64,000 bases of DNA from Anisus vortex (Eukaryota; Mollusca; Gastropoda; Planorbidae). Shown piece after piece: positions 1 to 64,000 of the stretch (the first letter of the stretch is position 1; every line of letters begins with the position of its first letter). Under the pieces are notes generated by a model that did not search any database, was not told where the DNA came from, and was given only the letters and a program-made list of their open reading frames with translations. The DNA is taken from positions 17,242,447 through 17,306,446 of the forward strand of contig OX421506.1 of the NCBI GenBank assembly GCA_949126835.1, in the 5' to 3' direction. Both the position numbers and the translations under genes were made by a program.

Positions 1-167
1 TCTCGTGTATTTCCTACAAATAAGATTCTTTCTCTGTCATCGTCAGTGATAATATAGTGTTGAAATAAAAAATCCACTAGATCTTTACCATCAAGATGTT
101 CTTTTAAATAGCTGTAATTTTCTCTAATGGCTTTCTCTTGTTCAGGTTTTAACTTCCCTCGGGACAT
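1..167 (-). CDS. CARD-domain protein, first coding exon (partial)
   Basis: Read on the minus strand from the ATG at 167-165, 55 codons stay open to the window edge. The peptide starts MSRGKLKPEQEKAIRENY and continues LKEHLDGKDLVDFLFQHY then IITDDDRERIL. It has the pattern of the first three to four helices of a caspase-recruitment domain: a charged helix 1, the L-x3-L spacing, a D-L-V-D-F-L-F-Q helix 2 and the T-x-D-D-R-E-R-I helix 3-4 turn. CARDs mediate homotypic assembly of innate-immune and apoptotic complexes in the cytoplasm. The genome reads ...cctacag|CAATG, so a 3' splice site ends 2 nt before the ATG and an upstream untranslated exon is expected. The gene points away from the plus-strand CARD gene at 5829. 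The domain call rests on pattern only; the C-terminal half is outside the window. Confidence 0.6.
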   Translation of the reverse strand, partial: MSRGKLKPEQEKAIRENYSYLKEHLDGKDLVDFLFQHYIITDDDRERILFVGNTR

Positions 168-1400
168 TGCTGTAGGCGCAAAATGAACATTAAAACTATT
201 TTTTTAGTTAACTAGTTTGTTAGTTACATCAATAAAAAAAAAATTTATATGCTTTTTTATGCAATAAAAACGACGTAAAAAATATGAATGACATTAAATA
301 TACCACGATAATACAAACATTATTCTAAAAAAAATGATCATCTTTAAAATATTCAAAATATGATATAGTCATAGAATAGTGTGTTTCAATAACCAAAGCA
401 ATCACACAAAAACATATCCATGCCTAATTTGTATATATTTCGTTTCCTTCAATTAGTATAGGTTATTCTTTAAATGTTTCTTTTTATTTCTTTTTTAAAT
501 TTCAACGTGACAAAGCAAACACGCTGGAAAACTAAGAATTTTACAATAAATGTCTTATAACTTTGTCAAATTTTTTTTTTACAACAGATTTCGGAAAAAG
601 AGTGGGGGTGTGTGTAAAAGAACTTATTTTAGGTGCGCTTAGAAGTGGGGTTCTAAAAGTGTACGCGGTGCAGCAGGGCATATACATATTATACTTTTAG
701 GTATGTAACATAATAATGTATTGCCCTAATAGGTAGCTAAATCTTCGTAGTTATTACTTAAGCAGGGAAAAGACATCTTGTCTATATGTAATAAAGCAGC
801 ACACGCTTGTTAACTGGAAATACAATTTAAGGTTTTGTGATGCAAATTTAAGGATAACAGTGTGGCAAACTAGGATTTTTAAATCAGTCAGCGTACCAAC
901 AGCCTGAGATTCAACCTGCTCTACTAGATTTTTATATTATTTAATTAGACAATTTATTTAGCACCGTAGCCAGACCAAGGCCAAAAGAAAATGAACGTTA
1001 AAGTGATTTATAATTAATTAAAAAAAAAGACTAACGTGCTTGTCATCTTTGTGTGTGTGCGTGTGTGATTGTATAACAGATACACAATTTAATTACTCAA
1101 CTTAATCATCAATGATTAATGTCTATAAAGTTTTTTTTCAACATATAATTCTAGCTTTTTGACCACGTCCTTGTAAATGCAAGTTTAACTCATTGGAATG
1201 GGTCGTTATATTATTGAAATGTATCGGTTTCAACAGTCAGTTCTACTCATTCATAATCGGAATTATTTTTTTTCGTAAGATTTTCTAGATTGCTTCCAGG
1301 TAATAAACGAATCTACACAAGACTTAACCTCGTCTAAGCGCACGAACACTGTATGCAATAGAAGATCTTTACCACTTTTGTGTAGAAGAGACTTAGATTT
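168..1400. other. AT-rich non-coding stretch between the left CARD gene and a LINE tail
   Basis: No supportable ORF, RNA gene or recognised repeat. There are homopolymer runs and a short GT-rich run near 1050-1070. It should hold the upstream exon and promoter of the minus-strand CARD gene, but no site can be singled out. Confidence 0.5.
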
Positions 1401-2130
1401 CTCGGTAAATCTAAAAGGGTGAGAAACTATAAAATTGACTACCGTAACAATATTTTGGAAACAGTTAGCAGCTTTAAGTACCTAGGAGCTATTGTATCCG
1501 AAGAGGGCTCCAAACCAGAAATAATGTCCAGGATTGCCCAGACAACAGCATCACTAAAGAGGCTCAAGACAATATGGAAAGACAAGAACCTAGCCCTCAG
1601 CACCAAAATCAGGCTGATGCGCTCACTGGTCCTCTCCATTTTCTTGTATGCTTGCGAGTCATGGACACTGACAGCGGAGCTGGAGAATAGGATAAACGCC
1701 ATGGAGATGAGATGCTTCAGGACCCTGCTCGGTATCTGTTACAGGGACCATATCACCAACGAACAGATAAGAAAAAGAATACAACAGGAAATTGGAGAGT
1801 ATGAAGACCTGCTGGCCACAGCCAAGAAAAGAAAACTGGAATGGTATGGCCACGTCACCAGAACCAACGGGCTTGCAAAGACCATCCTGCAGGGTACCAC
1901 CAGAGGAGGCAGAAAGAGAGGAAGACCAAAGAAACGTTGGGAAGATAATATCAAGGAATGGACAGGTACAAAACTGTGCGAGGCAATGAGAACGGCTGAG
2001 AGACGGGAGGAGTGGAGGAGGCTGGTTTACATGTCATCTGTGGCGCCCCAACGGTCTAACAGACTACGGGATATGTAGGATGTAGGTAGGAACAATATTT
2101 TCCATCTCAGATCGTAAGTCCGAGGATGGA
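1401..2130 (+). pseudogene. Non-LTR retrotransposon, C-terminal part of reverse transcriptase (5'-truncated)
   Basis: An open frame (1419-2078) encodes the end of an EN-RT LINE polyprotein: the thumb-region signature SFKYLGAIVSEEGSKPEI, then LSIFLYACESWTL, the MRCFRTLLGI block, the K-L-E-W-Y-G-H-V motif and GRKRGRPKKRWEDNIKEW before a stop. These blocks are typical of RTE-type and related LINEs. The YADD catalytic box and everything upstream are absent, so this is a dead 5'-truncated insertion. The frame is intact over 219 codons, so it may be fairly young. Clade assignment is inference. Confidence 0.85.
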
Positions 2131-2675
2131 ATCTTTGCACACAAACTTTCATGAACTTAAATACTCAACAACAAGTTTGATTTTTATGTAGATTTCCAGG
2201 CAGCAGTCATCAATTATACTGACGTACGTTGCTTTGACTTGCATAAAAAAACAACTTCTGCATGTAGTGCTTTCGTGTGCCATTGAAAATCGCCCCGCGT
2301 GCCAGGTCTGGTCGATCTTTGACTTAGTAGACCATTGCAGTGTTCTGGGAAACTTGTAAATGCTACTTTTCATGCCATATGCATCAAATTTGTTCTACGG
2401 CGATACTTTACTTTAGGCTATCCTTATCAAAACATTTTTGCCTTTCCGTCCTTACTTGCACAATTTGTGTGTGTTTTCGCAGCCTATTTATTATTATACT
2501 AAAAAAAAGACAACATTTTATAGAATTGAATAAAAAAAAAGAATTAAAAAAGATCAAGTATCAACAAAAAAAAAAAGAAAAATAAAATAAAATGGTTGGC
2601 AGCAAGGTAAAACCCGGCAACCCCAAAGTAAAACTACATAAAAGAACTTTTAAATTGAACATCATTCTTAATGAT
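2131..2675. other. Non-coding stretch
   Basis: Between the LINE tail and a SINE. A-rich runs at 2505-2600; nothing else assignable. Confidence 0.4.
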
Positions 2676-2995
2676 TGGGGCTAGGTGGCCGAGCGGCAGC
2701 GCATTAGATAGACTGACGTATCAAAGGTCCTGGTGAAAACTTGATTTTTTTTTTCAGCGTATAAAGGATTTCCCTGGGTCTACTCAGCTCTGACCTTAGT
2801 TGGGGTAAAGTAAAGGCGTCTGTGCATTGTACTGGCCACAAAATCACCAAGTAGTTTGTGGCCACAGAAACTGGTGAACGTTGCGGTTCTGCATTGTACT
2901 TGTTACACAATCGCCTAGTATGCCGTGGTCACAGAAACTAGTAAACGCTGCTTCATTAACCCTATGATCAATTCGGTCCGAAGGGTACCTCACTT
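2676..2995 (+). repeat. tRNA-derived SINE, copy 1 (most complete)
   Basis: The 5' head ctaggtggccgagcggcagc matches an RNA polymerase III box A, and about 35 nt later ggtcctggtgaaaactt is a decayed box B. The body (tctactcagctctgacc, ttggggtaaagtaaaggcg, gcattgtactggccacaa) and the tail (cctatgatcaattcggtcc, gaagggtac) recur at 18612-18816 (minus), 45770-45960, 46432-46595, 46634-46860 and 50675-50740. The middle block with tggccac is present twice in this copy. A tRNA-like head, dispersed copies on both strands and no ORF together support a SINE. Confidence 0.8.
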
Positions 2996-5273
2996 TAATC
3001 ATATAAATTATGAAATGGTGTTACAGTTTATGTGTTTTACATAATTATATTGGTCACACTTTTATTTATATAAAATCAACAACAATCAGAATTTTATAAT
3101 ATAGTATTTATTAAAAAAATGTTTTAGGCTTAATGTTTCACATATATGTATAAGCTTATTTAATATATGCCAGTATCGCCAATCAGCATGATATAAATCT
3201 ATAGAAAAATAATAATCATATTTTTTACACCGTTATAGAACATATCACATTTATATAAATACACGGTAATTATAGATCGAAATGTTGATCGTTAGTTTTT
3301 AAATATTTTAAGTTAAATTATCTTACCTTTTAGAAGCTCTTTATATACCTGTTCTTTTAAACTCTCTAATTTATGGGGTTATAGGTCTATATTGGTACCA
3401 AACTTATCGATCACCTACCTCAAGGTAAACTAAAGTCAGCCATAAAAAGTTTTACGATTTGACAACACTTACTACACATACAGATTGTGCAACGCTGTAT
3501 TGTTTAAAATCAATAGACATTGTAAATATTTGAAAAGTTGCCAAACGAAAGTATGGGCAATTAATAAGGACCTTTAACAAAACGAAATGTGTGTGGATTT
3601 CTTCTAAATTTTAGTTGTTGTTTTTTAAAAGGCATTAATGTAGTCTACCTCCAATCCTATTCTAAGGTCAGTGTTAATAGAAAGTAATGAAGACAAAATA
3701 ATAAATAAAAATAATGTATATTGACTATAGGAAACATATTAATTGTTTTTATTATCCTCAATCTAATTAGAACTTTTTTACGCTTTGTGCTATATAAACG
3801 TAGTGTGCATTACAAAACTTCGTAAAAAACAGTTGACATCTTAAGCATTTAGGGTAGCCTTCTGTTCCAAAATATTTCCTTAAGCAGAATATGAAACCTT
3901 TAACATAATAAGTCATATTTTTTTACTAAAAAAAAATACTTGTTTTTCTTTAATAAATTACACATAACGGTGTTTAAAATTACATTTTTAACATTTTAAC
4001 AATTACCACGTAATATTGTAAAATTTATTATGAAGTAGGCTAAGTAATCTTTTGCTTGATGCACTAGTATTTATTTTGTTAATTTAAAACTAGTCTAACT
4101 TTTTTCGTGTTTGTATTAAATTAGCGTTAATTAACTTATGATTCTAAGTTTGTTTTAATAACTTTAAAATAATTCAATATTAATTATTATCTTGTGAACT
4201 GTTTCAATATTTTACATATTGTTTAAGTGAGCTAATTAACTTTAATCCATGTATCATTCTTGGTATTCTTACTATTTTAGATATATTAAATCAATGCCAA
4301 AAAGAAGTGATTTAACATCTCTGTCTTAGCTTGGTTCTGTCTTGTTCAAATAAATTGACGTCATTGACTAAAAAAAATCGATGGCGGCTGACTATAAACT
4401 TCAGGTTAACGATAGTAGGATATCAGTTATAAATATATTGTATCCGTAACATACAAATCTGAATTCATAAAATTTTTGTGCAATGATCTTTTATAATCTT
4501 ACTCACTGACGTTATCCAAGTTTATCAATTTGTTGGATATTAATCTATAAAAAAAAAACACACTCAAGAAATTTCTTACAGGCTAAAAAAAAATTAGACA
4601 AAAACCTAATAATCATTGTACAATGTTTCAATTATTTATACCAAGCAAGCTCCTGTAAAGGTCTATGTCATTCTCATGTATTTAGGCCTATTATTATTAG
4701 ATTACGAACTATCAATCAAGCACCTTTAAACATACCGTAGGCTATGAAATCAATGCGGTGGTTATGTAACTAATTCAACATAAACAATAAAACCGTTTAA
4801 ACCTTTTGTAAACATATTTTTAATATTTTTGTGCTATGCTTATTTAAAAAATATTTTTATTAAGAAAAAAGCCTAATAATAAACTCTCATGATTTTAATT
4901 AACTTACACTAAAAAACGAATGTTATTGTAATGTGTTTTCCTAAATGACATAAAGAGGTCGGCAAACTACAGCACGCGAATTTCAATGACACGCGGAAGA
5001 CCACTCCAAATGTAATTCAATACAAGAAATTGATTGGTGATTATTACACTGTTAACTAGCTGACTGAATAAAAAATTAGAATTAATTCTTTGGCACACTA
5101 TTATCAAACGCTTGCATACACCTGCTCTAGATGCTTAAGAACACTTTTGGCGCTGTATGAAGGTTGCTCTTGTCTTTACGTCAGCATCGGTTCGCCCATA
5201 AGTAACAAAAAAGACATATTATGATGCGCATGAAACAGCTTTTATTTGCCTTAGAGGTATTTTTTTTACCTTT
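2996..5273. other. Long AT-rich non-coding stretch upstream of the CARD/coiled-coil gene
   Basis: No ORF, RNA gene or repeat that I can support. The promoter and 5' untranslated exon of the gene starting at 5829 must lie here or farther left, because its ATG follows a splice acceptor, but no TATA box or donor can be picked out among the AT-rich sequence. Confidence 0.4.
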
Positions 5274-5797
5274 GAATCGGCAAAGCAGTATCCTTAATGG
5301 ATACTGGTTCAACCAAAGAGAATGAAACAATGCCCAACTCACTGACAGGACAAAAATATCTGACTACCAGGCCTGCGAGCTCATCACACTGGGCTACATA
5401 CGCTAAGCAAATAAAGCAGCTCAATAGCTTTCACTTTCAATGCTTGCGTACGATACTCCACAACAAATGGCAGGAAAGAGTCACAAATGTGGAGGTGCTC
5501 AGGAGAAGCCATATGCTGAGTATGAGTATGAACTCGAGAAAAAGAGGTCGCCTTTGCTTAAGTTTTAAAGACGTCTGCAAAACAAAAAACCTGCTACTAG
5601 CATACATTGATTACAAAACGTGGGAGGGCTTTGCTGAGAAACACACCTCCTGGCGGTCCAAGGTGCTCAAGGGCACTCAAGCCACAGAAGCCACCATCTC
5701 AGAAAGAAGTGAAGAGAAGCGATTCAAGAGAAAGGCGAGGGGTAGGGGAAAGGGAGACTGCGCCATCGTCCTTTGAGAATGAAAGGATGCCATATAT
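5274..5797 (+). mobile_element. LINE 3' fragment, same family as the 52207-55595 element
   Basis: Starts with codons for IGKAVSLM and, after a frame change, NAQLTDRTKIS..YQAC, then AKQIKQLNSFHFQCLRTIL and KWQERVTNVEVLRRSHML, ending in the basic tail E-R-S-E-E-K. Every block aligns with the C-terminus of the full element on the minus strand at 52227-52900. It lacks about 20 codons of the GHVHRMG block, so it is internally deleted as well as 5'-truncated. The 3' end gatgccatatata matches the end of the full element. It stops only about 30 bp before the splice acceptor of the CARD exon. Confidence 0.85.
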
Positions 5798-5826
5798 AAC
5801 AATCGCCATTATTTTTTTCTTTTCAG

Positions 5827-6111
5827 AAATGGATATAGAAATGACTAAAGTTGAGGATATTTTGCAAAGTTCAGAACTTTGCGAAATCATCAAAAACCAC
5901 ACAGATGCTAATGAAATAGCGCCTATTTTATGTGGCAGTAATATAATCAACACTACTTACTGCGACGAGTTGTGTCGTAGAGACAAACATGAACGAAATA
6001 CGATTTTGTTAAACGCCATTAGGACTAAAGGTAAACTCCATGAAAAACAAGCCTACCTAAAAGCCATAAGAGAGAAATTCGGACAAGTTTATTCTCAACT
6101 AGTAGCGAGAG
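5827..6111 (+). CDS. Exon 1: CARD-like death-fold domain with the start codon
   Basis: Acceptor tttttttcttttcag ends at 5826; ATG at 5829-5831; donor gtaatt at 6112; exit phase 1. The 94 codons read [20 protein letters not shown], then the blocks [35 protein letters not shown] and [19 protein letters not shown]. The layout is that of a CARD: a helix-1/2 pair, I-A-P-I-L, a charged turn, the E-R-N-x-x-L-L-x-x-I helix 4, R-T-K-G, then the A-Y-L-K-A-I helix 5 and a terminal helix ending Q-L-V. The frame is open 5' through the adjoining LINE tail, but the acceptor next to the ATG makes 5829 the likely start. A generic death-fold domain of another type is the main alternative. Confidence 0.65.
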
Positions 6112-8869
6112 GTAATTAACTTTTAATCGCTTGTATTTAATTGTTTTTTTAACATTTTAACCAGCTTTGCTGGCGACTTTCTAGAAGTCATTGGTATTGT
6201 ACTATAAAGGACTCTTGTGAATAAAACGTTTTAAGACACCCAGTCCACGAACAATGTGAAAATATTTAATTACAATGTTTAGATACAGTAACTGGTGCAA
6301 TGAGACCAAAAGCTGTGCATTTCTAGACATCTCATATCTTGAATAGTTAACTATTTTACCGGCGAAAACTTTTCTTAACTCTTTGCATTGCTATAATTCT
6401 AGTCAAGTCAAACAAAAGTTAGTTCCTCAAACGCTTTCTTGCTTATGAGCAGCTGTTGGAATTGGTGTCATTTACCCATGGAATGTGAAAATCACGCCAA
6501 ACTTAATAATGTCCTAAAAAAATGTTGGTACACAAAGATGAAAAGTCAGATTGCTAAAGGAAAAATTGACAAGTGCACACGAAATATTGCCGCTACAAAT
6601 AATATAACGGAGTTGGCCTACTTGTAAATAACGAATTAAAAATAGATACAATAAAAACTGGTCAAGTCTCAGATTCATGAAGTGCTAAAAAAAATAGACG
6701 ACAGTTTAGCAATGATGAAATTCTATTTCAAGATTTACTAAAAGCAGTCACTGTTGATATAAACAGCTTTTTATATTAATTTGTATTAATTCGAGTTAGC
6801 TCTATTTAGTCTATTTGTAAAATGCTCTTTAGAAAGTTTTTTTTTAAATAGTAGTAAAAGACAGCAGCCCCCTTCCCCCCATAAAAAAAAACAAAATTTT
6901 TTCCTTCTTATTTTTGCAAGATATTCATTTTTCTTATGTAATAAATAATAATGAATTATCCATTGTGCAGACCTAAACATATGTCGAATTTAAATTGAAC
7001 AATAATGATAAAGATTTTAAATAAAAATATATTTTTATTGCAGTTAACATTAGGAAGATAAAAATTGATTTAATGCAGCTGACAAGGGATAAAGGTATTT
7101 TTTGTTGTTGATATAATAATTTAAGTGTTAAACATTAATAAATTAGTGGTTAGTCATTTATTCCTATTTGGGCCTACGTTGCTGTTTTTTCTTCTATCAT
7201 TTACATTTCATTCTTTTAAATAGATGAGCTAGTCGAAACAAAAAAGAAACTGACTGATGAAAAAAACAAATGTAAGTTTTCTACTATTTGCGTTGGTCTG
7301 TATTTCCAAATATTTACATTTGATCTTATTTTTTTTTTCACCTTAAACTTACATAACTAGATTTGTTTAGGTTTATCTGGGCTAGTTATAATTATATGCA
7401 GAAATAACATCAAATACATATTTTAAAGAACATTATATTTAACCTACTACCTATTAAGTATGAAATAATTTGATAGTAATACTTTGCAATTCCTTGATAT
7501 ACATTTTCAAAGTTTCCTACTAAGGCTTATTATGGCATGTATATTGCAGTAATGCAAGTACTTTCAATAAACAAAAAGAAAATTGAAGACTTATCAGGAA
7601 AAGGTGGTAAGCTATACACATTTAAATACATTTTAAATAATTGTTGGTTACTAACAATTAAAATGTATACATTATCTAACGTACTATTTAATTTATTTTC
7701 TTATAGAATAACGTTTTCTAAAATGGGTTTACTTTGGTTAGTTAAAAAACATTAGTTTATTCATTATTATTCTAACCGTCGCAGTCACTTCATATAAGAA
7801 TAAGAAAAAGAATGGGCATTTCTATAGCGCTTCTATCAATGCTATTAAATTAGCATGATCAGTGCGCTCTTGGTGTGATTTGCAGTGGCATATGTATTAG
7901 CCAAAAGAGAAAGGTCTTCAAGTTCTTTTTAAAAATTTCTCTTGTCCCAGATTCTCTCAGTGTCTGAGATAGACTGTTTCATAAAGAAGGTGCCACTGAC
8001 TCAAATGAGCGCACTCCCAGGTACTTCTTTCTGTGTCCATCCAAACTAGGAGTTTTGAGAAGTGACTGTGTTGAAGATCGCAGTTCCCTAGATGGTTCAT
8101 GCCTTGAGATAAGCTCATGTAGAGTTGTGTATGCACAATTGATTTTTATGTAGAGATAAATTACGTAGAACTATCTATTAGGACGTAGTCTTTTCTTTTG
8201 CAATCGGAAAGCATCGAGAAAATCAAATCTATTACTTTGGGCACCAACATATATATAAGCACGCGTCTGGTTGTTATAGATTTTTCTTTAGCTACCAGTG
8301 AAGTTGAATTATTATCGTGCATAATATGTTCAAGCAGTAAATTATTCTTTGAACAAATATTGAGTGGCTTGAGTTTATTATTAGAGTGAACATGATTCTA
8401 ACAAGACAACAGAATATCCTCTGATTCACAACACAACTTTGCTCTTTGCCCTTTTTTTTAGTGTTTTCAAGCCAAGGTTTAGTGTAAAGGCTTTTTGGTG
8501 TTTCTCTTGTGAATATCTACAGGAAATGAACTCTTCTCTAAATTGATTTTTCAAAATGTTTCATTTAGTTAATGTTAATATTTAGTTAATAGAGAAGATG
8601 TAAATTCTCGCATAGGTCTTTTATGAATGTTATATTTGCGTCTTTCTCTTAACCGTGGTTTGAGTTTTGTCTTCCATTTGGATTCGTTTTTGAATGATGT
8701 TAAGCTACTGGTTTTCCTGGTTTGTACAGGTTTGTATTTTATCTCCAGATGCAGCTCGGGAAGTACTTATATGCATTTGCTATAGTCCTTGTCTTTGTGC
8801 CTATATTTATCTGAGCATTGAAATAGGTTGTTATTGCGTTGTAATTTTAAATTAGAATTTAATGACTTA

Positions 8870-8925
<56 letters not shown>

Positions 8926-8954
8926 CTCTATCTCTCTATCTATCTATCTCTCTA

Positions 8955-8991
<37 letters not shown>

Positions 8992-11900
8992 CTCTCTATC
9001 TCTCTATCTATCTATCTATCTATCTATATATATATATATATATTTATCTATCTATCTATCTATATACATTTATATATATATCTATATATATTGTTTAAAA
9101 AAAGATATGATGTATATGAGAACCTTACAAGAAATAAAAAAGCAAGAGGAGAGAGCAAGAGTAAGTAAGTATTGTCTTTTTTTTTTAAATTTGAAAATAA
9201 TTAATTTTAAAAATAAGTTAACAAGGATGATTAAGCATACAATTGAAAATCTGCAGGATTATGTACTTATATGTGAAAGTATTGTCATGTATATTGTTTT
9301 TCCAAGAATTGGAAAACGCAATGTTTATTCTTCTCTCTCTCTCTTTTCTCACTACACACAATATTAGGACGTTTAGTAGGAAAACGAAAGATTCTAGGTA
9401 ATGTTGGGATTCTGTGTTGATCTCAAATTCTCAGGGTCTGGGAACGACTCATTATTTAATAGGGGAAGTTCCTATCGTTTTTGTTATGAGATTAGTAATG
9501 ATACCATGATTTTCACCCCTACTGGTAATGGGTCTGTCCCTTGCACCACTCGGATAGTATTTAATGATTTGTTTTGTCTGAAAGACAGAGAGTTTCAAAA
9601 TATGTTCCTTTGAGAACGTTTTTGTTTGCACTATTTAATTCTAACTGTACATAATAGATATATTGTATATATTGAACATATCACCTGAAATAAACTATCA
9701 ACAACAGTTACACTGAAGCTTCCTTGTCAAGTTACTATTCTATTGTGTTGTATACATTACTATAGGATTTATCTACTACTCTAATGCCCAAGAAAGGAAA
9801 TGTTGGAATACAAATACTGAGTTTGTGCCCAGGACTATAAGAAGAGTTCGTGTAATACTGAAACATAAATACTAATAATTAAAGTCTCCCCTAGGACTAA
9901 CGAGAATTATCAGCAAGATTTACACAGCTCTGGCCACAAGGGGATTGTGGACGTAACAGTATGTATGTATACATGCTTGCTGTCACCATTCCAGTTCCTA
10001 TATGCTATAGACTGGGTTATGAAAAAATCCAACAGCGAAAAAAGGAAGGGAATCCAATGGATTTTGTTGAAACAGCTGGATGACCTGGATTTTGTAGAGG
10101 ATCTTGCGCTCCTGTCACAAAGCCACCCACAGATGCACAATTTAGTGCCAGCTAAAGCATTGGAAATCGGCCTTTGCAACGACAAAGGCTAATTTTGAAA
10201 ATTAACCCCGCCTGCACAAATGTCGTCATCCTAAATGGAACCCAGCTGGAAGAAGTACAGTCGTTTACTTGCCTGGGTCGTATAGTAGACCAACAGGGCG
10301 GAACAGACGCAGATGTCAAGGCAAGAATTGGAAAATCAAGAGCAGCATTTTAACAGCTCAAAACATATAGTAGTCCAGAAAATTGTCCAGGAACACTAGG
10401 GTCCGACTCTTCAACTGAAACGTGAAGTCAGTCCTACTATAAGGAGCGGAAACATGGCGCATGACAATGACTACCATCAGGAAACTCCAAGCATTCACAA
10501 ACAACTGCCCTAGACGAATCCTGCAAATGTGATGGCCTGACACCATCAGCAATGTTAGCCTTTAAGAAAGGACCGACCAAGCCCCAACTAAAGAGGAGAT
10601 CAGGAAGAAAAGATCATGAAGATGGGGTTGGATAGGTCACACACTACGCAAACCAAATAACATTACAAGGCAGGCATTGCGATGGAATCCCCAGGGAAAA
10701 AAGAAAGAGCGACCGCCCAAGAAACATATAGAGGCGTGACAGGGAAGCCGAAATCACCAAGATGGGTTTCAGCTGGAACCAGTTAGAGAGGATGGCCTTG
10801 GATAGCATAATCTGGAGAACTTTTTTTGGTGGCCTATACTCCGACAGGGGTTGACAGTCTCTAAGATATAGTTAGCTTGGTAGAAATTCGTAAGTTATTT
10901 CGTAAATAAAACACAACTATGCATATCTTTATAGACATCATGAATGAAATCCCGATAAATCTATATTTCATATTATGCTCAACCATATATTATTGAAATG
11001 TCTTATATCTAATAGTAAAGGAACAACTTGAATTGAAAGAAAATGAGCTGGACCAGATACAAGAAAAGAACAGTAAGTAACTAATCTTTATCATGATTAT
11101 TTTTGGTTTATCAGTCTTATTTTCGGAAAACATATTCAGGGGCGATTATAAACAGCTGTGTAGATTAAGTAAGATCCGTTTTTATCTGTCGTATGAGTCA
11201 GCAAAGAAACTTTATACGCTCGCGCCTCGACTACTGTAATGCTCTGCTAACCGGGATACGTGACGATAAACTCGCTAAACTACAGTGTTTACAAAACAGT
11301 GTCCCAATCAAAACACGATTCTGCAACAGTTCACCCAAGTCGGCTTCATTGGCTCCTAGTGAAAGCCGGAATTGAATACAAAATTGCGATACTTTGCCAT
11401 CAATGGCTACATAATAATGAGATGTCGTTCTATTTCAAGGACAAAATCAGCCCGTTCCACAATGAACACTTCGTTCTGCCGACTCCTCCCTTCTTGAGGT
11501 GCCTTCTTTCTTGCTTACGACCGTTGGTCTGAGATCCTTCTCAAAATCCAGCCAAAATGTATGGAAACTAATTCTCAACCAACCCAGGCAGACAAACTTT
11601 ATCATCACTTTAAAAAAACAAACTTAAAAACACTTTTTTTAAAATTTACTTTCGCTTAACGTTTTTAGACCCCTACTCAGAGCCCACACAAGCCTATGTA
11701 GCGCCCCATGGCAAAAGTTTCAGCGACGCCCCCTTGCATACTGTAACTGCTTTGTTTAGTGATATAGTTAGAATATATTTGCTGCCTCTAGAAGTGTCGC
11801 CCCCGGGCATATGCCACCCTCGGTTCCCCACCCCTATGTGAGGGCACTGCCCCTACTGCTTTACTTTTATATCAAGTCGGTTAATGCTACAGTGATTTGC

Positions 11901-14900
11901 TTTGTCCTATGTTTGTATCGTTTTAAATCATCAATAAGCTTTAGACCCTTTTTAGCCTAGAGATTAAATCCGTATTCTCGCTTGTTTGCTGCAAAATGTT
12001 GAATGCTCCCTGAGCTTACATTATGTTTGTTGGCAGCGCTATACATATAGAATTATTATTACTATTCAAGAAAAAAAAAATCGTATGTTGTGTTTTATTA
12101 TTTATCTGTATTTGATAATAAAGACTTTACACATCTGTTTTAATTTTTTATGACATGTACACCCAGGGGTGAAACCAGAATTTTTTTCCAGGGAGGGCTG
12201 AACTTTCGCGTGACAAATACTTATCAAATACCTGGGGGGGGGGGGGGGGGGAGGGGGGGAGGCTGAACTTACGCGTGATAAACATTTACCAAATTTTTAT
12301 CAAATTTAGTACAGATTTAAAAAAAATCTCTTGAACATTTTTTTTTTTTAATTCCAGGGGGGGGGGGGGGCTAGCCCCTGTGTACACCTAATCATCTACA
12401 AAGTGTTTTTACGTTTTATTGATTAGAAAAAATGGAATCACTTTATGAAAGGGCCGAAACAGCCTTGGAAGAAATGAGACGAAAATTCGAGGCTTTAGCT
12501 GAATGTAAGTAAAAGGAATGTTCATTATTTTAACATTCAGGACTTGCATATTTTGGGTTATCAAAATGAAAAAGTGGGCCACAGTCGAGTTATTTTTGGT
12601 TCACAACTAAATAAAAAATAAAATTCACTGCATTTTTTCTTTTCTTTTTTTTGTTGTTGTTGTTGTTATTAATTGTTTAAAAATGGGACATTTGTGAAAA
12701 AAAAGTTATATTTGTAATATGCATTTTAAATAGCAATGTAAACACATATGTTTATTTTTTTTTTAAAGAAGTGCGTCTTTTAGACCATTCTGTTAAGCCT
12801 ACATTTTAAAGCAGTAGACCTACATTAAACAACATATTATTAGTGTTTCAAAGAAACATTCTAAAAGACTCAAAATGAAATAGACTTTTAAATATTTTTC
12901 CGTTTAAGTAATTTTTCTATTGCGAGTTCTTGAAGTATCACAATGTAATAAATTATAAGACAGAATATAAAATTTATAACAAGACGATGGCAACACGTAA
13001 AATAACAAACAAAAGCGAAAAACAATATAAAACAAACGGACGACAATTTGGTATTTGTAGGCCTACACATTTTTTACTATTCTTCTTTTTTTTTATTACA
13101 GCCCATAGACAGTTAGCCGAAAGTGAAAACAGATGGAAATTGCAACTAGAAGAACAAAGTAATCAACTGTATAAATATTTTTAATGTACTTCTGATCAAT
13201 TTTTTAATTTAAATTAAAGAGGGCTTAATGTGTTAACTTGTTATTGAAGGATCTTACCATGTTCACTAAAGCTAAAGTTAAAGCGAAGTTATAATGTACT
13301 TTTTACGATTAGAGATGTTTCTTTAATACAACATAATTTGGTTGACACGGGCCAACTAAATGTACATTTTCGACATTAAGCTAGCTAAATGTATACATTT
13401 AGACGCGTGTCTCTCTTACCGCTGTTATCCCATGATGACATCTTCAATAAATCCAGTGGCATACCAACATTGTTATAACAGACTGTTCAAGGATTTTCGG
13501 AATATTTCACTGAAGCGTCTTTTAAATGTAATCTTATTTTATCGTATAAAAAGTTCTATAGAGAATATTATTGTGTCCTACGTGTATCCATGGTATGAGT
13601 CTAGTCTGGCATTTTGATATAAGTTTTGTTGGATTTCCTGGTTTGTTCAGGTAACCCATTCCACGCACAGATGCTACTAAAACAAAACAACAAATGCGTG
13701 CTTGTCAAGCTCCGATATAGCTAAATATAATAGGCGTATCATTTTTAATATGTATTAAAAGTATATTTTAAAAGTGTTTGATACATTATGTTTTTATTTT
13801 CAAGAAAAGGAAAATCTCTTGCTGGATGAAAAAATAAAAAGTCAAAACGAAAAGTTTTTGAAGGAAGTGGAGAAATGTATGTATTCATTATTGTATTTAT
13901 TATAGCTTGTTAAAGTACATTTTACACATTTACAATTGTATATTCTCAATTCATCATCATCATCGATCTCTTGACCGCCGAGGTCGATTGGTGGAACGAA
14001 TAGACGCCTCAGGAGTCATCTTTTACCTTTCTCACTGATCTATTGAAAGCCGTCCTAGATAGGCACAAATTCTCAACACTAATATATAATAAATATTTCA
14101 ATTATATAGAAATACTAATACAACATACTGTTAGAATAGGATTTCGTTCTAAGTACATTCGAAGAGTATAATGAGATGGACCGCTTGCCCTATTTTTAGA
14201 ACTAGCATGTTGTTTTTTACGTGCCCAGCCAATAACACTGACTTTAATGACTCCTAAACTTTTTTAAAGACTTCCGCTGTATACAGCTTCCAATTGTAAT
14301 CTTAATTTTCCATTGCGAAAATCATGGCGAATTACTAAACAAGTATAGAGGACAGGGTACGATCAGAAATTCAGAAACTAAGTGTTTCAATTTATCAAAT
14401 AGCAGAAATATCAAAGCAAGAGGTCCATCTTATTATAGTCTTTGGAACAATGTACAAAATTATTACCAACATGTTTTAGCATTGCAAACATATATAGCCT
14501 AATATACATTTTTTTCAGTTTTAACCTTTATAGTTAGAAACTTTTGCTTATTTATTTAGCTAATGGACCTAAGGAGACATAATTTATTTTCTTTTGTTCT
14601 GTTAACAGTCAAATCACAGCTGAACAATATTGAAGTAAAATGGGGTATGTTATAAGCTTATGTGTCTATACCTTCGTCTACTGTATAATGACATAATGAA
14701 CTGTCACGTTCTTGTTTTTCCCGAAATCTATTTACGAATAGAAAGGGAGAGAGAGAGAAATTAAAAATACATTTATATTTTACATTTTGATTATGATCAA
14801 TTTTTATGCCATTTAAACTAAGCTTAAAGGTAAACAAAATATCATTCTTAAAATAATAATGCTAAAAGAAACGTTTTTTATTTTGTCATAATCATTCGAT

Positions 14901-15155
14901 TATAATTAATACAATAATATAAGTCATATAATTTTTAAATGCAATATTTAAAAAAAAATGTTTTTTTTTATTTGAAAATAAGAGAATTAGGTCAATTCTT
15001 ATTTTTAATTTGATCATACCGACAGTTTTAAGATTTTTATTTTACTGTGTCTGTTTCAGAAAGAAAAAAGTCAGTAAGTATAGGCCTACCAGGTTACCTT
15101 CGTTTTTTTATATTTCTGATTCTTACTCCCCCTACTCCAGTTTCTCCAGTCTTCC

Positions 15156-15218
<63 letters not shown>

Positions 15219-15587
15219 CCTCTTTAACTCTATCACTTACTCTTTCTAACATTATCCCCAGTCTCTTTTTTTCTCTCTATTTCATTTCATTGTCTTCGTC
15301 ACTTCTCACAGACATTATTGTTTGCACATTAAATTTTCTGCATCTTTTGATCTGTTTTAAAAGCCGTTACGTTTATACCAACAAATACAAACACAAACAT
15401 AACTGAGCGTAAACGCCATTAAAATGTTTGCACATTGGCTTTAACCTAAGAATTATAACAATCAAACAGCGTTATAACCTATAAACTATTCGACTAAGAT
15501 ATTTATAAAAACATTGCATCTTTAAATTGAACACTTAACGGTGTTAAATAAAGTGAAATATATTCTGAAGGTCTTTGATTATAAAAA

Positions 15588-15633
<46 letters not shown>

Positions 15634-18600
15634 ATTATGTATATACACCGCATATATTCTCAGGGTAAATCTCGACACATAAAACAAGATGGTTATATGT
15701 CGGATAGGGGTCTTGAGAGGTAGGGGTTTTGATTGTCTTAAATGTGTTGTTAGTTTAAATCAGGCACTAGCCAAACTTAGTAAAAACAGTTTGTTTTGAG
15801 ATTTTAGGAAACTTGGTTAATCATTCTATAACAATATGTTTTTAGGATTTATAACTCTTGCATTTGTTTCCAATGATTGACCAGAGAGGAAAAATACGAG
15901 ATTACTCGTCTGTTAAAATGATAAGCTTAGGAGCTGACTGACTGTTAAAATATTCTTATGACTAGTCAATGTAATTGTTATCTTTTATTTATATTCAGCA
16001 TTTGTTTACAATAACTATATATAACTCTAGGTATAATTTTGATTTCTTTTTTGTTCCTTGTTTTTTTGTTTGAAATAAGTGCAAGTTCAGGTTTCACTAA
16101 TAGAAGGCCACCGGATATTCAACTGGAAGTAAGGTCATCTTTATGCTAATAAACATTGTCGTCTCTTAAGTATTCTCAAATACTTTTTCAGTTATTTATG
16201 ACTTAAAATATATACTAAGATTTTAAAAATATAATTAATGTTATAATTTAATACTCTTCTCTTCAAAACGGAGACAAAAATGTGTTGGTTTCATTCTTTG
16301 TATATCTTTGTTTTGAAATGTGTTTTTAAAAACAAAAGCTACCTGGATGGTTGAGACAGTGGAGAATAGGGGAGACATATACAGTATATGTAAAAAAACA
16401 ACAACAACACATCTTACATAAAATATTTCACCCAGTCTTAGTAATCGTTTTGTGCGCCAAAGGGCGGCCCTTTTATTATACATAAGTACACGGAGAAAGT
16501 TTTATATTAAGTTCATTTTTGAGTTGCAATACCGACAGATAATTTATCAAATATTTTTAGATTTCAGCAGCCACCTTGTATAATAGCCTTAGAGTAACAT
16601 ATTTTGCTTGAAATTATTAGAGAAAAAATATTTACGTATACGATTTAACAGCATAGAACATAAAATAAAAAGTTAATCTCATAAAATTTTAGCCTTATGT
16701 TTTTTTTTCTTTTGACTTAGGATGAAAATGGTGCAATTGTTAACTTCGATGTTGATCTAAATAGTAATTATCAACTTGACTTTGAAAGTGATGAAGACAT
16801 TCAAGAGTATGTTTTGAATGACATTAAAATTTTTAAATAATATTATTTTCTCGAGAATAAAACATAAGTAGAATATAATAAATATAAACTCTAAAGATTA
16901 GACGTTTCTAAAAGTCAATTTTATTTTTGCAGGTACGAGGTTCTGAATCAGCCTTCAATCAGACCAAATACGTCATTTTTTGTAAGCATCCATTGGAATA
17001 CCTAAACTTAAGAGCCATTTCTATGTAAAAACGAATGTCATAAACGAATGCCTAATAAATTGGATGTTCGTTAATGTGAATTGTTACATTTAGTTTCTTA
17101 TACACACTTATTAACTGTCCAGAACATAGAGGTTCTAACCTTCTAATCTATGAACCATATTGCAATGCTTCTGCCCATTCAGTAGCTTGTTAGCTGGTCC
17201 TATGGTTTTCAACAATATATCCCAGGTTCTAACCTTGCCGCTGACCATTCCCTGTGCCGGTGTACTCGGTCTGGCTCGGGCCAAGGTCGTAGTCCGAATA
17301 TTCTTCTTTCTGGAAGAAGACTTCGTAAACTATAAGACACTAATTTAAGCATTTGTCCATATCAAATTAAACCAAACACGGATTTGTTACTAAGTTTAGA
17401 AAAGTTGAATAGTTATAAATTTTAAAATTAATCTCAAATAAGCATCTCCGTTCACATTTCTAAAGTTCTATAGTTCTAGCATGGTCCATTATATTTTACA
17501 TACTTGATTATCTCTTTGTGACCTTTTTGAGCACTATATGTTTTGTGGTCGCTTATCCAAACTTTAGGGAAAGCGTGTAACAAGTGTATCAAGCAAGCCT
17601 TTACATTGTAAAGGAAACAGATACATTAAGAGTAATAAAGCTGAGAAAGAAGTGATCGTTCAACACACAGAACGAACAAGGAGGTAAAGTATTAGTACAT
17701 ATATACAATAATACAAATCAAGTTTGATATTTAAAATCATATCATAAAAGGTTTTAACTGCTTATCCTATTGTATTTGGATTTTGTTTAACATAGAAAGA
17801 ATGCATTTTAATTAAACATATATATTATTTCCTATTTATTACAGTTAATTTAAATATTTTATAAGCAGAACATTGAATTGAAGTACGTACCATAAATGAA
17901 TGGAGAAACTTACAAAAACGTTAATGCCTTTAGGATTTAAATTTGAAAAAAAAATAAAAAAATTATAATACAAATGAAGTGACAAATTCTTAAGAATTGT
18001 TTTTTAGGAAAGCTTCTTAGTTAGTTATGATTTTACTATAACCACTATATAATAGGTAATATCAATCTTCACATAATTCACATATATCTAAAAGAATCTA
18101 AAAGAATCTAAAAGATATAGTATGTAGTATGCGTTAAGTAACTTTGTTCTAAATTTTCAATAAACATTGTATGCTTTCTCTCTAGGTACGTGCCTTCACA
18201 TCAACAACATATTAGACCATATACTTCTTTATCGTCGGTAAGCGTTGTTTTTAAATTGTAAAATATAATTAATGCTACTATACAGTATAAATATGCCTAT
18301 ATATATATATATATACGTGTGTGTATGTGTGTAATTACATAGGCCTAGATAGATAGAAGTAGAGAGAGAGAGAGAAATAGGAATAAGTAAGTTAGTTATT
18401 AAGATAATAGACAAAAAGGCTAATATAAAAACTGAACTTATAACTTATAAGTATTTGTATTAAGTAGATTAGTACTGTATATGGCATGTATTCAAAATAA
18501 TTAATAAGATAAATTTCGTTTAAATATGTAACGATCACCTCCCAATAGAACCAAAACTACACAATTGTAAACCTTATATAAACCTTTTCATTGTTTTTTC

Positions 18601-21080
18601 AACAACGGAAATTCCATACTAGGTGATTGTGCCTCCATCACAATGCATAGCTGCCTTTACTTATCCCCAACTAATGTCAGGTATCCATTAGAGGCGGGTA
18701 GACTCAGGGACACCCTTCAGACCAAAATACAAATTCTAGCCATTTCTGGAAATCGAACCCATGACCTTCGAAATGTCAGTCATGCGTGCTGCCTGTCGGC
18801 CACCAGGCCTCATTATAGCTTTCTGGTCAGTTTGTATTTTAAAACTATTAAATCTCCTAAGGAATATTGCTCAAGCACTATACATATTTTTGTTTTAAAT
18901 GTGTATGTTGATTGCTCTACCTTTATGGAAAGCGTGCCACAAGTGGAACAAGTGATCCTTTTCACTGTGAAGGAAATAGAGACATTGAATGTAATGAAGT
19001 TGAAGAAGAAGAGATTGTTCAACAGACTGACCGAATTAGAAGGTTAGCTATATTTTACATTCGATTATAATAATGACGACTACTTATATAGGAAACAATC
19101 TTAATCGACTATTATATTTTGCATTATTTTATATTAAAATGTGCTTTTTTATTACACAATTTTAAATTTTTATCAGTAATTTCAAAGATTATATTCTTAG
19201 TACGTGTTGTGTCAATAGCATACTGTTATCATAACTAAACTTTTTTTTCATTCAAACAGTATGTCTATATTAAGAAGAGCCAAAACAAATTTAGATTTGA
19301 AAGTACATGTAAGTATATTTTACCATGTAATATTTAATATGAATGCATGTAACTTTACTATTAACCTTTCGATGATAACTAGCGCATAGATCTGTTGCAG
19401 TATGATGAAGCGTTGATGTAACTTTCTGGGTGAGGTTAAGGCTGCCCAAAAGCTGCAAGACCCCCTCCCCCCCAGACTTTGTTGACTTGACCACGTAAAC
19501 TATTCATTTTCAATGATAATTGATGTTTTGAATTGCACACATCATCGTAGAATTAATTACAAATCTTATTTCTATATCTTGAACGAGATGTTATTACACT
19601 AAATATATCCAATACAATTTGAGCACTGAAATTAAATATTTCATATTATTTCTGGTTATTGAAAAGGGCAAAGCTTTCAACAGTTTTCCTAACATTGCGG
19701 GTACATTGTACTTTAGTATACCCAACGAATCGTCATCTAGTATTAACAATGTTGATACAAATAAGACAACTAGGTAAGTTAAAAGTTAATTACATATCAA
19801 ATAGTAACCTATCATCATCTTGTCATCGTAGCTCTGCTAATTTAGTCCTTAAAAAACGTAGGTTTATTAGAATACAAATAAATTGTATTCGCTAAATAAT
19901 ATTTTTTTTAATTTGGTACATTATCTACATATTTTTATAGGAAAAAACATTATTAGGAAACTTTCTTCTATTTCACTTAGGAATTTAGGCACTCCTCACT
20001 TCACGATTACTAGTTAAAAACTAATGTAATCGCTTAAAAGCTTTAGAATACAAACAAATAAAAACAAGAATGTTACATTTGAACTAATGCATGATTATGA
20101 ATTGTCACGGACATTTGTCTCAGAAAAAAATCCAGTTTTTCGAAAGTATTTCCCTTGTTTTTTTTTTTTATTAACCTTTACTGCACAGTGTTTTTATTTA
20201 TGAGGGTGAAATGAATTTTATGTTTTAAACGTTTAAACACTTTTTAAAATTGTATTTCACAGGAACATTGGGGCGCACTATAAAGTTGAAATTGGAGGCA
20301 AAATTACAAAGATAGACGTAAGTAGGATTACCTTAAGTGTAATACAGCGTCGATATAATGAACATGAATTTAATTCACATTATTATTAAACGACAGTTTG
20401 TTTTTTTTGCTATATTTTATAACTACACAGTTTCATTCTAAAACATATTTTTATATGGTCTTATTTTGCCGTTTGTTTGAATGCTTATCATGTGAAACAT
20501 AAATAAATAGAGGGATGATTTTCGGGAGGGTTTGAAAACCTTCTGATTTTATAAACACAAATACAAGCAAATATGACCGACGGACAGAAAAGTATGTCTA
20601 TTATAATTAAATGTACAACATAAGCTTAATTTATAAACAAAGAAATGCAAAAGTTATAAAGTTATCAAGGCAATTTTCCACAATAATTTACTTCATCTTT
20701 AAAATTTAGAATCGTTATATGGAGATTTATTGTTTTATGAATAAAAGCAAAAAATTATTTTTACTCCAAAAAAATAAATGTTCACACTTTTTTTGTGCAT
20801 AACCTTCGTATGTTGGTAAATATCGTTTTTTTTTTATATTAACTGATCGTATAAATAAGCCTGGACATATTGTACTGGCGACATTACGATTGTTCGAACT
20901 TTCCTATAGTCTATTAATTTCGGATGAATAGCCTATTTGACACAAGTTAATATATTTAATATATATATATAATATTTGTTTCATCGTCATTAAATATTTA
21001 AACACCTAACTAAACAATAGTTATAACCATTTTTTTAACAGGACCAATCTCCCAAGGGGAAGTTAACCAATATTGACTGA
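5829..21080 (+). CDS. CARD / coiled-coil protein encoded by about 20 symmetric mini-exons (whole gene span)
   Basis: Reconstructed by reading phase. The coding exons are 5829-6111, 7224-7271, 7550-7606, 9105-9164, 9368-9397, 11016-11072, 12427-12504, 13102-13158, 13805-13876, 14609-14644, 15060-15073 (or 16091-16128), 16721-16806, 16933-16981, 17568-17683, 18186-18237, 18927-19042, 19260-19308, 19667-19773, 20263-20317 and 21042-21080. With the 15060-15073 choice the sum is 1461 nt, 486 codons plus stop. The protein has an N-terminal CARD-like domain (residues 1-94), a charged, K/E/L-rich coiled-coil-like rod (about 95-263), then four copies of a two-exon module and a short tail. A death-fold plus coiled coil suggests a cytoplasmic oligomerising signalling adaptor; this is inference. 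The introns carry many LINE and SINE pieces. Exons 4 and 5 are the weakest and exon 16 lacks an AG acceptor. Confidence 0.65.
6112..7223 (+). other. Intron 1
   Basis: AT-rich. A 62-codon ORF at 6439-6627 (contains [18 protein letters not shown]) is not recognised and has no splice context; it may be a fragment of an old element. Confidence 0.4.
7224..7271 (+). CDS. Exon 2, phase 1/1, charged coiled-coil peptide
   Basis: tttaaatag acceptor, gtaagt donor, 48 nt. Joined to exon 1 it encodes [16 protein letters not shown], a heptad-compatible Lys/Glu peptide with no stop in the required phase. Confidence 0.6.
7550..7606 (+). CDS. Exon 3, phase 1/1
   Basis: Acceptor tatattgcag, donor gtaagc, 57 nt. 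Encodes [19 protein letters not shown]. Phase continues from exon 2 (T + TA). Confidence 0.55.
7850..8130 (-). pseudogene. LINE reverse-transcriptase C-terminal tail (fragment in intron 3)
   Basis: Minus-strand reading shows the tail block [15 protein letters not shown] followed by [10 protein letters not shown], the standard end of many CR1/Jockey-group ORF2 proteins. It contains stops, and no catalytic part is present. Confidence 0.6.
8440..8870 (-). repeat. LINE 3'-end remnant (minus strand)
   Basis: The stretch from gttaagctactggttttcct through gtacttatatgcatttg and ttatctgagcattg to tttaatgac matches 34170-34330 and 34440-34560 in the same order. The word cctggtttgt is the reverse complement of the Asn-Gly-Leu-Pro-Glu-Gln-Thr coding end seen in the plus-strand copy at 57830. 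Non-coding decay product. Confidence 0.6.
8871..9085. repeat. Long (TATC)n / (TCTA)n microsatellite with CT and TA interruptions
   Basis: About 200 bp of tetranucleotide ctat repeats, degrading to tctc and ending in ta repeats. It abuts candidate exon 4, whose polypyrimidine tract is replaced by this tract. Confidence 0.95.
9105..9164 (+). CDS. Candidate exon 4, phase 1/1
   Basis: Donor gtaagt at 9165 is good and the 19 full codons [19 protein letters not shown] fit the coiled-coil series in the right phase. The acceptor (tttaaaaaaag) has a poor pyrimidine tract because the microsatellite lies just upstream. May be skipped or weakly used. Confidence 0.4.
9368..9397 (+). CDS. Candidate exon 5, phase 1/1 micro-exon (30 nt)
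   Basis: A ctctctcttttctcac pyrimidine tract leads to acceptor atattag, with donor gtaatg. Encodes [10 protein letters not shown] in phase. Symmetric, so inclusion or skipping keeps frame. Confidence 0.45.
9398..9732 (+). other. Intron sequence with an unassigned ORF
   Basis: A 70-codon frame (9401-9613) shows no family I recognise and runs directly on from exon 5, crossing its donor. Treated as intron. Confidence 0.35.
9733..9958 (+). repeat. Dispersed repeat, copy A (about 225 bp)
   Basis: From tctattgtgttg through gtttgtgcccagga, aaagtctcccctagga and ctctggccacaa to ggattgtgga. The same order of words occurs at 56650-56876 (copy B) in an intron of gene 2. Here it runs straight into a LINE reverse-transcriptase fragment and may be part of that element. 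Confidence 0.75.
9950..10875 (+). pseudogene. LINE reverse transcriptase, central to C-terminal part, broken
   Basis: Begins with [19 protein letters not shown], then [20 protein letters not shown], the position of the catalytic F/Y-A-D-D box; the box here reads F-V-E-D, so a catalytic Asp and the Ala are lost. After a stop, other frames give the [24 protein letters not shown] block, the W-R-x-T block, [15 protein letters not shown] and [15 protein letters not shown] blocks and finally LYSDRG before stop. Several frameshifts and stops: dead copy in intron 5 of the CARD gene. Confidence 0.85.
11016..11072 (+). CDS. Exon 6, phase 1/1, coiled coil
   Basis: Acceptor atctaatag, donor gtaagt, 57 nt. 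Encodes [19 protein letters not shown]; Leu spacing fits heptads. Confidence 0.6.
11190..12075 (+). pseudogene. CR1-like LINE reverse-transcriptase C-terminus with 3' tail
   Basis: 11200-11530 encodes [16 protein letters not shown], then [10 protein letters not shown], and in another frame [20 protein letters not shown], the canonical CR1/L2-type end (S-R-L-D-Y-C-N ... L-H-W-L-P-V). The tail W-K-L-I-L-N-x-x-R-Q-T-N and K-H-F-F follows to about 11645. The element appears to run on to gcgctatac with an (ATT)n-like end at 12040-12065; a second copy of that tail is at 50880-51150. An A-rich block rich in gcgccccc words lies at 11660-11840. Confidence 0.75.
12160..12385. repeat. Degenerate repeat with two poly-G tracts
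   Basis: The phrase gggctgaactttcgcgtgac recurs as ggctgaacttacgcgtgata about 75 bp later, each next to a G run (12234-12258 and 12357-12371). Tandem partial duplication around unstable G tracts; no coding content. Confidence 0.7.
12427..12504 (+). CDS. Exon 7, phase 1/1, coiled coil
   Basis: 78 nt, donor gtaagt. Encodes [19 protein letters not shown] followed by KFEALAE. The best heptad pattern in the gene (L, A, L, M, F, L at a/d-like spacing). Confidence 0.65.
13102..13158 (+). CDS. Exon 8, phase 1/1, coiled coil
   Basis: Strong pyrimidine tract and acceptor attacag, donor gtaatc, 57 nt. Encodes [19 protein letters not shown]. Confidence 0.65.
13560..13690 (-). repeat. LINE 3'-end remnant
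   Basis: cctacgtgtatccatggtat, then ggtttgttcaggtaacccat and attccacgc, is the reverse complement of the W-N-G-L-P-E-Q-T coding end and 3' UTR seen at 57880-58000. Related pieces lie at 33440-33480, 33785-33905 and 34480-34530. Confidence 0.6.
13805..13876 (+). CDS. Exon 9, phase 1/1, coiled coil
   Basis: Acceptor ttttattttcaag, donor gtatgt, 72 nt. Encodes [19 protein letters not shown] and KEVEK in phase. Confidence 0.65.
13877..14608 (+). other. Intron, nothing assignable
   Basis: AT-rich. A short GC-richer patch at 13970-14060 may be an old repeat end; no ORF. Confidence 0.35.
14609..14644 (+). CDS. Exon 10, phase 1/1 micro-exon
   Basis: Acceptor ctgttaacag, donor gtatgt, 36 nt. Encodes [12 protein letters not shown]. 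Confidence 0.55.
15060..15073 (+). CDS. Exon 11, 14-nt phase 1-to-0 switch exon
   Basis: Acceptor ctgtttcag, strong donor gtaagt at 15074. Encodes E-RKKS and changes the reading phase to 0, exactly what exon 13 (DENGA...) needs. An overlapping weaker donor gtcagt at 15070 would keep phase 1 and would then need exon 12. Very small, so confidence is limited. Confidence 0.45.
15158..15215. repeat. (CT)n microsatellite
   Basis: Uninterrupted ct dinucleotides for most of the span. Together with the (TA)n at 15588-15630 it fills much of intron 11. Confidence 0.95.
15588..15630. repeat. (TA)n microsatellite
   Basis: About twenty ta units inside an otherwise unassigned intron stretch. Confidence 0.95.
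16091..16128 (+). CDS. Exon 12, alternative phase 1-to-0 exon
   Basis: A T-rich tract lies about 20-60 nt upstream; acceptor gttcag, donor gtaagg, 38 nt. Read in phase 1 it gives [12 protein letters not shown] and exits in phase 0, which is the entry phase of exon 13. It is therefore interchangeable with exon 11 after exon 10, or usable after the gtcagt donor of exon 11. A mutually exclusive pair is the simplest reading; RNA evidence is needed. Confidence 0.4.
16721..16806 (+). CDS. Exon 13 (module 1, A-type), phase 0-to-2, acidic
   Basis: Acceptor gacttag after a long T tract, donor gtatgt, 86 nt. Encodes [18 protein letters not shown] and [10 protein letters not shown] plus GA. Acidic linker-like sequence. 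First of four A-type exons. Confidence 0.6.
16933..16981 (+). CDS. Exon 14 (module 1, B-type), phase 2-to-0
   Basis: Acceptor tttttgcag, donor gtaagc, 49 nt. Encodes [17 protein letters not shown]. The I-R-P-x-T-S core recurs in exon 16. Confidence 0.6.
16982..17567 (+). other. Intron with an unassigned GC-richer repeat-like block
   Basis: 17120-17330 is GC-richer than its surroundings and contains the word ggttctaacctt twice (near 17130 and 17225). No coding signature recognised; probably an old mobile-element piece. Confidence 0.4.
17568..17683 (+). CDS. Exon 15 (module 2, A-type), phase 0-to-2
   Basis: Acceptor aactttag, donor gtaaag, 116 nt. Encodes [18 protein letters not shown], then [20 protein letters not shown] plus AG. 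Paralogous to exon 17: same length, 22 of 38 residues identical, conserved H-C-x-G-N-R. Basic compared with the acidic exon 17. Confidence 0.65.
18186..18237 (+). CDS. Exon 16 (module 2, B-type), phase 2-to-0
   Basis: Acceptor ctttctctctag, donor gtaagc, 52 nt. Encodes [18 protein letters not shown], resembling exon 14 in Y-x3-x-Q and I-R-P-x-T-S. Confidence 0.6.
18297..18380. repeat. Composite (TA)n - (GT)n - (GA)n microsatellite
   Basis: ta repeats, then gtgtgtatgtgtgt, then tagatagatag and gagagaga. Intron 16. Confidence 0.9.
18612..18816 (-). repeat. tRNA-derived SINE, copy 2 (minus strand)
   Basis: On the minus strand the head aggcctggtggccgacaggc carries box A and gtcatgggttcgatttcc is a well-kept box B (ggttcgatttcc). 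The body gggtgtccctgagtctaccc and ttagttggggataagtaaag matches the other copies. It ends about 110 bp upstream of exon 17. Confidence 0.85.
18927..19042 (+). CDS. Exon 17 (module 3, A-type) with a missing AG acceptor
   Basis: The sequence is homologous to exon 15 along all 116 nt and keeps an open frame: [18 protein letters not shown], then [20 protein letters not shown] plus AG, donor gttagc. Where exon 15 has tttag|GG this copy has tttat|GG, so the canonical acceptor is gone. Either the exon is skipped or a non-canonical or cryptic site is used. Skipping it together with exon 18 (phase 0 in and out) keeps frame. Confidence 0.5.
19260..19308 (+). CDS. Exon 18 (module 3, B-type), phase 2-to-0
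   Basis: Acceptor ttcaaacag, donor gtaagt, 49 nt (same length as exon 14). Encodes [17 protein letters not shown]. Confidence 0.55.
19667..19773 (+). CDS. Exon 19 (module 4, A-type), phase 0-to-2
   Basis: Acceptor ttgaaaag (weak pyrimidine tract), donor gtaagt, 107 nt. Encodes [18 protein letters not shown], then [17 protein letters not shown] plus AG. Starts with G-K like exons 15 and 17 and feeds phase 2 into exon 20. Confidence 0.5.
20263..20317 (+). CDS. Exon 20 (module 4, B-type), RHIM-like peptide
   Basis: Acceptor tatttcacag, donor gtaagt, 55 nt. In phase 2 it encodes [19 protein letters not shown]; phase 0 would stop after six codons. The core I-G-x-x-Y-x-V-E-I-G-G is reminiscent of RHIM or cryptic-RHIM amyloid motifs ([IV]-x-[IV]-G). 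That comparison is a hypothesis from pattern only. Confidence 0.55.
21042..21080 (+). CDS. Exon 21, terminal coding exon with stop
   Basis: Acceptor ttttttaacag, phase 0. Encodes [12 protein letters not shown] followed by TGA at 21078-21080. The 3' UTR follows. Confidence 0.6.
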   Translation, partial: DQSPKGKLTNID

Positions 21081-21642
21081 GTCGTTTTGTTTTTAGAAGG
21101 TAAACTTTCCTTAAGGTTATTTCCTTAATGTTATTTTTTTATCATAGGTCAAGTACAATTTTATTACATTTCTGATATGTATATAGGATCCGTAATAGAC
21201 GAGAAATAGTTGCATAAACTTATTTATGAATTTAATAATGTTAATATTCAAGCTATTTTTTTTTTAGTAATACGAATATACTACATTTTCAAATAGGAAC
21301 ATTTTGTAAAAGAAAAAAGAAGAATTTTCTGATAAGAAAATACAACTGAACTCTGGCACCAATTGGACTTTTAGCAAGTTACACACTGCTATGTGGATAA
21401 ACAAAAAATACGAAATCTACTCGGCTTTATTCACATGATCACATTCTTTCCATTTATTAAATGTTTTGTTTAGTTATGATCAGACCCAGAATACCTTTCG
21501 TTGTAAATTTATATCTAATTGCTGTATATTTGTAAAATATATTGAATATATTATTATGTACTAATGTATCACCATTTGTTTTCCAAACTAGCATTAATAG
21601 TTTTTTTCTGTTCAATGCCCTCAAAAAGTATTCATAATTTTA

Positions 21643-21648
21643 AATAAA
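21643..21648 (+). terminator. Candidate polyadenylation signal of the CARD/coiled-coil gene
   Basis: AATAAA about 560 nt past the stop codon, with more AATAA words just after it (21651-21659). It is the first AATAAA I see downstream of the stop; in such AT-rich DNA this is weak evidence. Confidence 0.35.
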
Positions 21649-22000
21649 ATAATAATAAATCACTTCTTCTCCCCAACCCTTAGAAAAAAAAAAGAATTAA
21701 AAAAAAAATTTACCCAAAAAATTACCAAATTTTGATAAATGTATCGTGGAATCCTTACCAATAATACACATATAGTTGAACACTTAAAGTAATCAACTAG
21801 CAAACCGTACTACGTCAACAGCAACTGATTTTTTTACAGAAATTTACTTCTTTAATTTGCATTTTGATAGGCGCATGATATATTTATATAAATATAACGT
21901 AGACTGTGTGTGTGTTCATCTAATCATATTAATTTGAAGTCACCTGACCTTGTTGTCTCATATCATAATTAATTGTGCGATCTCGCTCTTGGCATGTGTC
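21649..22000. other. Intergenic, nothing assignable
   Basis: A-rich and T-rich runs only. Confidence 0.4.
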
Positions 22001-22004
22001 TTCC

Positions 22005-22260
22005 CTAGCTGATGGGTAAGCGTCTTCGACTGCTATACCGGCGACCTTGGTTCGATTCTCCACTGATAATCTTTGTTTTGCTACTTTTTTTCCATATTAA
22101 AATTAATTTTTTTTTTTTTTACAGAATTTTACGATTTAAAACTTTTATTAAGTAAAATCAAATAATTATAATTTAGACGCACGCTGTGTTCGATTCTCAT
22201 CCACAGGGACAGGGAGAGTCCTTCCATGGGCACTTTAGCATATTTTTAACCTGATTACAC
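22005..22260 (+). repeat. Second tRNA-like SINE-type repeat
   Basis: cctagctgatgggtaagcg resembles box A and, about 35 nt later, ggttcgattctcc is a good box B; gtgttcgattctcatccaca at 22190 repeats the box-B word. The body differs from the main SINE family. Not a functional tRNA: I cannot fold a proper acceptor stem. Confidence 0.5.
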
Positions 22261-22394
22261 AATTTATTTTAAATTACTTTCGTAAATGATTTCAGTAAAT
22301 AACAATTATATGTTTAAAAATATTATATCTGTAGCTTTCTTTTCATTGTATTTTAACAATTGTTTATTTGTACTTTATAAAGGCCCATTTAATT

Positions 22395-22420
22395 TTTACC
22401 CGGGCTACGCCGGGCAATGT
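22395..22420 (+). repeat. Helitron-like terminal hairpin word
   Basis: acccgggctacgccgggca is a near-perfect GC hairpin in AT-rich surroundings. This type of word is common at Helitron 3' ends in invertebrates. The expected CTRR is not clear (tgtagc follows), so this is a weak call. Confidence 0.4.
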
Positions 22421-23299
22421 AGCATGTGCTTAACAATTACTATAAATAACTACATTGGTTTCTATATCACGCCGATTCGATAGTATTTCTGAAACTTTTT
22501 TTGTATAAGTGCACGTTTTTATTTGCTAACCAAAGAATGCTTCTTACGTTTAGAATAACTCAGTAGTTTCTAGATTACCTTTTTTTCCCTACAATCATTC
22601 AGATAGACACTGTAAGGTTTAGTATCAGTTCTTAATAAAGCCTTTTTATTGAGTATTTATATTTTTAATTGCACAAAAACTGGGCATCTTTGTATATATC
22701 TCTGCGATCAGACATTTGGAAGACTATTTTACTCACTTTTCTTCATCATATGAACTGAAACTTGACACATAGACATTAAGGCGATGAACACATTTAAAGT
22801 TTAATAATATTCGCCCCCCCTCACCCAAATTTCATTGTGTTTAAGTCATCAATTTTTGTCTTAAATATTATTTTTTTTTCATCTTTTGCAATGTCTTTAT
22901 CAAACACACCGATGTCTTTACTTGTATAATTTTAAAACATATACTTTTTTAGAGAAGCATTTCTTGTGTGTCTCAATTACTTTTTGTCTACTTTGTAACT
23001 TGCACCAGGCTGGAAGCTTACAGTTATTTTATGTCCAATCGTTCATGTTATGATATTTCCTATGATCGATTGCAAAATATTGTATAAAATGATCTTGTAT
23101 ACCTTTATTATTTGTTAAAATTGTATTGTAAATAGTAGTTTTTATCTTTCCTTGATAAAAATAGTTTAAAATGTTGTTTTCATTGCGGGTCCTTTGTACT
23201 ACATTGTTAAAGTTAGGCCTATTAATTGATAAAGCATAGGCCTATATGCTTCACTGAAAGCAATGTGCTTACCCTCTTAACATTATGCTATTATATTTC
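22421..23299. other. Intergenic, nothing assignable
   Basis: AT-rich, no ORF above background, no recognised repeat. Confidence 0.4.
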
Positions 23300-23945
23300 C
23301 CGTTACATGTCCTTTTGGTGCTGACGTTTTGGCGGCACCGATTTTGCAACCGACGTTTTGGCGCAAGTCGTTTTGGCGCATGACATTTTAGCCCGATGCA
23401 ATAAAAACATATCAGATCATTCAATAAACAATTGTAATAACTTTAATTGAGGAAAATAATACACTTATAGCGTTATATGCAAAATTTACGCGTGCGAGTT
23501 GTTCAATACGTGGCCACATCTTTCAAATAACTTCACTGTTATAATATGGTTGGGAGTGATCAAACCCAGGGTCAATTTTAGACAGTCAGTGAATGAATGA
23601 CAACTATGGATGTTTTAGAATACTGGGTAGGGGAGATTTTGTGCATTAAAATACATGGTTTTAATCTGTCATTATGTAGGCTACTATTTTTATCAGTCAA
23701 TATATATGAAACTAAGTTATTAAAATTTAATAGTCCTATATGTGCATTAAAGTACATTGTTATAAATAGTTTTTATTTACTATACCTTTATTTATTATAA
23801 TAAAAATATTGTTGTTTTCAAATAAAATTATTACGTTAGGTCTAATAAATGATAAGAAATGTTTTTACTCCGTCGTGCCAAAGGATCCAACGCCAAAAAG
23901 GCGGTGCCAAAACGACCGTACCGTAACGGTGGCGTGCAAACGTCC
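23300..23945. mobile_element. MITE candidate with reiterated GTTTTGGCG-type ends
   Basis: The left end has gacgttttggcggcaccg, gacgttttggcgcaagtc and gttttggcgcatgac in tandem. The right end (23875-23940) has the inverted words aacgccaaaaaggcggtgcc and gccaaaacgaccg. The interior, roughly 480 bp, is AT-rich and non-coding. Subterminal repeats in inverted orientation indicate a non-autonomous DNA transposon. Confidence 0.6.
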
Positions 23946-24060
23946 TGCTTCGCATATTTCATATTGACCAGTAATTTATCTTTATATTTATACATTATAT
24001 TCAACCAATCACGCACACGAACAATAACATACATGTAGGCCTACATATATCGTCGGCATT

Positions 24061-25740
24061 TTACGTCTCGAGAGACGATCCATATCCCTTGCAGGCCTTC
24101 ATGTGGCTAAAGAGGCCAATCCTGGCTGTACAGGCACGGTCACACTTGCTGCAGTTGAATGTAGTGGAGGGCACCACATTTTTCACCACCGTCTTTTTCC
24201 TGGCGTGCTCCTCTCCCGCAAGACTTGAACCTTCTTTCATTTCTGCTCTCCAAGTGGGCCTATCTTGCGCCATGATCTCCCAACTGGAGGTGTTCCATAT
24301 CTCTTTTGCAGACATCCGCAAATCTCAGTTTTGGACGTCCAGCAGGTCTCTGTCCCTTAGCTAACGTTCCATATAGAATGTCCTATGGAAGTCGACCCTG
24401 TGGCATTCGGCGTACATGACCTAGCCAGCTGAGACGTCTGTTACTGAGAGTAATACGGATGTCTTGACACTCTGCTCTTCGTAGGACTTCTGCGTTTGAA
24501 ATCCTGTCCTGCCATCTTATATCTAGAATGCGTCTGAGACACCTGATATGAAATGTATTCAATTTTCTCTCCTGCTAGGAATATGTGCTCCATGTCTCAC
24601 ATCCGTAAAGCAGGGTACTCAGAACGCATGTTCGATAAACTAGGGACTTAGTGGAGCATGTAAGCAGCGGGCTCATCCAGACTCTTTTTTTTAATTTTGC
24701 CATAGTGCCCATGGCTTTAGCTACTCTGCTATTGATCTCCCCATCTAGGAGCACATTGCTTGAGATTTTGGCCCCAAGGTAGCAGAACTCTTCAACTACT
24801 TCTAGTGGATGGCCACCAATAGTCATGCATGGCACAGTTGCAGCGTTTTGAGCCAGTACCTTGGTTTTGTTTTGACTAATGCTGAGGCCGAATTTTCGGC
24901 ATGCATCATCAAGTTTATCAATGAGCGTCTGGAGCTCGTTTGCAGATTCGGCAACAATAGCTGTATCATCAGCATAGAGAAGTTTCCTAACCAGTACACT
25001 CCTAAGCTTTGTTTTGGCTTTAAGCCTGTTTAGATTGAAGAGCTTTCCAGATGTCCTTATGTGAAGGTAGACTCCCCCATTGCAGTCCCCATAAGCATAG
25101 TGCAGTAGGCACGAGAAGAATATTCCAAACAAGGTGGGTGCAAGTACGCAGGCTTGTTTAACGCCGCTGAGGACTTCAAAGGGCTCTGATTGCGCTCCAT
25201 TAAACTTCACTGTGCACCTGGTATTATCAGGTAGTGATCTACCCATCGTTCCAGCTGCTTAGTCTGATCGGTTATTTTTTCCCCTGACTTAGACAGAATG
25301 GGAGCAGGTTTAGACATTTCAGGACCCAGGGCAGCCTTAATGCCATCATGCAAAGCCTTGCTATTTCCAAGGGTCAAACTCTGTTGCATATTGTTGCACA
25401 TATCTCTCCAGAAGTCATTGGCGCATTGTCGAGCAGTTTGCTTGCATTTTTTGTTAGCAGTCCTAAGGTCTAGCAAGGTCTCCGGACAAGGGTTCGCCTT
25501 GTAAGTCAAGTGCGCTGTCCTTTTCTTTTCTATAACAGGCTCCATCTGTTTGATATTTGCATCAAACCAGTCAACATGTCTTCTCTCTTGTGGGCCAAAG
25601 GCATTTAGTGGTGAGTTATAGATTTCATCTCTCAGTTTTTCCCACCTGGCAGTGATGCCGTTTGTCTCTACTCCCTCCTGTGGCCGGATCGATTATTTCA
25701 GTATTTCACAGAAAAGCTCGGATTTGGTTGAGTCAAGCAA
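24061..25740 (-). pseudogene. LINE (EN-RT type) with internal deletion and a C-terminal C2H2 zinc finger
   Basis: On the minus strand 25545-25207 carries the linker segment (MEPVIEKKRTAHLTYKAN, K-L/Q-E-R-W-V-D-H-Y-L). It passes directly into the RT core with a frame change: CTVKFNGAQSEPFEVLSG, APTLFGIFFS, KLLYADDTAIVAE, KFGLSISQNKTKV, EEFCYLGAKIS and STLLYGCETW. The N-terminal half of RT is missing at the junction near 25230. After frameshifts come the R-M-P-Q-G block, GRPKLRFADVCKRDM-like sequence and, at 24180-24090, the finger CSKCDRACTARIGLFSHMKAC. The YADD box survives. The 3' end is near 24061 and is followed by an atatat tail. Confidence 0.85.
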
Positions 25741-26894
25741 GCTGCATACCTCACATAATTATATACATATATACAATGTTGATATCACATTGATCGCTGT
25801 GTTTTACAGTTATCCTGAAATCTAACATGGCACATATTTTTTTAAGTTAACTTGTCTAGTTTGATAAAATACAATGTTTTAAAAAACACATTTTTTTGTC
25901 ATCTGATTGATTATGTAAAAACTGTTTGATTATCTCTTAGTTATAACTATTCAAATCTTGAAACTAGAAAAATAACTACACTAGTGTACGTTGTTTTCAT
26001 TTTTTTTTTTGTTTTTTACAGAAACTATGAATTAATAATATCTACGTGGCAAGCTGGCAGTTTTAATTGTTTTTTTCTACATGTATTTAAAACATAATAA
26101 ATGTATATTTCAATTTCTTGACTTTAATACAACTAGCCATCTCATCGAGATTGAGACACTGCGAGCATGTTTATTTCTATTAGGGTTTCTCCAGTACAAG
26201 AGTATATATCTAGACTTTTCTGTAATTTATAATTTAATAAAAAATAAATTACATTTAAAGAATTTTACGTTAGTTAATTAAATAGTGATACTGCGATAAG
26301 TAAAACGTGAATATATATAACAAGAATTTTACGTTTTTAAGCTGATAGTCTATGGTTAATTTAAGTAAACAAAAAATAACAATAAGAAATGTTGGACCGT
26401 AGAAAATCTAGTTTATTACGCAAAAACATCCTAACAACAAGCTACTTATCTATCTCATTAATTAATAGTGTATGCAGTAGTACACAATACAGTAGGAAGA
26501 AATATTAACAATTCTTAGAATATTGTACAAGTTACTGATACATTTAAAAGCTACAAATTCAACATTTTTATCTCAGACTTAAAAACAAAGTAGATCAATA
26601 CGTTGTTGATGAAAAAGATATCAATAACTCGAAAATATTGGTTTAATTTAAGAAAATAAAACAAAACTAGTCGTAGGTAGGGTGAGTTATTTAGAATAGT
26701 CTTCTTCTGCGTTCCAATCTGGTTAGATTCACATTCAATTTTTCAAGGATGTATCAGTAAAAGAAAAAAGCTATTCCTCTAAACAAATAGAAAATCTTCG
26801 TCGATTATACAGAAGAGAACACAAAAAATAAAGAATTATTACAAGTAAAATATTTTAACCAGTGATTTAAACTAACAATGTAAAACAAACAATG
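25741..26894. other. Intergenic, nothing assignable
   Basis: AT-rich with T runs; a 66-codon ORF at 26081-26281 has no recognisable content. Confidence 0.4.
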
Positions 26895-27030
26895 AAAAAA
26901 ATGTATAAAACAATGTAATTTTACATGCAAAAAAAAACATTTATAAAAAATGTATAAAACAATGTAATTTCACATGCCAACAAACAATTTATAAAAAATA
27001 TATAAAGCAATGAAACATCACATGCAATAA
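26895..27030. repeat. Short tandem repeat, about 55-bp unit, roughly 2.5 copies
   Basis: The unit aaaatgtataaaacaatgta followed by atttcacatgcaaacaaac and atttata recurs three times with small changes. Confidence 0.75.
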
Positions 27031-27283
27031 CATCAAGAAAATGAAATTTAATATAAACATAATATTAGCTTTAACATTTTGATTTCATATATTATAGGTC
27101 GGTTAAAAGCAGAGTCGTTAGGCTGTCTACGACTTAAGTGAGGTTCAAGGTGGCCTGAAGGCCTCTTATATACTTATAAGTGTGTGTAGTTTTTTTAATG
27201 TACAGCACATTAATTAATAGATGCATTTTGAGATTTTTCTAATTATTATGTTCAGATATTATCATTAAATATATCTTATATAA

Positions 27284-27284
27284 G

Positions 27285-27323
<39 letters not shown>
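27284..27323. repeat. (TA)n microsatellite
   Basis: About eighteen ta units just left of the Helitron duplication. Confidence 0.95.
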
Positions 27324-27325
<2 letters not shown>

Positions 27326-27467
27326 AAAACAGAAAAACATGTTGCGATTATAAGACGGTTTATACTGAACTTTAAAGTTTTTGAATTAATTTAAATAATT
27401 TTAACTCCAAGCAAGTATATTAGCCTCTTCCTACGAACAATATATATACTTTTTAAGTTTAACATAA

Positions 27468-29855
27468 TAATATCGGGGTGAAATAGGCTGAAATTAATGA
27501 TAGAATGTCAAGCATTATCAAACTCTAATATTGTTAGAATATATTATACATTTCTTTAATATCAAATATCTTTAAAATAATAGAGAAATTGTAAACAATA
27601 AGTTGCATGTATATACTTTACTATTTGCAGGGGGCATATTTAATTAGGTCTAGGCCTACAAAATATGTATTTTGTAGTCACCTCTTCTTTTCGAATACAA
27701 TATATTTTGCTTCTATATAGTGTAATCTGCTTTAAGGGCTTTCAAAAGAACAATTAAGCTTAGTTAGTGATAGCATTTAATAAATGCCGGTTGAAAAGCT
27801 GTTATTAATTGAACAAATCCATCTCAAATGATATTCTTTATGACTAATCAAGATTGCATGTCCTACTTATCAATGGCTTTATAATGGTCATCAATGTAAC
27901 CTGTAACTTGAACGACTATATTGAACTAGTGTAGGTTAGTGTATCGAGGGGATTGTTCACGAATAAATATGCATTGAAATGTGAACTGTAGACTAATTAT
28001 AAAAACTTAAAATATAAAAAGTAAGTAAATTTAATTGAAATAAAGCAGCCACAAATAAGAAGCTGCATATTTACATATCATATCAGATTTATTTTTTCAG
28101 ACAGGCTTCAACAATAATAATAATGGGAAATGTGTATATAAATTGAATACAAATTAAACCATATACATAGTATATAGTTTGATGTACGTCAAAATCATAA
28201 AAACGTTATAAAAATAGCATGTAATATTTATAAAAACATTAATAATCATGATGTCATGATTGAGTGGATATTTAAGTTTTAAATATTTAAGTATCCCAAA
28301 ACCCTTAGGGCGCATCCATTGTCTTGTCATATATGTATATTTAAGTAGCTCGGTGACGGCGTCATCGGACTATAAGAAGTGTAACTGTACGTATTGTGAA
28401 CTTTCAAGTTTATCATTACGGTAACATTTTGTGTTGAATGTACTACCATATTCTTCTTATTGTAGACTTGTCTTGCTTCTATGAAGACTATTGATTGTCC
28501 GATCGTCATCTACGTTTAAACGAAGCCAGTGCGAAACATGAATTTAAGTTCCTGATTCTCTTGTGGAATTCTTCTGCGAGTAAATGAAGTTTTAAAATAG
28601 AGGCACGCCAACTTATTTACAAACACTGATGGCTCTATGTTTTCTTGACCATGTAAACAACAGTCACCAAAGGAGTCGCGGTTGATTCTGTTCGACACCC
28701 GTTCTTTGGAAAAATGAACAGCATGACAGTAAATACATGCTATAATGAAAGGTCCCGAACTTGTGTAGGTAACGTCGGAATTGGTTGCGCACTTGTAGGT
28801 TGGCGATATATTTTGTTTCATGAAAAAATGTAGCCTTACATTACGGCGACCTTGCTCTTCCAAGCTTTGTTCACGTTGATCAATGGTCTCTAGCGATAGT
28901 CCTTGACTGGCTTTCTGTCACTTGAGTTCCAACTTTTCTTTTCGTTTATCTAATAATTTAGTGTTTAATATGTTAATTGCTTTGCCTGCGACGTCTCAGA
29001 TCGTTTAATCGTCTTTTCTCTTACATCTGCTGTTTCCTTAGTTGTTTGAGTTTTACTTCTCTGTTTGGCTTTAAAATTGTATCCACTGCATCATTTATAT
29101 CTAAAGTCATGCAAGAAATACTTTTTAAAATAGTTTCTGTTTCTGCACTATCATAAGTCCGTGCTTTTCTCTTTTTCAAGTTTAAAATAGGATAATTATT
29201 TTTTGGTCTGCCATGCATTTTTCTGAAGTTGTAAATGTTATAACTTTAAAGGCTGTATAAACTACTTACCATCATAACTATGCAATTAACGATATATAAT
29301 ATTTTAATCTAGGCTATTCCACACCTTTAATAGTACCCTAATTGTTTAATGTATTGGTAAAAGCTAAATTAACTTGGACTCTTTCAAATAAACTATAAAA
29401 CTATATCTTTCCTTTTTTTTAAATTGATGGCACAATTTCGTATTGAATATTATATTTAATTGCGCGGCGAAAATGGTAACGACTTAAATGCTTTAAAACG
29501 GGAATTACCGAAAAGCTGAGAGTAAATAAAAGTAGTCTTGACTGTGACGTCAAAAGAGTTGTATTGAACGTGTTCGCGCTAGATGGGGAATCCAATGACA
29601 GATTTTTTTTTCTTTTAGCTCAATTTAAGAGCTATTTTTTAGAAATGGTCAGTGGTTTTTCCAAAAATTGAGGGTCAAGCAGAGCTTCAAAAGAAATGAG
29701 ATTGATCAAAAACGCATGTTCTCACCAGAATACATCAATAGGACAGTTTTCGCAAAAATCGTTGGGCCCGTTTTCGAGAACGCTGACACAAACACACAAA
29801 CCCACAAACCCACAAATATACCCCCAATTTGTTATCGTTTAATATCATTAATATC
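27468..29855 (-). mobile_element. Helitron remnant, tandem copy 1
   Basis: The unit runs from aatatcggggtgaaataggc to the identical boundary word near 29850. Minus-strand coding remnants: MHGRPKNNYPILNLKKRK at 29218, then at 28863-28516 MEEQGRRNVRLHFFMKQN, SGPFIIACIYCHAVHF, RDSFGDCCLHGQENIEPS, ACLYFKTSF. The C-x-x-C-x-A-x-H-F ... D-x-C-C-x-x-G order is the N-terminal zinc-binding part of Helitron-encoded proteins, upstream of the Rep and helicase regions, which are absent. The remainder is non-coding. See also copy 2. Confidence 0.7.
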
Positions 29856-32335
29856 GGGGTGACCGATCTGAGATCGGTCTGTATAGGCTGGAATTAATAA
29901 TAGAAATGTTAAGCATTATCATACTAATAATAATATTGTTAGAATATAAATATGATGCTTTTAATTTCTTTAACATCAAAGATCTTAAAAACAATATAGA
30001 AATTGTAAATATAGAATACATGTATATAATTTACTTTTTACTGGGGGGGGGGGCATATTTAATCAGGTGTAGGCCTACAAATGTATTTTGTAGTCATGTC
30101 TTCTTTTCATTACAATATCTTTTGCTACAATATATTTTGATGTGCTTTAAAGGCTTTCAAAAGAACAGTTATTATTTATTGATATCATTTAATAAATGCT
30201 GGTTGATAAGCTGTTATTAATTGAACAAAAATCCATCTCCAGTGAGTTCTATGACTAATCAAGATTGCATGTCATACTTATCAATGACTTTATAAAGGTC
30301 ATCAATGTAGCCAGTAAATTGAACGACTATATCATATAGTGTAGGTTAGTGTATCAATGGGATTGTTCACGAATAAACATGCATTGTAATGTGAAGTTTA
30401 AACAAATTATAAAAACATTAATTATAATAAAAAGAAAGTCAAATTTAAATAAAGCAGCCACAAATAAGAAGCTGCATATTTACATATCGATTGTACAGAC
30501 AGGCTTCAACAATACGTGAATATAAAGTGAATAAAAATTAAACCATATACAGAATAATTATATTGTTTGATGCATGTCAATATCATAAATACATTATAAT
30601 AGTAGTATGTGCTATTTAAAATTAATAATCATGATTTCATGATTGAGTGGATATTTAAGTCGCTCGGTGACGGCGTCACCGGAATCTAAGAAGTACATAA
30701 TATGTACGTATTGTGGACTTTCAAATTCACCCTTAACATTGTGTCTTGGATGTACTGCAATATCCATCTTATAGTAGACTTGTCCTGCTGCTATGAAACT
30801 GTAGACTCCGTGACTATTGATTGTCTGATCGTCATCTACCTTTAGCGAAGCCAGTGCGAAACATTAATTTAAGTTCCTCATACTCTTGAGGAATCCTTCT
30901 GCGAGCAAATGACGTTTTAAAAAAGAGGCAGGCCAACTCATTTGGAAACACTGATGGCTCTATGTTTACTTGACCAGATAAACAGCAGTCACCATAAGAG
31001 TCGCGGTTGATTCTGTTCGACACCCGTTCTTCGGGAAAATGAAAAGCATGACAGTGAATACATGCTATGTTAAAAGGTCCGAAACGTGTGTAGGTAACGT
31101 CGGAATTGGTTTCGCAAATGTAGATTGGCAATAGATTTTGTTTCATAATGAATTGTTGCCTTACATTACGGCGACATTGTTCTTCCAAGCGTTGTTCACG
31201 TTGATCAATGGTCTCTATCGATAGTCCTTGGTTGGCTTTCTGCCGTTTATCTAGTGTTTCATTTTTTAATTGCTCTGCCTTGCTACGTCTCAGATTGTCT
31301 AATGGTCTTTTCTCTTACATCTGTAGTTTCCTTATCTAGTTGTTTTGTCCTTCGCTTTCTATTTTCTTCCAATCGTCTTTCTCGTTCTTTTGCAGTTTCC
31401 TCCTCTAGTTGTTTTGTCATACACTTTCTTTGATAATCCAGTATCGTTTCTGTAATCTACACATTTGTTTATTCTTTAATTGTTGATCGCGTGTTTCTGC
31501 TATTTCTTTGTTAATAAATTCTAAAATTATTCCCATGCACCTGAGTTTGGCTGCTCTGTCTGGCTTTATAGTTGTATCTACTGAATTATTTATATCTGAA
31601 GAAATACTTTTAAAAATAATGTCTGCTTCTTCACTATCATAAGTCTCTGCTTTTCTCTTTTTCTAGTTTAAAATAGGATTTTTTTTTCTTCCGCCAGGCA
31701 TTTTCATAAAGATGTAAATGTTATAACTTTAATGACTATATAATACTTACCATCACAACTATGCAATTAACGATATATATTTAATGTATTCCACAGCTTT
31801 AATTGTACCCTAATAGTTAAATGTATTGGTAAGAGCCTAATCAAATGGACTCTTCAAACATATAAACTATCAAACTGTATCTTTCCTTTTTTTTTAAATT
31901 GATGACACATTTTCACGCTGATTATATTTAATTGCGCGGCGAATTGGAAAATTGTAACGATTTAAATGCTTTATAACGGGAATTACCGAAACGCTGATAG
32001 TAAATAAAAGTTGCCTCGACTATGACGTCAAAAGAGTTGTATTGAACGTGATCGCGCTAGATGGGGAATCCATTGACATATTTTTTTTTCTTTTAGCCCA
32101 ATTTAAAAGCTATTTTTAGAAATGGTCAGTGGTTTTTCCAAAAATTGAGGGTCAAGCAGAGGTTCAAATGAAATGAGATTGATCTAAGACGCATTTTCTC
32201 ACCAGAATAAATCAATAGAAATTTTTTTGAGAAAATCGTTGAGCCCGTTTTTGAGAACGCTGACACAAACACACAAACAAACAAACAAACCCACAAACAA
32301 ATATACCCCCAATTTTTTCTCGTTTAATATTATTA
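29856..32335 (-). mobile_element. Helitron remnant, tandem copy 2
   Basis: Matches copy 1 in order and orientation along its whole length (for example aagcattatca, taggcctacaaa, ggttgataagctgttatta, gtaggttagtgtatc, gaacgtgttcgcgctagatg-type words). The remnant 31188-30832 reads MEEQCRRNVRQQFIMKQN, FGPFNIACIHCHAFHFPEE, DSYGDCCLSGQVNIEPS, ACLFFKTSFARRRIPQ. The N-terminal basic region (31703 downward, starts M-P-G-G-R-K-K) has frameshifts. The boundary at 29860 carries the palindrome gaccgatctgagatcggtc. Confidence 0.7.
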
Positions 32336-33780
32336 GATATATTAGATTTGCTATGGCTATGGTTTTTATATTCGTGAAGATGCATCGGCTCTTGCCTCTG
32401 TCTCTATCAAACATTCAACATGAAATATATCTAGAATTATATTTGACTTTTTATTAATCAAAACGAGCGATCTAGGTCTAGGGCTAAGTTAAGCAATAGC
32501 TTGAATAGCCGACAGTAATAAAAGCATTAATATAGGCCTAATAAATTTTTTTTTATACATTATTTTTTTAAACAATTTCCTTCCTAGGTTCTTAGTTTAA
32601 GGTTTCCATGTGTTTTTATGGTCTAAACTTATAAAACAACTATAATAACATTAAAATACCCCAACGCCTTTAGTAAAATACTAAGAGGAAAGAGGCATAA
32701 ACAACTGCTTCCGCTCCCAAAGAAATATATGTCAGTGAAATTTGAAGGCAATTTCCGATTTCCCGGGTCAAAGTAAAAAGGTCAATAGGCGCATCCATTG
32801 TCCATTGTCTTGCGAGACAGATAGGAGCCACATTATATATATATATATACGCACATAAAATATACATACTTATACTGATTTTTTGTAGCCCTACTGTCTC
32901 GTATGTCAATAATTGCGGGAAATCCCAATATTAAATAATGTGGCATGCACAGATTTAAGGATCTGCATGGGTTTTATTTAAAATATTCCATCCCCACGAT
33001 ACCCATTACATATATATATATATATATATATACACATGCATACATATACGCGAATCTATGGAGACCCACATTAAAGTTAATGCAAATAACTGCGGAAAAC
33101 CCCAAATATAATTCATATTCCAAGAATAAAGCTCATTAGCATAAACTAGTATCGTAGTATGGTAGCCATTTTAGGAGGCAGTACAGTGGAATCGAAATCA
33201 TTGTAGTCTTACCTAGCTTTATACGTGTGAAGTATATCTGAATAATATACTCTCTATTTTAATATATTATTCAAGGTAATATGGAAATGTAAAAAAATAT
33301 TTTCTTTAATTATTGAATTTAGACAAATTCTTGCGAATATTTGCTGGTTTGACATTTACAATGTACTAGGCCCTACTTGTGATTTTCATCTTTCTTTTTT
33401 TATCGTGTTTTAGATTTGCTCATTTTAAGGTTACACAGAAGATTATAGCGTCCTACGCGTATCCATAGTTTAAGTTTATAATATATTTTGTTTCGGGATT
33501 TAAATAATGTTTAATTGCTGGTTTGCATGGTCTCTTCAGACAACTCGTACCCTACTCCATGACTGTATGATAAATAGATACTATATGGAATGAAGTTAAT
33601 TATAATTTGTATTTAGGGTAGGCCTACTTGCTTTTATGATAGGTAAAATTATGGAGTAACAATTGCCATTCACTTTAATATTTATTTCATCTTGTGAACA
33701 ATAAATTAATAACCAGACATGCTTTAGACGATATTCAGTTAATCTTATATATAACAGACATTTTTTCTATAAAGAAGATC
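32336..33780. other. Intergenic with TA microsatellites
   Basis: (TA)n at 32837-32852 and 33010-33032. The word gcgcatccattgtc (32790) is shared with 28310. A LINE 3'-end word lies at 33440-33480. No gene seen. Confidence 0.5.
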
Positions 33781-33784
33781 TATA

Positions 33785-34700
33785 CATTCTACTCTTATCC
33801 GTGGTATGCGTCTAGCCTTGCAATTTTATTAGTGTTTTAAATGATGTTAATTTACTGCTTTACTTTCCTTGTTAGTTCTAGAACCCATTCCATATTAGGG
33901 TGTCACTCAGCAGTGCCGGCCTTAGACATTTGTGTGCTATAGGCAAGGATAAAAATGACGCCCTTTAATAGGCTCACTTTTAGAAAAATCTAAAATTTCT
34001 ATTTATTTTGAAGTATAAATCCAAAATGTGGAATTATCGAAAATATGGAAATTTCATAAATTTATTAAGTCTTCAACAACATTTTTTTTTCATTTTTACA
34101 ACTTTTTAAAAGTTAAGAGTTGATTTTAATTCATTTAATAAGCAATTTATGCTTTAAAATATGATGAAAAACAAAAATGTGGCACTCAGGAAGAATTAGT
34201 ACTTATATGCATTTGTTCTCCAATAAAGAATAATACACTGTTTTTTGTGTCTTTATGTTTATTTGAGCATTGCAACAGGTGGCTTTTGTGTTTATTTCCA
34301 AATTAGAGTTTAATGACATGTGTATTATTACTACTTTACTATTTTACCCTTCTCTCCTCTAGAGTTTCTAGGTTTAGTTATTGAACTATTGTTGTTACAC
34401 TTGTCTGTTGTGAATATTCGCTAGTAATGAACCTTGCATCTCTTTTTCTTTGTTAATGTTAAGTTACTGGTTTTCCTGGTTACTGGTTTGTTCAGGCAAC
34501 CCATTCCATGCCCGAATGCCACTCGGCATTATTTTTAAGTTGATGGGTCCCATACATGTGATGCAAATTCTAGTATAGGTCTAACTAATGTGAAATATAA
34601 TTATAGTTTTATGTTCTTATTATATGTGTAAAGTTTCTTTTTATGAAGTCTAATGTTTTGTTAAATTGATTTATTATGTCATCAATGCGTGGATTCTATG
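33785..34700 (-). repeat. Cluster of LINE 3'-end remnants
   Basis: 33785-33905 and 34440-34560 each carry the reverse complement of the C-terminal W-N-G-L-P-E-Q coding word (tttgttcaggcaacccattc in the second). 34170-34330 matches 8750-8870. Between them 33905-33975 has a decayed phrase (cagtgccggccttagac) of a type also seen at 40885. Confidence 0.6.
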
Positions 34701-34829
34701 ATTATTGGTCTTTTATTATTACTACTAAGTACTTTGCAGTTTTAGTTTGGTTAGGTTTTTACCATGAAAGATGTTGTTTGTATATATGTATGTGTTTTAC
34801 TTAGATACTTATCATCATCATTATCTGTG

Positions 34830-35880
34830 ATGCTACAGCCTGTAGATGGATCTGGCCTGTCTCACCACCTCTTTCAACTCACATCTGCCTGTTGTCTTCT
34901 TTACTAGGCCTGTACCCCGATCTGTCTCAGATCCATCTGAACATCGTCCAACCATCTCAGTCTGGGTCTGCCGTTAGGTCGTTTTCCTCTGGGGTTCTGT
35001 GTGCGTGTTATTTTACTCCTCTACTATTTGGCTTTCGTTTTATGTGGCCTGTCCAGCGTAGTCTGCCCTTCTTTATCTCAGCCACTTCTGTAGGATCTTC
35101 ATATAATTAATAGACCTCTCTATGGGTGTGCTTCCTGCATCCATTATTATCTTTTGTTGGTACAAAGATTTGTTAAAGGTATTTCCATTCCCAGGTACAT
35201 AATTTTTTCTGTGCATTCCAGAACCCACTGCCATACGTCACCTTATTATTGTTATGTAGATGATTTTTTGTTCTTGTGTTGTTTTTTTAATTTTTAGCAT
35301 GTTGTAGATACGGTAGTTTTTTGTTGCCTGATAGTATTATTTTTTTTTATTTCTACTACAATTTAATCAAATTTTGATGACTTTTGCTGTCTATTCTTCT
35401 TCTCTGGACTTGGTCATGTAATTTGTGTTTTTTGGGTGTTAATTTGTATTCTTATTTTTAGTGATGCTAATTCTAGTTCTATGAATGATTGTGTAATGTC
35501 TTTCTTGCTTTTTTTTCTAGTAGCGCAATGTCATCTAAGGAAATATCTTGTTATTGTTTCCCTTGTGCCAAAATGGATATTTCTTTTCACTTTCTCTAGA
35601 GTGATGTTAACGAGCATGCCCGATAGTGAGTCTCTTGGTCTAAGTCTGCGTCTCATTTTGAAATACCCTGGATCTGATTTTACTTTTAGCGTTGTTGAGT
35701 GTCATGTGTATTATTCTTGTTAGTTTTTTGGTTACACAAAATCCATGTAGAATTTCATTGAGGAATTTTCTTTTAACACTGTCGTAGGTCATTTTGTGTT
35801 CCACCTAAAGTTGGTTTATTTGGAAATTATATTCATGGTATTTCTCTACGAAGCAACTGAGAGTGAAGATGTGGTATGCT
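34830..35880 (-). pseudogene. LINE reverse transcriptase, middle to C-terminal part (rearranged, dead)
   Basis: On the minus strand from 35880: I-N-Q-L ... V-E-H-K-M-T-Y-D-S-V-K-R-K-F-L (RT motif A region), I-R-S-R-V-F-Q-N-E, ALEKV-like T-L-E-K-V-K-R-N-I, then a decayed Y-x-D-D-I-A-L-L box read as F-L-R-x-H-C-A-T. Near 35000 the tail RGKRPNGRPRLRWLDDVQM-like block is present. Many stops and frameshifts. Its N-terminal part is at 37570-38060, so the copy is split by about 1.7 kb. Confidence 0.7.
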
Positions 35881-36089
35881 GCTGATTTATTTCGTATAAA
35901 TTCACATTGATAGTTGTTAATGAGTTATTATTTTGCCCATTAAACATTGCTTTATTACTTAGAGTATTTTATAGTTCTATGTGTCCATTATGAGTATAAC
36001 TTCTAAATTCTTCGGTCGGTCATAAATTTCACAGGACAGATAACAGTTTATGATGATGGAATAAATAACACTTGATTTGCAGCACAACA

Positions 36090-36117
36090 ATTATATATAT
36101 ATATATATATATATATC
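36090..36117. repeat. (TA)n microsatellite
   Basis: About twelve ta units; the surrounding 35900-36700 shows no recognised coding sequence apart from an unassigned minus-strand ORF (36462-36220). Confidence 0.9.
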
Positions 36118-36899
36118 CATCACACGAACATGAATTATAACATAGTGCCAGTTTATAGAATACATCTTCCTCTGAGTCCGATATTCAATCACTCCATTTT
36201 AAATTTCATACACATCTTTTCAGCTCAAGCTACTGAAGTTAACTAAAATATAATCATCTCTCGTCACATGATCATTCGCTCTTTTTTCCTCATTTTTCTC
36301 GTGAATCTCAATATATAAAGCTAGCAACGCAATTTCCACAGAACTAATTGCGACGTAGAAATCATGATGACACAACAGCAAAGATTGAAATTCCTTTTTT
36401 AACTCTTGCTTATTAATATTCAATTGAATTACATGGGTCATTTCCCCTTGACCATTGTTCACTCATCAAATTGTCATTACATTTATTTAAAGTCTTTATC
36501 ATTACTCCCCCATTCAGGAAAAAAAAATAATTTATTATTATTTTTGAATTATCACACACACACAAATTTGTTACAATCATCAAAAAATAAATTCATATCA
36601 ATGTTTATCTAAAAAAAATCCTAATATTAATTACTAATATTATCAAGTCCGTCATGTAATAATAATCCACACAAAAAAAATTGAACAATATATATAAACA
36701 AAATTCAGTTTAGAAAAAAAAATTGGTGTCTTACAAAAATAAACACCGGCAAAGTAACTATTTGTGTTACATCCAACTGTCTGTCTATTCTGCTAATTAT
36801 TCCATGGATCAATTTCATTTTTTCATTTTTAAAATGTACTTTGTCAATTTCTGACATAATTTTGTTTATGTATTGATCTTGTTTCTGCTCTCTTTTGAG

Positions 36900-37565
36900 A
36901 GTTTGCTCATCAAAAGGCATTTTAATCAAATTAATATTTTTTACTTTTAGTCATTTGAGTTTCCTGTTTATTAGCATTATCAATGTATGCTAAAATTTAA
37001 GTCTTCGTTTAGTAGAAGTCATTTATTTGCTTTTCAGCAATCTTAAGTATTGGTTTATGACCTTCTAAATGTTTACACAGTGAGATAGCATGCCATCGCT
37101 TTGGTATATTAAATATTTCGCACTGTTTTTCAAATTTTTGCACATATTGCTCTTATTGTTCTGTACCATTCCACTTAGGAATTATATTATTTTTCACATT
37201 GTTTATGGATATGTCTATGTTTGGTGTTTCATGGACAATATTACTTTCTGATTTTCCTAGTGATTGTAAAAAATAGAAAGTTTGTAAAGCAGGATAAAAT
37301 TCTTGGTCTGGTAAATCTGCCATTTTTTCATTCTGTAACAATATAGCTTTCAAATTTAAATCAGTGGATTTTTGATCCATCCATTTCTGAAATATGTCAA
37401 AGCTATTGTCTTGTTTGACATTATAGGCATTAACAATTATAAGAGGGGCCAGACAGTTCTTTAAAATAGCCGCCTCAGTTTTGCCTGTAAGCCAAGGATT
37501 ATCAATTTCTATCTTAGTGACTGGACAATTAACAGTGGATCCATTTCCTAAATGGTCAGTTCCAA
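36900..37565 (-). pseudogene. LTR-retrotransposon-like gag / protease debris
   Basis: Minus strand 37565-37420 reads like the end of a retroelement protease region (T-D-H-L-G-N-G-S-T-V-N-C-P-V, then I-D-N-P-W-L-T-G-K-T-E-A). 37380-37050 reads like gag: MDQKSTDLNLKAILLQNEK, then IIPKWNGTEQ, Y-V-Q-K-F-E-K-Q-C-E-I-F-N-I-P and W-H-A-I-S-L-C-K-H-L-E-G-H. The order protease then gag is reversed relative to an intact element. No LTRs found. It separates two halves of a LINE, so it probably inserted there. Confidence 0.45.
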
Positions 37566-37569
37566 TCGT

Positions 37570-38060
37570 TTTGCGGTTAATGTTGTAAGAATGTATAGGT
37601 TACATTTAGAAGGAATATTCCTCTATAGTTGGCACATTGCAGTTTGAATCATTTTGTTTGTATCTGCGTTATGAGGGTGGTTACCCATTCAGAGTTTTTT
37701 TCCCCTCATTCCAAATTTGGCTAATGAGGTTATGTATTTGGGTGTGTAATTTTCTTCCTCCATATTTAATGATTTCTGCTGTGATTAGATCGTCACCAGG
37801 GCCTTTGAGGTTTCTCATTATATTTATAGCCTCTAAAGCTTCTTCCAAGGTTGGTGATTCTATTATTATGGGATTTGTCCTCCATGTGATATGTCATAGT
37901 CTTCATTTTGTACACAATCTGCATTTAGCACATTTTCGAAATACTCTGCTCATCTTTCAAGTACTTGGCAATTTTACGTAATTAGTTCTCCATCATTGCT
38001 ATCAAACATTCGAAGTCTAACTTGGAGTCCATTTTAATAATCTTTTATTCTCATATACAG
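37570..38060 (-). pseudogene. LINE reverse transcriptase, N-terminal part
   Basis: Minus strand: ESPTLEEALEAINIMRNLK, G-P-G-D-D-L-I-T-A-E-I-I-K-Y-G-G, LHTQIHNLISQIWNEGK, then L-Q-C-A-N-Y-R-G-I-F-L-L-N-V-T-Y (RT motif 1-2 region, N-Y-R-G-I-S-L-L). It joins 34830-35880 as the other half of one split copy. Confidence 0.75.
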
Positions 38061-38299
38061 TTCCGTACTATTTCCTTTTTTGGGATAGGTTTTTTCCATA
38101 AATTAAAAAAGTTTGTAATTTTTTTGTTTCTTTATCTTAGATACTCTTAATAGTTGTCATTTTTCTGTATTAAAATATTTTGTTAGATTCCCATTTTTAT
38201 AACTCATCTAGGTCTTTTTTTTAAAGTTCACTATCTTTTTCTGTCTTTATTGTTCTATAATATTTCTTTTGTTCTTATGCAGATGCAATTATAATATTT

Positions 38300-38330
38300 T
38301 AAGACCACACGGGAAAAAACGGCAGAGTCA
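38300..38330 (+). repeat. Subterminal-type repeat word (ggcagagtc)
   Basis: acgggaaaaaacggcagagtc resembles caatggaaaaagaggcatag (tcc) at 43045 and caatggaaaaaaggcagagt (cc) at 46035, all in the same orientation. Confidence 0.5.
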
Positions 38331-38386
38331 CATTTTTTAATTTCTTAAGTTACTGCCCCTGTCCTATATATAGTCATACATAGTAT

Positions 38387-38490
38387 TGCTAAACCACTGA
38401 GCTATAATATATGGAGTGCTCAAAGGAAGTAAATTGTAGGAGAAAATGAGGACTTTTTGACATAGATAAGTGCACTGTAGTGCACTGAGC
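38387..38490. repeat. Left inverted repeat of the P-element-like transposon
   Basis: Words ctgagctataatatatggag, tgctcaa, ggagaaaatgaggacttttt and atagataagtgcactgtag match the reverse complement of 42866-42977 in the same order. Confidence 0.75.
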
Positions 38491-39429
38491 TTTATATTCA
38501 TGGAATGATAAATCAAATGTGGACTTAATATATTTTTTTCTTACTTTTTCAAATTGGTTTATGTGCTCTTATTAGTTAGGCTGTATTTGAAATGCGCTAA
38601 GAGCTTACATTATGTATTGAGATTTACATTAAAAGTATAGCAACCAAACTTGTAATTAATTTGTTTCAATTTGTTTATTCACATAATAAAATTCATAGGA
38701 GTAGCCATACAATTACCATTTGGATGATTTACTAAATCTTCTTCAATTTTAAATATAGGCCTACCATCTCTACAATTTTTAACAATGGACATAAAATGTA
38801 TGATTACATTTTTTTTCTTATATTCAAACATATTTTTTTCATAATGTATATTCAATGTTTCCTTAACATTAAACAAAATGCTGTTTTCTTAAAAATCAAA
38901 TCACTTTCAAAATTTTATATTTACTGTTACGGTTTAATTTCAATAGAACCTATCCGCAACCTAAATATGACACAATCATGATAAAGGTAATCATTTCAAT
39001 AATGAATTTGTGCATATAGACATCACGTTCATGAATTGCTTATTATATATTGTAGTTTTTTAAATCCAACAATTAAGAAAATTTTTATTTCAATATTTGT
39101 TTATATCAACACACATACATTCAAAATATTGGCATAAAAAGAGTGTTTGAATTCAAAGTATCATAAAAGTAACATATGTTTAATAATCAAAATAATTGTA
39201 TTTTACATTTCCTTCCATTTTATACAATACAATTTCAACGAAAGATATTAATTTCCTATTAATATAATTTAATGTTGTATGCATTTAAAACATAATTTAA
39301 ACTTGATAAATAAAGAATATTGAAGAATACTTTTACATGAAATGGCCAATACACACATGTTTATTATAACTTGTTTTGATGTTTTCACTTGATATTTACA
39401 CAGAAGTAGAGACTATAGAATTGAAAATT

Positions 39430-41550
39430 ATTGGTTCTTAAATTGAACAAGTTTAAAAAAAAAATTCTTATTTTTTGTCCGGAAACTTTTTCATTAAACA
39501 TTTTACCAATGTGGTGCATTATAATTTTTAAATAGCTTTCTATGCAAAATTTGATCATCAAAATGGCATGATGATGTTGGTGATTAATCAAATAAGTGGA
39601 AATCTAAACATGTAAAAAGCCATTTATTGTGACACATTATTAAGGTATTTGTGCAAATGTTTGAAACAGCTCTTGCCTTCAACAAAGTTGTCACTGAAAT
39701 TTTCAGTTCTCTTTGAAGAGATTTTTCTGTTTCTAGGCATACAGAAAATATATCACTATTGGGTATTGTTAATCCTCCCTTATTCTTAAAATGTACAAGA
39801 CTATTTGAAAATGTAAAATTATTTTCAAAAGATAAAGTTTCTAAACAAAGGTGACATTTAATTATTTTTTTCATCATCTTAATCACATATCCTGCAATGT
39901 AAGAAATTGCAGCTTCTTTAAATTCTGACAGTCTGCCTACTTCATAATCTGGGACATTATCTAATGCTATATTTGGTGTAATAGAATCAATACTAATATT
40001 AGTGTCGTGAGCTTTTGAACCTTTTGCTATCGGATTTATACTGTTCAATATATCAATTAATTTATCAATGTGTAAATAAAATGTACTGTATTATGAGAAT
40101 CTTTAAAATTTTCCATTTTGTATTGTTTATTACAAAAAGCTATTGCATCAGCAACACTTGTACTTAAACATTGAGCTGCTCAATTCACTTTCATTTTTTT
40201 CTTTTTGATAATGTATGTGATTACAAGTTCATTTGTTTCTTAGTCTAAGTCCTTCTTTTTCTTGAATAGCATGCAAATCTTCTATAAAAGACCATTTAAT
40301 AAAGTTGTTTTCTATTTTTAAACATTTTCGTTCTGCTAAGGTATTTCTAACATTTTTTTTTAGATTTACACAATTTAGTTTGACAAACTTTCAATTTCTG
40401 TACTCTGTTCTCATAGTCCATCTTTCTTTTTTTTGTCTTGGTACTGTCTGTTATAAAATATGAATGATCTTGGTTGTTTTCTGTTGCCATAGTTGTTGTT
40501 TCAATTCTGGGATTGGAAGTGGATGTCATTTCCTCTGGACATAGCTGAAGGTATAAAAAAAAAAGAAAAATTTTGAACACATACCAAAATGTATTATCAT
40601 ACATAATGTAATATTATCAGCGCGCTCATGAATGGATTGCCTTTTCGATACTGAAACATTTGCCACACATATATACCGTTTTGAGTCCATGATTCAAATA
40701 AGCTATGTAGCCCTCAGTGGTATTTCTCTATTGGACTAAATTAGCATAGCATAACATGCCACTGGTGCAGGAGATTAAGGCAGAGGCATGCGGTGAATTT
40801 AGGTACATGCAATATCGCAATGGCAATGTTTAGTAGCCTAGGTCTTGTCTCTTATCCAGTATTTACAGGACGTTGTTTACATATCCAGGGCCGTATTTAG
40901 GATTGCTGGGCCTCTGTTCAAAATTTTTAGTGGGGACCCCTCTTGGCCTCGCCCTGCCTTCCGCATACCTCAGAGAAGTGCCATTAATTAATATTACATT
41001 TTTAAAAATAATAAATTCTATGTTGCGCTGAAGCGCTTAAATTGTAGGGGAAAAAATGGGGATGTCACAAAAAATATGTTTTTTATGTGTGTGAGCCCCC
41101 CTTTTGTGTGGCGGCTCCTGTTCCAAAGGAACACGTGGAACATGCTTAAATACGCCACTGTGCATATCCGTTATACAGTCACACAACCTCTTACGATAAC
41201 TTGACTCTGTCATAGGTTGTATAAATATCATTGTTAGGCCAACTGGTTCAGTGGTGCATTAAAGTACCAGCATTTGAAAATAATTTTATAAATATTTAAA
41301 TGTTTTTGTTAAATAATAACAAGTGTATATTAATAAAATGAAAAATTAAACATACTACATTCTGTTTATTCAGCTCAAAAAGGTTGGTACAGCATTTTGT
41401 ATTAATCTTGTTTGCTTTCCATATCTGTCAAACATGTTTTCTTCTAAATGCAGTGAACAAGTACGTGTAGTAATTCTCACATTTTCCTTCTCAATACCGA
41501 CATTTTCTATCCATTGTTGTCTTCTCTCTCTAAATGTTTGATTCGGAAAC
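39430..41550 (-). pseudogene. P-element-like transposase with THAP domain (decayed)
   Basis: Minus-strand exon 41550-41356 encodes the second half of a THAP zinc finger: FPNQTFRERRQQWIENVG, CSLHLEENMFDRYGKQ, TRLIQNAVPTFF. A second exon from 40543 gives a basic, coiled-coil-like region (KKRKMDYENRVQKLKVCQ). Then come, with stops and frame changes, F-I-K-W-S-F-I-E-D-L-H-A-I-Q-E-K-E-G-L-R-L, and from 40048 the P-element C-terminal region: AAISYIAGYVIKMMKKI, C-H-L-C, KNKGGLTIPNSDIFSVCL, and finally FCIESYLKIIMHHIGKMF. The order and motifs fit P-type (THAP9-related) transposases, nuclear cut-and-paste enzymes. The first half of THAP is missing; a CR1 fragment lies just upstream at 41640-42330. Confidence 0.8.
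40880..41170. repeat. Decayed repeat pieces inside the P-like element
   Basis: ccagggccgtatttaggatt and ggcctctgttcaaaattttt at 40888-40925, and gtggcggctcctgttccaaa then taaatacgccactg at 41108-41160, are fragments of the low-complexity 'decayed phrase' type also seen at 11700 and 33905. Intron-like position between THAP and the core. Confidence 0.45.
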
Positions 41551-41639
41551 CTTAAGAAATATAGAAATACAATACTAAATATGTAAAGAAATGTATGTAG
41601 GTTATAAAATATATAATTATATATAAAAAAATGTTCTAT

Positions 41640-42330
41640 GTCTACGTAAGTGAAAAATGTGAATATATCATAGATATACTTAGTTTAGACAGAGCTAGCA
41701 AAAATAAAATCACCCATTTCTGCGTAAGTGACCACTGGATGTCTTGTGACATTTCGATAGTTGTTGTGATATATATAGTGGGATAGGGGATTCCAGGCGG
41801 ACGTATCCACGTAGGAGAATGCACGCTGGTCAGCGGACACTAGCTTCGCACGAGGGATCCGAAGATTCAGTGGGTCAGAAGCCGAGCAAAGTGGACAGGA
41901 TTGGGCGTATAGCTTGAGAAAGAAGCGAATGTAATCTGGGGCGGATTCATTAAGGCACTTGTAGCAGAAAGAAGCCAGCTTTTAGGAGATCCGGTAGTTG
42001 ATGGGTAGCCAGTGCAGAGATCAGAGCAGACTAGTGATAGGCTATAAGTTGATTTCTTCTTATTGAGGACTAGTCGGGCAGCACAGTCCTGCACACGTTT
42101 GACTCTAAATGGAGGAGGCCGAGAGGCCAGAAAATAGCGAATTACCATAATCCAAGAGGGATAAGAGTAGAGAGATGACAAGCTCCTGTGTGAGATAGTG
42201 ACGGATGGCGGCATTACGACGCATGTGGAAGAAGCAGGTTTTGGTGAGGAAGGAGATGTGGGCCTCAAAGACTGGCAAAGTGTGTAAACCGACGATACGT
42301 TCCCATTAAGAATACACCGGCGGGCGAACG
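41640..42330 (-). pseudogene. CR1-like LINE reverse-transcriptase C-terminus
   Basis: Minus strand: V-F-E-A-H-I-S-F-L-T-K-T-C-F-F-H-M-R-R, then YLTQELVISLLLS-type, VQDCAARLVLNKKKSTYS, a frame change to LHWLPINYRIS, LASFCYKCLNESAPDYI, then LRIPRAKLVSADQRAFSYV. This is the canonical CR1/L2 tail. Several frameshifts. Inserted at the 5' side of the P-like transposase. Confidence 0.8.
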
Positions 42331-42560
42331 CATGGGGGACAGCAATGGTTGCAGCAAGCCCGTATCGCGCACCACCCGGTGCCTGGACGCCTGTATTTAT
42401 ATTATAGGATTTGTGCTACCGGGTGACAGTGCAGTGCAGTGCAGTGCGGGCGAGCCAACACGATAATTATCCTTAGGAGAACCGCAGTGGATAATCCTAG
42501 TTGCGGAATTTTTACTGTTAGACGGCACGCCACGTATTTTATAAATTAACATTGTGGCTT
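42331..42560. other. GC-richer block with GTGCA tandem repeat
   Basis: Contains cagtgcagtgcagtgcagtg at about 42430 and inverted words caccacccggtgcc / gctaccgggtg. No coding content assigned; may be part of the neighbouring element. Confidence 0.45.
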
Positions 42561-42865
42561 AATTAATATAAATTAGTGTCTAAATAATAAATATATACTT
42601 TAAAAGTACTTACTCAGTTAACATATATAAGTATATAAGCTTATCATTTATGTGGTATTCAAAGAATTATGGAGAAAAATGATCAACCATTTCATCTTTT
42701 GACTTGACAAAGAAATGAATCCGGTACTTATTAAAACTTACAAGTATAAGAGAGTATATAGAGTCTATATAAAATAGTTCATTTTTATCAAATTACAATG
42801 ACGCAATTACAAAAAGTTTTTAAATTTTAAGTACTTTTTAATAACTTTTTATGTATGTATAGATC

Positions 42866-42977
42866 AGTCTACAGTGCACCTATCTATATTAAAAAGTCCG
42901 CATTTTCTCCCATTTTTTGTTCTCTGTTTTAATTGCTTGAGCACTCCATGTATATATAACTCAGTGTGCTAAACTAC
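42866..42977. repeat. Right inverted repeat of the P-element-like transposon
   Basis: ctacagtgcacctatctat, aaaaagtccgcattttctcc, gagcactccatgtatatata and actcagtgtgctaaac are the reverse complement of the left repeat at 38387-38490. Confidence 0.75.
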
Positions 42978-43167
42978 TTTTCAAGTGAAAAAAACAGCAA
43001 TATCCATAAGAAAAATAGTGAAGAAAAAAACCTGTACAATGGAAAAAGAGGCATAGTCCATTGTTTACAATGAAAATAAAAGCAAAGTCACTAATGGCAT
43101 GTGATATTTAGCGTCACGTGATTCCAGAATCCAATGGAAGGCAACGCTGATGAAAACAACATTAAAG

Positions 43168-45344
43168 ATGGCGGATGGTGGTGAACGCGTTGAAATTACG
43201 AATAGACCGAAGAAAAGAAAAATAGTTTGAAGATTAAAAGAAAAACTAAAAAAACAAAAACTGTTAAATCACACAACAGGGCCAGACTGCAAATGTACAA
43301 GATTTAAGTGTTTTGAAATTGTAACAGGAGAAAATAGGGCACGTTTATTGGCTAAGTTTAATGCAATGTCCACCAAAGATTTGCAAGATTCTTTTCTGGC
43401 TGGGCTTATAACAGTGTGTAATGTCACAAGAAGAAGACCACGGAAAGAGGATCAGATAAAATTAAATAATAACAGCTATAAATACAAGGTTTTTGTGAAT
43501 GATGAAGAACAATTTGCACAAGTGTGCTTCAATGCTTTCCTTTCCATATTTGGTATCAAGAAAGGCAGAGTGGAGACAATAAAACGGAGCTTGTCGACTA
43601 CAGGTAGGTCTACCACTACTTAATCTAGTTTCTACATTTTAAATATAGGCTAAATATAATTTCTAAACAAGTAGGACCTAGTCTCAACGTATTTTATTCA
43701 ATTATTTGAAGTTTTAATATTGCGTCAATATAATATTTAGGATTATACTATAGAGATAGGTCATTCATAAGAGGAGTCATAATCTAGGCCATGGCCATAG
43801 AGTGCCTATGATAGCCGGCCATAGGTAACAAAAATGTTTTCTTAATTTCAACATTAATAAAACAAGTTGGCCTTTGCTTTAGTCTAAGGCTTAGGGCTAT
43901 ATTTTTGGCCTATACCATAAAACTTTAGCATTTTTATTTTTATATATTTATAAGTTATAACAGTAATAAGGAAATACAAATTTAAAAATATCTTTTCTCT
44001 TCACAGGGGAACCACCAAAGGATCAAAGAGGACATCACAGTAACAGACCTCATAGACTTAGTGACATTGTGGTAAAAAGAATACAAAACCACATATCATC
44101 CTTCAGAGGAAGACAATCTCACTACTCATTGGGGAAAAGCCGCCGCATCTATTTGCCCGAGGAGTTCAATATAAACAAAATGTATTCAATGTTTAATGAC
44201 ATTTATCCGGATCTGCAGGTTTCTTATGAAACATACAGAAAAATATTTAACAGTGATTTCAATATTTCTTTTGGATACACAAGGACAGATACCTGTTCAA
44301 AATGTGATGAAATTAAGATTAGTATTGAAAAAGCTTCTAAAGATCATTACAACAATCCTGACAGTGAGCAGCTTAAGCAGGCTCTTCAAAAACTTCAATT
44401 AAAAAGGGACGTTCATCAAAGAAAGGCGGACACCTATTATAGAAGAAAACGAGAAGCTCAGCTCAAGGCAAGCAAAGATCAAAACTTTGAAGCCATTACC
44501 ATAGATTTTAATAAAAACTTGAGCATGCCAAACATATCTACCAATGACTTCTATTACAGAAGGAAACTAACTTTTTTATCTTTCAACATTCACTTGCTCT
44601 CAAGCAATGATGTTTTATCTATGCCTATGATGAAACCATTGCCAAGAAAGGTGCAGATGAAGTCACCTCTATACTTTTTCATTTTTTAATGAATCATTTG
44701 AGTGGAGAAATAAAACATTTGGAATTATTTTGTGACTCATGTGCGGGTCAGAATAAAAACTATACAATGATTCGTTTTCTGGATTTTCTAGTAAATCAGA
44801 GGAAAAGGTTTGATTCTATCAAGATATCTTTTCCCAAAAAGGCCATTCCTATCTTGAGTGTGATAAAGACATGGGTCTTATTAATTGTAAAGCACATGCA
44901 GGCACACCTTCAGACTGGCACGAAATATTAATGGCTGCAAGACAAAATCCAAGTCCCTACAATGTCATTGAGCTAAACCAGGATATGGTAAAAATATGAC
45001 TCAGTTTTTAAAACCTGTGTATAAAGCTGGATGTCCTGTACCTATGAGGCCTCTAAAAGAAGTCATGTTCTCAAGCAAATCACCTAGAGTAATCAGTCAT
45101 AGAGACTCATGGAATGGACCTATCCTTAATACCACCATTTTGTCCAACACTAGGCGTTCAAGTAAAGCTGTCAGTATTTATTGGTGAGCCTGTAAGACTA
45201 TACAGGAACACAATTATTATTCCTTTGGCCAAATACAAAGATCTTCAGGTCCTCAAGAAATTCACTTCAGCCCCTGAATTTTATGACAGTTTGGAACATG
45301 ATGAAACTAATGATGATCCACTAGATGACCTTTCAGATGATTAA
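43168..45344 (+). pseudogene. Transposon-like CxGQNKN gene, two exons, frameshifted
   Basis: ATG at 43168 starts MADGGERVEITNRPKKRKIV and meets an in-frame TGA at 43228, then continues PDCKCTRFKCFEIVTGEN, LARFNAMS-like and FNAFLSIFGIKKGRVETI to a donor gtaggt at 43605. The intron ends at ttcacag (44007). Exon 2: DQRGHHSNRPHRLSDIV, RTDTCSKCDEIKISIEKA, ITIDFNKNLSMPNI, a frameshift near 44625, then ELFCDSCAGQNKNYTMIR, a second frameshift near 44840, then DKDMGLINCKAHAGTPSDW and an acidic end. It recalls uncharacterised multi-copy animal proteins with a D-x-C-x-G-Q-N-K-N core (DUF7869-like, from memory) that probably derive from a DNA transposase. One stop and at least two indels: dead. Confidence 0.7.
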
Positions 45345-45424
45345 ATAAAATATAAGAATTGCTTCTTTACTTACCAGTATTAAAACAAAATTAGTTCTTC
45401 ATTTTATAAAAAGAAAAAGATTTT

Positions 45425-45565
45425 TTCTTGTAGTTTTTTTTCATTTTGTTTGTGTATTTTTTTATATTTGTTTGTGTGTATTTTTGTTGTTTTGTTTGTG
45501 TATTTTTGTTGTTTAGTTTTTGTAATTTTTTGTTGTTTAGTTTGTATTTGTAATGTGTCTGTTTT
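45425..45565 (+). repeat. Degenerate tandem repeat, TTTGTGTATTTTTGTTGTT unit
   Basis: Four to five imperfect units rich in T and G just downstream of the CxGQNKN pseudogene. Confidence 0.8.
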
Positions 45566-45769
45566 CTAACTATAGGACTAACTATGAAACTATACTATTA
45601 ATTACCTCAGACAAAATGAACTTATTAAAAAACTAAGAAGAAAGGTTAAAATAATTTCCAAACATTAAAAATATTATTGATAATGGTAATGTAAAACTAT
45701 CATAAAAAGAAAAATTAATTTAAAGCACTCTATTTATTAAATTATACATGGGTTTGAAACTTGGTTAAG

Positions 45770-45960
45770 ACTAGGATTTGTTTCTGCAATGTGAGGGTGT
45801 CCCTAAGTCTACCAGCTCTGATGAGTATCTGGCATTAGTTGGGGTAAAGTAAAGACGGATGGGCATTCTTCTGGCCACATAATCCTCTAGTAAGAAGTGG
45901 CCATTCAATCGGCCATGTATTCAATTTGTTCCGACAGGTAGTTTACTATCTTATTTATAA
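45770..45960 (+). repeat. tRNA-derived SINE, copy 3 (head decayed)
   Basis: Body words gagggtgtccctaagtctac, ggcattagttggggtaaagt, ggccacataatcctctagta; the 3' end gttccgacaggtagt is shortened. Confidence 0.8.
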
Positions 45961-46004
45961 AATTAGTCTAATAAGTCTTTAGTTGAATTTAAGAACAAAA
46001 ACAA

Positions 46005-46060
46005 TGTAAAACACGGCATAGTCCAAAACAATGGAAAAAAGGCAGAGTCCATTTTAACCC
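46005..46060 (+). repeat. Two ggca[g/t]agtcc words downstream of the CxGQNKN gene
   Basis: aaaacacggcatagtcc and caatggaaaaaaggcagagt (cc) within 40 bp. With the word at 43045 they bracket the pseudogene in direct orientation; candidate transposase-binding or subterminal repeats. Confidence 0.5.
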
Positions 46061-46431
46061 TCCTTACTAAATTGTCTTAAATCTTTCTAAATATACAAGG
46101 TCTAAGCAATATTTCTGCATACTTAGATTATGAAATGAGCATTCTTTAAACACAAATAATGAAAGTGACACTTTATTTCATAAGGTTTCAAACTTTAAAA
46201 TGCGAATAACTCTAAACTACAAAAGTGTGATACATTTCGAATGTACACCCTTCTTTTATAAGAGTATTTGGTCGGACACACTTTAGGTCTATATAAGCAA
46301 AGATACAATGTAATAAGAACTAAGGTGAAATTTCGGTACCAAGGTTGCAGATCTTTCTTTCATTGTGCGCGATCTTCGTGATTATAGGTTTTATAAGTTT
46401 CTCATAGTGCGAAATAACCGAGTGGTCTTGT

Positions 46432-46595
46432 GTTAAAGTAAAGGCGGCTGGGCATTGTGCAGGCCACACATCCCCTAGTATGCGTGGCTACACACATCCC
46501 CTAGTATGCGTGGCTACATAAATTGGTAAACGCTGCTTCACCAGCTTTATGATCAGTTTGATCCAAAGGGTACTTTACTTTTACTTATGTTACAG
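46432..46595 (+). repeat. tRNA-derived SINE, copy 4 (5'-truncated)
   Basis: Starts at gttaaagtaaaggcggctgg. The block catcccctagtatgcgtggc occurs twice in tandem, then aaacgctgcttcaccagc and gatccaaagggtac. Confidence 0.8.
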
Positions 46596-46633
46596 CCACA
46601 ATATTTTTTTCCGTCAGTTTCTATATCTTTATA

Positions 46634-46860
46634 TGGGCACGGTGGCCGAATTCCAGGATTTGTTCCTGGGACTGAAGTGTGTTTCTGAGTCTACTTAGCA
46701 TTGATTAGTACAAGTAATTCGTCAGATATAGTAAAGCTAGCTAGATATTGTGCTGGCTACACAATTTCCTTGCATTCTACTGTGACAGAAACAGGTATGC
46801 GCTGCTTCACCAGCCCTATGATCGATTTGGTATAAGGGAACTTTAATTACTTTACTATAT
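46634..46860 (+). repeat. tRNA-derived SINE, copy 5
   Basis: Head gggcacggtggccgaattcc keeps box A; box B is lost. Tail gctgcttcaccagccctatg and atcgatttgg. Confidence 0.75.
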
Positions 46861-47042
46861 TTTATTTAGTGGATGATAAGCCAAAGTACAACACAATTAT
46901 TCATCATCAGTACAGGGTACTTTGGATTTTTTTCTGTAAATTATATACAATAAATTTTATGAAAAATGCAATAATAAAAGTTATTAGGTCTATAGTTAAA
47001 TGTAAAACTACAATTAAATTTCAATGATATAAATAATTGCAG

Positions 47043-47110
47043 AATTATGTCAGACGAAGAAAGAAAAGTCGCATATACAGCAGAAGACATCAGTGGGGAT
47101 TTCAAGCATG
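47043..47110 (+). CDS. Gene 2 exon 1 (start codon at 47047)
   Basis: Acceptor attgcag, then AATT and ATG; 21 codons; donor gtaaaa. Exit phase 1. Confidence 0.5.
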
Positions 47111-49279
47111 GTAAAAGCTAAATTTAAATTAACATTTTTATATGCATGTAGGAATAAGTATGTTTTAGGACGATTTGATAATACCAATTATTTCCTGGTC
47201 TATTAATTTTAAATAAGACAGAACGTCTTTATAGGTTGACTTTTTTTCTCCGTTTTAACTTTCTTAAAAGTTTGGCAAAATTGCATCACTAAATTCAACT
47301 TTACGTTATTAACATAGAAAACAACTGATCAACTCTATGCTTACCTAATTTTTTTTAAATAAAGCTCTCATTTTCACACATATAAATTAATTCTAAGCAC
47401 TCTTTTATATAGTGATTTAGTAAAAAAAAAATGATTTCACAGTTTGTCGAAAATATGTATTTTGTTTTACACAACTTTGTATTAGTCTCATTAAAAAGTG
47501 TAGGAAAAGCTTATTAACTTTAAAAAAAGGATAATAATAATTATTTTTTTTTTATAGCACCTAGTGCCGCTGAGCGTGAATGCTTAAATGTACAAAACAA
47601 AACAAAGAATGAACAGTCATGTAAGTATTTATTAAATAATAAGAATATGTATTTATCAATCAATTTGTATGTTGTAAATGATCCATACTTTAATTCTCTG
47701 GTTATTTGCCATATTACTCTTTTCCTATATAGAAAGCTGTTGCTTATGTGGATTGACATAAGAAAGAAATAACTCTAATATTTTGTCATATGCGTTACTA
47801 CATCTAAGTAATAGCTGCCGCAGTGAAGTTAAAGACTATCAAGCCGCCGATACATTTTCGAAGTGAAAGTATAAAGACACTGCCAATTAGTTTTTTTAGA
47901 CACACAAGCAATAGTCAAACTTCCAATATTAAATACATCTTACATTTAGCGTCTTTCTTAGAAATATTAATAACATTTGTTGCATGATACAAAACTAAAA
48001 GCACATTTAGGCCTAAAGATTAAAAATAAATTACAGCCCTTATTTAATATTTTGTTACTGTTTTCCAATAATGTTTTTGTACACACAAATGGTTCATCAA
48101 GTACACCCATATTATGTGAATGTTTCTTTAAGTATTAAAAGGACCACTAATTATGATACAATTTTGAACTAGTACTGACCTAGCAGATGCACCATGTCGT
48201 ATCGACGCTGATATTCACTGGTTTTTGCTAATGAAATTAATGTGGCTTTTATCAAGTCGAAACCACGTAACCAGTCTCAAGGAAAATTTGGGCAAAATCT
48301 AGCCGAATTCTGATACTTTTATGATCTTATATAATATAACTAGTTTCTTAATCACAATAAGTTAAATGTTATATAATATGTTAAAAAATTAGTAAAAAAG
48401 CTCATGTTTTTTTTTCTACCTAAGTCTGCCGGGTATCCTACAATAAAAGCTCATGATTTTTTTAGATCTATTTTTTCATAGGAGATTTTCAGCAATTTGA
48501 AAAACTAAATATTTAAAGCATGAAAAAGTGGGTATACAAATAGTAATTTTACGACCACTGAACTTTACAAAGAATGGAGAGCATCTCCGTATTAGATTTG
48601 TATGCGCACATTAAAGCTAGAATTGATTACACCATTCACACTATTCACTTATCCATAAAAGCGATTTATAGGAATAAACCACCTATAATTATACTAAGTC
48701 TTTGTGATAAGAGGAAGTTTATGTCACTTAAATGACTGTGTTTACAGGTTAGTGTTTAGTAAATATAATATTATAGATATGTGAAAGTCATGTGTAGGCC
48801 TAATGATTTTCGGCTTCAATAATGTTACTTACGTGCCTAATCTATTCTTTTTATAGATCGTTGGTTACGACAAGAAAACTCCACAACAGACTAAACTACT
48901 ATTGCCTATAATATTTTTTTTTCTCAAAGATTAGACTAATTTAAAAGCATTTCAAATTGACAAATTATTCCTTGCTCGTATTTTTGTTAATTGTGCGCAA
49001 AACCTTACGAAGGGCATCAAAAACGTACGAATAAGGTGAAATACGGACAATTAACCAGTTCTTTTCTTACGCTGTGAATAATCTTAGAGACACATTTAAT
49101 TTCTTTAATAAATATTTTTTTCTAGCATCCATTTATAAACTGGATGTTTTGAATATGTTACACAAAAGCAATTAAATTACACTTAACAGTGCAAACAACG
49201 AATATTTCTGCAACAAAATAACAAGTGACCAAGTGTTTGTATATTAAGTCTAAGAATAAATGAAACAAACAAACACACG

Positions 49280-49332
<53 letters not shown>

Positions 49333-52300
49333 ATCTCTCTCTGTTATAATTATAATAATGAATATTCAAATAATACGCGAGATAAAAATGTACATTCCCA
49401 CAATAATTTGTAATAGGTTACAATGAATGCTGGTTTCTGAATATGTTACAAAAGTTTTTTGTTTTTTTAAGCCTGGTCATCTTGTTGAAGTAATAGGGCT
49501 TTATATTAGGATACCTTGAAACGTTTGTGTTTAATAACATTTTATTTGGTCATATAAAAATAGACCTACGTTAAAAGCTGGAACTAACATTGATCCTAAG
49601 CTTTTATAAAATCGCAAATATGTATTTTTTTTTATATGATGAACATAGCAATCTCAGTTTCCCAAAACAACTTGATTATATTACTCTCTACGTCTTATTT
49701 TCTTTTGTATATTATATGTAGTAGATCTATAAGCAATTATATAATACGTTTATGTCAATTTTATTAATTTAGCTGAACGAACACTGCGAAAGCCAGAATC
49801 AGTCACAAAAGATGAGCTTTTAAACGGTAATAACACATAAGTCTAGCTGCTGTATTTTGATTAATTTAAGTGTATACCAGAGTCTTATCAGTTACAGTTT
49901 AATATGTTTGATATAATTATTCGAAACCACTTGGCAAAGTCACCATAAACCACGCGAACTCTCCCCCCCCCCCCCCCCCCCAAACTTCTTGTCTTTATTT
50001 TTATTTCACTCAACATACTGCATTGCAAATCGGACAGTTAAAGATCTGCATATATTTTAGTTGGCTGTCTTTTTCAGATGATTATTTGTACGAATTACAT
50101 AAAAGTATTCTGAAAAATAAATTATTATTGTATAATGATTTCTATAATATGAACCATTAAATAAAATTCATTGATATTCTGCGCAAAATATTTGAAATAA
50201 TGCAATTATATTATATATAGTTTCTAAAGTTCTTACTTACATACGCCTTCTATCCCTCTCGGGATACAGGCACCAACAAAGATTCTCCAGCCATCCCGGT
50301 CCTGTGCGAGTCTCTCCAACTGTCCCCAAGAGTGACTTGTTCTCTTTAGGTTGACAATCACCCTCGTTTAGACCTTATAATTAATGCTCTCAATTCTACC
50401 AATGGGTTGTTGTAGTGTTAGTTTAGATAAGGTTGGTCTATTTACATTCATCGCTTTTCTAGCCTCAACCATTGCTGGACTGGGAAATAGTTACGTACAA
50501 TGGGATGCTAGAGTCACAATATAATTGTCTTTCCAAGTGCAGAATCCATGTGAAATGTTATGGATATTGCTTAGGTAAAAAACTTATGGAAATATAAAAA
50601 CAAGATATAAGAAAAAATGTATGCAAGACTTTATACGTGTCGACTCTCTAAACATAATTAACAAGGATGTATATATTAGGTGACACTGATGAACGCTGCC
50701 CCACCGGGCCTATGATTAATTAGTTCCGAAGGGTAGTAATTACTTACTTACATATTATTAATAGGTTTAGTGAAATATTTAATATTGAATTAAAACAAGC
50801 TGTTACATGGATACTGTTCCTTAAATCGGCGCTTCTGAAATGGGGGAAATTGCTTATTATGTCCTATTTGCGGTACTTATGTACTTGCGGTATGGAACTC
50901 GCTCCTCCTCAAGCTCAGACAAACCGCATGCTATGACACCTTCAAAAAGATCTTAAACGACTCACTATTTTAAGATTCACCTTTAGAAATCAGTTCTATC
51001 GGTTTATTTCCGTCTAGTTTTGTATAACCCTAGTCATAGTACGTTATTACTTGTATGTATGTTTTGTTCTCAGTCTTTTTGTGCGCTTTGATCCTACATT
51101 ACGTTTATTGATAGCGCCTTAAAAATACTGTTAGTATTATTATTATTATTATGATTTTTCGCTCAAGTAAATCATAAGAGGTAGCCTACTAATTCATATT
51201 ATATATTTTGTGCAATAGTATTATTTCAAAATTTTGTTTATTACATATGGTTCGATTGCTTTTTTCTTCCTTAGATTGTTGCAACAAAAGTAATGATGAT
51301 ATAGACAAAATTATATCTTATCAAGGTAATATCACATTGACAGAAAACACAAACATGTCTGGAATTAAATTCAGGATAGACTTAGGCTTTCGTCATACTT
51401 ATTTTATATTTTTTTAAAATTATAAAAAAAAGAAAATCTTAGAATTTAAAAGAGTAGAATTTAAATCTCTCAACTTAATTGGACCGAAAAACAACAATTT
51501 TTAGTGTGATATTTATAGATAATTTATTTTTCCTATGTTTTTTTATTATTTGTTTTGCTATAACTTATAATAAAAACATTGATACAATTTTATACCATAA
51601 AACAAAAGTAAATTACTGCCCAGTAATTGCACAAAATAGTACTATTACTATACTATATATATATACATATATACTAGGAGTTCTGCCCGTCAAAATGACG
51701 GAGAGACCATTGATTGCAAATTAAAATGTGTTTTGTTAAAAGAGAAAGAAAAAAATGACACTCAATATTGCAATAAATTAAGTTTTTGTTATTTTTTCAT
51801 GCATATGAATTGTTGCTGTCACGCTTCTGACTACTTATTCAAAATATTAAATAAACAATAATCTTATCAAAAGTTATAAAGAAACACATATATTAAATAG
51901 TAAAAATAGTATATAATAAAAAAAGTAGACTATAATGTTTCACTGTACGGAAAAGTCCATGTCCGAAAATCACCACAATGTGAAAGCATTTAAAAGGGCA
52001 TTATTCTAATATTCAGTGAAATTTAGTGGCGTTCAGTTTTGAACCTTAACATACGGTGATTAGTAGTAGACCTACGTTTATCTAAATTTTTAGATTAACG
52101 AAATAAGCGCTTTTGTTTATATAATAACAACTTATTTTTTAGGACGTTTCCAATTTATACACGTAACTTTCGTCCCGATCGGTCAAACAGCCTATAGAAA
52201 AAAAACATATATATATATGGCATCCTTCAATCCTCAAGGGACGATGGCGCAGTCTCCTTTCTCTCTGCCTCTCGCCTTTCTCCTGGCTCGTTCTCTTCGC

Positions 52301-55300
52301 TTCTTTCTGTGAGGGTGGCTTCTGCAGCTTGAGTGCCCTCGCGCACCTTTGACCGCCAGGAGGTGCTTTCCTCAGCATGGCTCTCCCACGTGTTGGGCTC
52401 AATGCGTGCCATTAATAAGTCTTTCTTGCAAACGTCTTAGAACCACAGGCAAGGGCGACCCCTCTTTCTTATACCGGCTGCCAGCTCTCCATACAGTAGG
52501 GCTCTTGGAATGCGCTCCGCACCCATCCTGTGGACATGGCCTATCCATCGCAGGCGCCTCTCACTCAGGAATGAGTTTATACTCAGCATATGGCTTCTCG
52601 TGAGCACCTCCACATTTGTGACTCTTTCCTGCCATTTGATGTGGAGTATCCTGCGCAGGCATCGCACGTGAAAGCTATTGAGCTGCTTAATTTGCTTAGC
52701 ATATGTAGCCTAGGTCTCGCTTCCGTAGAGGAGTGTGCTTAGCACACAGGCCTGGTAGACAGAGATTTTTGTCCTCTCAGTGAGTTGAGCATTATCCCAT
52801 ACTCTTTGCTTGAGCCTTGCCATTAAAGATACTGCCTTGCCGATTCTGGTTTGTATTTCTTTTTCCAGGGACAGTGAGCTTGAAATGTTGCTGCCAATGT
52901 ATGTGTAGTCCTCGACAACATCCAGAGTGTTTCCTTCAATTGAGATTGCTGGGAGGCATTCTGTACCTTGCCTCATAATATTGGTCTTTTTTAGGCTTAT
53001 TGTTAGGCCAAATTCTTTGCATGCCTCCGAGAATCTACTGACCAGTTTCTGGAGTCCTTCCTTTGTATGTGAAACAAGAGCTGCATCATCAGCGAATAGC
53101 GATTCTCTGATAAATACGGTTTCCACTTTGCTCTTTGCACGGAGCCGGGCTATGTTATAGAGATTTCCATCGTCCCTAGTATGGATGTTCACGCCCTCGG
53201 AGCAGTTCTCAAAAGCATATCGGAGGAGTACTGAGAAGAAGATACCAAAGAGTGTTGGTGCCAGGACGCAGCCCTGTTTAACCCCGCTACTCACTGGGAA
53301 TGGTTCTGATGTGGCGCCGTCGTAAAGAACTGTGCTGTGCATGTTGTCATGGAAAGCCTCAATAATACTTAGTAACCGGGGCGGACATACAATCTTTTTC
53401 AGTATGCTAAAGAGTCCAGTGCAAAACTAGGTCAAATGCCTTAGTCAAGTCAATGTATGCAATAAAGAGGACCGTCTGCTGTTCCCGGCATTTTTCTTGT
53501 AGCTGGCGCAGTGAGAAAACCATATCCATAGGTGATCGGCCAGCCCGAAAGCCGCATTGGGATTCTGGGTAGACGTTTTGTGCCAAAGTTTGCAGGCGTG
53601 CCAGTACCACTCTTGCAAAGGCCTTTCCCACAATATTGAGTAGTGATATGCCTCGATAGTTATTACAATCGCTACGGTCACCCTTAATTTGTAGAGGGTT
53701 ACTATCTTGGCATCCCGCATGTCTTGTGGGATGTGGCCACTTTCCCAACACTCCCAGATGAGATCAAGCAGAGGCTTTAGTAATACTGGCTTGCCGCACT
53801 TGAGGACTTCTGCAGGGATGCCATCGTTTCCTGGAGCTTTTCCACTACTAAGGTGATCAATGGCCTTGCTGAGCTCCTCTATCAAGGGCAGGGCATCACT
53901 GGTAGTGCTGGAACTCTATTTAGGGCAGAGTCAGAGACAACGTTCTGCGTTGCGTAGAGTTCCAGGTAGTGCTCGGTCCAGCGCTGCAACTACTTGTCTT
54001 GTTCAGTTATCCCCTCACCTGTCTTCGACTTGAGTGGAGCTGACTTTGAAATTAGGGGTCCAGTAGCCTTTTTTATACCTTCATACATTTTTTTGGCATC
54101 TCATTGATCGGCAGCAGATTGGATACCTATGCACAGATCAACTCAGTATTTGTTGGCGCAGAAGCGTGCGGTCTTCCGGGCTATGTTCCTGGCGTTTCTG
54201 AGTTTTTGCAACGCATCAGGTCCTGGGGCAGCTTTGTAGGCCATTAGGGCTTTTCTCTTTGCCTCCGTCACGGGCTCCATTATCTCCAAGTTGGCTTCAA
54301 ACCAGTCTGCACTTAAATTTCCTTCTTCCCAAGGACGGCGATGGAGGTATTGTAAATGGTTTCGCGAAGATGAAGCCATGTGACATCGATATGTTCTGGC
54401 ACATTTTTTCCTGCATCATGGCTCTTGGAGACGTCTTTCTGCGAGGTATGGTCTGTGAGGGCTGAACTGAGCTTGTTATTGAGTCGCTCCCTGATCTCTG
54501 GGCTATTAGTATGGCATGTGTTTATTCGTGTTTTCCCTTTTCTCTTGTTGTGGTGAAGCTTTCTTGGGGTTATTTTTATTTTGCTTGCGACCAATGAGTG
54601 GTCTGTGTCGCAGTCAGCACTGTGGTAGCTACGTGTTTGGATTACACTTGCCAGTTCTGAGCTCCTGGTGATGATGAGGTCAAGCTGGTGCCAGTGCTTG
54701 GAGCGAGGGTGTCTCCATGACACTTTGTGGATGTCTTTGCATTTGAAAAAGGTATTCGTTATACACAGGTTATGAGCGCTGCATAGCTCGAGCAGTCGCT
54801 TGCCATTGTCATTCATTTTGCCAATTCCGTGTGAACCAATAGTGGTAGACCAAGCTTTGTGATCCGCGCCAACTCTGGCGTTGAAGTCACCAAGGAGGTA
54901 TAGACTCTCATGTTTGGGGATATTTGACACTACCGAATCCAGAGTTTCATAAAAATGGTCTTTTGTTTCTGCTTCAGAGCAGAGAGTTGGAGCGTATAGG
55001 CTGAGGATGTGCGCTGTACCCATGGACGTTAGTAGTTTGATGCCGAGTATCCTCTCAGTGCCATGTGCCACTTGCTCAATGTATGTCATTAGTGAGTTTT
55101 TGATGGCAAAGCCAACACCATGTTGCCTTGGACTGTCTGAGGGCAGTCCCTGCCAAAGGAACGTATAGTTTGCCTCACTTATTCTGCCATTGTCAGCCAG
55201 TCGTGTCTCCTGCAGGCATGCAATGTCGATGTTTAGTCTGGAGAGTTCCATGTCTATGATTGCAGTTTTCCTCATATCTTCTGTTAAAGGAAGATCATTG

Positions 55301-58300
55301 TAGATTCCAGGGCATATGGTTCGAATGTTCCAGCTTGCAAGTTGAAGTGCTGGAGACTTCTTGATTGTTCTTTTTCCTGGTGCTTGGCTTATGGCTTGCT
55401 TGTTGAGTTGAGCACTCTGATCCCCATGCACCCAATGGGGCAGGCAAGCCATGGCGGAACATCACCTTATTGGCTTGGGACTGCCCAGCTTGAGGCGGGC
55501 GGTAGATGCTCATTGAGACGTTGCTATCTTTCCCACCATCTTAAGCGACCCCTGGCGCCTAGCTCTACGCCAATCGAGCAGTGGCTTATAACCGGTAAAC
55601 TGTATATATATATATATACAAAACTCACGGTAATTATAAATATTGATTTATATATGCATATATACCTTATACGACATAATGCGATTGTTAACATTTTCAG
55701 AGGAGACAATTAAAAGCACAAGAACGGAATTGGAAATAATTACAAGTAAGCTTCGTAAATTTCATATAGTTATATTTCAATTATTATATATTATATTAAC
55801 AACAACATATATATATATATATTTATAGTTATTAAATTTATATTGTTTCATCTCAACTCTTTGGATCCTATATTTCTGTTGTTTTATGACGTTCGATCGT
55901 ATATATCTGTTGCGTTGTTTTTTAATGATCACCGCTATAGAGTTTTATTATCCTTAAAATACTATTCTTAATTTGAAACGTAAATACTAGATCTAATTTA
56001 ACTTGACACATGATTCATTGATGTTGAAAAATAAATGTTATATTAAATCAAATGTAGTACAATAATAACACAGACAACTCACATAATCTCATTATCGAAA
56101 CGAACACCAAAACCTAAACTCAAAATAAACAACAAGTTACGCATTTTTAAAAGAACGAAAATTAATTTGAGATGAAAAGAACAAAATTACACAAATTAAA
56201 TACTCATAAATACTTTCGACAACATAAAATATTGGACAGGGCTGCAGTTGACTTAATCTTAAGTTAATTAGTATAATACGTCGTATTACCCCGAGAAATA
56301 TGTTGCAGAAAGGGGAAATGGAAAAAAGTTGTAAACATCTATAAGCATAATAATATACGATTTATTGACAAGGAAATTGAAACGAAATTCGGAACAGAAA
56401 TGTAGGTCAAACAAGCAAATTAATATGTGTAGTGATGATCAGAGTGCTAATAAAATCGATAATACAAAATATTAAAAACTAATTTTAAATAATTAGACTA
56501 TCTTTTATTTAGCACTTAAATTACTCTATTTATTTCATTTATTTTTTTAGAAAAATCCCAATTTTGTAGCGATTCGAGATTTGTACTTACCCAGCATCAT
56601 AAGGATGTAACTTCAATAGTTGGAAACTCGTTGAGCCAAAATTATTTTTCTATTGTGTTGTTTACAATACTATAATATGTATTTACTGCTCCAACGTCAA
56701 AGAAAGGAACTGTAAGAACGCAAATCCTGAGTTTGTGCCCAGGACAATAAGGAGAGTTCATGTAATACTGAAATATAAACAATAATAACTAAAGTCTACC
56801 CTAGGACCAACGAGAATTATCAACGAGATCTACACGGCTCTGGCCACAAAGGGATTGTGGATGTAACAATATAATATATCCTATATATTCTTTTACGTCA
56901 TTTTGACTGGAACAGAAGCTTTTTTTATGTTCGTCTTTAGCCAATTACGCAGTAAATTTAATTCTTCATATTAAATTGTCGAATCTTGTATGTTTCTTGA
57001 CGGCTCACTTTTCTTTTATTAATTGATCTTGGTGTATTTACATTAAGCTTTTGACAGCAAATCCGTGGTAGGGATACCACATAGGCCTACCTAAATGCAT
57101 GTAAATGTTTTAAATAAAAAAAAAATTTAATTTCCTGTTAGGGTTGTTTCATTATTATTTTTATTATATTGTCGTTTGTAGATAGTCTAGTCCAATTGAT
57201 AGATGTATGGATCAACAGATGAATGCGTTATTTGATAATTAAATAAATTGATAGCTGGCTAAATTGCAATATAGAAAGGTAATAATAAACAATGGTAGGA
57301 TGTACTGCTAGTTGGACTGATCGGTGGACAGATAGCCATCAGGTTGAAGAAAATGCTCAATATGAACGTAGGAAATATAAAGAATGTAAAGTGATTATGT
57401 TTATTACAGAAAAACTAAATGATGAAATGGAAGAAAAAATCAAAAACAAAGTCTACGTGGGTAAGTACTTGTAATTAATTTTAGCATTAATATTCGAAAC
57501 AAGTATTTCAGTGTTTTGTCTACATTCTTTATTCGTCATTTATTGTAATTAAGCCAGTCGTGAAACTATATTTTAACCAAGTACTCTATCATTTAAACTC
57601 TCAACGAGTGGCATATGTGAAGGAGTCCACAAATAGGAGACAGAAGACCAGAGAACATAACAATACACCAATTGCCATGAAGTGTTGTTGTTGTTGTTTG
57701 TTCATTTATAAAAAAAAAGCTCTGGATGCCCATTTCGTTTATAAATAAATAAATACAATTCAATAACAACCTGATGCAGTGCTCAGATAAACATAAGGAC
57801 AAAAACACTTTACTTATCCCTTATGCGAGTACAAATGCATATACTCTTTCTTCCCGATTGGCACCAGGACATGGAATGGGTTGCCTGAACAAACCAAGAG
57901 ATCCAGTAATTAAAAATCACTTAAAGCGGTAATAAAAATGCAAGTCTGGACTCGGACCACGGATCAACGTAGGACGCAATAATTTTCTTATATGTTTATC
58001 CTACATAGATAAACAACAGTGCCGAACTCTCTCATCAATAATAAAGCTTGACTATTTTCTAACCTAATAGCTAACAGACCAGACTTGAACTCCGTTTGGA
58101 CTGAGATCTGAGATGATTAACCCCTTTTAGCCCTGGATGAGAACTCTGCCGTGCATCTGAGCACATTTAAATATCCGTAGAGAACAGTGGAAAGTGGGTC
58201 GCCCGTCCCATCTTTTCAATAGCTGACGAGACGGGAGCACTCCTGATGGATATGCTCCATTGTCTCCTCCTCCTCACCACAGTGACATCACCGCGTGTCG

Positions 58301-61300
58301 AAGTTAGGTCGAAACCTGGCAAAGTATGTCAAAATGGGGCAACGGCCAATGCGGAATTGTGATATGATTGATTGTTCCGACCTATTTAGATGTTGACAGA
58401 ACTCTCGGCCTTTATCAGAATTCTCCCAACTCTCATTCCATTTTTCAGTCTTTCACCACCGATCATTGTAAAAGCCTTCTCAAATGAGCATGACGTGGTG
58501 CCTGGCTCCTCAGAGTGGGGCCAGTTGCTTAGGTTCTCAGTAACCTGGAGCACCGCCAATGCATCAGTCAAGATGATTATGTTTATAGAGCCATGGGCGC
58601 CTTCGACGTGACGTCGGCGGATCTGTTCCAGAGCCTGACTGCTGGCCTCAATCTCTGCATCCCTATTTGTATTACTTGGGTATTCGATGTAGACTCCATA
58701 GCCGGCTGTACTGGTGTCTACATTTGACTACCCGTCGTTGTAGACATGGATTTCCCCGGTATGTAGGGCTTTTACCGTGTTCATGGCTACTTTTTAAAGT
58801 GGGTTCAGGTCGGAGGTTTCGCCGACTGAGGTGTCCATCAGCTTCGTCCGTATTTCGGTGAGTGATGGTGTGTTCCACGGAGAGAAACATGAGAACCTTT
58901 GGATTGGTAGCCTTGTCTCGTGTAGGTTGATTTCAGATGCTAGCCATGTCGCGTTATACATAAAGGACTGCACCTTTAGTCTCTTTCTACCCATCCATGT
59001 GTCCACAAGAACTCTGGTTGGGTGGCTGTTCTCAAGTCTTTTGTAGCGCTCATCTGTCGTAAAGATGGCACGTTCTCTCCTAAGCTGAAGGGGTGATATG
59101 TTAGCCATCTCCTCAGCCGCTGCCACCGGGGATGTTCGAAAAGTGCCACAGATGAGGCGTAGTGCTTGATTTTTGGATGCGATCCAATGTCTCCAGGACG
59201 AATACAACATGTAGGTGCTGACTGTATTCCAATTGCGATCTGACGACCCCTTTGTACATGAGTTTTAGCACCCCATATTTGATCTAGCCGTTCTCTTAAT
59301 TAGATTTAGTCTATTAGAAACTTTTTGGGCCAATTCTTGGATGTGGTCGAGTAGTGTTAGCTTTCGGTGGAGAACTACTCTGAGGTACCTTGATGATTTG
59401 TCCTCCTCGAGCGTCACGCCGCTCTATGTGCTCCTTGAAAATATCTATACCAAGGCTGAACAGCGTGTAGACCAATTTTGACCAATTTATTTCAAATAGC
59501 CATTGTTTGGCGTACTCGGAGATGGTTTGGAGGTCTTTCTGCAGATCTAGCTGTATGTCTGCAGATTTCTTCCTGGACTTCTAAAGAACAAGGAGGTCCG
59601 CAAATAGCAGCCTCTTACAACCAAGCTTTTCTGACAGGTCATTAGTATACACTCGAAAGAGGTTGCAGGACAAAGCAGAGCCCCGGGGAAAGCCATATTT
59701 AATGGTTGCTGCCTTGAATAGGCTCGTCCCGTATCTCGTCTGGATCGTCCTCTCTGACAGGAACGACTTGATCAAGCGATGCATGTTTCCCCGAATGCAC
59801 ATTCTCCTCAATTCAATTTCTGCATGAGGCCCTGCCTCCAGGCTCGGTCGGAGGCCTGTTTAAGGTTGAGGAAAACTGCTATAGTGGACTTGGCCCTGTG
59901 GAATCCATCTGTCATCTCTTGCACTAAAAGATCTGTTTGGTCTATCGCGCTCATGCCCGCTCTAAAACCTGCTTGTTCTGGGAATATGAGGTTTTCATTC
60001 TCAAGGTATCACGTGAGCCGGTTGCCGATCATACGTTCGGCCAGCTTCCCGATAAACGAAGTAATTGAAATCGGGCGGTAGCTCTCCGCGTCTGTTGCGA
60101 TTGTGCCTTTTTTCAAGATGGGAACTATCAACGCTTGCCTCCATGCACAAATTGCTGCTGATTGACTTGTTTGTGTTCACTGTAACTCGTTTTTCATTCT
60201 TACTCAGCGTTCCAATCATGTATATTATTTTACTTTGAATATTGGTAAAATTACCATACTCGCACTGCAATAATTTGATTTTATTGATTTTCTAACGGTA
60301 AACATATGTATTAGTGAAAATATTTTATTTGTATAATACAAAAAATTATTTATCAATATTTGTCCATTTGTAAATCTCTGTAAGATTTGTTTGAAGTTTT
60401 TTTTTATTGTATTGCCACTAATTTAGAAATATTATTAATTTCTGTTTTAATTTAAAACTATAATAATTGTTCGCTATCTGTTATGATCAGTTTCCACAAA
60501 TAAACAATAAACAGCTAGAGTATTAAAATAACTTCACTTCAAGGTTTATAAAAATACCTCTGAAATCTACCTGTTACACCTTTAACATATGCCCCATAAT
60601 ATTTAAAGATATACTATAGATGTATATCATTTGATAAACGCAGATCGGATAAATGATAATTTACCATTAAATAATCAGATGAAATTTATTTAAAGAAATA
60701 TATATTTACTAATTAAAAAAAAACTAGATCTACATTGAATAACCATTTTATCAAAATGTAACGACTTATGGTATGTATTTATGGTTGAATAAAATTTGTA
60801 TTGCTATTCTCGGATTACACATTTATGATCCCATTTTTTTTCCACAGAGATATACAATAAAGAAATCGTAAATCAAGGTAACTTTACATTTTATTTTAAT
60901 AACACATTTTGGTTACTTAAAAAATACTTTTTTTGTTTTTTTACATGCACTTTGACAAAATATTTTGAATTCTATGTGATCAATGAATTTTTTAATGTTG
61001 TATTTTTTCTCTTTTTATTTATTTCATTAAAGATTTATTTTAGAGTTCATACCTTTACGTATTTTTTAAGGGAAATTAATTTTTTTCAAGGTTGGAACAT
61101 ATATTAATATAAAGATTGTATTTGTATAAGTAAAACCGTCTATAACGCGCAAGAAATATGTGTCTCGTTTTCGCCTGTCGATCTGCTGCTCAAGGGGGAA
61201 GGGGTTCTGGTTGGTCTTCCGCCACAAGTCGGTGTTCTTTATCATGTAACAAAACACAGATAACCTGGCCCAAGAAGCACCCAAGACCGGACTGCAGAAA

Positions 61301-62379
61301 AGACTGAAACGATGACCCTCTTTAAGAAACAAATGAACCCAATCAAGGTTGGAGACAATGAACTGAAAGAAGTCACCTCTTTTGCATACCTGGGAAGTAT
61401 AGTCTCAGTAACAGGTGGCTCTGACAAATACATCAAGGCCAGAACAAGGAAAGTGAGACAGATCTTCATCACCCTGAGGCCAGTCTGGAGGTCAACAGCC
61501 CTAAATGTCTGAAAAAAATTATGAATCTTCAGCACGAACGTAAAGGCTCAGAGACCTGATGAATCACCAACGCTCTGAACAATAAGCTCAAAACCTTTGT
61601 CAACGGTTGCCTCCTCAACATTCTAAAGAATCGGTGGACATAACTTAATATAGAGAAAATGAAGTATATTGTTCATAGGTTATATTTAGAGTACTATAGA
61701 AGATGTGAAGATATACATAATGAACTATTTCATAAAATATCTTATAGTATAACTAAATAGCTGTAAAAAAATCTAAAAATAAATATAAATATACAATATG
61801 AAGTTTATTTAAACATGTTGTAAAGTTATAAAACGTTAATTTACCAGAAGTTGTCTTAATAGCCTAGCATTGTCCGATAAAGGTACTTGCCGATAGCCGC
61901 ATGTCTAGTCTAAAGCAGTGAATATTTTTTTTTCTTATGGAGACTTGTGAAGTCTGTTTCGTCTGTTTAATGCATATTTGCCACGTTCCGACCTAACTTC
62001 GACTCGCGGTATCGCCACTGTGGGGAGGAGGGGGAGACAGTGGAGCATATCCTGCGTGATCGAGGAGATGGGACGGGTGACCCACTTTCCACTGTTCTCT
62101 ACGGCAATTTAGACGTGCTCAGACGTATGACGTTAGATGGTAGGGGTCAAAACTAGGTGTCTATGCTTTTCAATTGCCTGTAATATAGTCCTAGATTTCT
62201 ACTATTCTCTTTCACTAACACAAGACAATTTTAATGCCTTTTATTTCGAGAATATGTTTTGTTATAACCTACATCACGCCAAATAAAATAAAAATATATT
62301 ATGTGTAATTGATATTGTTTGTATATATTTTCAGATCAAATAATTCAAAACAAAACCAAAGAAATAGATTCGCTACGGG
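47047..62379 (+). CDS. Second symmetric mini-exon gene, 5' part (continues beyond the window)
   Basis: Eight coding exons join in a single phase pattern (every junction phase 1): 47047-47110, 47558-47620, 49773-49826, 51275-51325, 55701-55745, 57410-57460, 60848-60877, 62335-62379. They give 134 codons so far. The product starts MSDEERKVAYTAEDISGDF, is hydrophilic throughout, and becomes Glu/Lys-rich and coiled-coil-like from exon 5 on. No CARD is seen in these exons. Exon size (30-64 coding nt), phase and the ATG placed 4 nt after an acceptor all match the CARD gene at 5829, so it is probably a paralogue or a family member without the first domain. Introns contain a full LINE and many fragments. 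Function unknown. Confidence 0.55.
47558..47620 (+). CDS. Gene 2 exon 2, phase 1/1
   Basis: Long T tract plus ttatag, donor gtaagt, 63 nt. Encodes A-PSAAERECLNVQNKTKNEQS. Confidence 0.6.
48857..48894 (+). CDS. Possible alternative terminal exon of gene 2
   Basis: Acceptor tctttttatag in phase 1 gives Y-RWLRQENSTTD then TAA. No donor in the frame. If spliced after exon 2 it would end a 54-residue short isoform. May equally be a chance acceptor. Confidence 0.2.
49277..49342. repeat. (CT)n microsatellite
   Basis: ct repeats with a few ttt interruptions in intron 2 of gene 2. Confidence 0.95.
49773..49826 (+). CDS. Gene 2 exon 3, phase 1/1
   Basis: Acceptor tattaatttag, donor gtaata, 54 nt. 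Encodes S-ERTLRKPESVTKDELLN. Confidence 0.55.
49963..49981. repeat. Poly-C tract
   Basis: Eighteen or so consecutive C residues. Confidence 0.95.
50235..50335 (-). pseudogene. LINE C-terminal scrap
   Basis: Minus strand encodes A-Q-D-R-D-G-W-R-I-F-V-G-A-C-I-P-R, the usual final residues of RTE/Jockey-like ORF2 proteins (W-R-x-x-V). No more of the element is visible. Confidence 0.55.
50675..50740 (+). repeat. tRNA-derived SINE, 3' end only (copy 6)
   Basis: gatgaacgctgccccaccgg, gcctatgattaattagttcc and gaagggtag. Confidence 0.7.
50880..51150 (+). pseudogene. CR1-like LINE tail with (ATT)n end
   Basis: A-V-W-N-S-L-L-L-K-L-R-Q-T, F-K-K-I-L-N-D-S-L-F, then a 3' UTR ending gatagcgcc and attattattatt, parallel to the end of the 11190-12075 copy. 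Confidence 0.7.
51275..51325 (+). CDS. Gene 2 exon 4, phase 1/1
   Basis: Acceptor ttttttcttccttag, donor gtaata, 51 nt. Encodes D-CCNKSNDDIDKIISYQ. Confidence 0.6.
51674..51705 (-). mobile_element. Helitron-like 3' end (hairpin plus CTAG)
   Basis: Read on the minus strand: cgtcattttgacg (5-bp stem), then ggcagaactcctag followed by T. Hairpin about 10 nt before CTAG next to T is the Helitron 3' terminus rule. The body would extend right, toward 52100; its 5' end is not identified. Confidence 0.5.
52207..55595 (-). mobile_element. Nearly full-length EN-RT LINE (RTE-like), a few lesions
   Basis: Minus strand. 55452-54313: apurinic-type endonuclease with LASWNIRTICPG, ACLQETRLADNG, LYLLGDFNARVGADHK, SWRHPRSKHWHQLDLII and DTDHSLVASKI, all motif residues present. 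Linker 54379-54143. RT in three frames: LSSGKAPGNDGIPAEVLK at 53840, NNYRGISLLNIVGKAFAR and CGFRAGRSPMDMVFSLRQ at 53650-53500, F-I-A-Y-I-D-L-T-K-A-F-D, SSGVKQGCVLAPTLFGIF, then the catalytic SLFADDAALVSH and EFGLTISLKKTN. After a stop at 52709 the tail RRLRWIGHVHRMGAERIP and the basic end follow. The 5' end (caccggt-like region) lies near 55595 and the 3' end gatgccatatata near 52219. TA repeats flank both ends. Confidence 0.85.
55602..55619. repeat. (TA)n at the 5' flank of the LINE
   Basis: Matches the ta run at 52207-52218 on the 3' side; consistent with insertion into a TA microsatellite or a TA-type target duplication. Confidence 0.85.
55701..55745 (+). CDS. Gene 2 exon 5, phase 1/1, coiled coil
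   Basis: Acceptor aacattttcag, donor gtaagc, 45 nt. Encodes E-ETIKSTRTELEIIT. Lies only about 105 bp from the 5' end of the inserted LINE. Confidence 0.6.
55746..56649 (+). other. Intron 5 of gene 2, nothing firm
   Basis: AT-rich. An acceptor-like tttatttttttag at 56550 opens a phase-1 frame (S-Q-F-C-S-D-S-R-F-V) but the only near donor would exit in phase 0; not counted as an exon. Confidence 0.35.
56650..56876 (+). repeat. Dispersed repeat, copy B
   Basis: Same succession of words as 9733-9958 (ctattgtgttg, gagtttgtgcccaggacaat, aaagtctaccctaggaccaa, cgagaattatcaacgagatc, ggccacaaagggattgtgga). Confidence 0.75.
57410..57460 (+). CDS. Gene 2 exon 6, phase 1/1, coiled coil
   Basis: Acceptor gtttattacag, donor gtaagt, 51 nt. 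Encodes K-KLNDEMEEKIKNKVYV. Confidence 0.6.
57830..58050 (+). pseudogene. CR1-like LINE 3' end (C-terminal codons and 3' UTR)
   Basis: Codons for a decayed N-A-Y-T-L-S-S ... G-M-G-C-L-N-K-P-R-D-P-V (from W-N-G-L-P-E-Q-T) then a UTR with ggatcaacgtaggacgcaat. It is the sense-strand counterpart of the remnants at 8440, 13560, 33785 and 34440, and parallels 63340-63480. Confidence 0.65.
58100..60160 (-). pseudogene. LINE with reverse transcriptase and RNase H, 5'-truncated
   Basis: Minus strand from 60160: P-I-L-K-K-G-T-I-A-T-D-A-E-S-Y-R-P-I-S-I-T-S, PEQAGFRAGMSAIDQT, LNLKQASDRAWRQGLM-like (motif A with the Asp replaced), then 59811-59581 with GFPRGSALSCNLFRVYTN and LLFADLLVL, where the F-A-D-D box has lost an Asp. 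59210-58800 has the thumb and connection region (RRERAIFTTDERYKRLEN). 58700-58390 is RNase H-like (S-N-T-N-R-D-A-E-I-E-A, ILTDALAVLQVTENLSNW). The end has a C-x2-C-G-E-E-E-E-T-M-E-H-I zinc knuckle-like tail near 58290. Dead copy in intron 6 of gene 2. Confidence 0.8.
60161..60847 (+). other. Intron sequence, nothing assignable
   Basis: AT-rich between the RNase-H LINE and gene 2 exon 7. Confidence 0.4.
60848..60877 (+). CDS. Gene 2 exon 7, phase 1/1 micro-exon (30 nt)
   Basis: Acceptor ttttttttccacag, donor gtaact. Encodes E-IYNKEIVNQ. Confidence 0.55.
61258..61640 (+). pseudogene. LINE reverse-transcriptase thumb fragment
   Basis: D-N-L-A-Q-E-A-P-K-T-G-L-Q, then KQMNPIKVGDNELKEVTS, FAYLGSIVSVTGGSDKYI, R-Q-I-F-I-T-L-R-P-V-W-R-S, and after a stop K-L-x-I-F-S-T-N-V-K and N-K-L-K-T-F-V-N-G-C-L. 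RTE-type; no catalytic box. Confidence 0.8.
61975..62115 (+). pseudogene. Scrap of the RNase-H LINE tail
   Basis: RYRHCGEEGETVEHILRD and G-D-G-T-G-D-P-L-S-T-V-L-Y-G-N-L match the minus-strand tail at 58160-58310; both contain gtggagcatatcc-type words. Confidence 0.7.
62335..62379 (+). CDS. Gene 2 exon 8, phase 1/1, coiled coil
   Basis: Acceptor tatattttcag, donor gtaata, 45 nt. Encodes D-QIIQNKTKEIDSLR. Last exon found in the window; the phase requires more exons to the right. Confidence 0.6.
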
Positions 62380-62829
62380 GTAATATTTTGTAATTAATTA
62401 TCGTAACATTATTTTGTTTTATAATAGTTTAGTATTTTAAAGATGCCTGCCATTACCACTATTATTCACTATAACCAATCCTCAGATCAATATTTACTAT
62501 CTTTTTTCCAGTTTGTCTCAATATGATATGTACAACATATCACCTACATTTATGTAAATTGACTAAATTGTCTGCAAACTATAAGTGGACACGCTATCTA
62601 CACTTCCTCTATCTATAATAAAAAAAATAATACAATTCAAGTACAAACTAAATTGAGGTTATTTGCATGCGATTGTATAGTTTATAGACAATAAAGCTAG
62701 AAAATGTTAGTGAACTCTTTTAAAAGATCTAGATTAGTTTCAAAAATGAGAATAAAAGTGAAGTAATTCCTTTTACACAGAAAATTTTAAACTATTAAAG
62801 AGTATCAAAAAAAAATAAAACACAGAATT

Positions 62830-63480
62830 ACAAACTACTTTATTCATGGAAAAGACCTAACCCAATCAAAAATGCAAAGTACCTAGATGTAAAATATATG
62901 ATAAATTAACTTGGACTCCACACATCGATGAAGTAATTAACAAATCTAACAAAACATTAGGCTTCATAAAAAGGAACTTTTATAAATGTAATATAACATA
63001 AAACTAAAATTGCATTACACATTAGTTAGACAAATATACTAGAATATTCATCTACTGTTTGATCCCATCAATTAAAAACAATTGAACACATTCATTACTA
63101 GCGAATATTTACAACAGATACGAGTAATTCCAACAGTTAAATCACTAAACCTGCAAACACTAGAGGACAGAAGGGTAAATAGTAAAGTTGTATTAATTCA
63201 TAAGGTATTAATTTCAAATTTAGAAATACAATACAATAACAATCTTTTAATGCATATTAATTTGCCACGTTGCTCAGACTCAGAGCAACACAGAGATAAA
63301 ATCCCTTTAACTATTCTTTTTACTGGAACAAATGCATATAAATACTCTATTTTCCGAGGTGGCATCCGGGCATGAAATGGGTTGCCCGAAAAACAGGCCA
63401 ACCTGTAACTTAACATTATTTAAAACACTAATCAAAATGGAAGACTAGCCACAGATCAGGGATTAGCGTATGAAGCAAAA
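62830..63480 (+). pseudogene. CR1-like LINE reverse-transcriptase C-terminus
   Basis: A-K-Y-L-D-V-K-Y-M-I, LTWTPHIDEVINKSNKTL, GFIKRNFYKCNI, LEYSSTVW-like, then 63082-63375 YLQQIRVIPTVKSLNLQTL, EDRRVNSKVVLIHKVLIS and NAYKYSIFRGGIRA stop N-G-L-P-E-K-Q. Several stops upstream. The first part is CR1-like (I-L-E-Y-S-S-T-V-W). Confidence 0.8.
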
Positions 63481-63559
63481 ATCTTCTTTAAAGAAGGGGT
63501 GTCTGTAATATAGATCTATAAGATGAAATATTCTTATTGAAAGACTCTGTCTACTACGC

Positions 63560-64000
63560 TTGGTTGCTTGGGCTGGGTTTTGCTGTTGGTTCGGATCATA
63601 TTTAACCGAACGTACGCAATGGGTTATCATAGTTGAGTCTGTCTCTCCAGGTTCGACTTGGCAATATGGAGTACCAAAGGGATAAGTACTTGGCCCTGTA
63701 CTTCTAACAATGTACACTTATTTACTTTGCAATGTTATCATGTCCTTAAGTATTTCATGCCAATTATACGCAGATGATAGGCAGTTATATTATTCTAATT
63801 TTCCCGCTGAAGTCCCTTGTCTAGCAGATAACCTCAGCTTTGTTAGCACAAGTTTCTGCCTGTAGCGAACAGTTGGGTATTTTTATAATACAAAAGTTGC
63901 CTTTTCAATAATAAAAATTGGGACCTTCTTAAGAAATCTAGTGGTACTTAACACCTTCCTCTTAAAAATAATACGTTTACGTATGGAAAGAAATGAAAAT
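63560..64000 (+). pseudogene. LINE reverse-transcriptase core fragment (runs off the window)
   Basis: Frames give S-V-S-P-G-S-T-W-Q-Y-G-V-P-K-G with a stop where Ser-Val is expected, V-L-G-P-V-L-L-T-M-Y-T, then C-Q-L-Y-A-D-D-R-Q-L-Y-Y-S, an intact YADD box of CR1/L2 type. It lies after, not before, the C-terminal fragment at 62830, so the two are separate insertions. Confidence 0.75.

Follow-up and report, generated by a model that had tools for sequence, protein, structure and literature searches.

A probable CARD–coiled-coil adaptor gene of Anisus vortex with nine in-phase mini-exons, and candidate relatives in the surrounding CARD cluster

Does the chain of small symmetric exons that follows a CARD-like exon in the gastropod Anisus vortex belong to a real gene, and could the splicing of these exons set the length of a coiled-coil rod carried by a single CARD? 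The window under study is a stretch of 64,000 nucleotides (C15:17242447-17306446), part of a genome of 863 Mb in 159 contigs. A sequence-only reading had proposed 21 exons with GT-AG borders and a continuous phase, closing on a stop codon. When rebuilt from the sequence of positions 5000-26500, this chain, running from 5829 to the TGA at 21078-21080, was reproduced with AG/GT borders, a continuous phase and 21 exons, in two variants, whereas its refinement led to a final model of 20 coding exons for a protein of 491 aa (Table 1). Nine consecutive phase-1/1 exons, announced at 30-78 nt, are indeed found directly after the CARD exon (283 nt counted from the ATG), except that the smallest is 36 and not 30 nt long.

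Exon 4 has two possible ends, a donor GTAAGC after 7606 (57 nt) and a weaker donor after 7603 (54 nt); the former is more likely, owing to the GTAAGC motif and to the 57-nt counterpart in a tandem paralog described below. The candidate exon 16080-16128 was dropped for being phase-incompatible with a 14-nt 1/0 microexon conserved in this paralog: since the microexon ends in phase 0 in both genes and joins 16721 directly, 20 coding exons are left. The discarded candidate shows zero mismatches in the second haplotype, and about 8% of intron segments of equal length are just as well conserved. A 38-nt 1/0 form of it (16091-16128) joins in phase 1 and is a possible substitute for microexon 11. At the 5' end, the start codon lies 2 nt past an acceptor in the window gene and 3 nt past an acceptor in the paralog, which fits an upstream non-coding exon. 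Any such 5'UTR exon would sit farther upstream than the ORF 5276-5776, because the latter stops about 50 nt upstream of the exon 1 acceptor; this ORF resembles the minus-strand ORF 52437-52709 and is probably a retrotransposon remnant. Long simple repeats occur in the introns (8870-9080, 15160-15215 and 15590-15630), the first two near exons 5 and 11. Elsewhere in the window, ORFs with RVT_1 reverse transcriptase and Exo_endo_phos endonuclease domains (24578-25258 and 54316-55461, both on the minus strand) are probably retrotransposons, while a below-cut-off P-element transposase match and a THAP domain (39587-40090 and 41373-41684, both minus) are perhaps those of a P-like DNA transposon.

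Table 1. Coding exons of the window gene (positions in the window; start/end phases as x/y; the last column gives where each exon was found, i.e., in the rebuilt chain or on the haplotig, and its counterpart in the paralog)
Feature	Position	Strand	Remarks
Exon 1 from start codon, putative CARD, 94 codons, ends in phase 1	5829..6111	+	preceded by a cag acceptor (5824-5826), which points to a 5'UTR intron upstream
Coil mini-exon 2, 51 nt, 1/1	7044..7094	+	chain, haplotig; paralog 51 nt
Coil mini-exon 3, 48 nt, 1/1	7224..7271	+	chain, haplotig; paralog 48 nt
Coil mini-exon 4, 57 nt (alternative 54 nt), 1/1	7550..7606	+	chain; haplotig (54-nt form); paralog 57 nt
Coil mini-exon 5, 60 nt, 1/1	9105..9164	+	chain, haplotig; paralog 60 nt, paired by position and length, sequences little alike
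Coil mini-exon 6, 57 nt, 1/1	11016..11072	+	chain, haplotig; paralog 57 nt
Coil mini-exon 7, 78 nt, 1/1	12427..12504	+	chain, haplotig; paralog 48 nt
Coil mini-exon 8, 57 nt, 1/1	13102..13158	+	chain, haplotig; paralog 57 nt
Coil mini-exon 9, 72 nt, 1/1	13805..13876	+	chain, haplotig; paralog 60 nt, pairing based on position and phase alone
Coil mini-exon 10, 36 nt, 1/1	14609..14644	+	chain, haplotig; paralog 39 nt, pairing based on position and phase alone
Microexon 11, 14 nt, 1/0	15060..15073	+	haplotig; paralog likewise 14 nt, 1/0
Tail exon, 86 nt, 0/2	16721..16806	+	chain, haplotig
Tail exon, 49 nt, 2/0	16933..16981	+	chain, haplotig
Tail exon, 116 nt, 0/2	17568..17683	+	haplotig (9 nt shorter there, in frame); duplicate of 18933-19042
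Tail exon, 52 nt, 2/0	18186..18237	+	chain, haplotig
Tail exon, 110 nt, 0/2	18933..19042	+	chain, haplotig; AT at the acceptor place of its duplicate, next AG two codons in
Tail exon, 49 nt, 2/0	19260..19308	+	chain, haplotig
Tail exon, 107 nt, 0/2	19667..19773	+	chain, haplotig
Tail exon, 55 nt, 2/0	20263..20317	+	chain, haplotig
Last coding exon with TGA stop	21042..21080	+	chain, haplotig

Three lines of evidence, i.e., a scan against control stretches, the second haplotype and the exon series of the paralog, confirm that the exon chain is more than chance. The scan relied on a splice-plus-coil score devised after the window exons had been seen, so that the paralog stretch provides a fairer test than the window. 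At a score of 17 or more, there were five phase-1/1 matches in the window stretch, six in the paralog stretch and none in seven control stretches (about 146 kb), which yielded a single phase-2 match; the corresponding phase-1/1 counts were five and six against two in the controls at a score of 14, and six and seven against six at a score of 9.

Contig C86 is a haplotig of the locus, its CARD exon being 99% identical to that of the window. The comparison was made with 21 exons, among them exon 4 in its 54-nt form and the candidate at 16080 that was later dropped; all 21 align on C86 with 20 mismatches in 1513 nt (1.3%) vs. 6.9% in the introns, a value that includes poorly aligned low-complexity stretches (BLAST pieces over the gene have about 4-9% mismatches, exons counted in); moreover, 1398 intron bases stand opposite gaps. 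In 20,000 draws of intron segments matched for length, no set had a mismatch count as low as that of the exons. The strength of this result lies in the whole set, single mini-exons being unremarkable (6-27% of intron segments are equally well kept). Every listed acceptor and donor dinucleotide is preserved, and the only exon gap between haplotypes is one of 9 nt, in frame (in two controls, 1 and 18 of the 20,000 draws showed equally few gap openings); the haplotig product has an open frame through to the stop and is three codons shorter. Of the 20 changes between haplotypes, 5 are synonymous and 15 are nonsynonymous (pN/pS 0.72), and 13 fall in the tail. Given these proportions, the haplotype comparison does not demonstrate strong purifying selection on the protein.

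The paralog has its CARD-like exon, 44% identical to the window CARD, at C15:17368686, 120 kb downstream, followed in order by nine mini-exons in phase 1/1, a microexon (14 nt, 1/0) and tail exons in phases 0/2, 2/0 and 0/2, the remainder of its tail not being found in the next 20 kb. Seven of these nine mini-exons came from a blind scan, exon 2 was recognized by its likeness to the window and exon 9 by reading. Counted in codons, the series runs 17, 16, 19, 20, 19, 16, 19, 20, 13 in the paralog vs. 17, 16, 19, 20, 19, 26, 19, 24, 12 in the window gene, with six of nine values equal. Exon-by-exon similarity between the two genes falls on the diagonal, to a degree reached by 2 of 100,000 permutations, and their coils align with z = 8.9 against shuffles, the sequence likeness of exons 5, 9 and 10 being slight (z 1.3, 0.4 and 0.7). 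Differences at the three codon positions number 40/29/49 over the 93 codons of the CARD, hence most at third positions, and 16/11/14 over the 33 codons of exons 2-3, where the third position is not the highest. An estimate for the CARD pair (pS 0.28, pN 0.46) was discarded as uninformative, because multi-change codons had all been scored as nonsynonymous. About 5 kb from the paralog, head to head with it, lies another CARD over the Pfam cut-off (locus L007, 3402-3620 on the minus strand, C15:17363401-17363619).

The peptide encoded by exons 2-10 had been taken for a coiled coil, and its heptad periodicity bears this out. Hydrophobic residues recur with a period of 3.5 residues both in the window gene (p = 0.0005) and in the paralog (equalled by 0 of 2000 shuffles), while the single other signal among four further periods was that of 3.6 in the window gene (p = 0.032). 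The mean local heptad amplitude is 0.93 in the window gene (shuffles: 0.55 +- 0.10) and 1.09 in the paralog (shuffles: 0.54 +- 0.09), and the heptad runs across most exon junctions, being weak in the window gene at 4/5 (0.65) and 8/9 (0.38). All nine mini-exons being 1/1, each could be skipped without breaking the frame, as the sequence-only reading held; yet no mini-exon of either gene (0 of 9 in the window gene) has a number of codons that is a multiple of seven, so that a skip preserving the frame would shift the register of the coil. Single skips were simulated for exons 3-9, i.e., seven of the nine mini-exons: the newly formed junction had a lower amplitude than either native junction in four cases of the window gene, the other three being intermediate, and in all seven cases of the paralog. 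It has been suggested that such exons are cassettes, skipped in combinations to yield coils of varied length on one CARD. The preserved frame would suit this idea, as would the weakness of some splice signals (e.g., the exon 5 acceptor and the first of the two exon 4 donors) and the three 63-nt 1/1 candidates of another CARD locus (L046, see below), where skipping would be register-neutral. With no multiple-of-seven exon and simulated skips that mostly weaken the heptad, we nevertheless regard it as unlikely, and rods of different length are unsupported for the window gene, whose mini-exons are most likely constitutive as judged from their lengths and register.

Is this layout peculiar to one gene? 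A search of the genome with the PF00619 profile returned at least 80 matches, 68 of them marked over the cut-off; these counts are lower bounds in which some matches are partial and haplotig copies are included. Contig C15 carries 31 matches in three groups (16.6-17.6, 24.4-25.8 and 29.4-31.1 Mb), and CARD exons are also present on C18. Eight matches belong to the first group, around the window gene, and five are on the haplotig C86, which means that some of the 80 are duplicates. A CARD on C86 (469365-469598, minus strand, 29.3 bits) is without obvious C15 counterpart at the offset-estimated place, a possible haplotype difference.

Nine further CARD loci, chosen and not drawn at random (five within the 16.6-17.6 Mb group, four outside it), were then scanned over 6.6-13.4 kb downstream. 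Phase-1/1 coil mini-exon candidates number three to five at two loci and one at two others, five loci having none, and all four positive loci belong to the 16.6-17.6 Mb group. The richest are L007 (minus strand; 54, 60 and 48 nt, plus two more at lower score) and L046 (42, 48, 63, 63 and 63 nt), while L050 (one candidate of 63 nt) and L051 (one 1/1 candidate of 60 nt, plus one 1/2) each offer a single 1/1 match, which is weak evidence. On the CARD strand of L047, L048, L049 and L052, there was no match within 6.6-8.6 kb, a range beyond which mini-exons might lie if introns are longer; on its opposite strand, L052 has five matches when exons of up to 300 nt are allowed and two with exons of up to 100 nt. 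Over 11 loci, window gene and paralog included, 21 of 22 sense-strand matches are 1/1 (10 of 11 without these two genes), against two matches on the opposite strands. A phase-1 donor, identified by eye, ends eight of the nine further CARD exons, L049 being an ambiguous exception. The layout is thus partly common to neighbouring CARD genes, which makes the window gene a member of a tandem family rather than a one-off, contrary to what had been assumed, and the surprise moves from a single gene to a CARD gene cluster in which at least some members have phase-1 coil mini-exons.

Within this cluster, the 63-nt candidates of L046 amount to 21 codons, or three heptads each, and its fourth and fifth candidates are alike even with the hydrophobic pattern held (z 4.6, p = 0.0005). 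In the window gene, exons 4, 6 and 8 (57 nt here and in the paralog) form the most similar of 84 triples under plain shuffling and rank 39th of 84 once the hydrophobic pattern is kept; their likeness thus reflects the coil pattern and is not proof of internal duplication. Its tail contains a 131-nt direct duplication (17562-17692 and 18921-19051, 76% identical). Together with the apparent duplicates among the candidates of L046, this indicates that exon duplication happened in the family, although it is not demonstrated for the window coil. The idea that a VEIG tetrad near the end of the tail might mark a RHIM was given up, no RHIM being among the Pfam matches. One may go further and imagine an expanding CARD cluster in which coils are built from phase-1 modules, originally of three heptads (63 nt), that were duplicated and skipped to set rod length, L046-like members being still register-neutral and the window gene having drifted with its rod fixed. 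We consider this scenario improbable; if it were true, the genome would have in it a means of evolving the geometry of signalosomes, and perhaps of varying it by splicing.

Similar combinations are known from other systems, even though our literature search brought up neither this gene nor any CARD-coil family with mini-exons. In Biomphalaria glabrata, according to the consulted part of the source (PMC7053062), AIG/GIMAP genes form an expanded immune-type gastropod family that unites CARD and coiled coil in one gene; the window gene shares this combination, but its predicted protein has no AIG1 GTPase domain (Pfam, E up to 1). The schistosome micro-exon genes (MEGs), to which the sequence-only reading had likened the locus, have runs of small symmetric exons and, according to the portion of the source at hand, seem to be confined to platyhelminths, their products being found in glands or secretions (PMC4350168). 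A run of small symmetric exons is indeed shared, but the window mini-exons (36-78 nt) encode a heptad coil behind a CARD, the register of which would be shifted by single skips. Moreover, MEGs have most of their coding sequence in very small symmetric exons, whereas the nine mini-exons here account for 172 of 491 residues, neither the CARD exon nor the tail exons (0/2 or 2/0) being symmetric singly. The analogy is weak, as symmetric exons supply about one third of the protein and as coil mini-exons are also met behind other CARD exons of the cluster.

The identity of exon 1 is best addressed by profile comparison, which relates the window CARD to known CARDs: hhalign matched it to six in-genome CARDs, all of which match Pfam CARD PF00619, at 89.5% (E = 2e-6), and the window and paralog CARDs together at 94.9% (E = 4e-8). 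The CARD-like nature first attributed to exon 1 is borne out in this way, though Pfam misses the window CARD (no PF00619 match for the window protein at E up to 10). The paralog too stays under the curated cut-off (14.0 vs. 23.9 bits), and neither CARD is among the genome's 80 PF00619 matches. The AlphaFold model of the window CARD is of low confidence (pLDDT 59.5), and with this weak model Foldseek gave nothing at E <= 0.001 (best 2.3). VIA-align of the same model returned CARDs or a CARD-based design in 12 of 13 rows, with Z below 6 throughout, a range that, as the tool warns, may reflect a mere common helical arrangement. Against the PDB, the profile of the window and paralog CARDs returned no CARD, and the whole window protein had nothing usable, its best sequence match being at E = 0.41. 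In about 5.8 billion proteins, 7994 candidates were scored for the whole protein with none at E <= 0.001, and the CARD pair search gave six candidates with none at E <= 0.1, in collections that may lack eukaryotic relatives. Altogether, the profile matches support the prediction that exon 1 encodes a CARD.

In CARD-CC proteins, as set out in the consulted part of the source, the CARD is N-terminal, the coiled coil comes next and an additional region makes up the C-terminus (PMC5978004). The scaffolds CARD9/10/11/14 are like the window protein in this CARD-then-coil order, while its coil comes from nine phase-1/1 mini-exons and its tail from repeated exon pairs, the comparison being one of domain order. 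At face value, the gene might therefore be taken for a true orthologue of these vertebrate scaffolds, acting with BCL10 and paracaspase, the more so as molluscs are reported, in the same part of that source, to keep Bcl10 and type 1 paracaspases (PMC5978004), and as L029, one CARD of the six-CARD profile (50.9 bits), has CARD9 as its best PDB match. This is quite unlikely, given that the window CARD shares just 15-22% identity with the six other CARDs of the genome to which it was compared, that the six-CARD profile ranks RAIDD, APAF1 and CARD8 ahead of CARD9, and that the whole protein finds no better PDB match than the one cited above. L029 itself (C15:25517167) was not retained as a CARD9-like CARD and coil gene, its 39 kb downstream containing no 1/1 mini-exon and just two candidates in other phases, one of 75 nt (0/0) and one of 245 nt (1/0). 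Finally, a decaying pseudogene whose exons merely survive, as could be suspected from the tail exon 18933-19042 without the acceptor of its duplicate, from the pN/pS near 0.7 between haplotypes and from the mobile-element ORFs elsewhere in the window, is highly improbable in view of zero stops or frameshifts in the 20 exons of either haplotype, of exon indels depleted to a single one and of third codon positions differing most in the window-paralog CARD pair, though not in exons 2-3.

Gene structure, CARD homology, heptad coil, conservation in haplotype and paralog, and same-phase candidates in the cluster are thus established at the level of the sequence. We conclude that an immune-type adaptor is very probably encoded here by a genuine animal gene, made up of a CARD, a coil in nine in-phase mini-exons and a variable tail. 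The gene is likely a functional one, encoding a CARD–coiled-coil adaptor that has diverged within a CARD family expanded in tandem. In CARD9 and CARD11, oligomerisation through the coil draws CARDs together and so nucleates CARD-CARD assembly. By analogy with these scaffolds, the coil of the adaptor would form a dimer or a higher oligomer, gathering CARDs that may in turn seed assembly with a downstream CARD partner, while the tail of 0/2 and 2/0 exon pairs may regulate this assembly or bind partners. The common phase 1 would be the trace of a coil-exon series inherited by the family, which in L046 has seemingly grown by exon duplication.

CARD adaptors help decide the onset of inflammatory and cell-death signals, and their coils set the number of CARDs joined. 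A tandem family with its coil in symmetric exons is a natural series of coils on related CARDs, and the comparison of its paralogs makes it testable whether the length and register of the coil tune CARD assembly.
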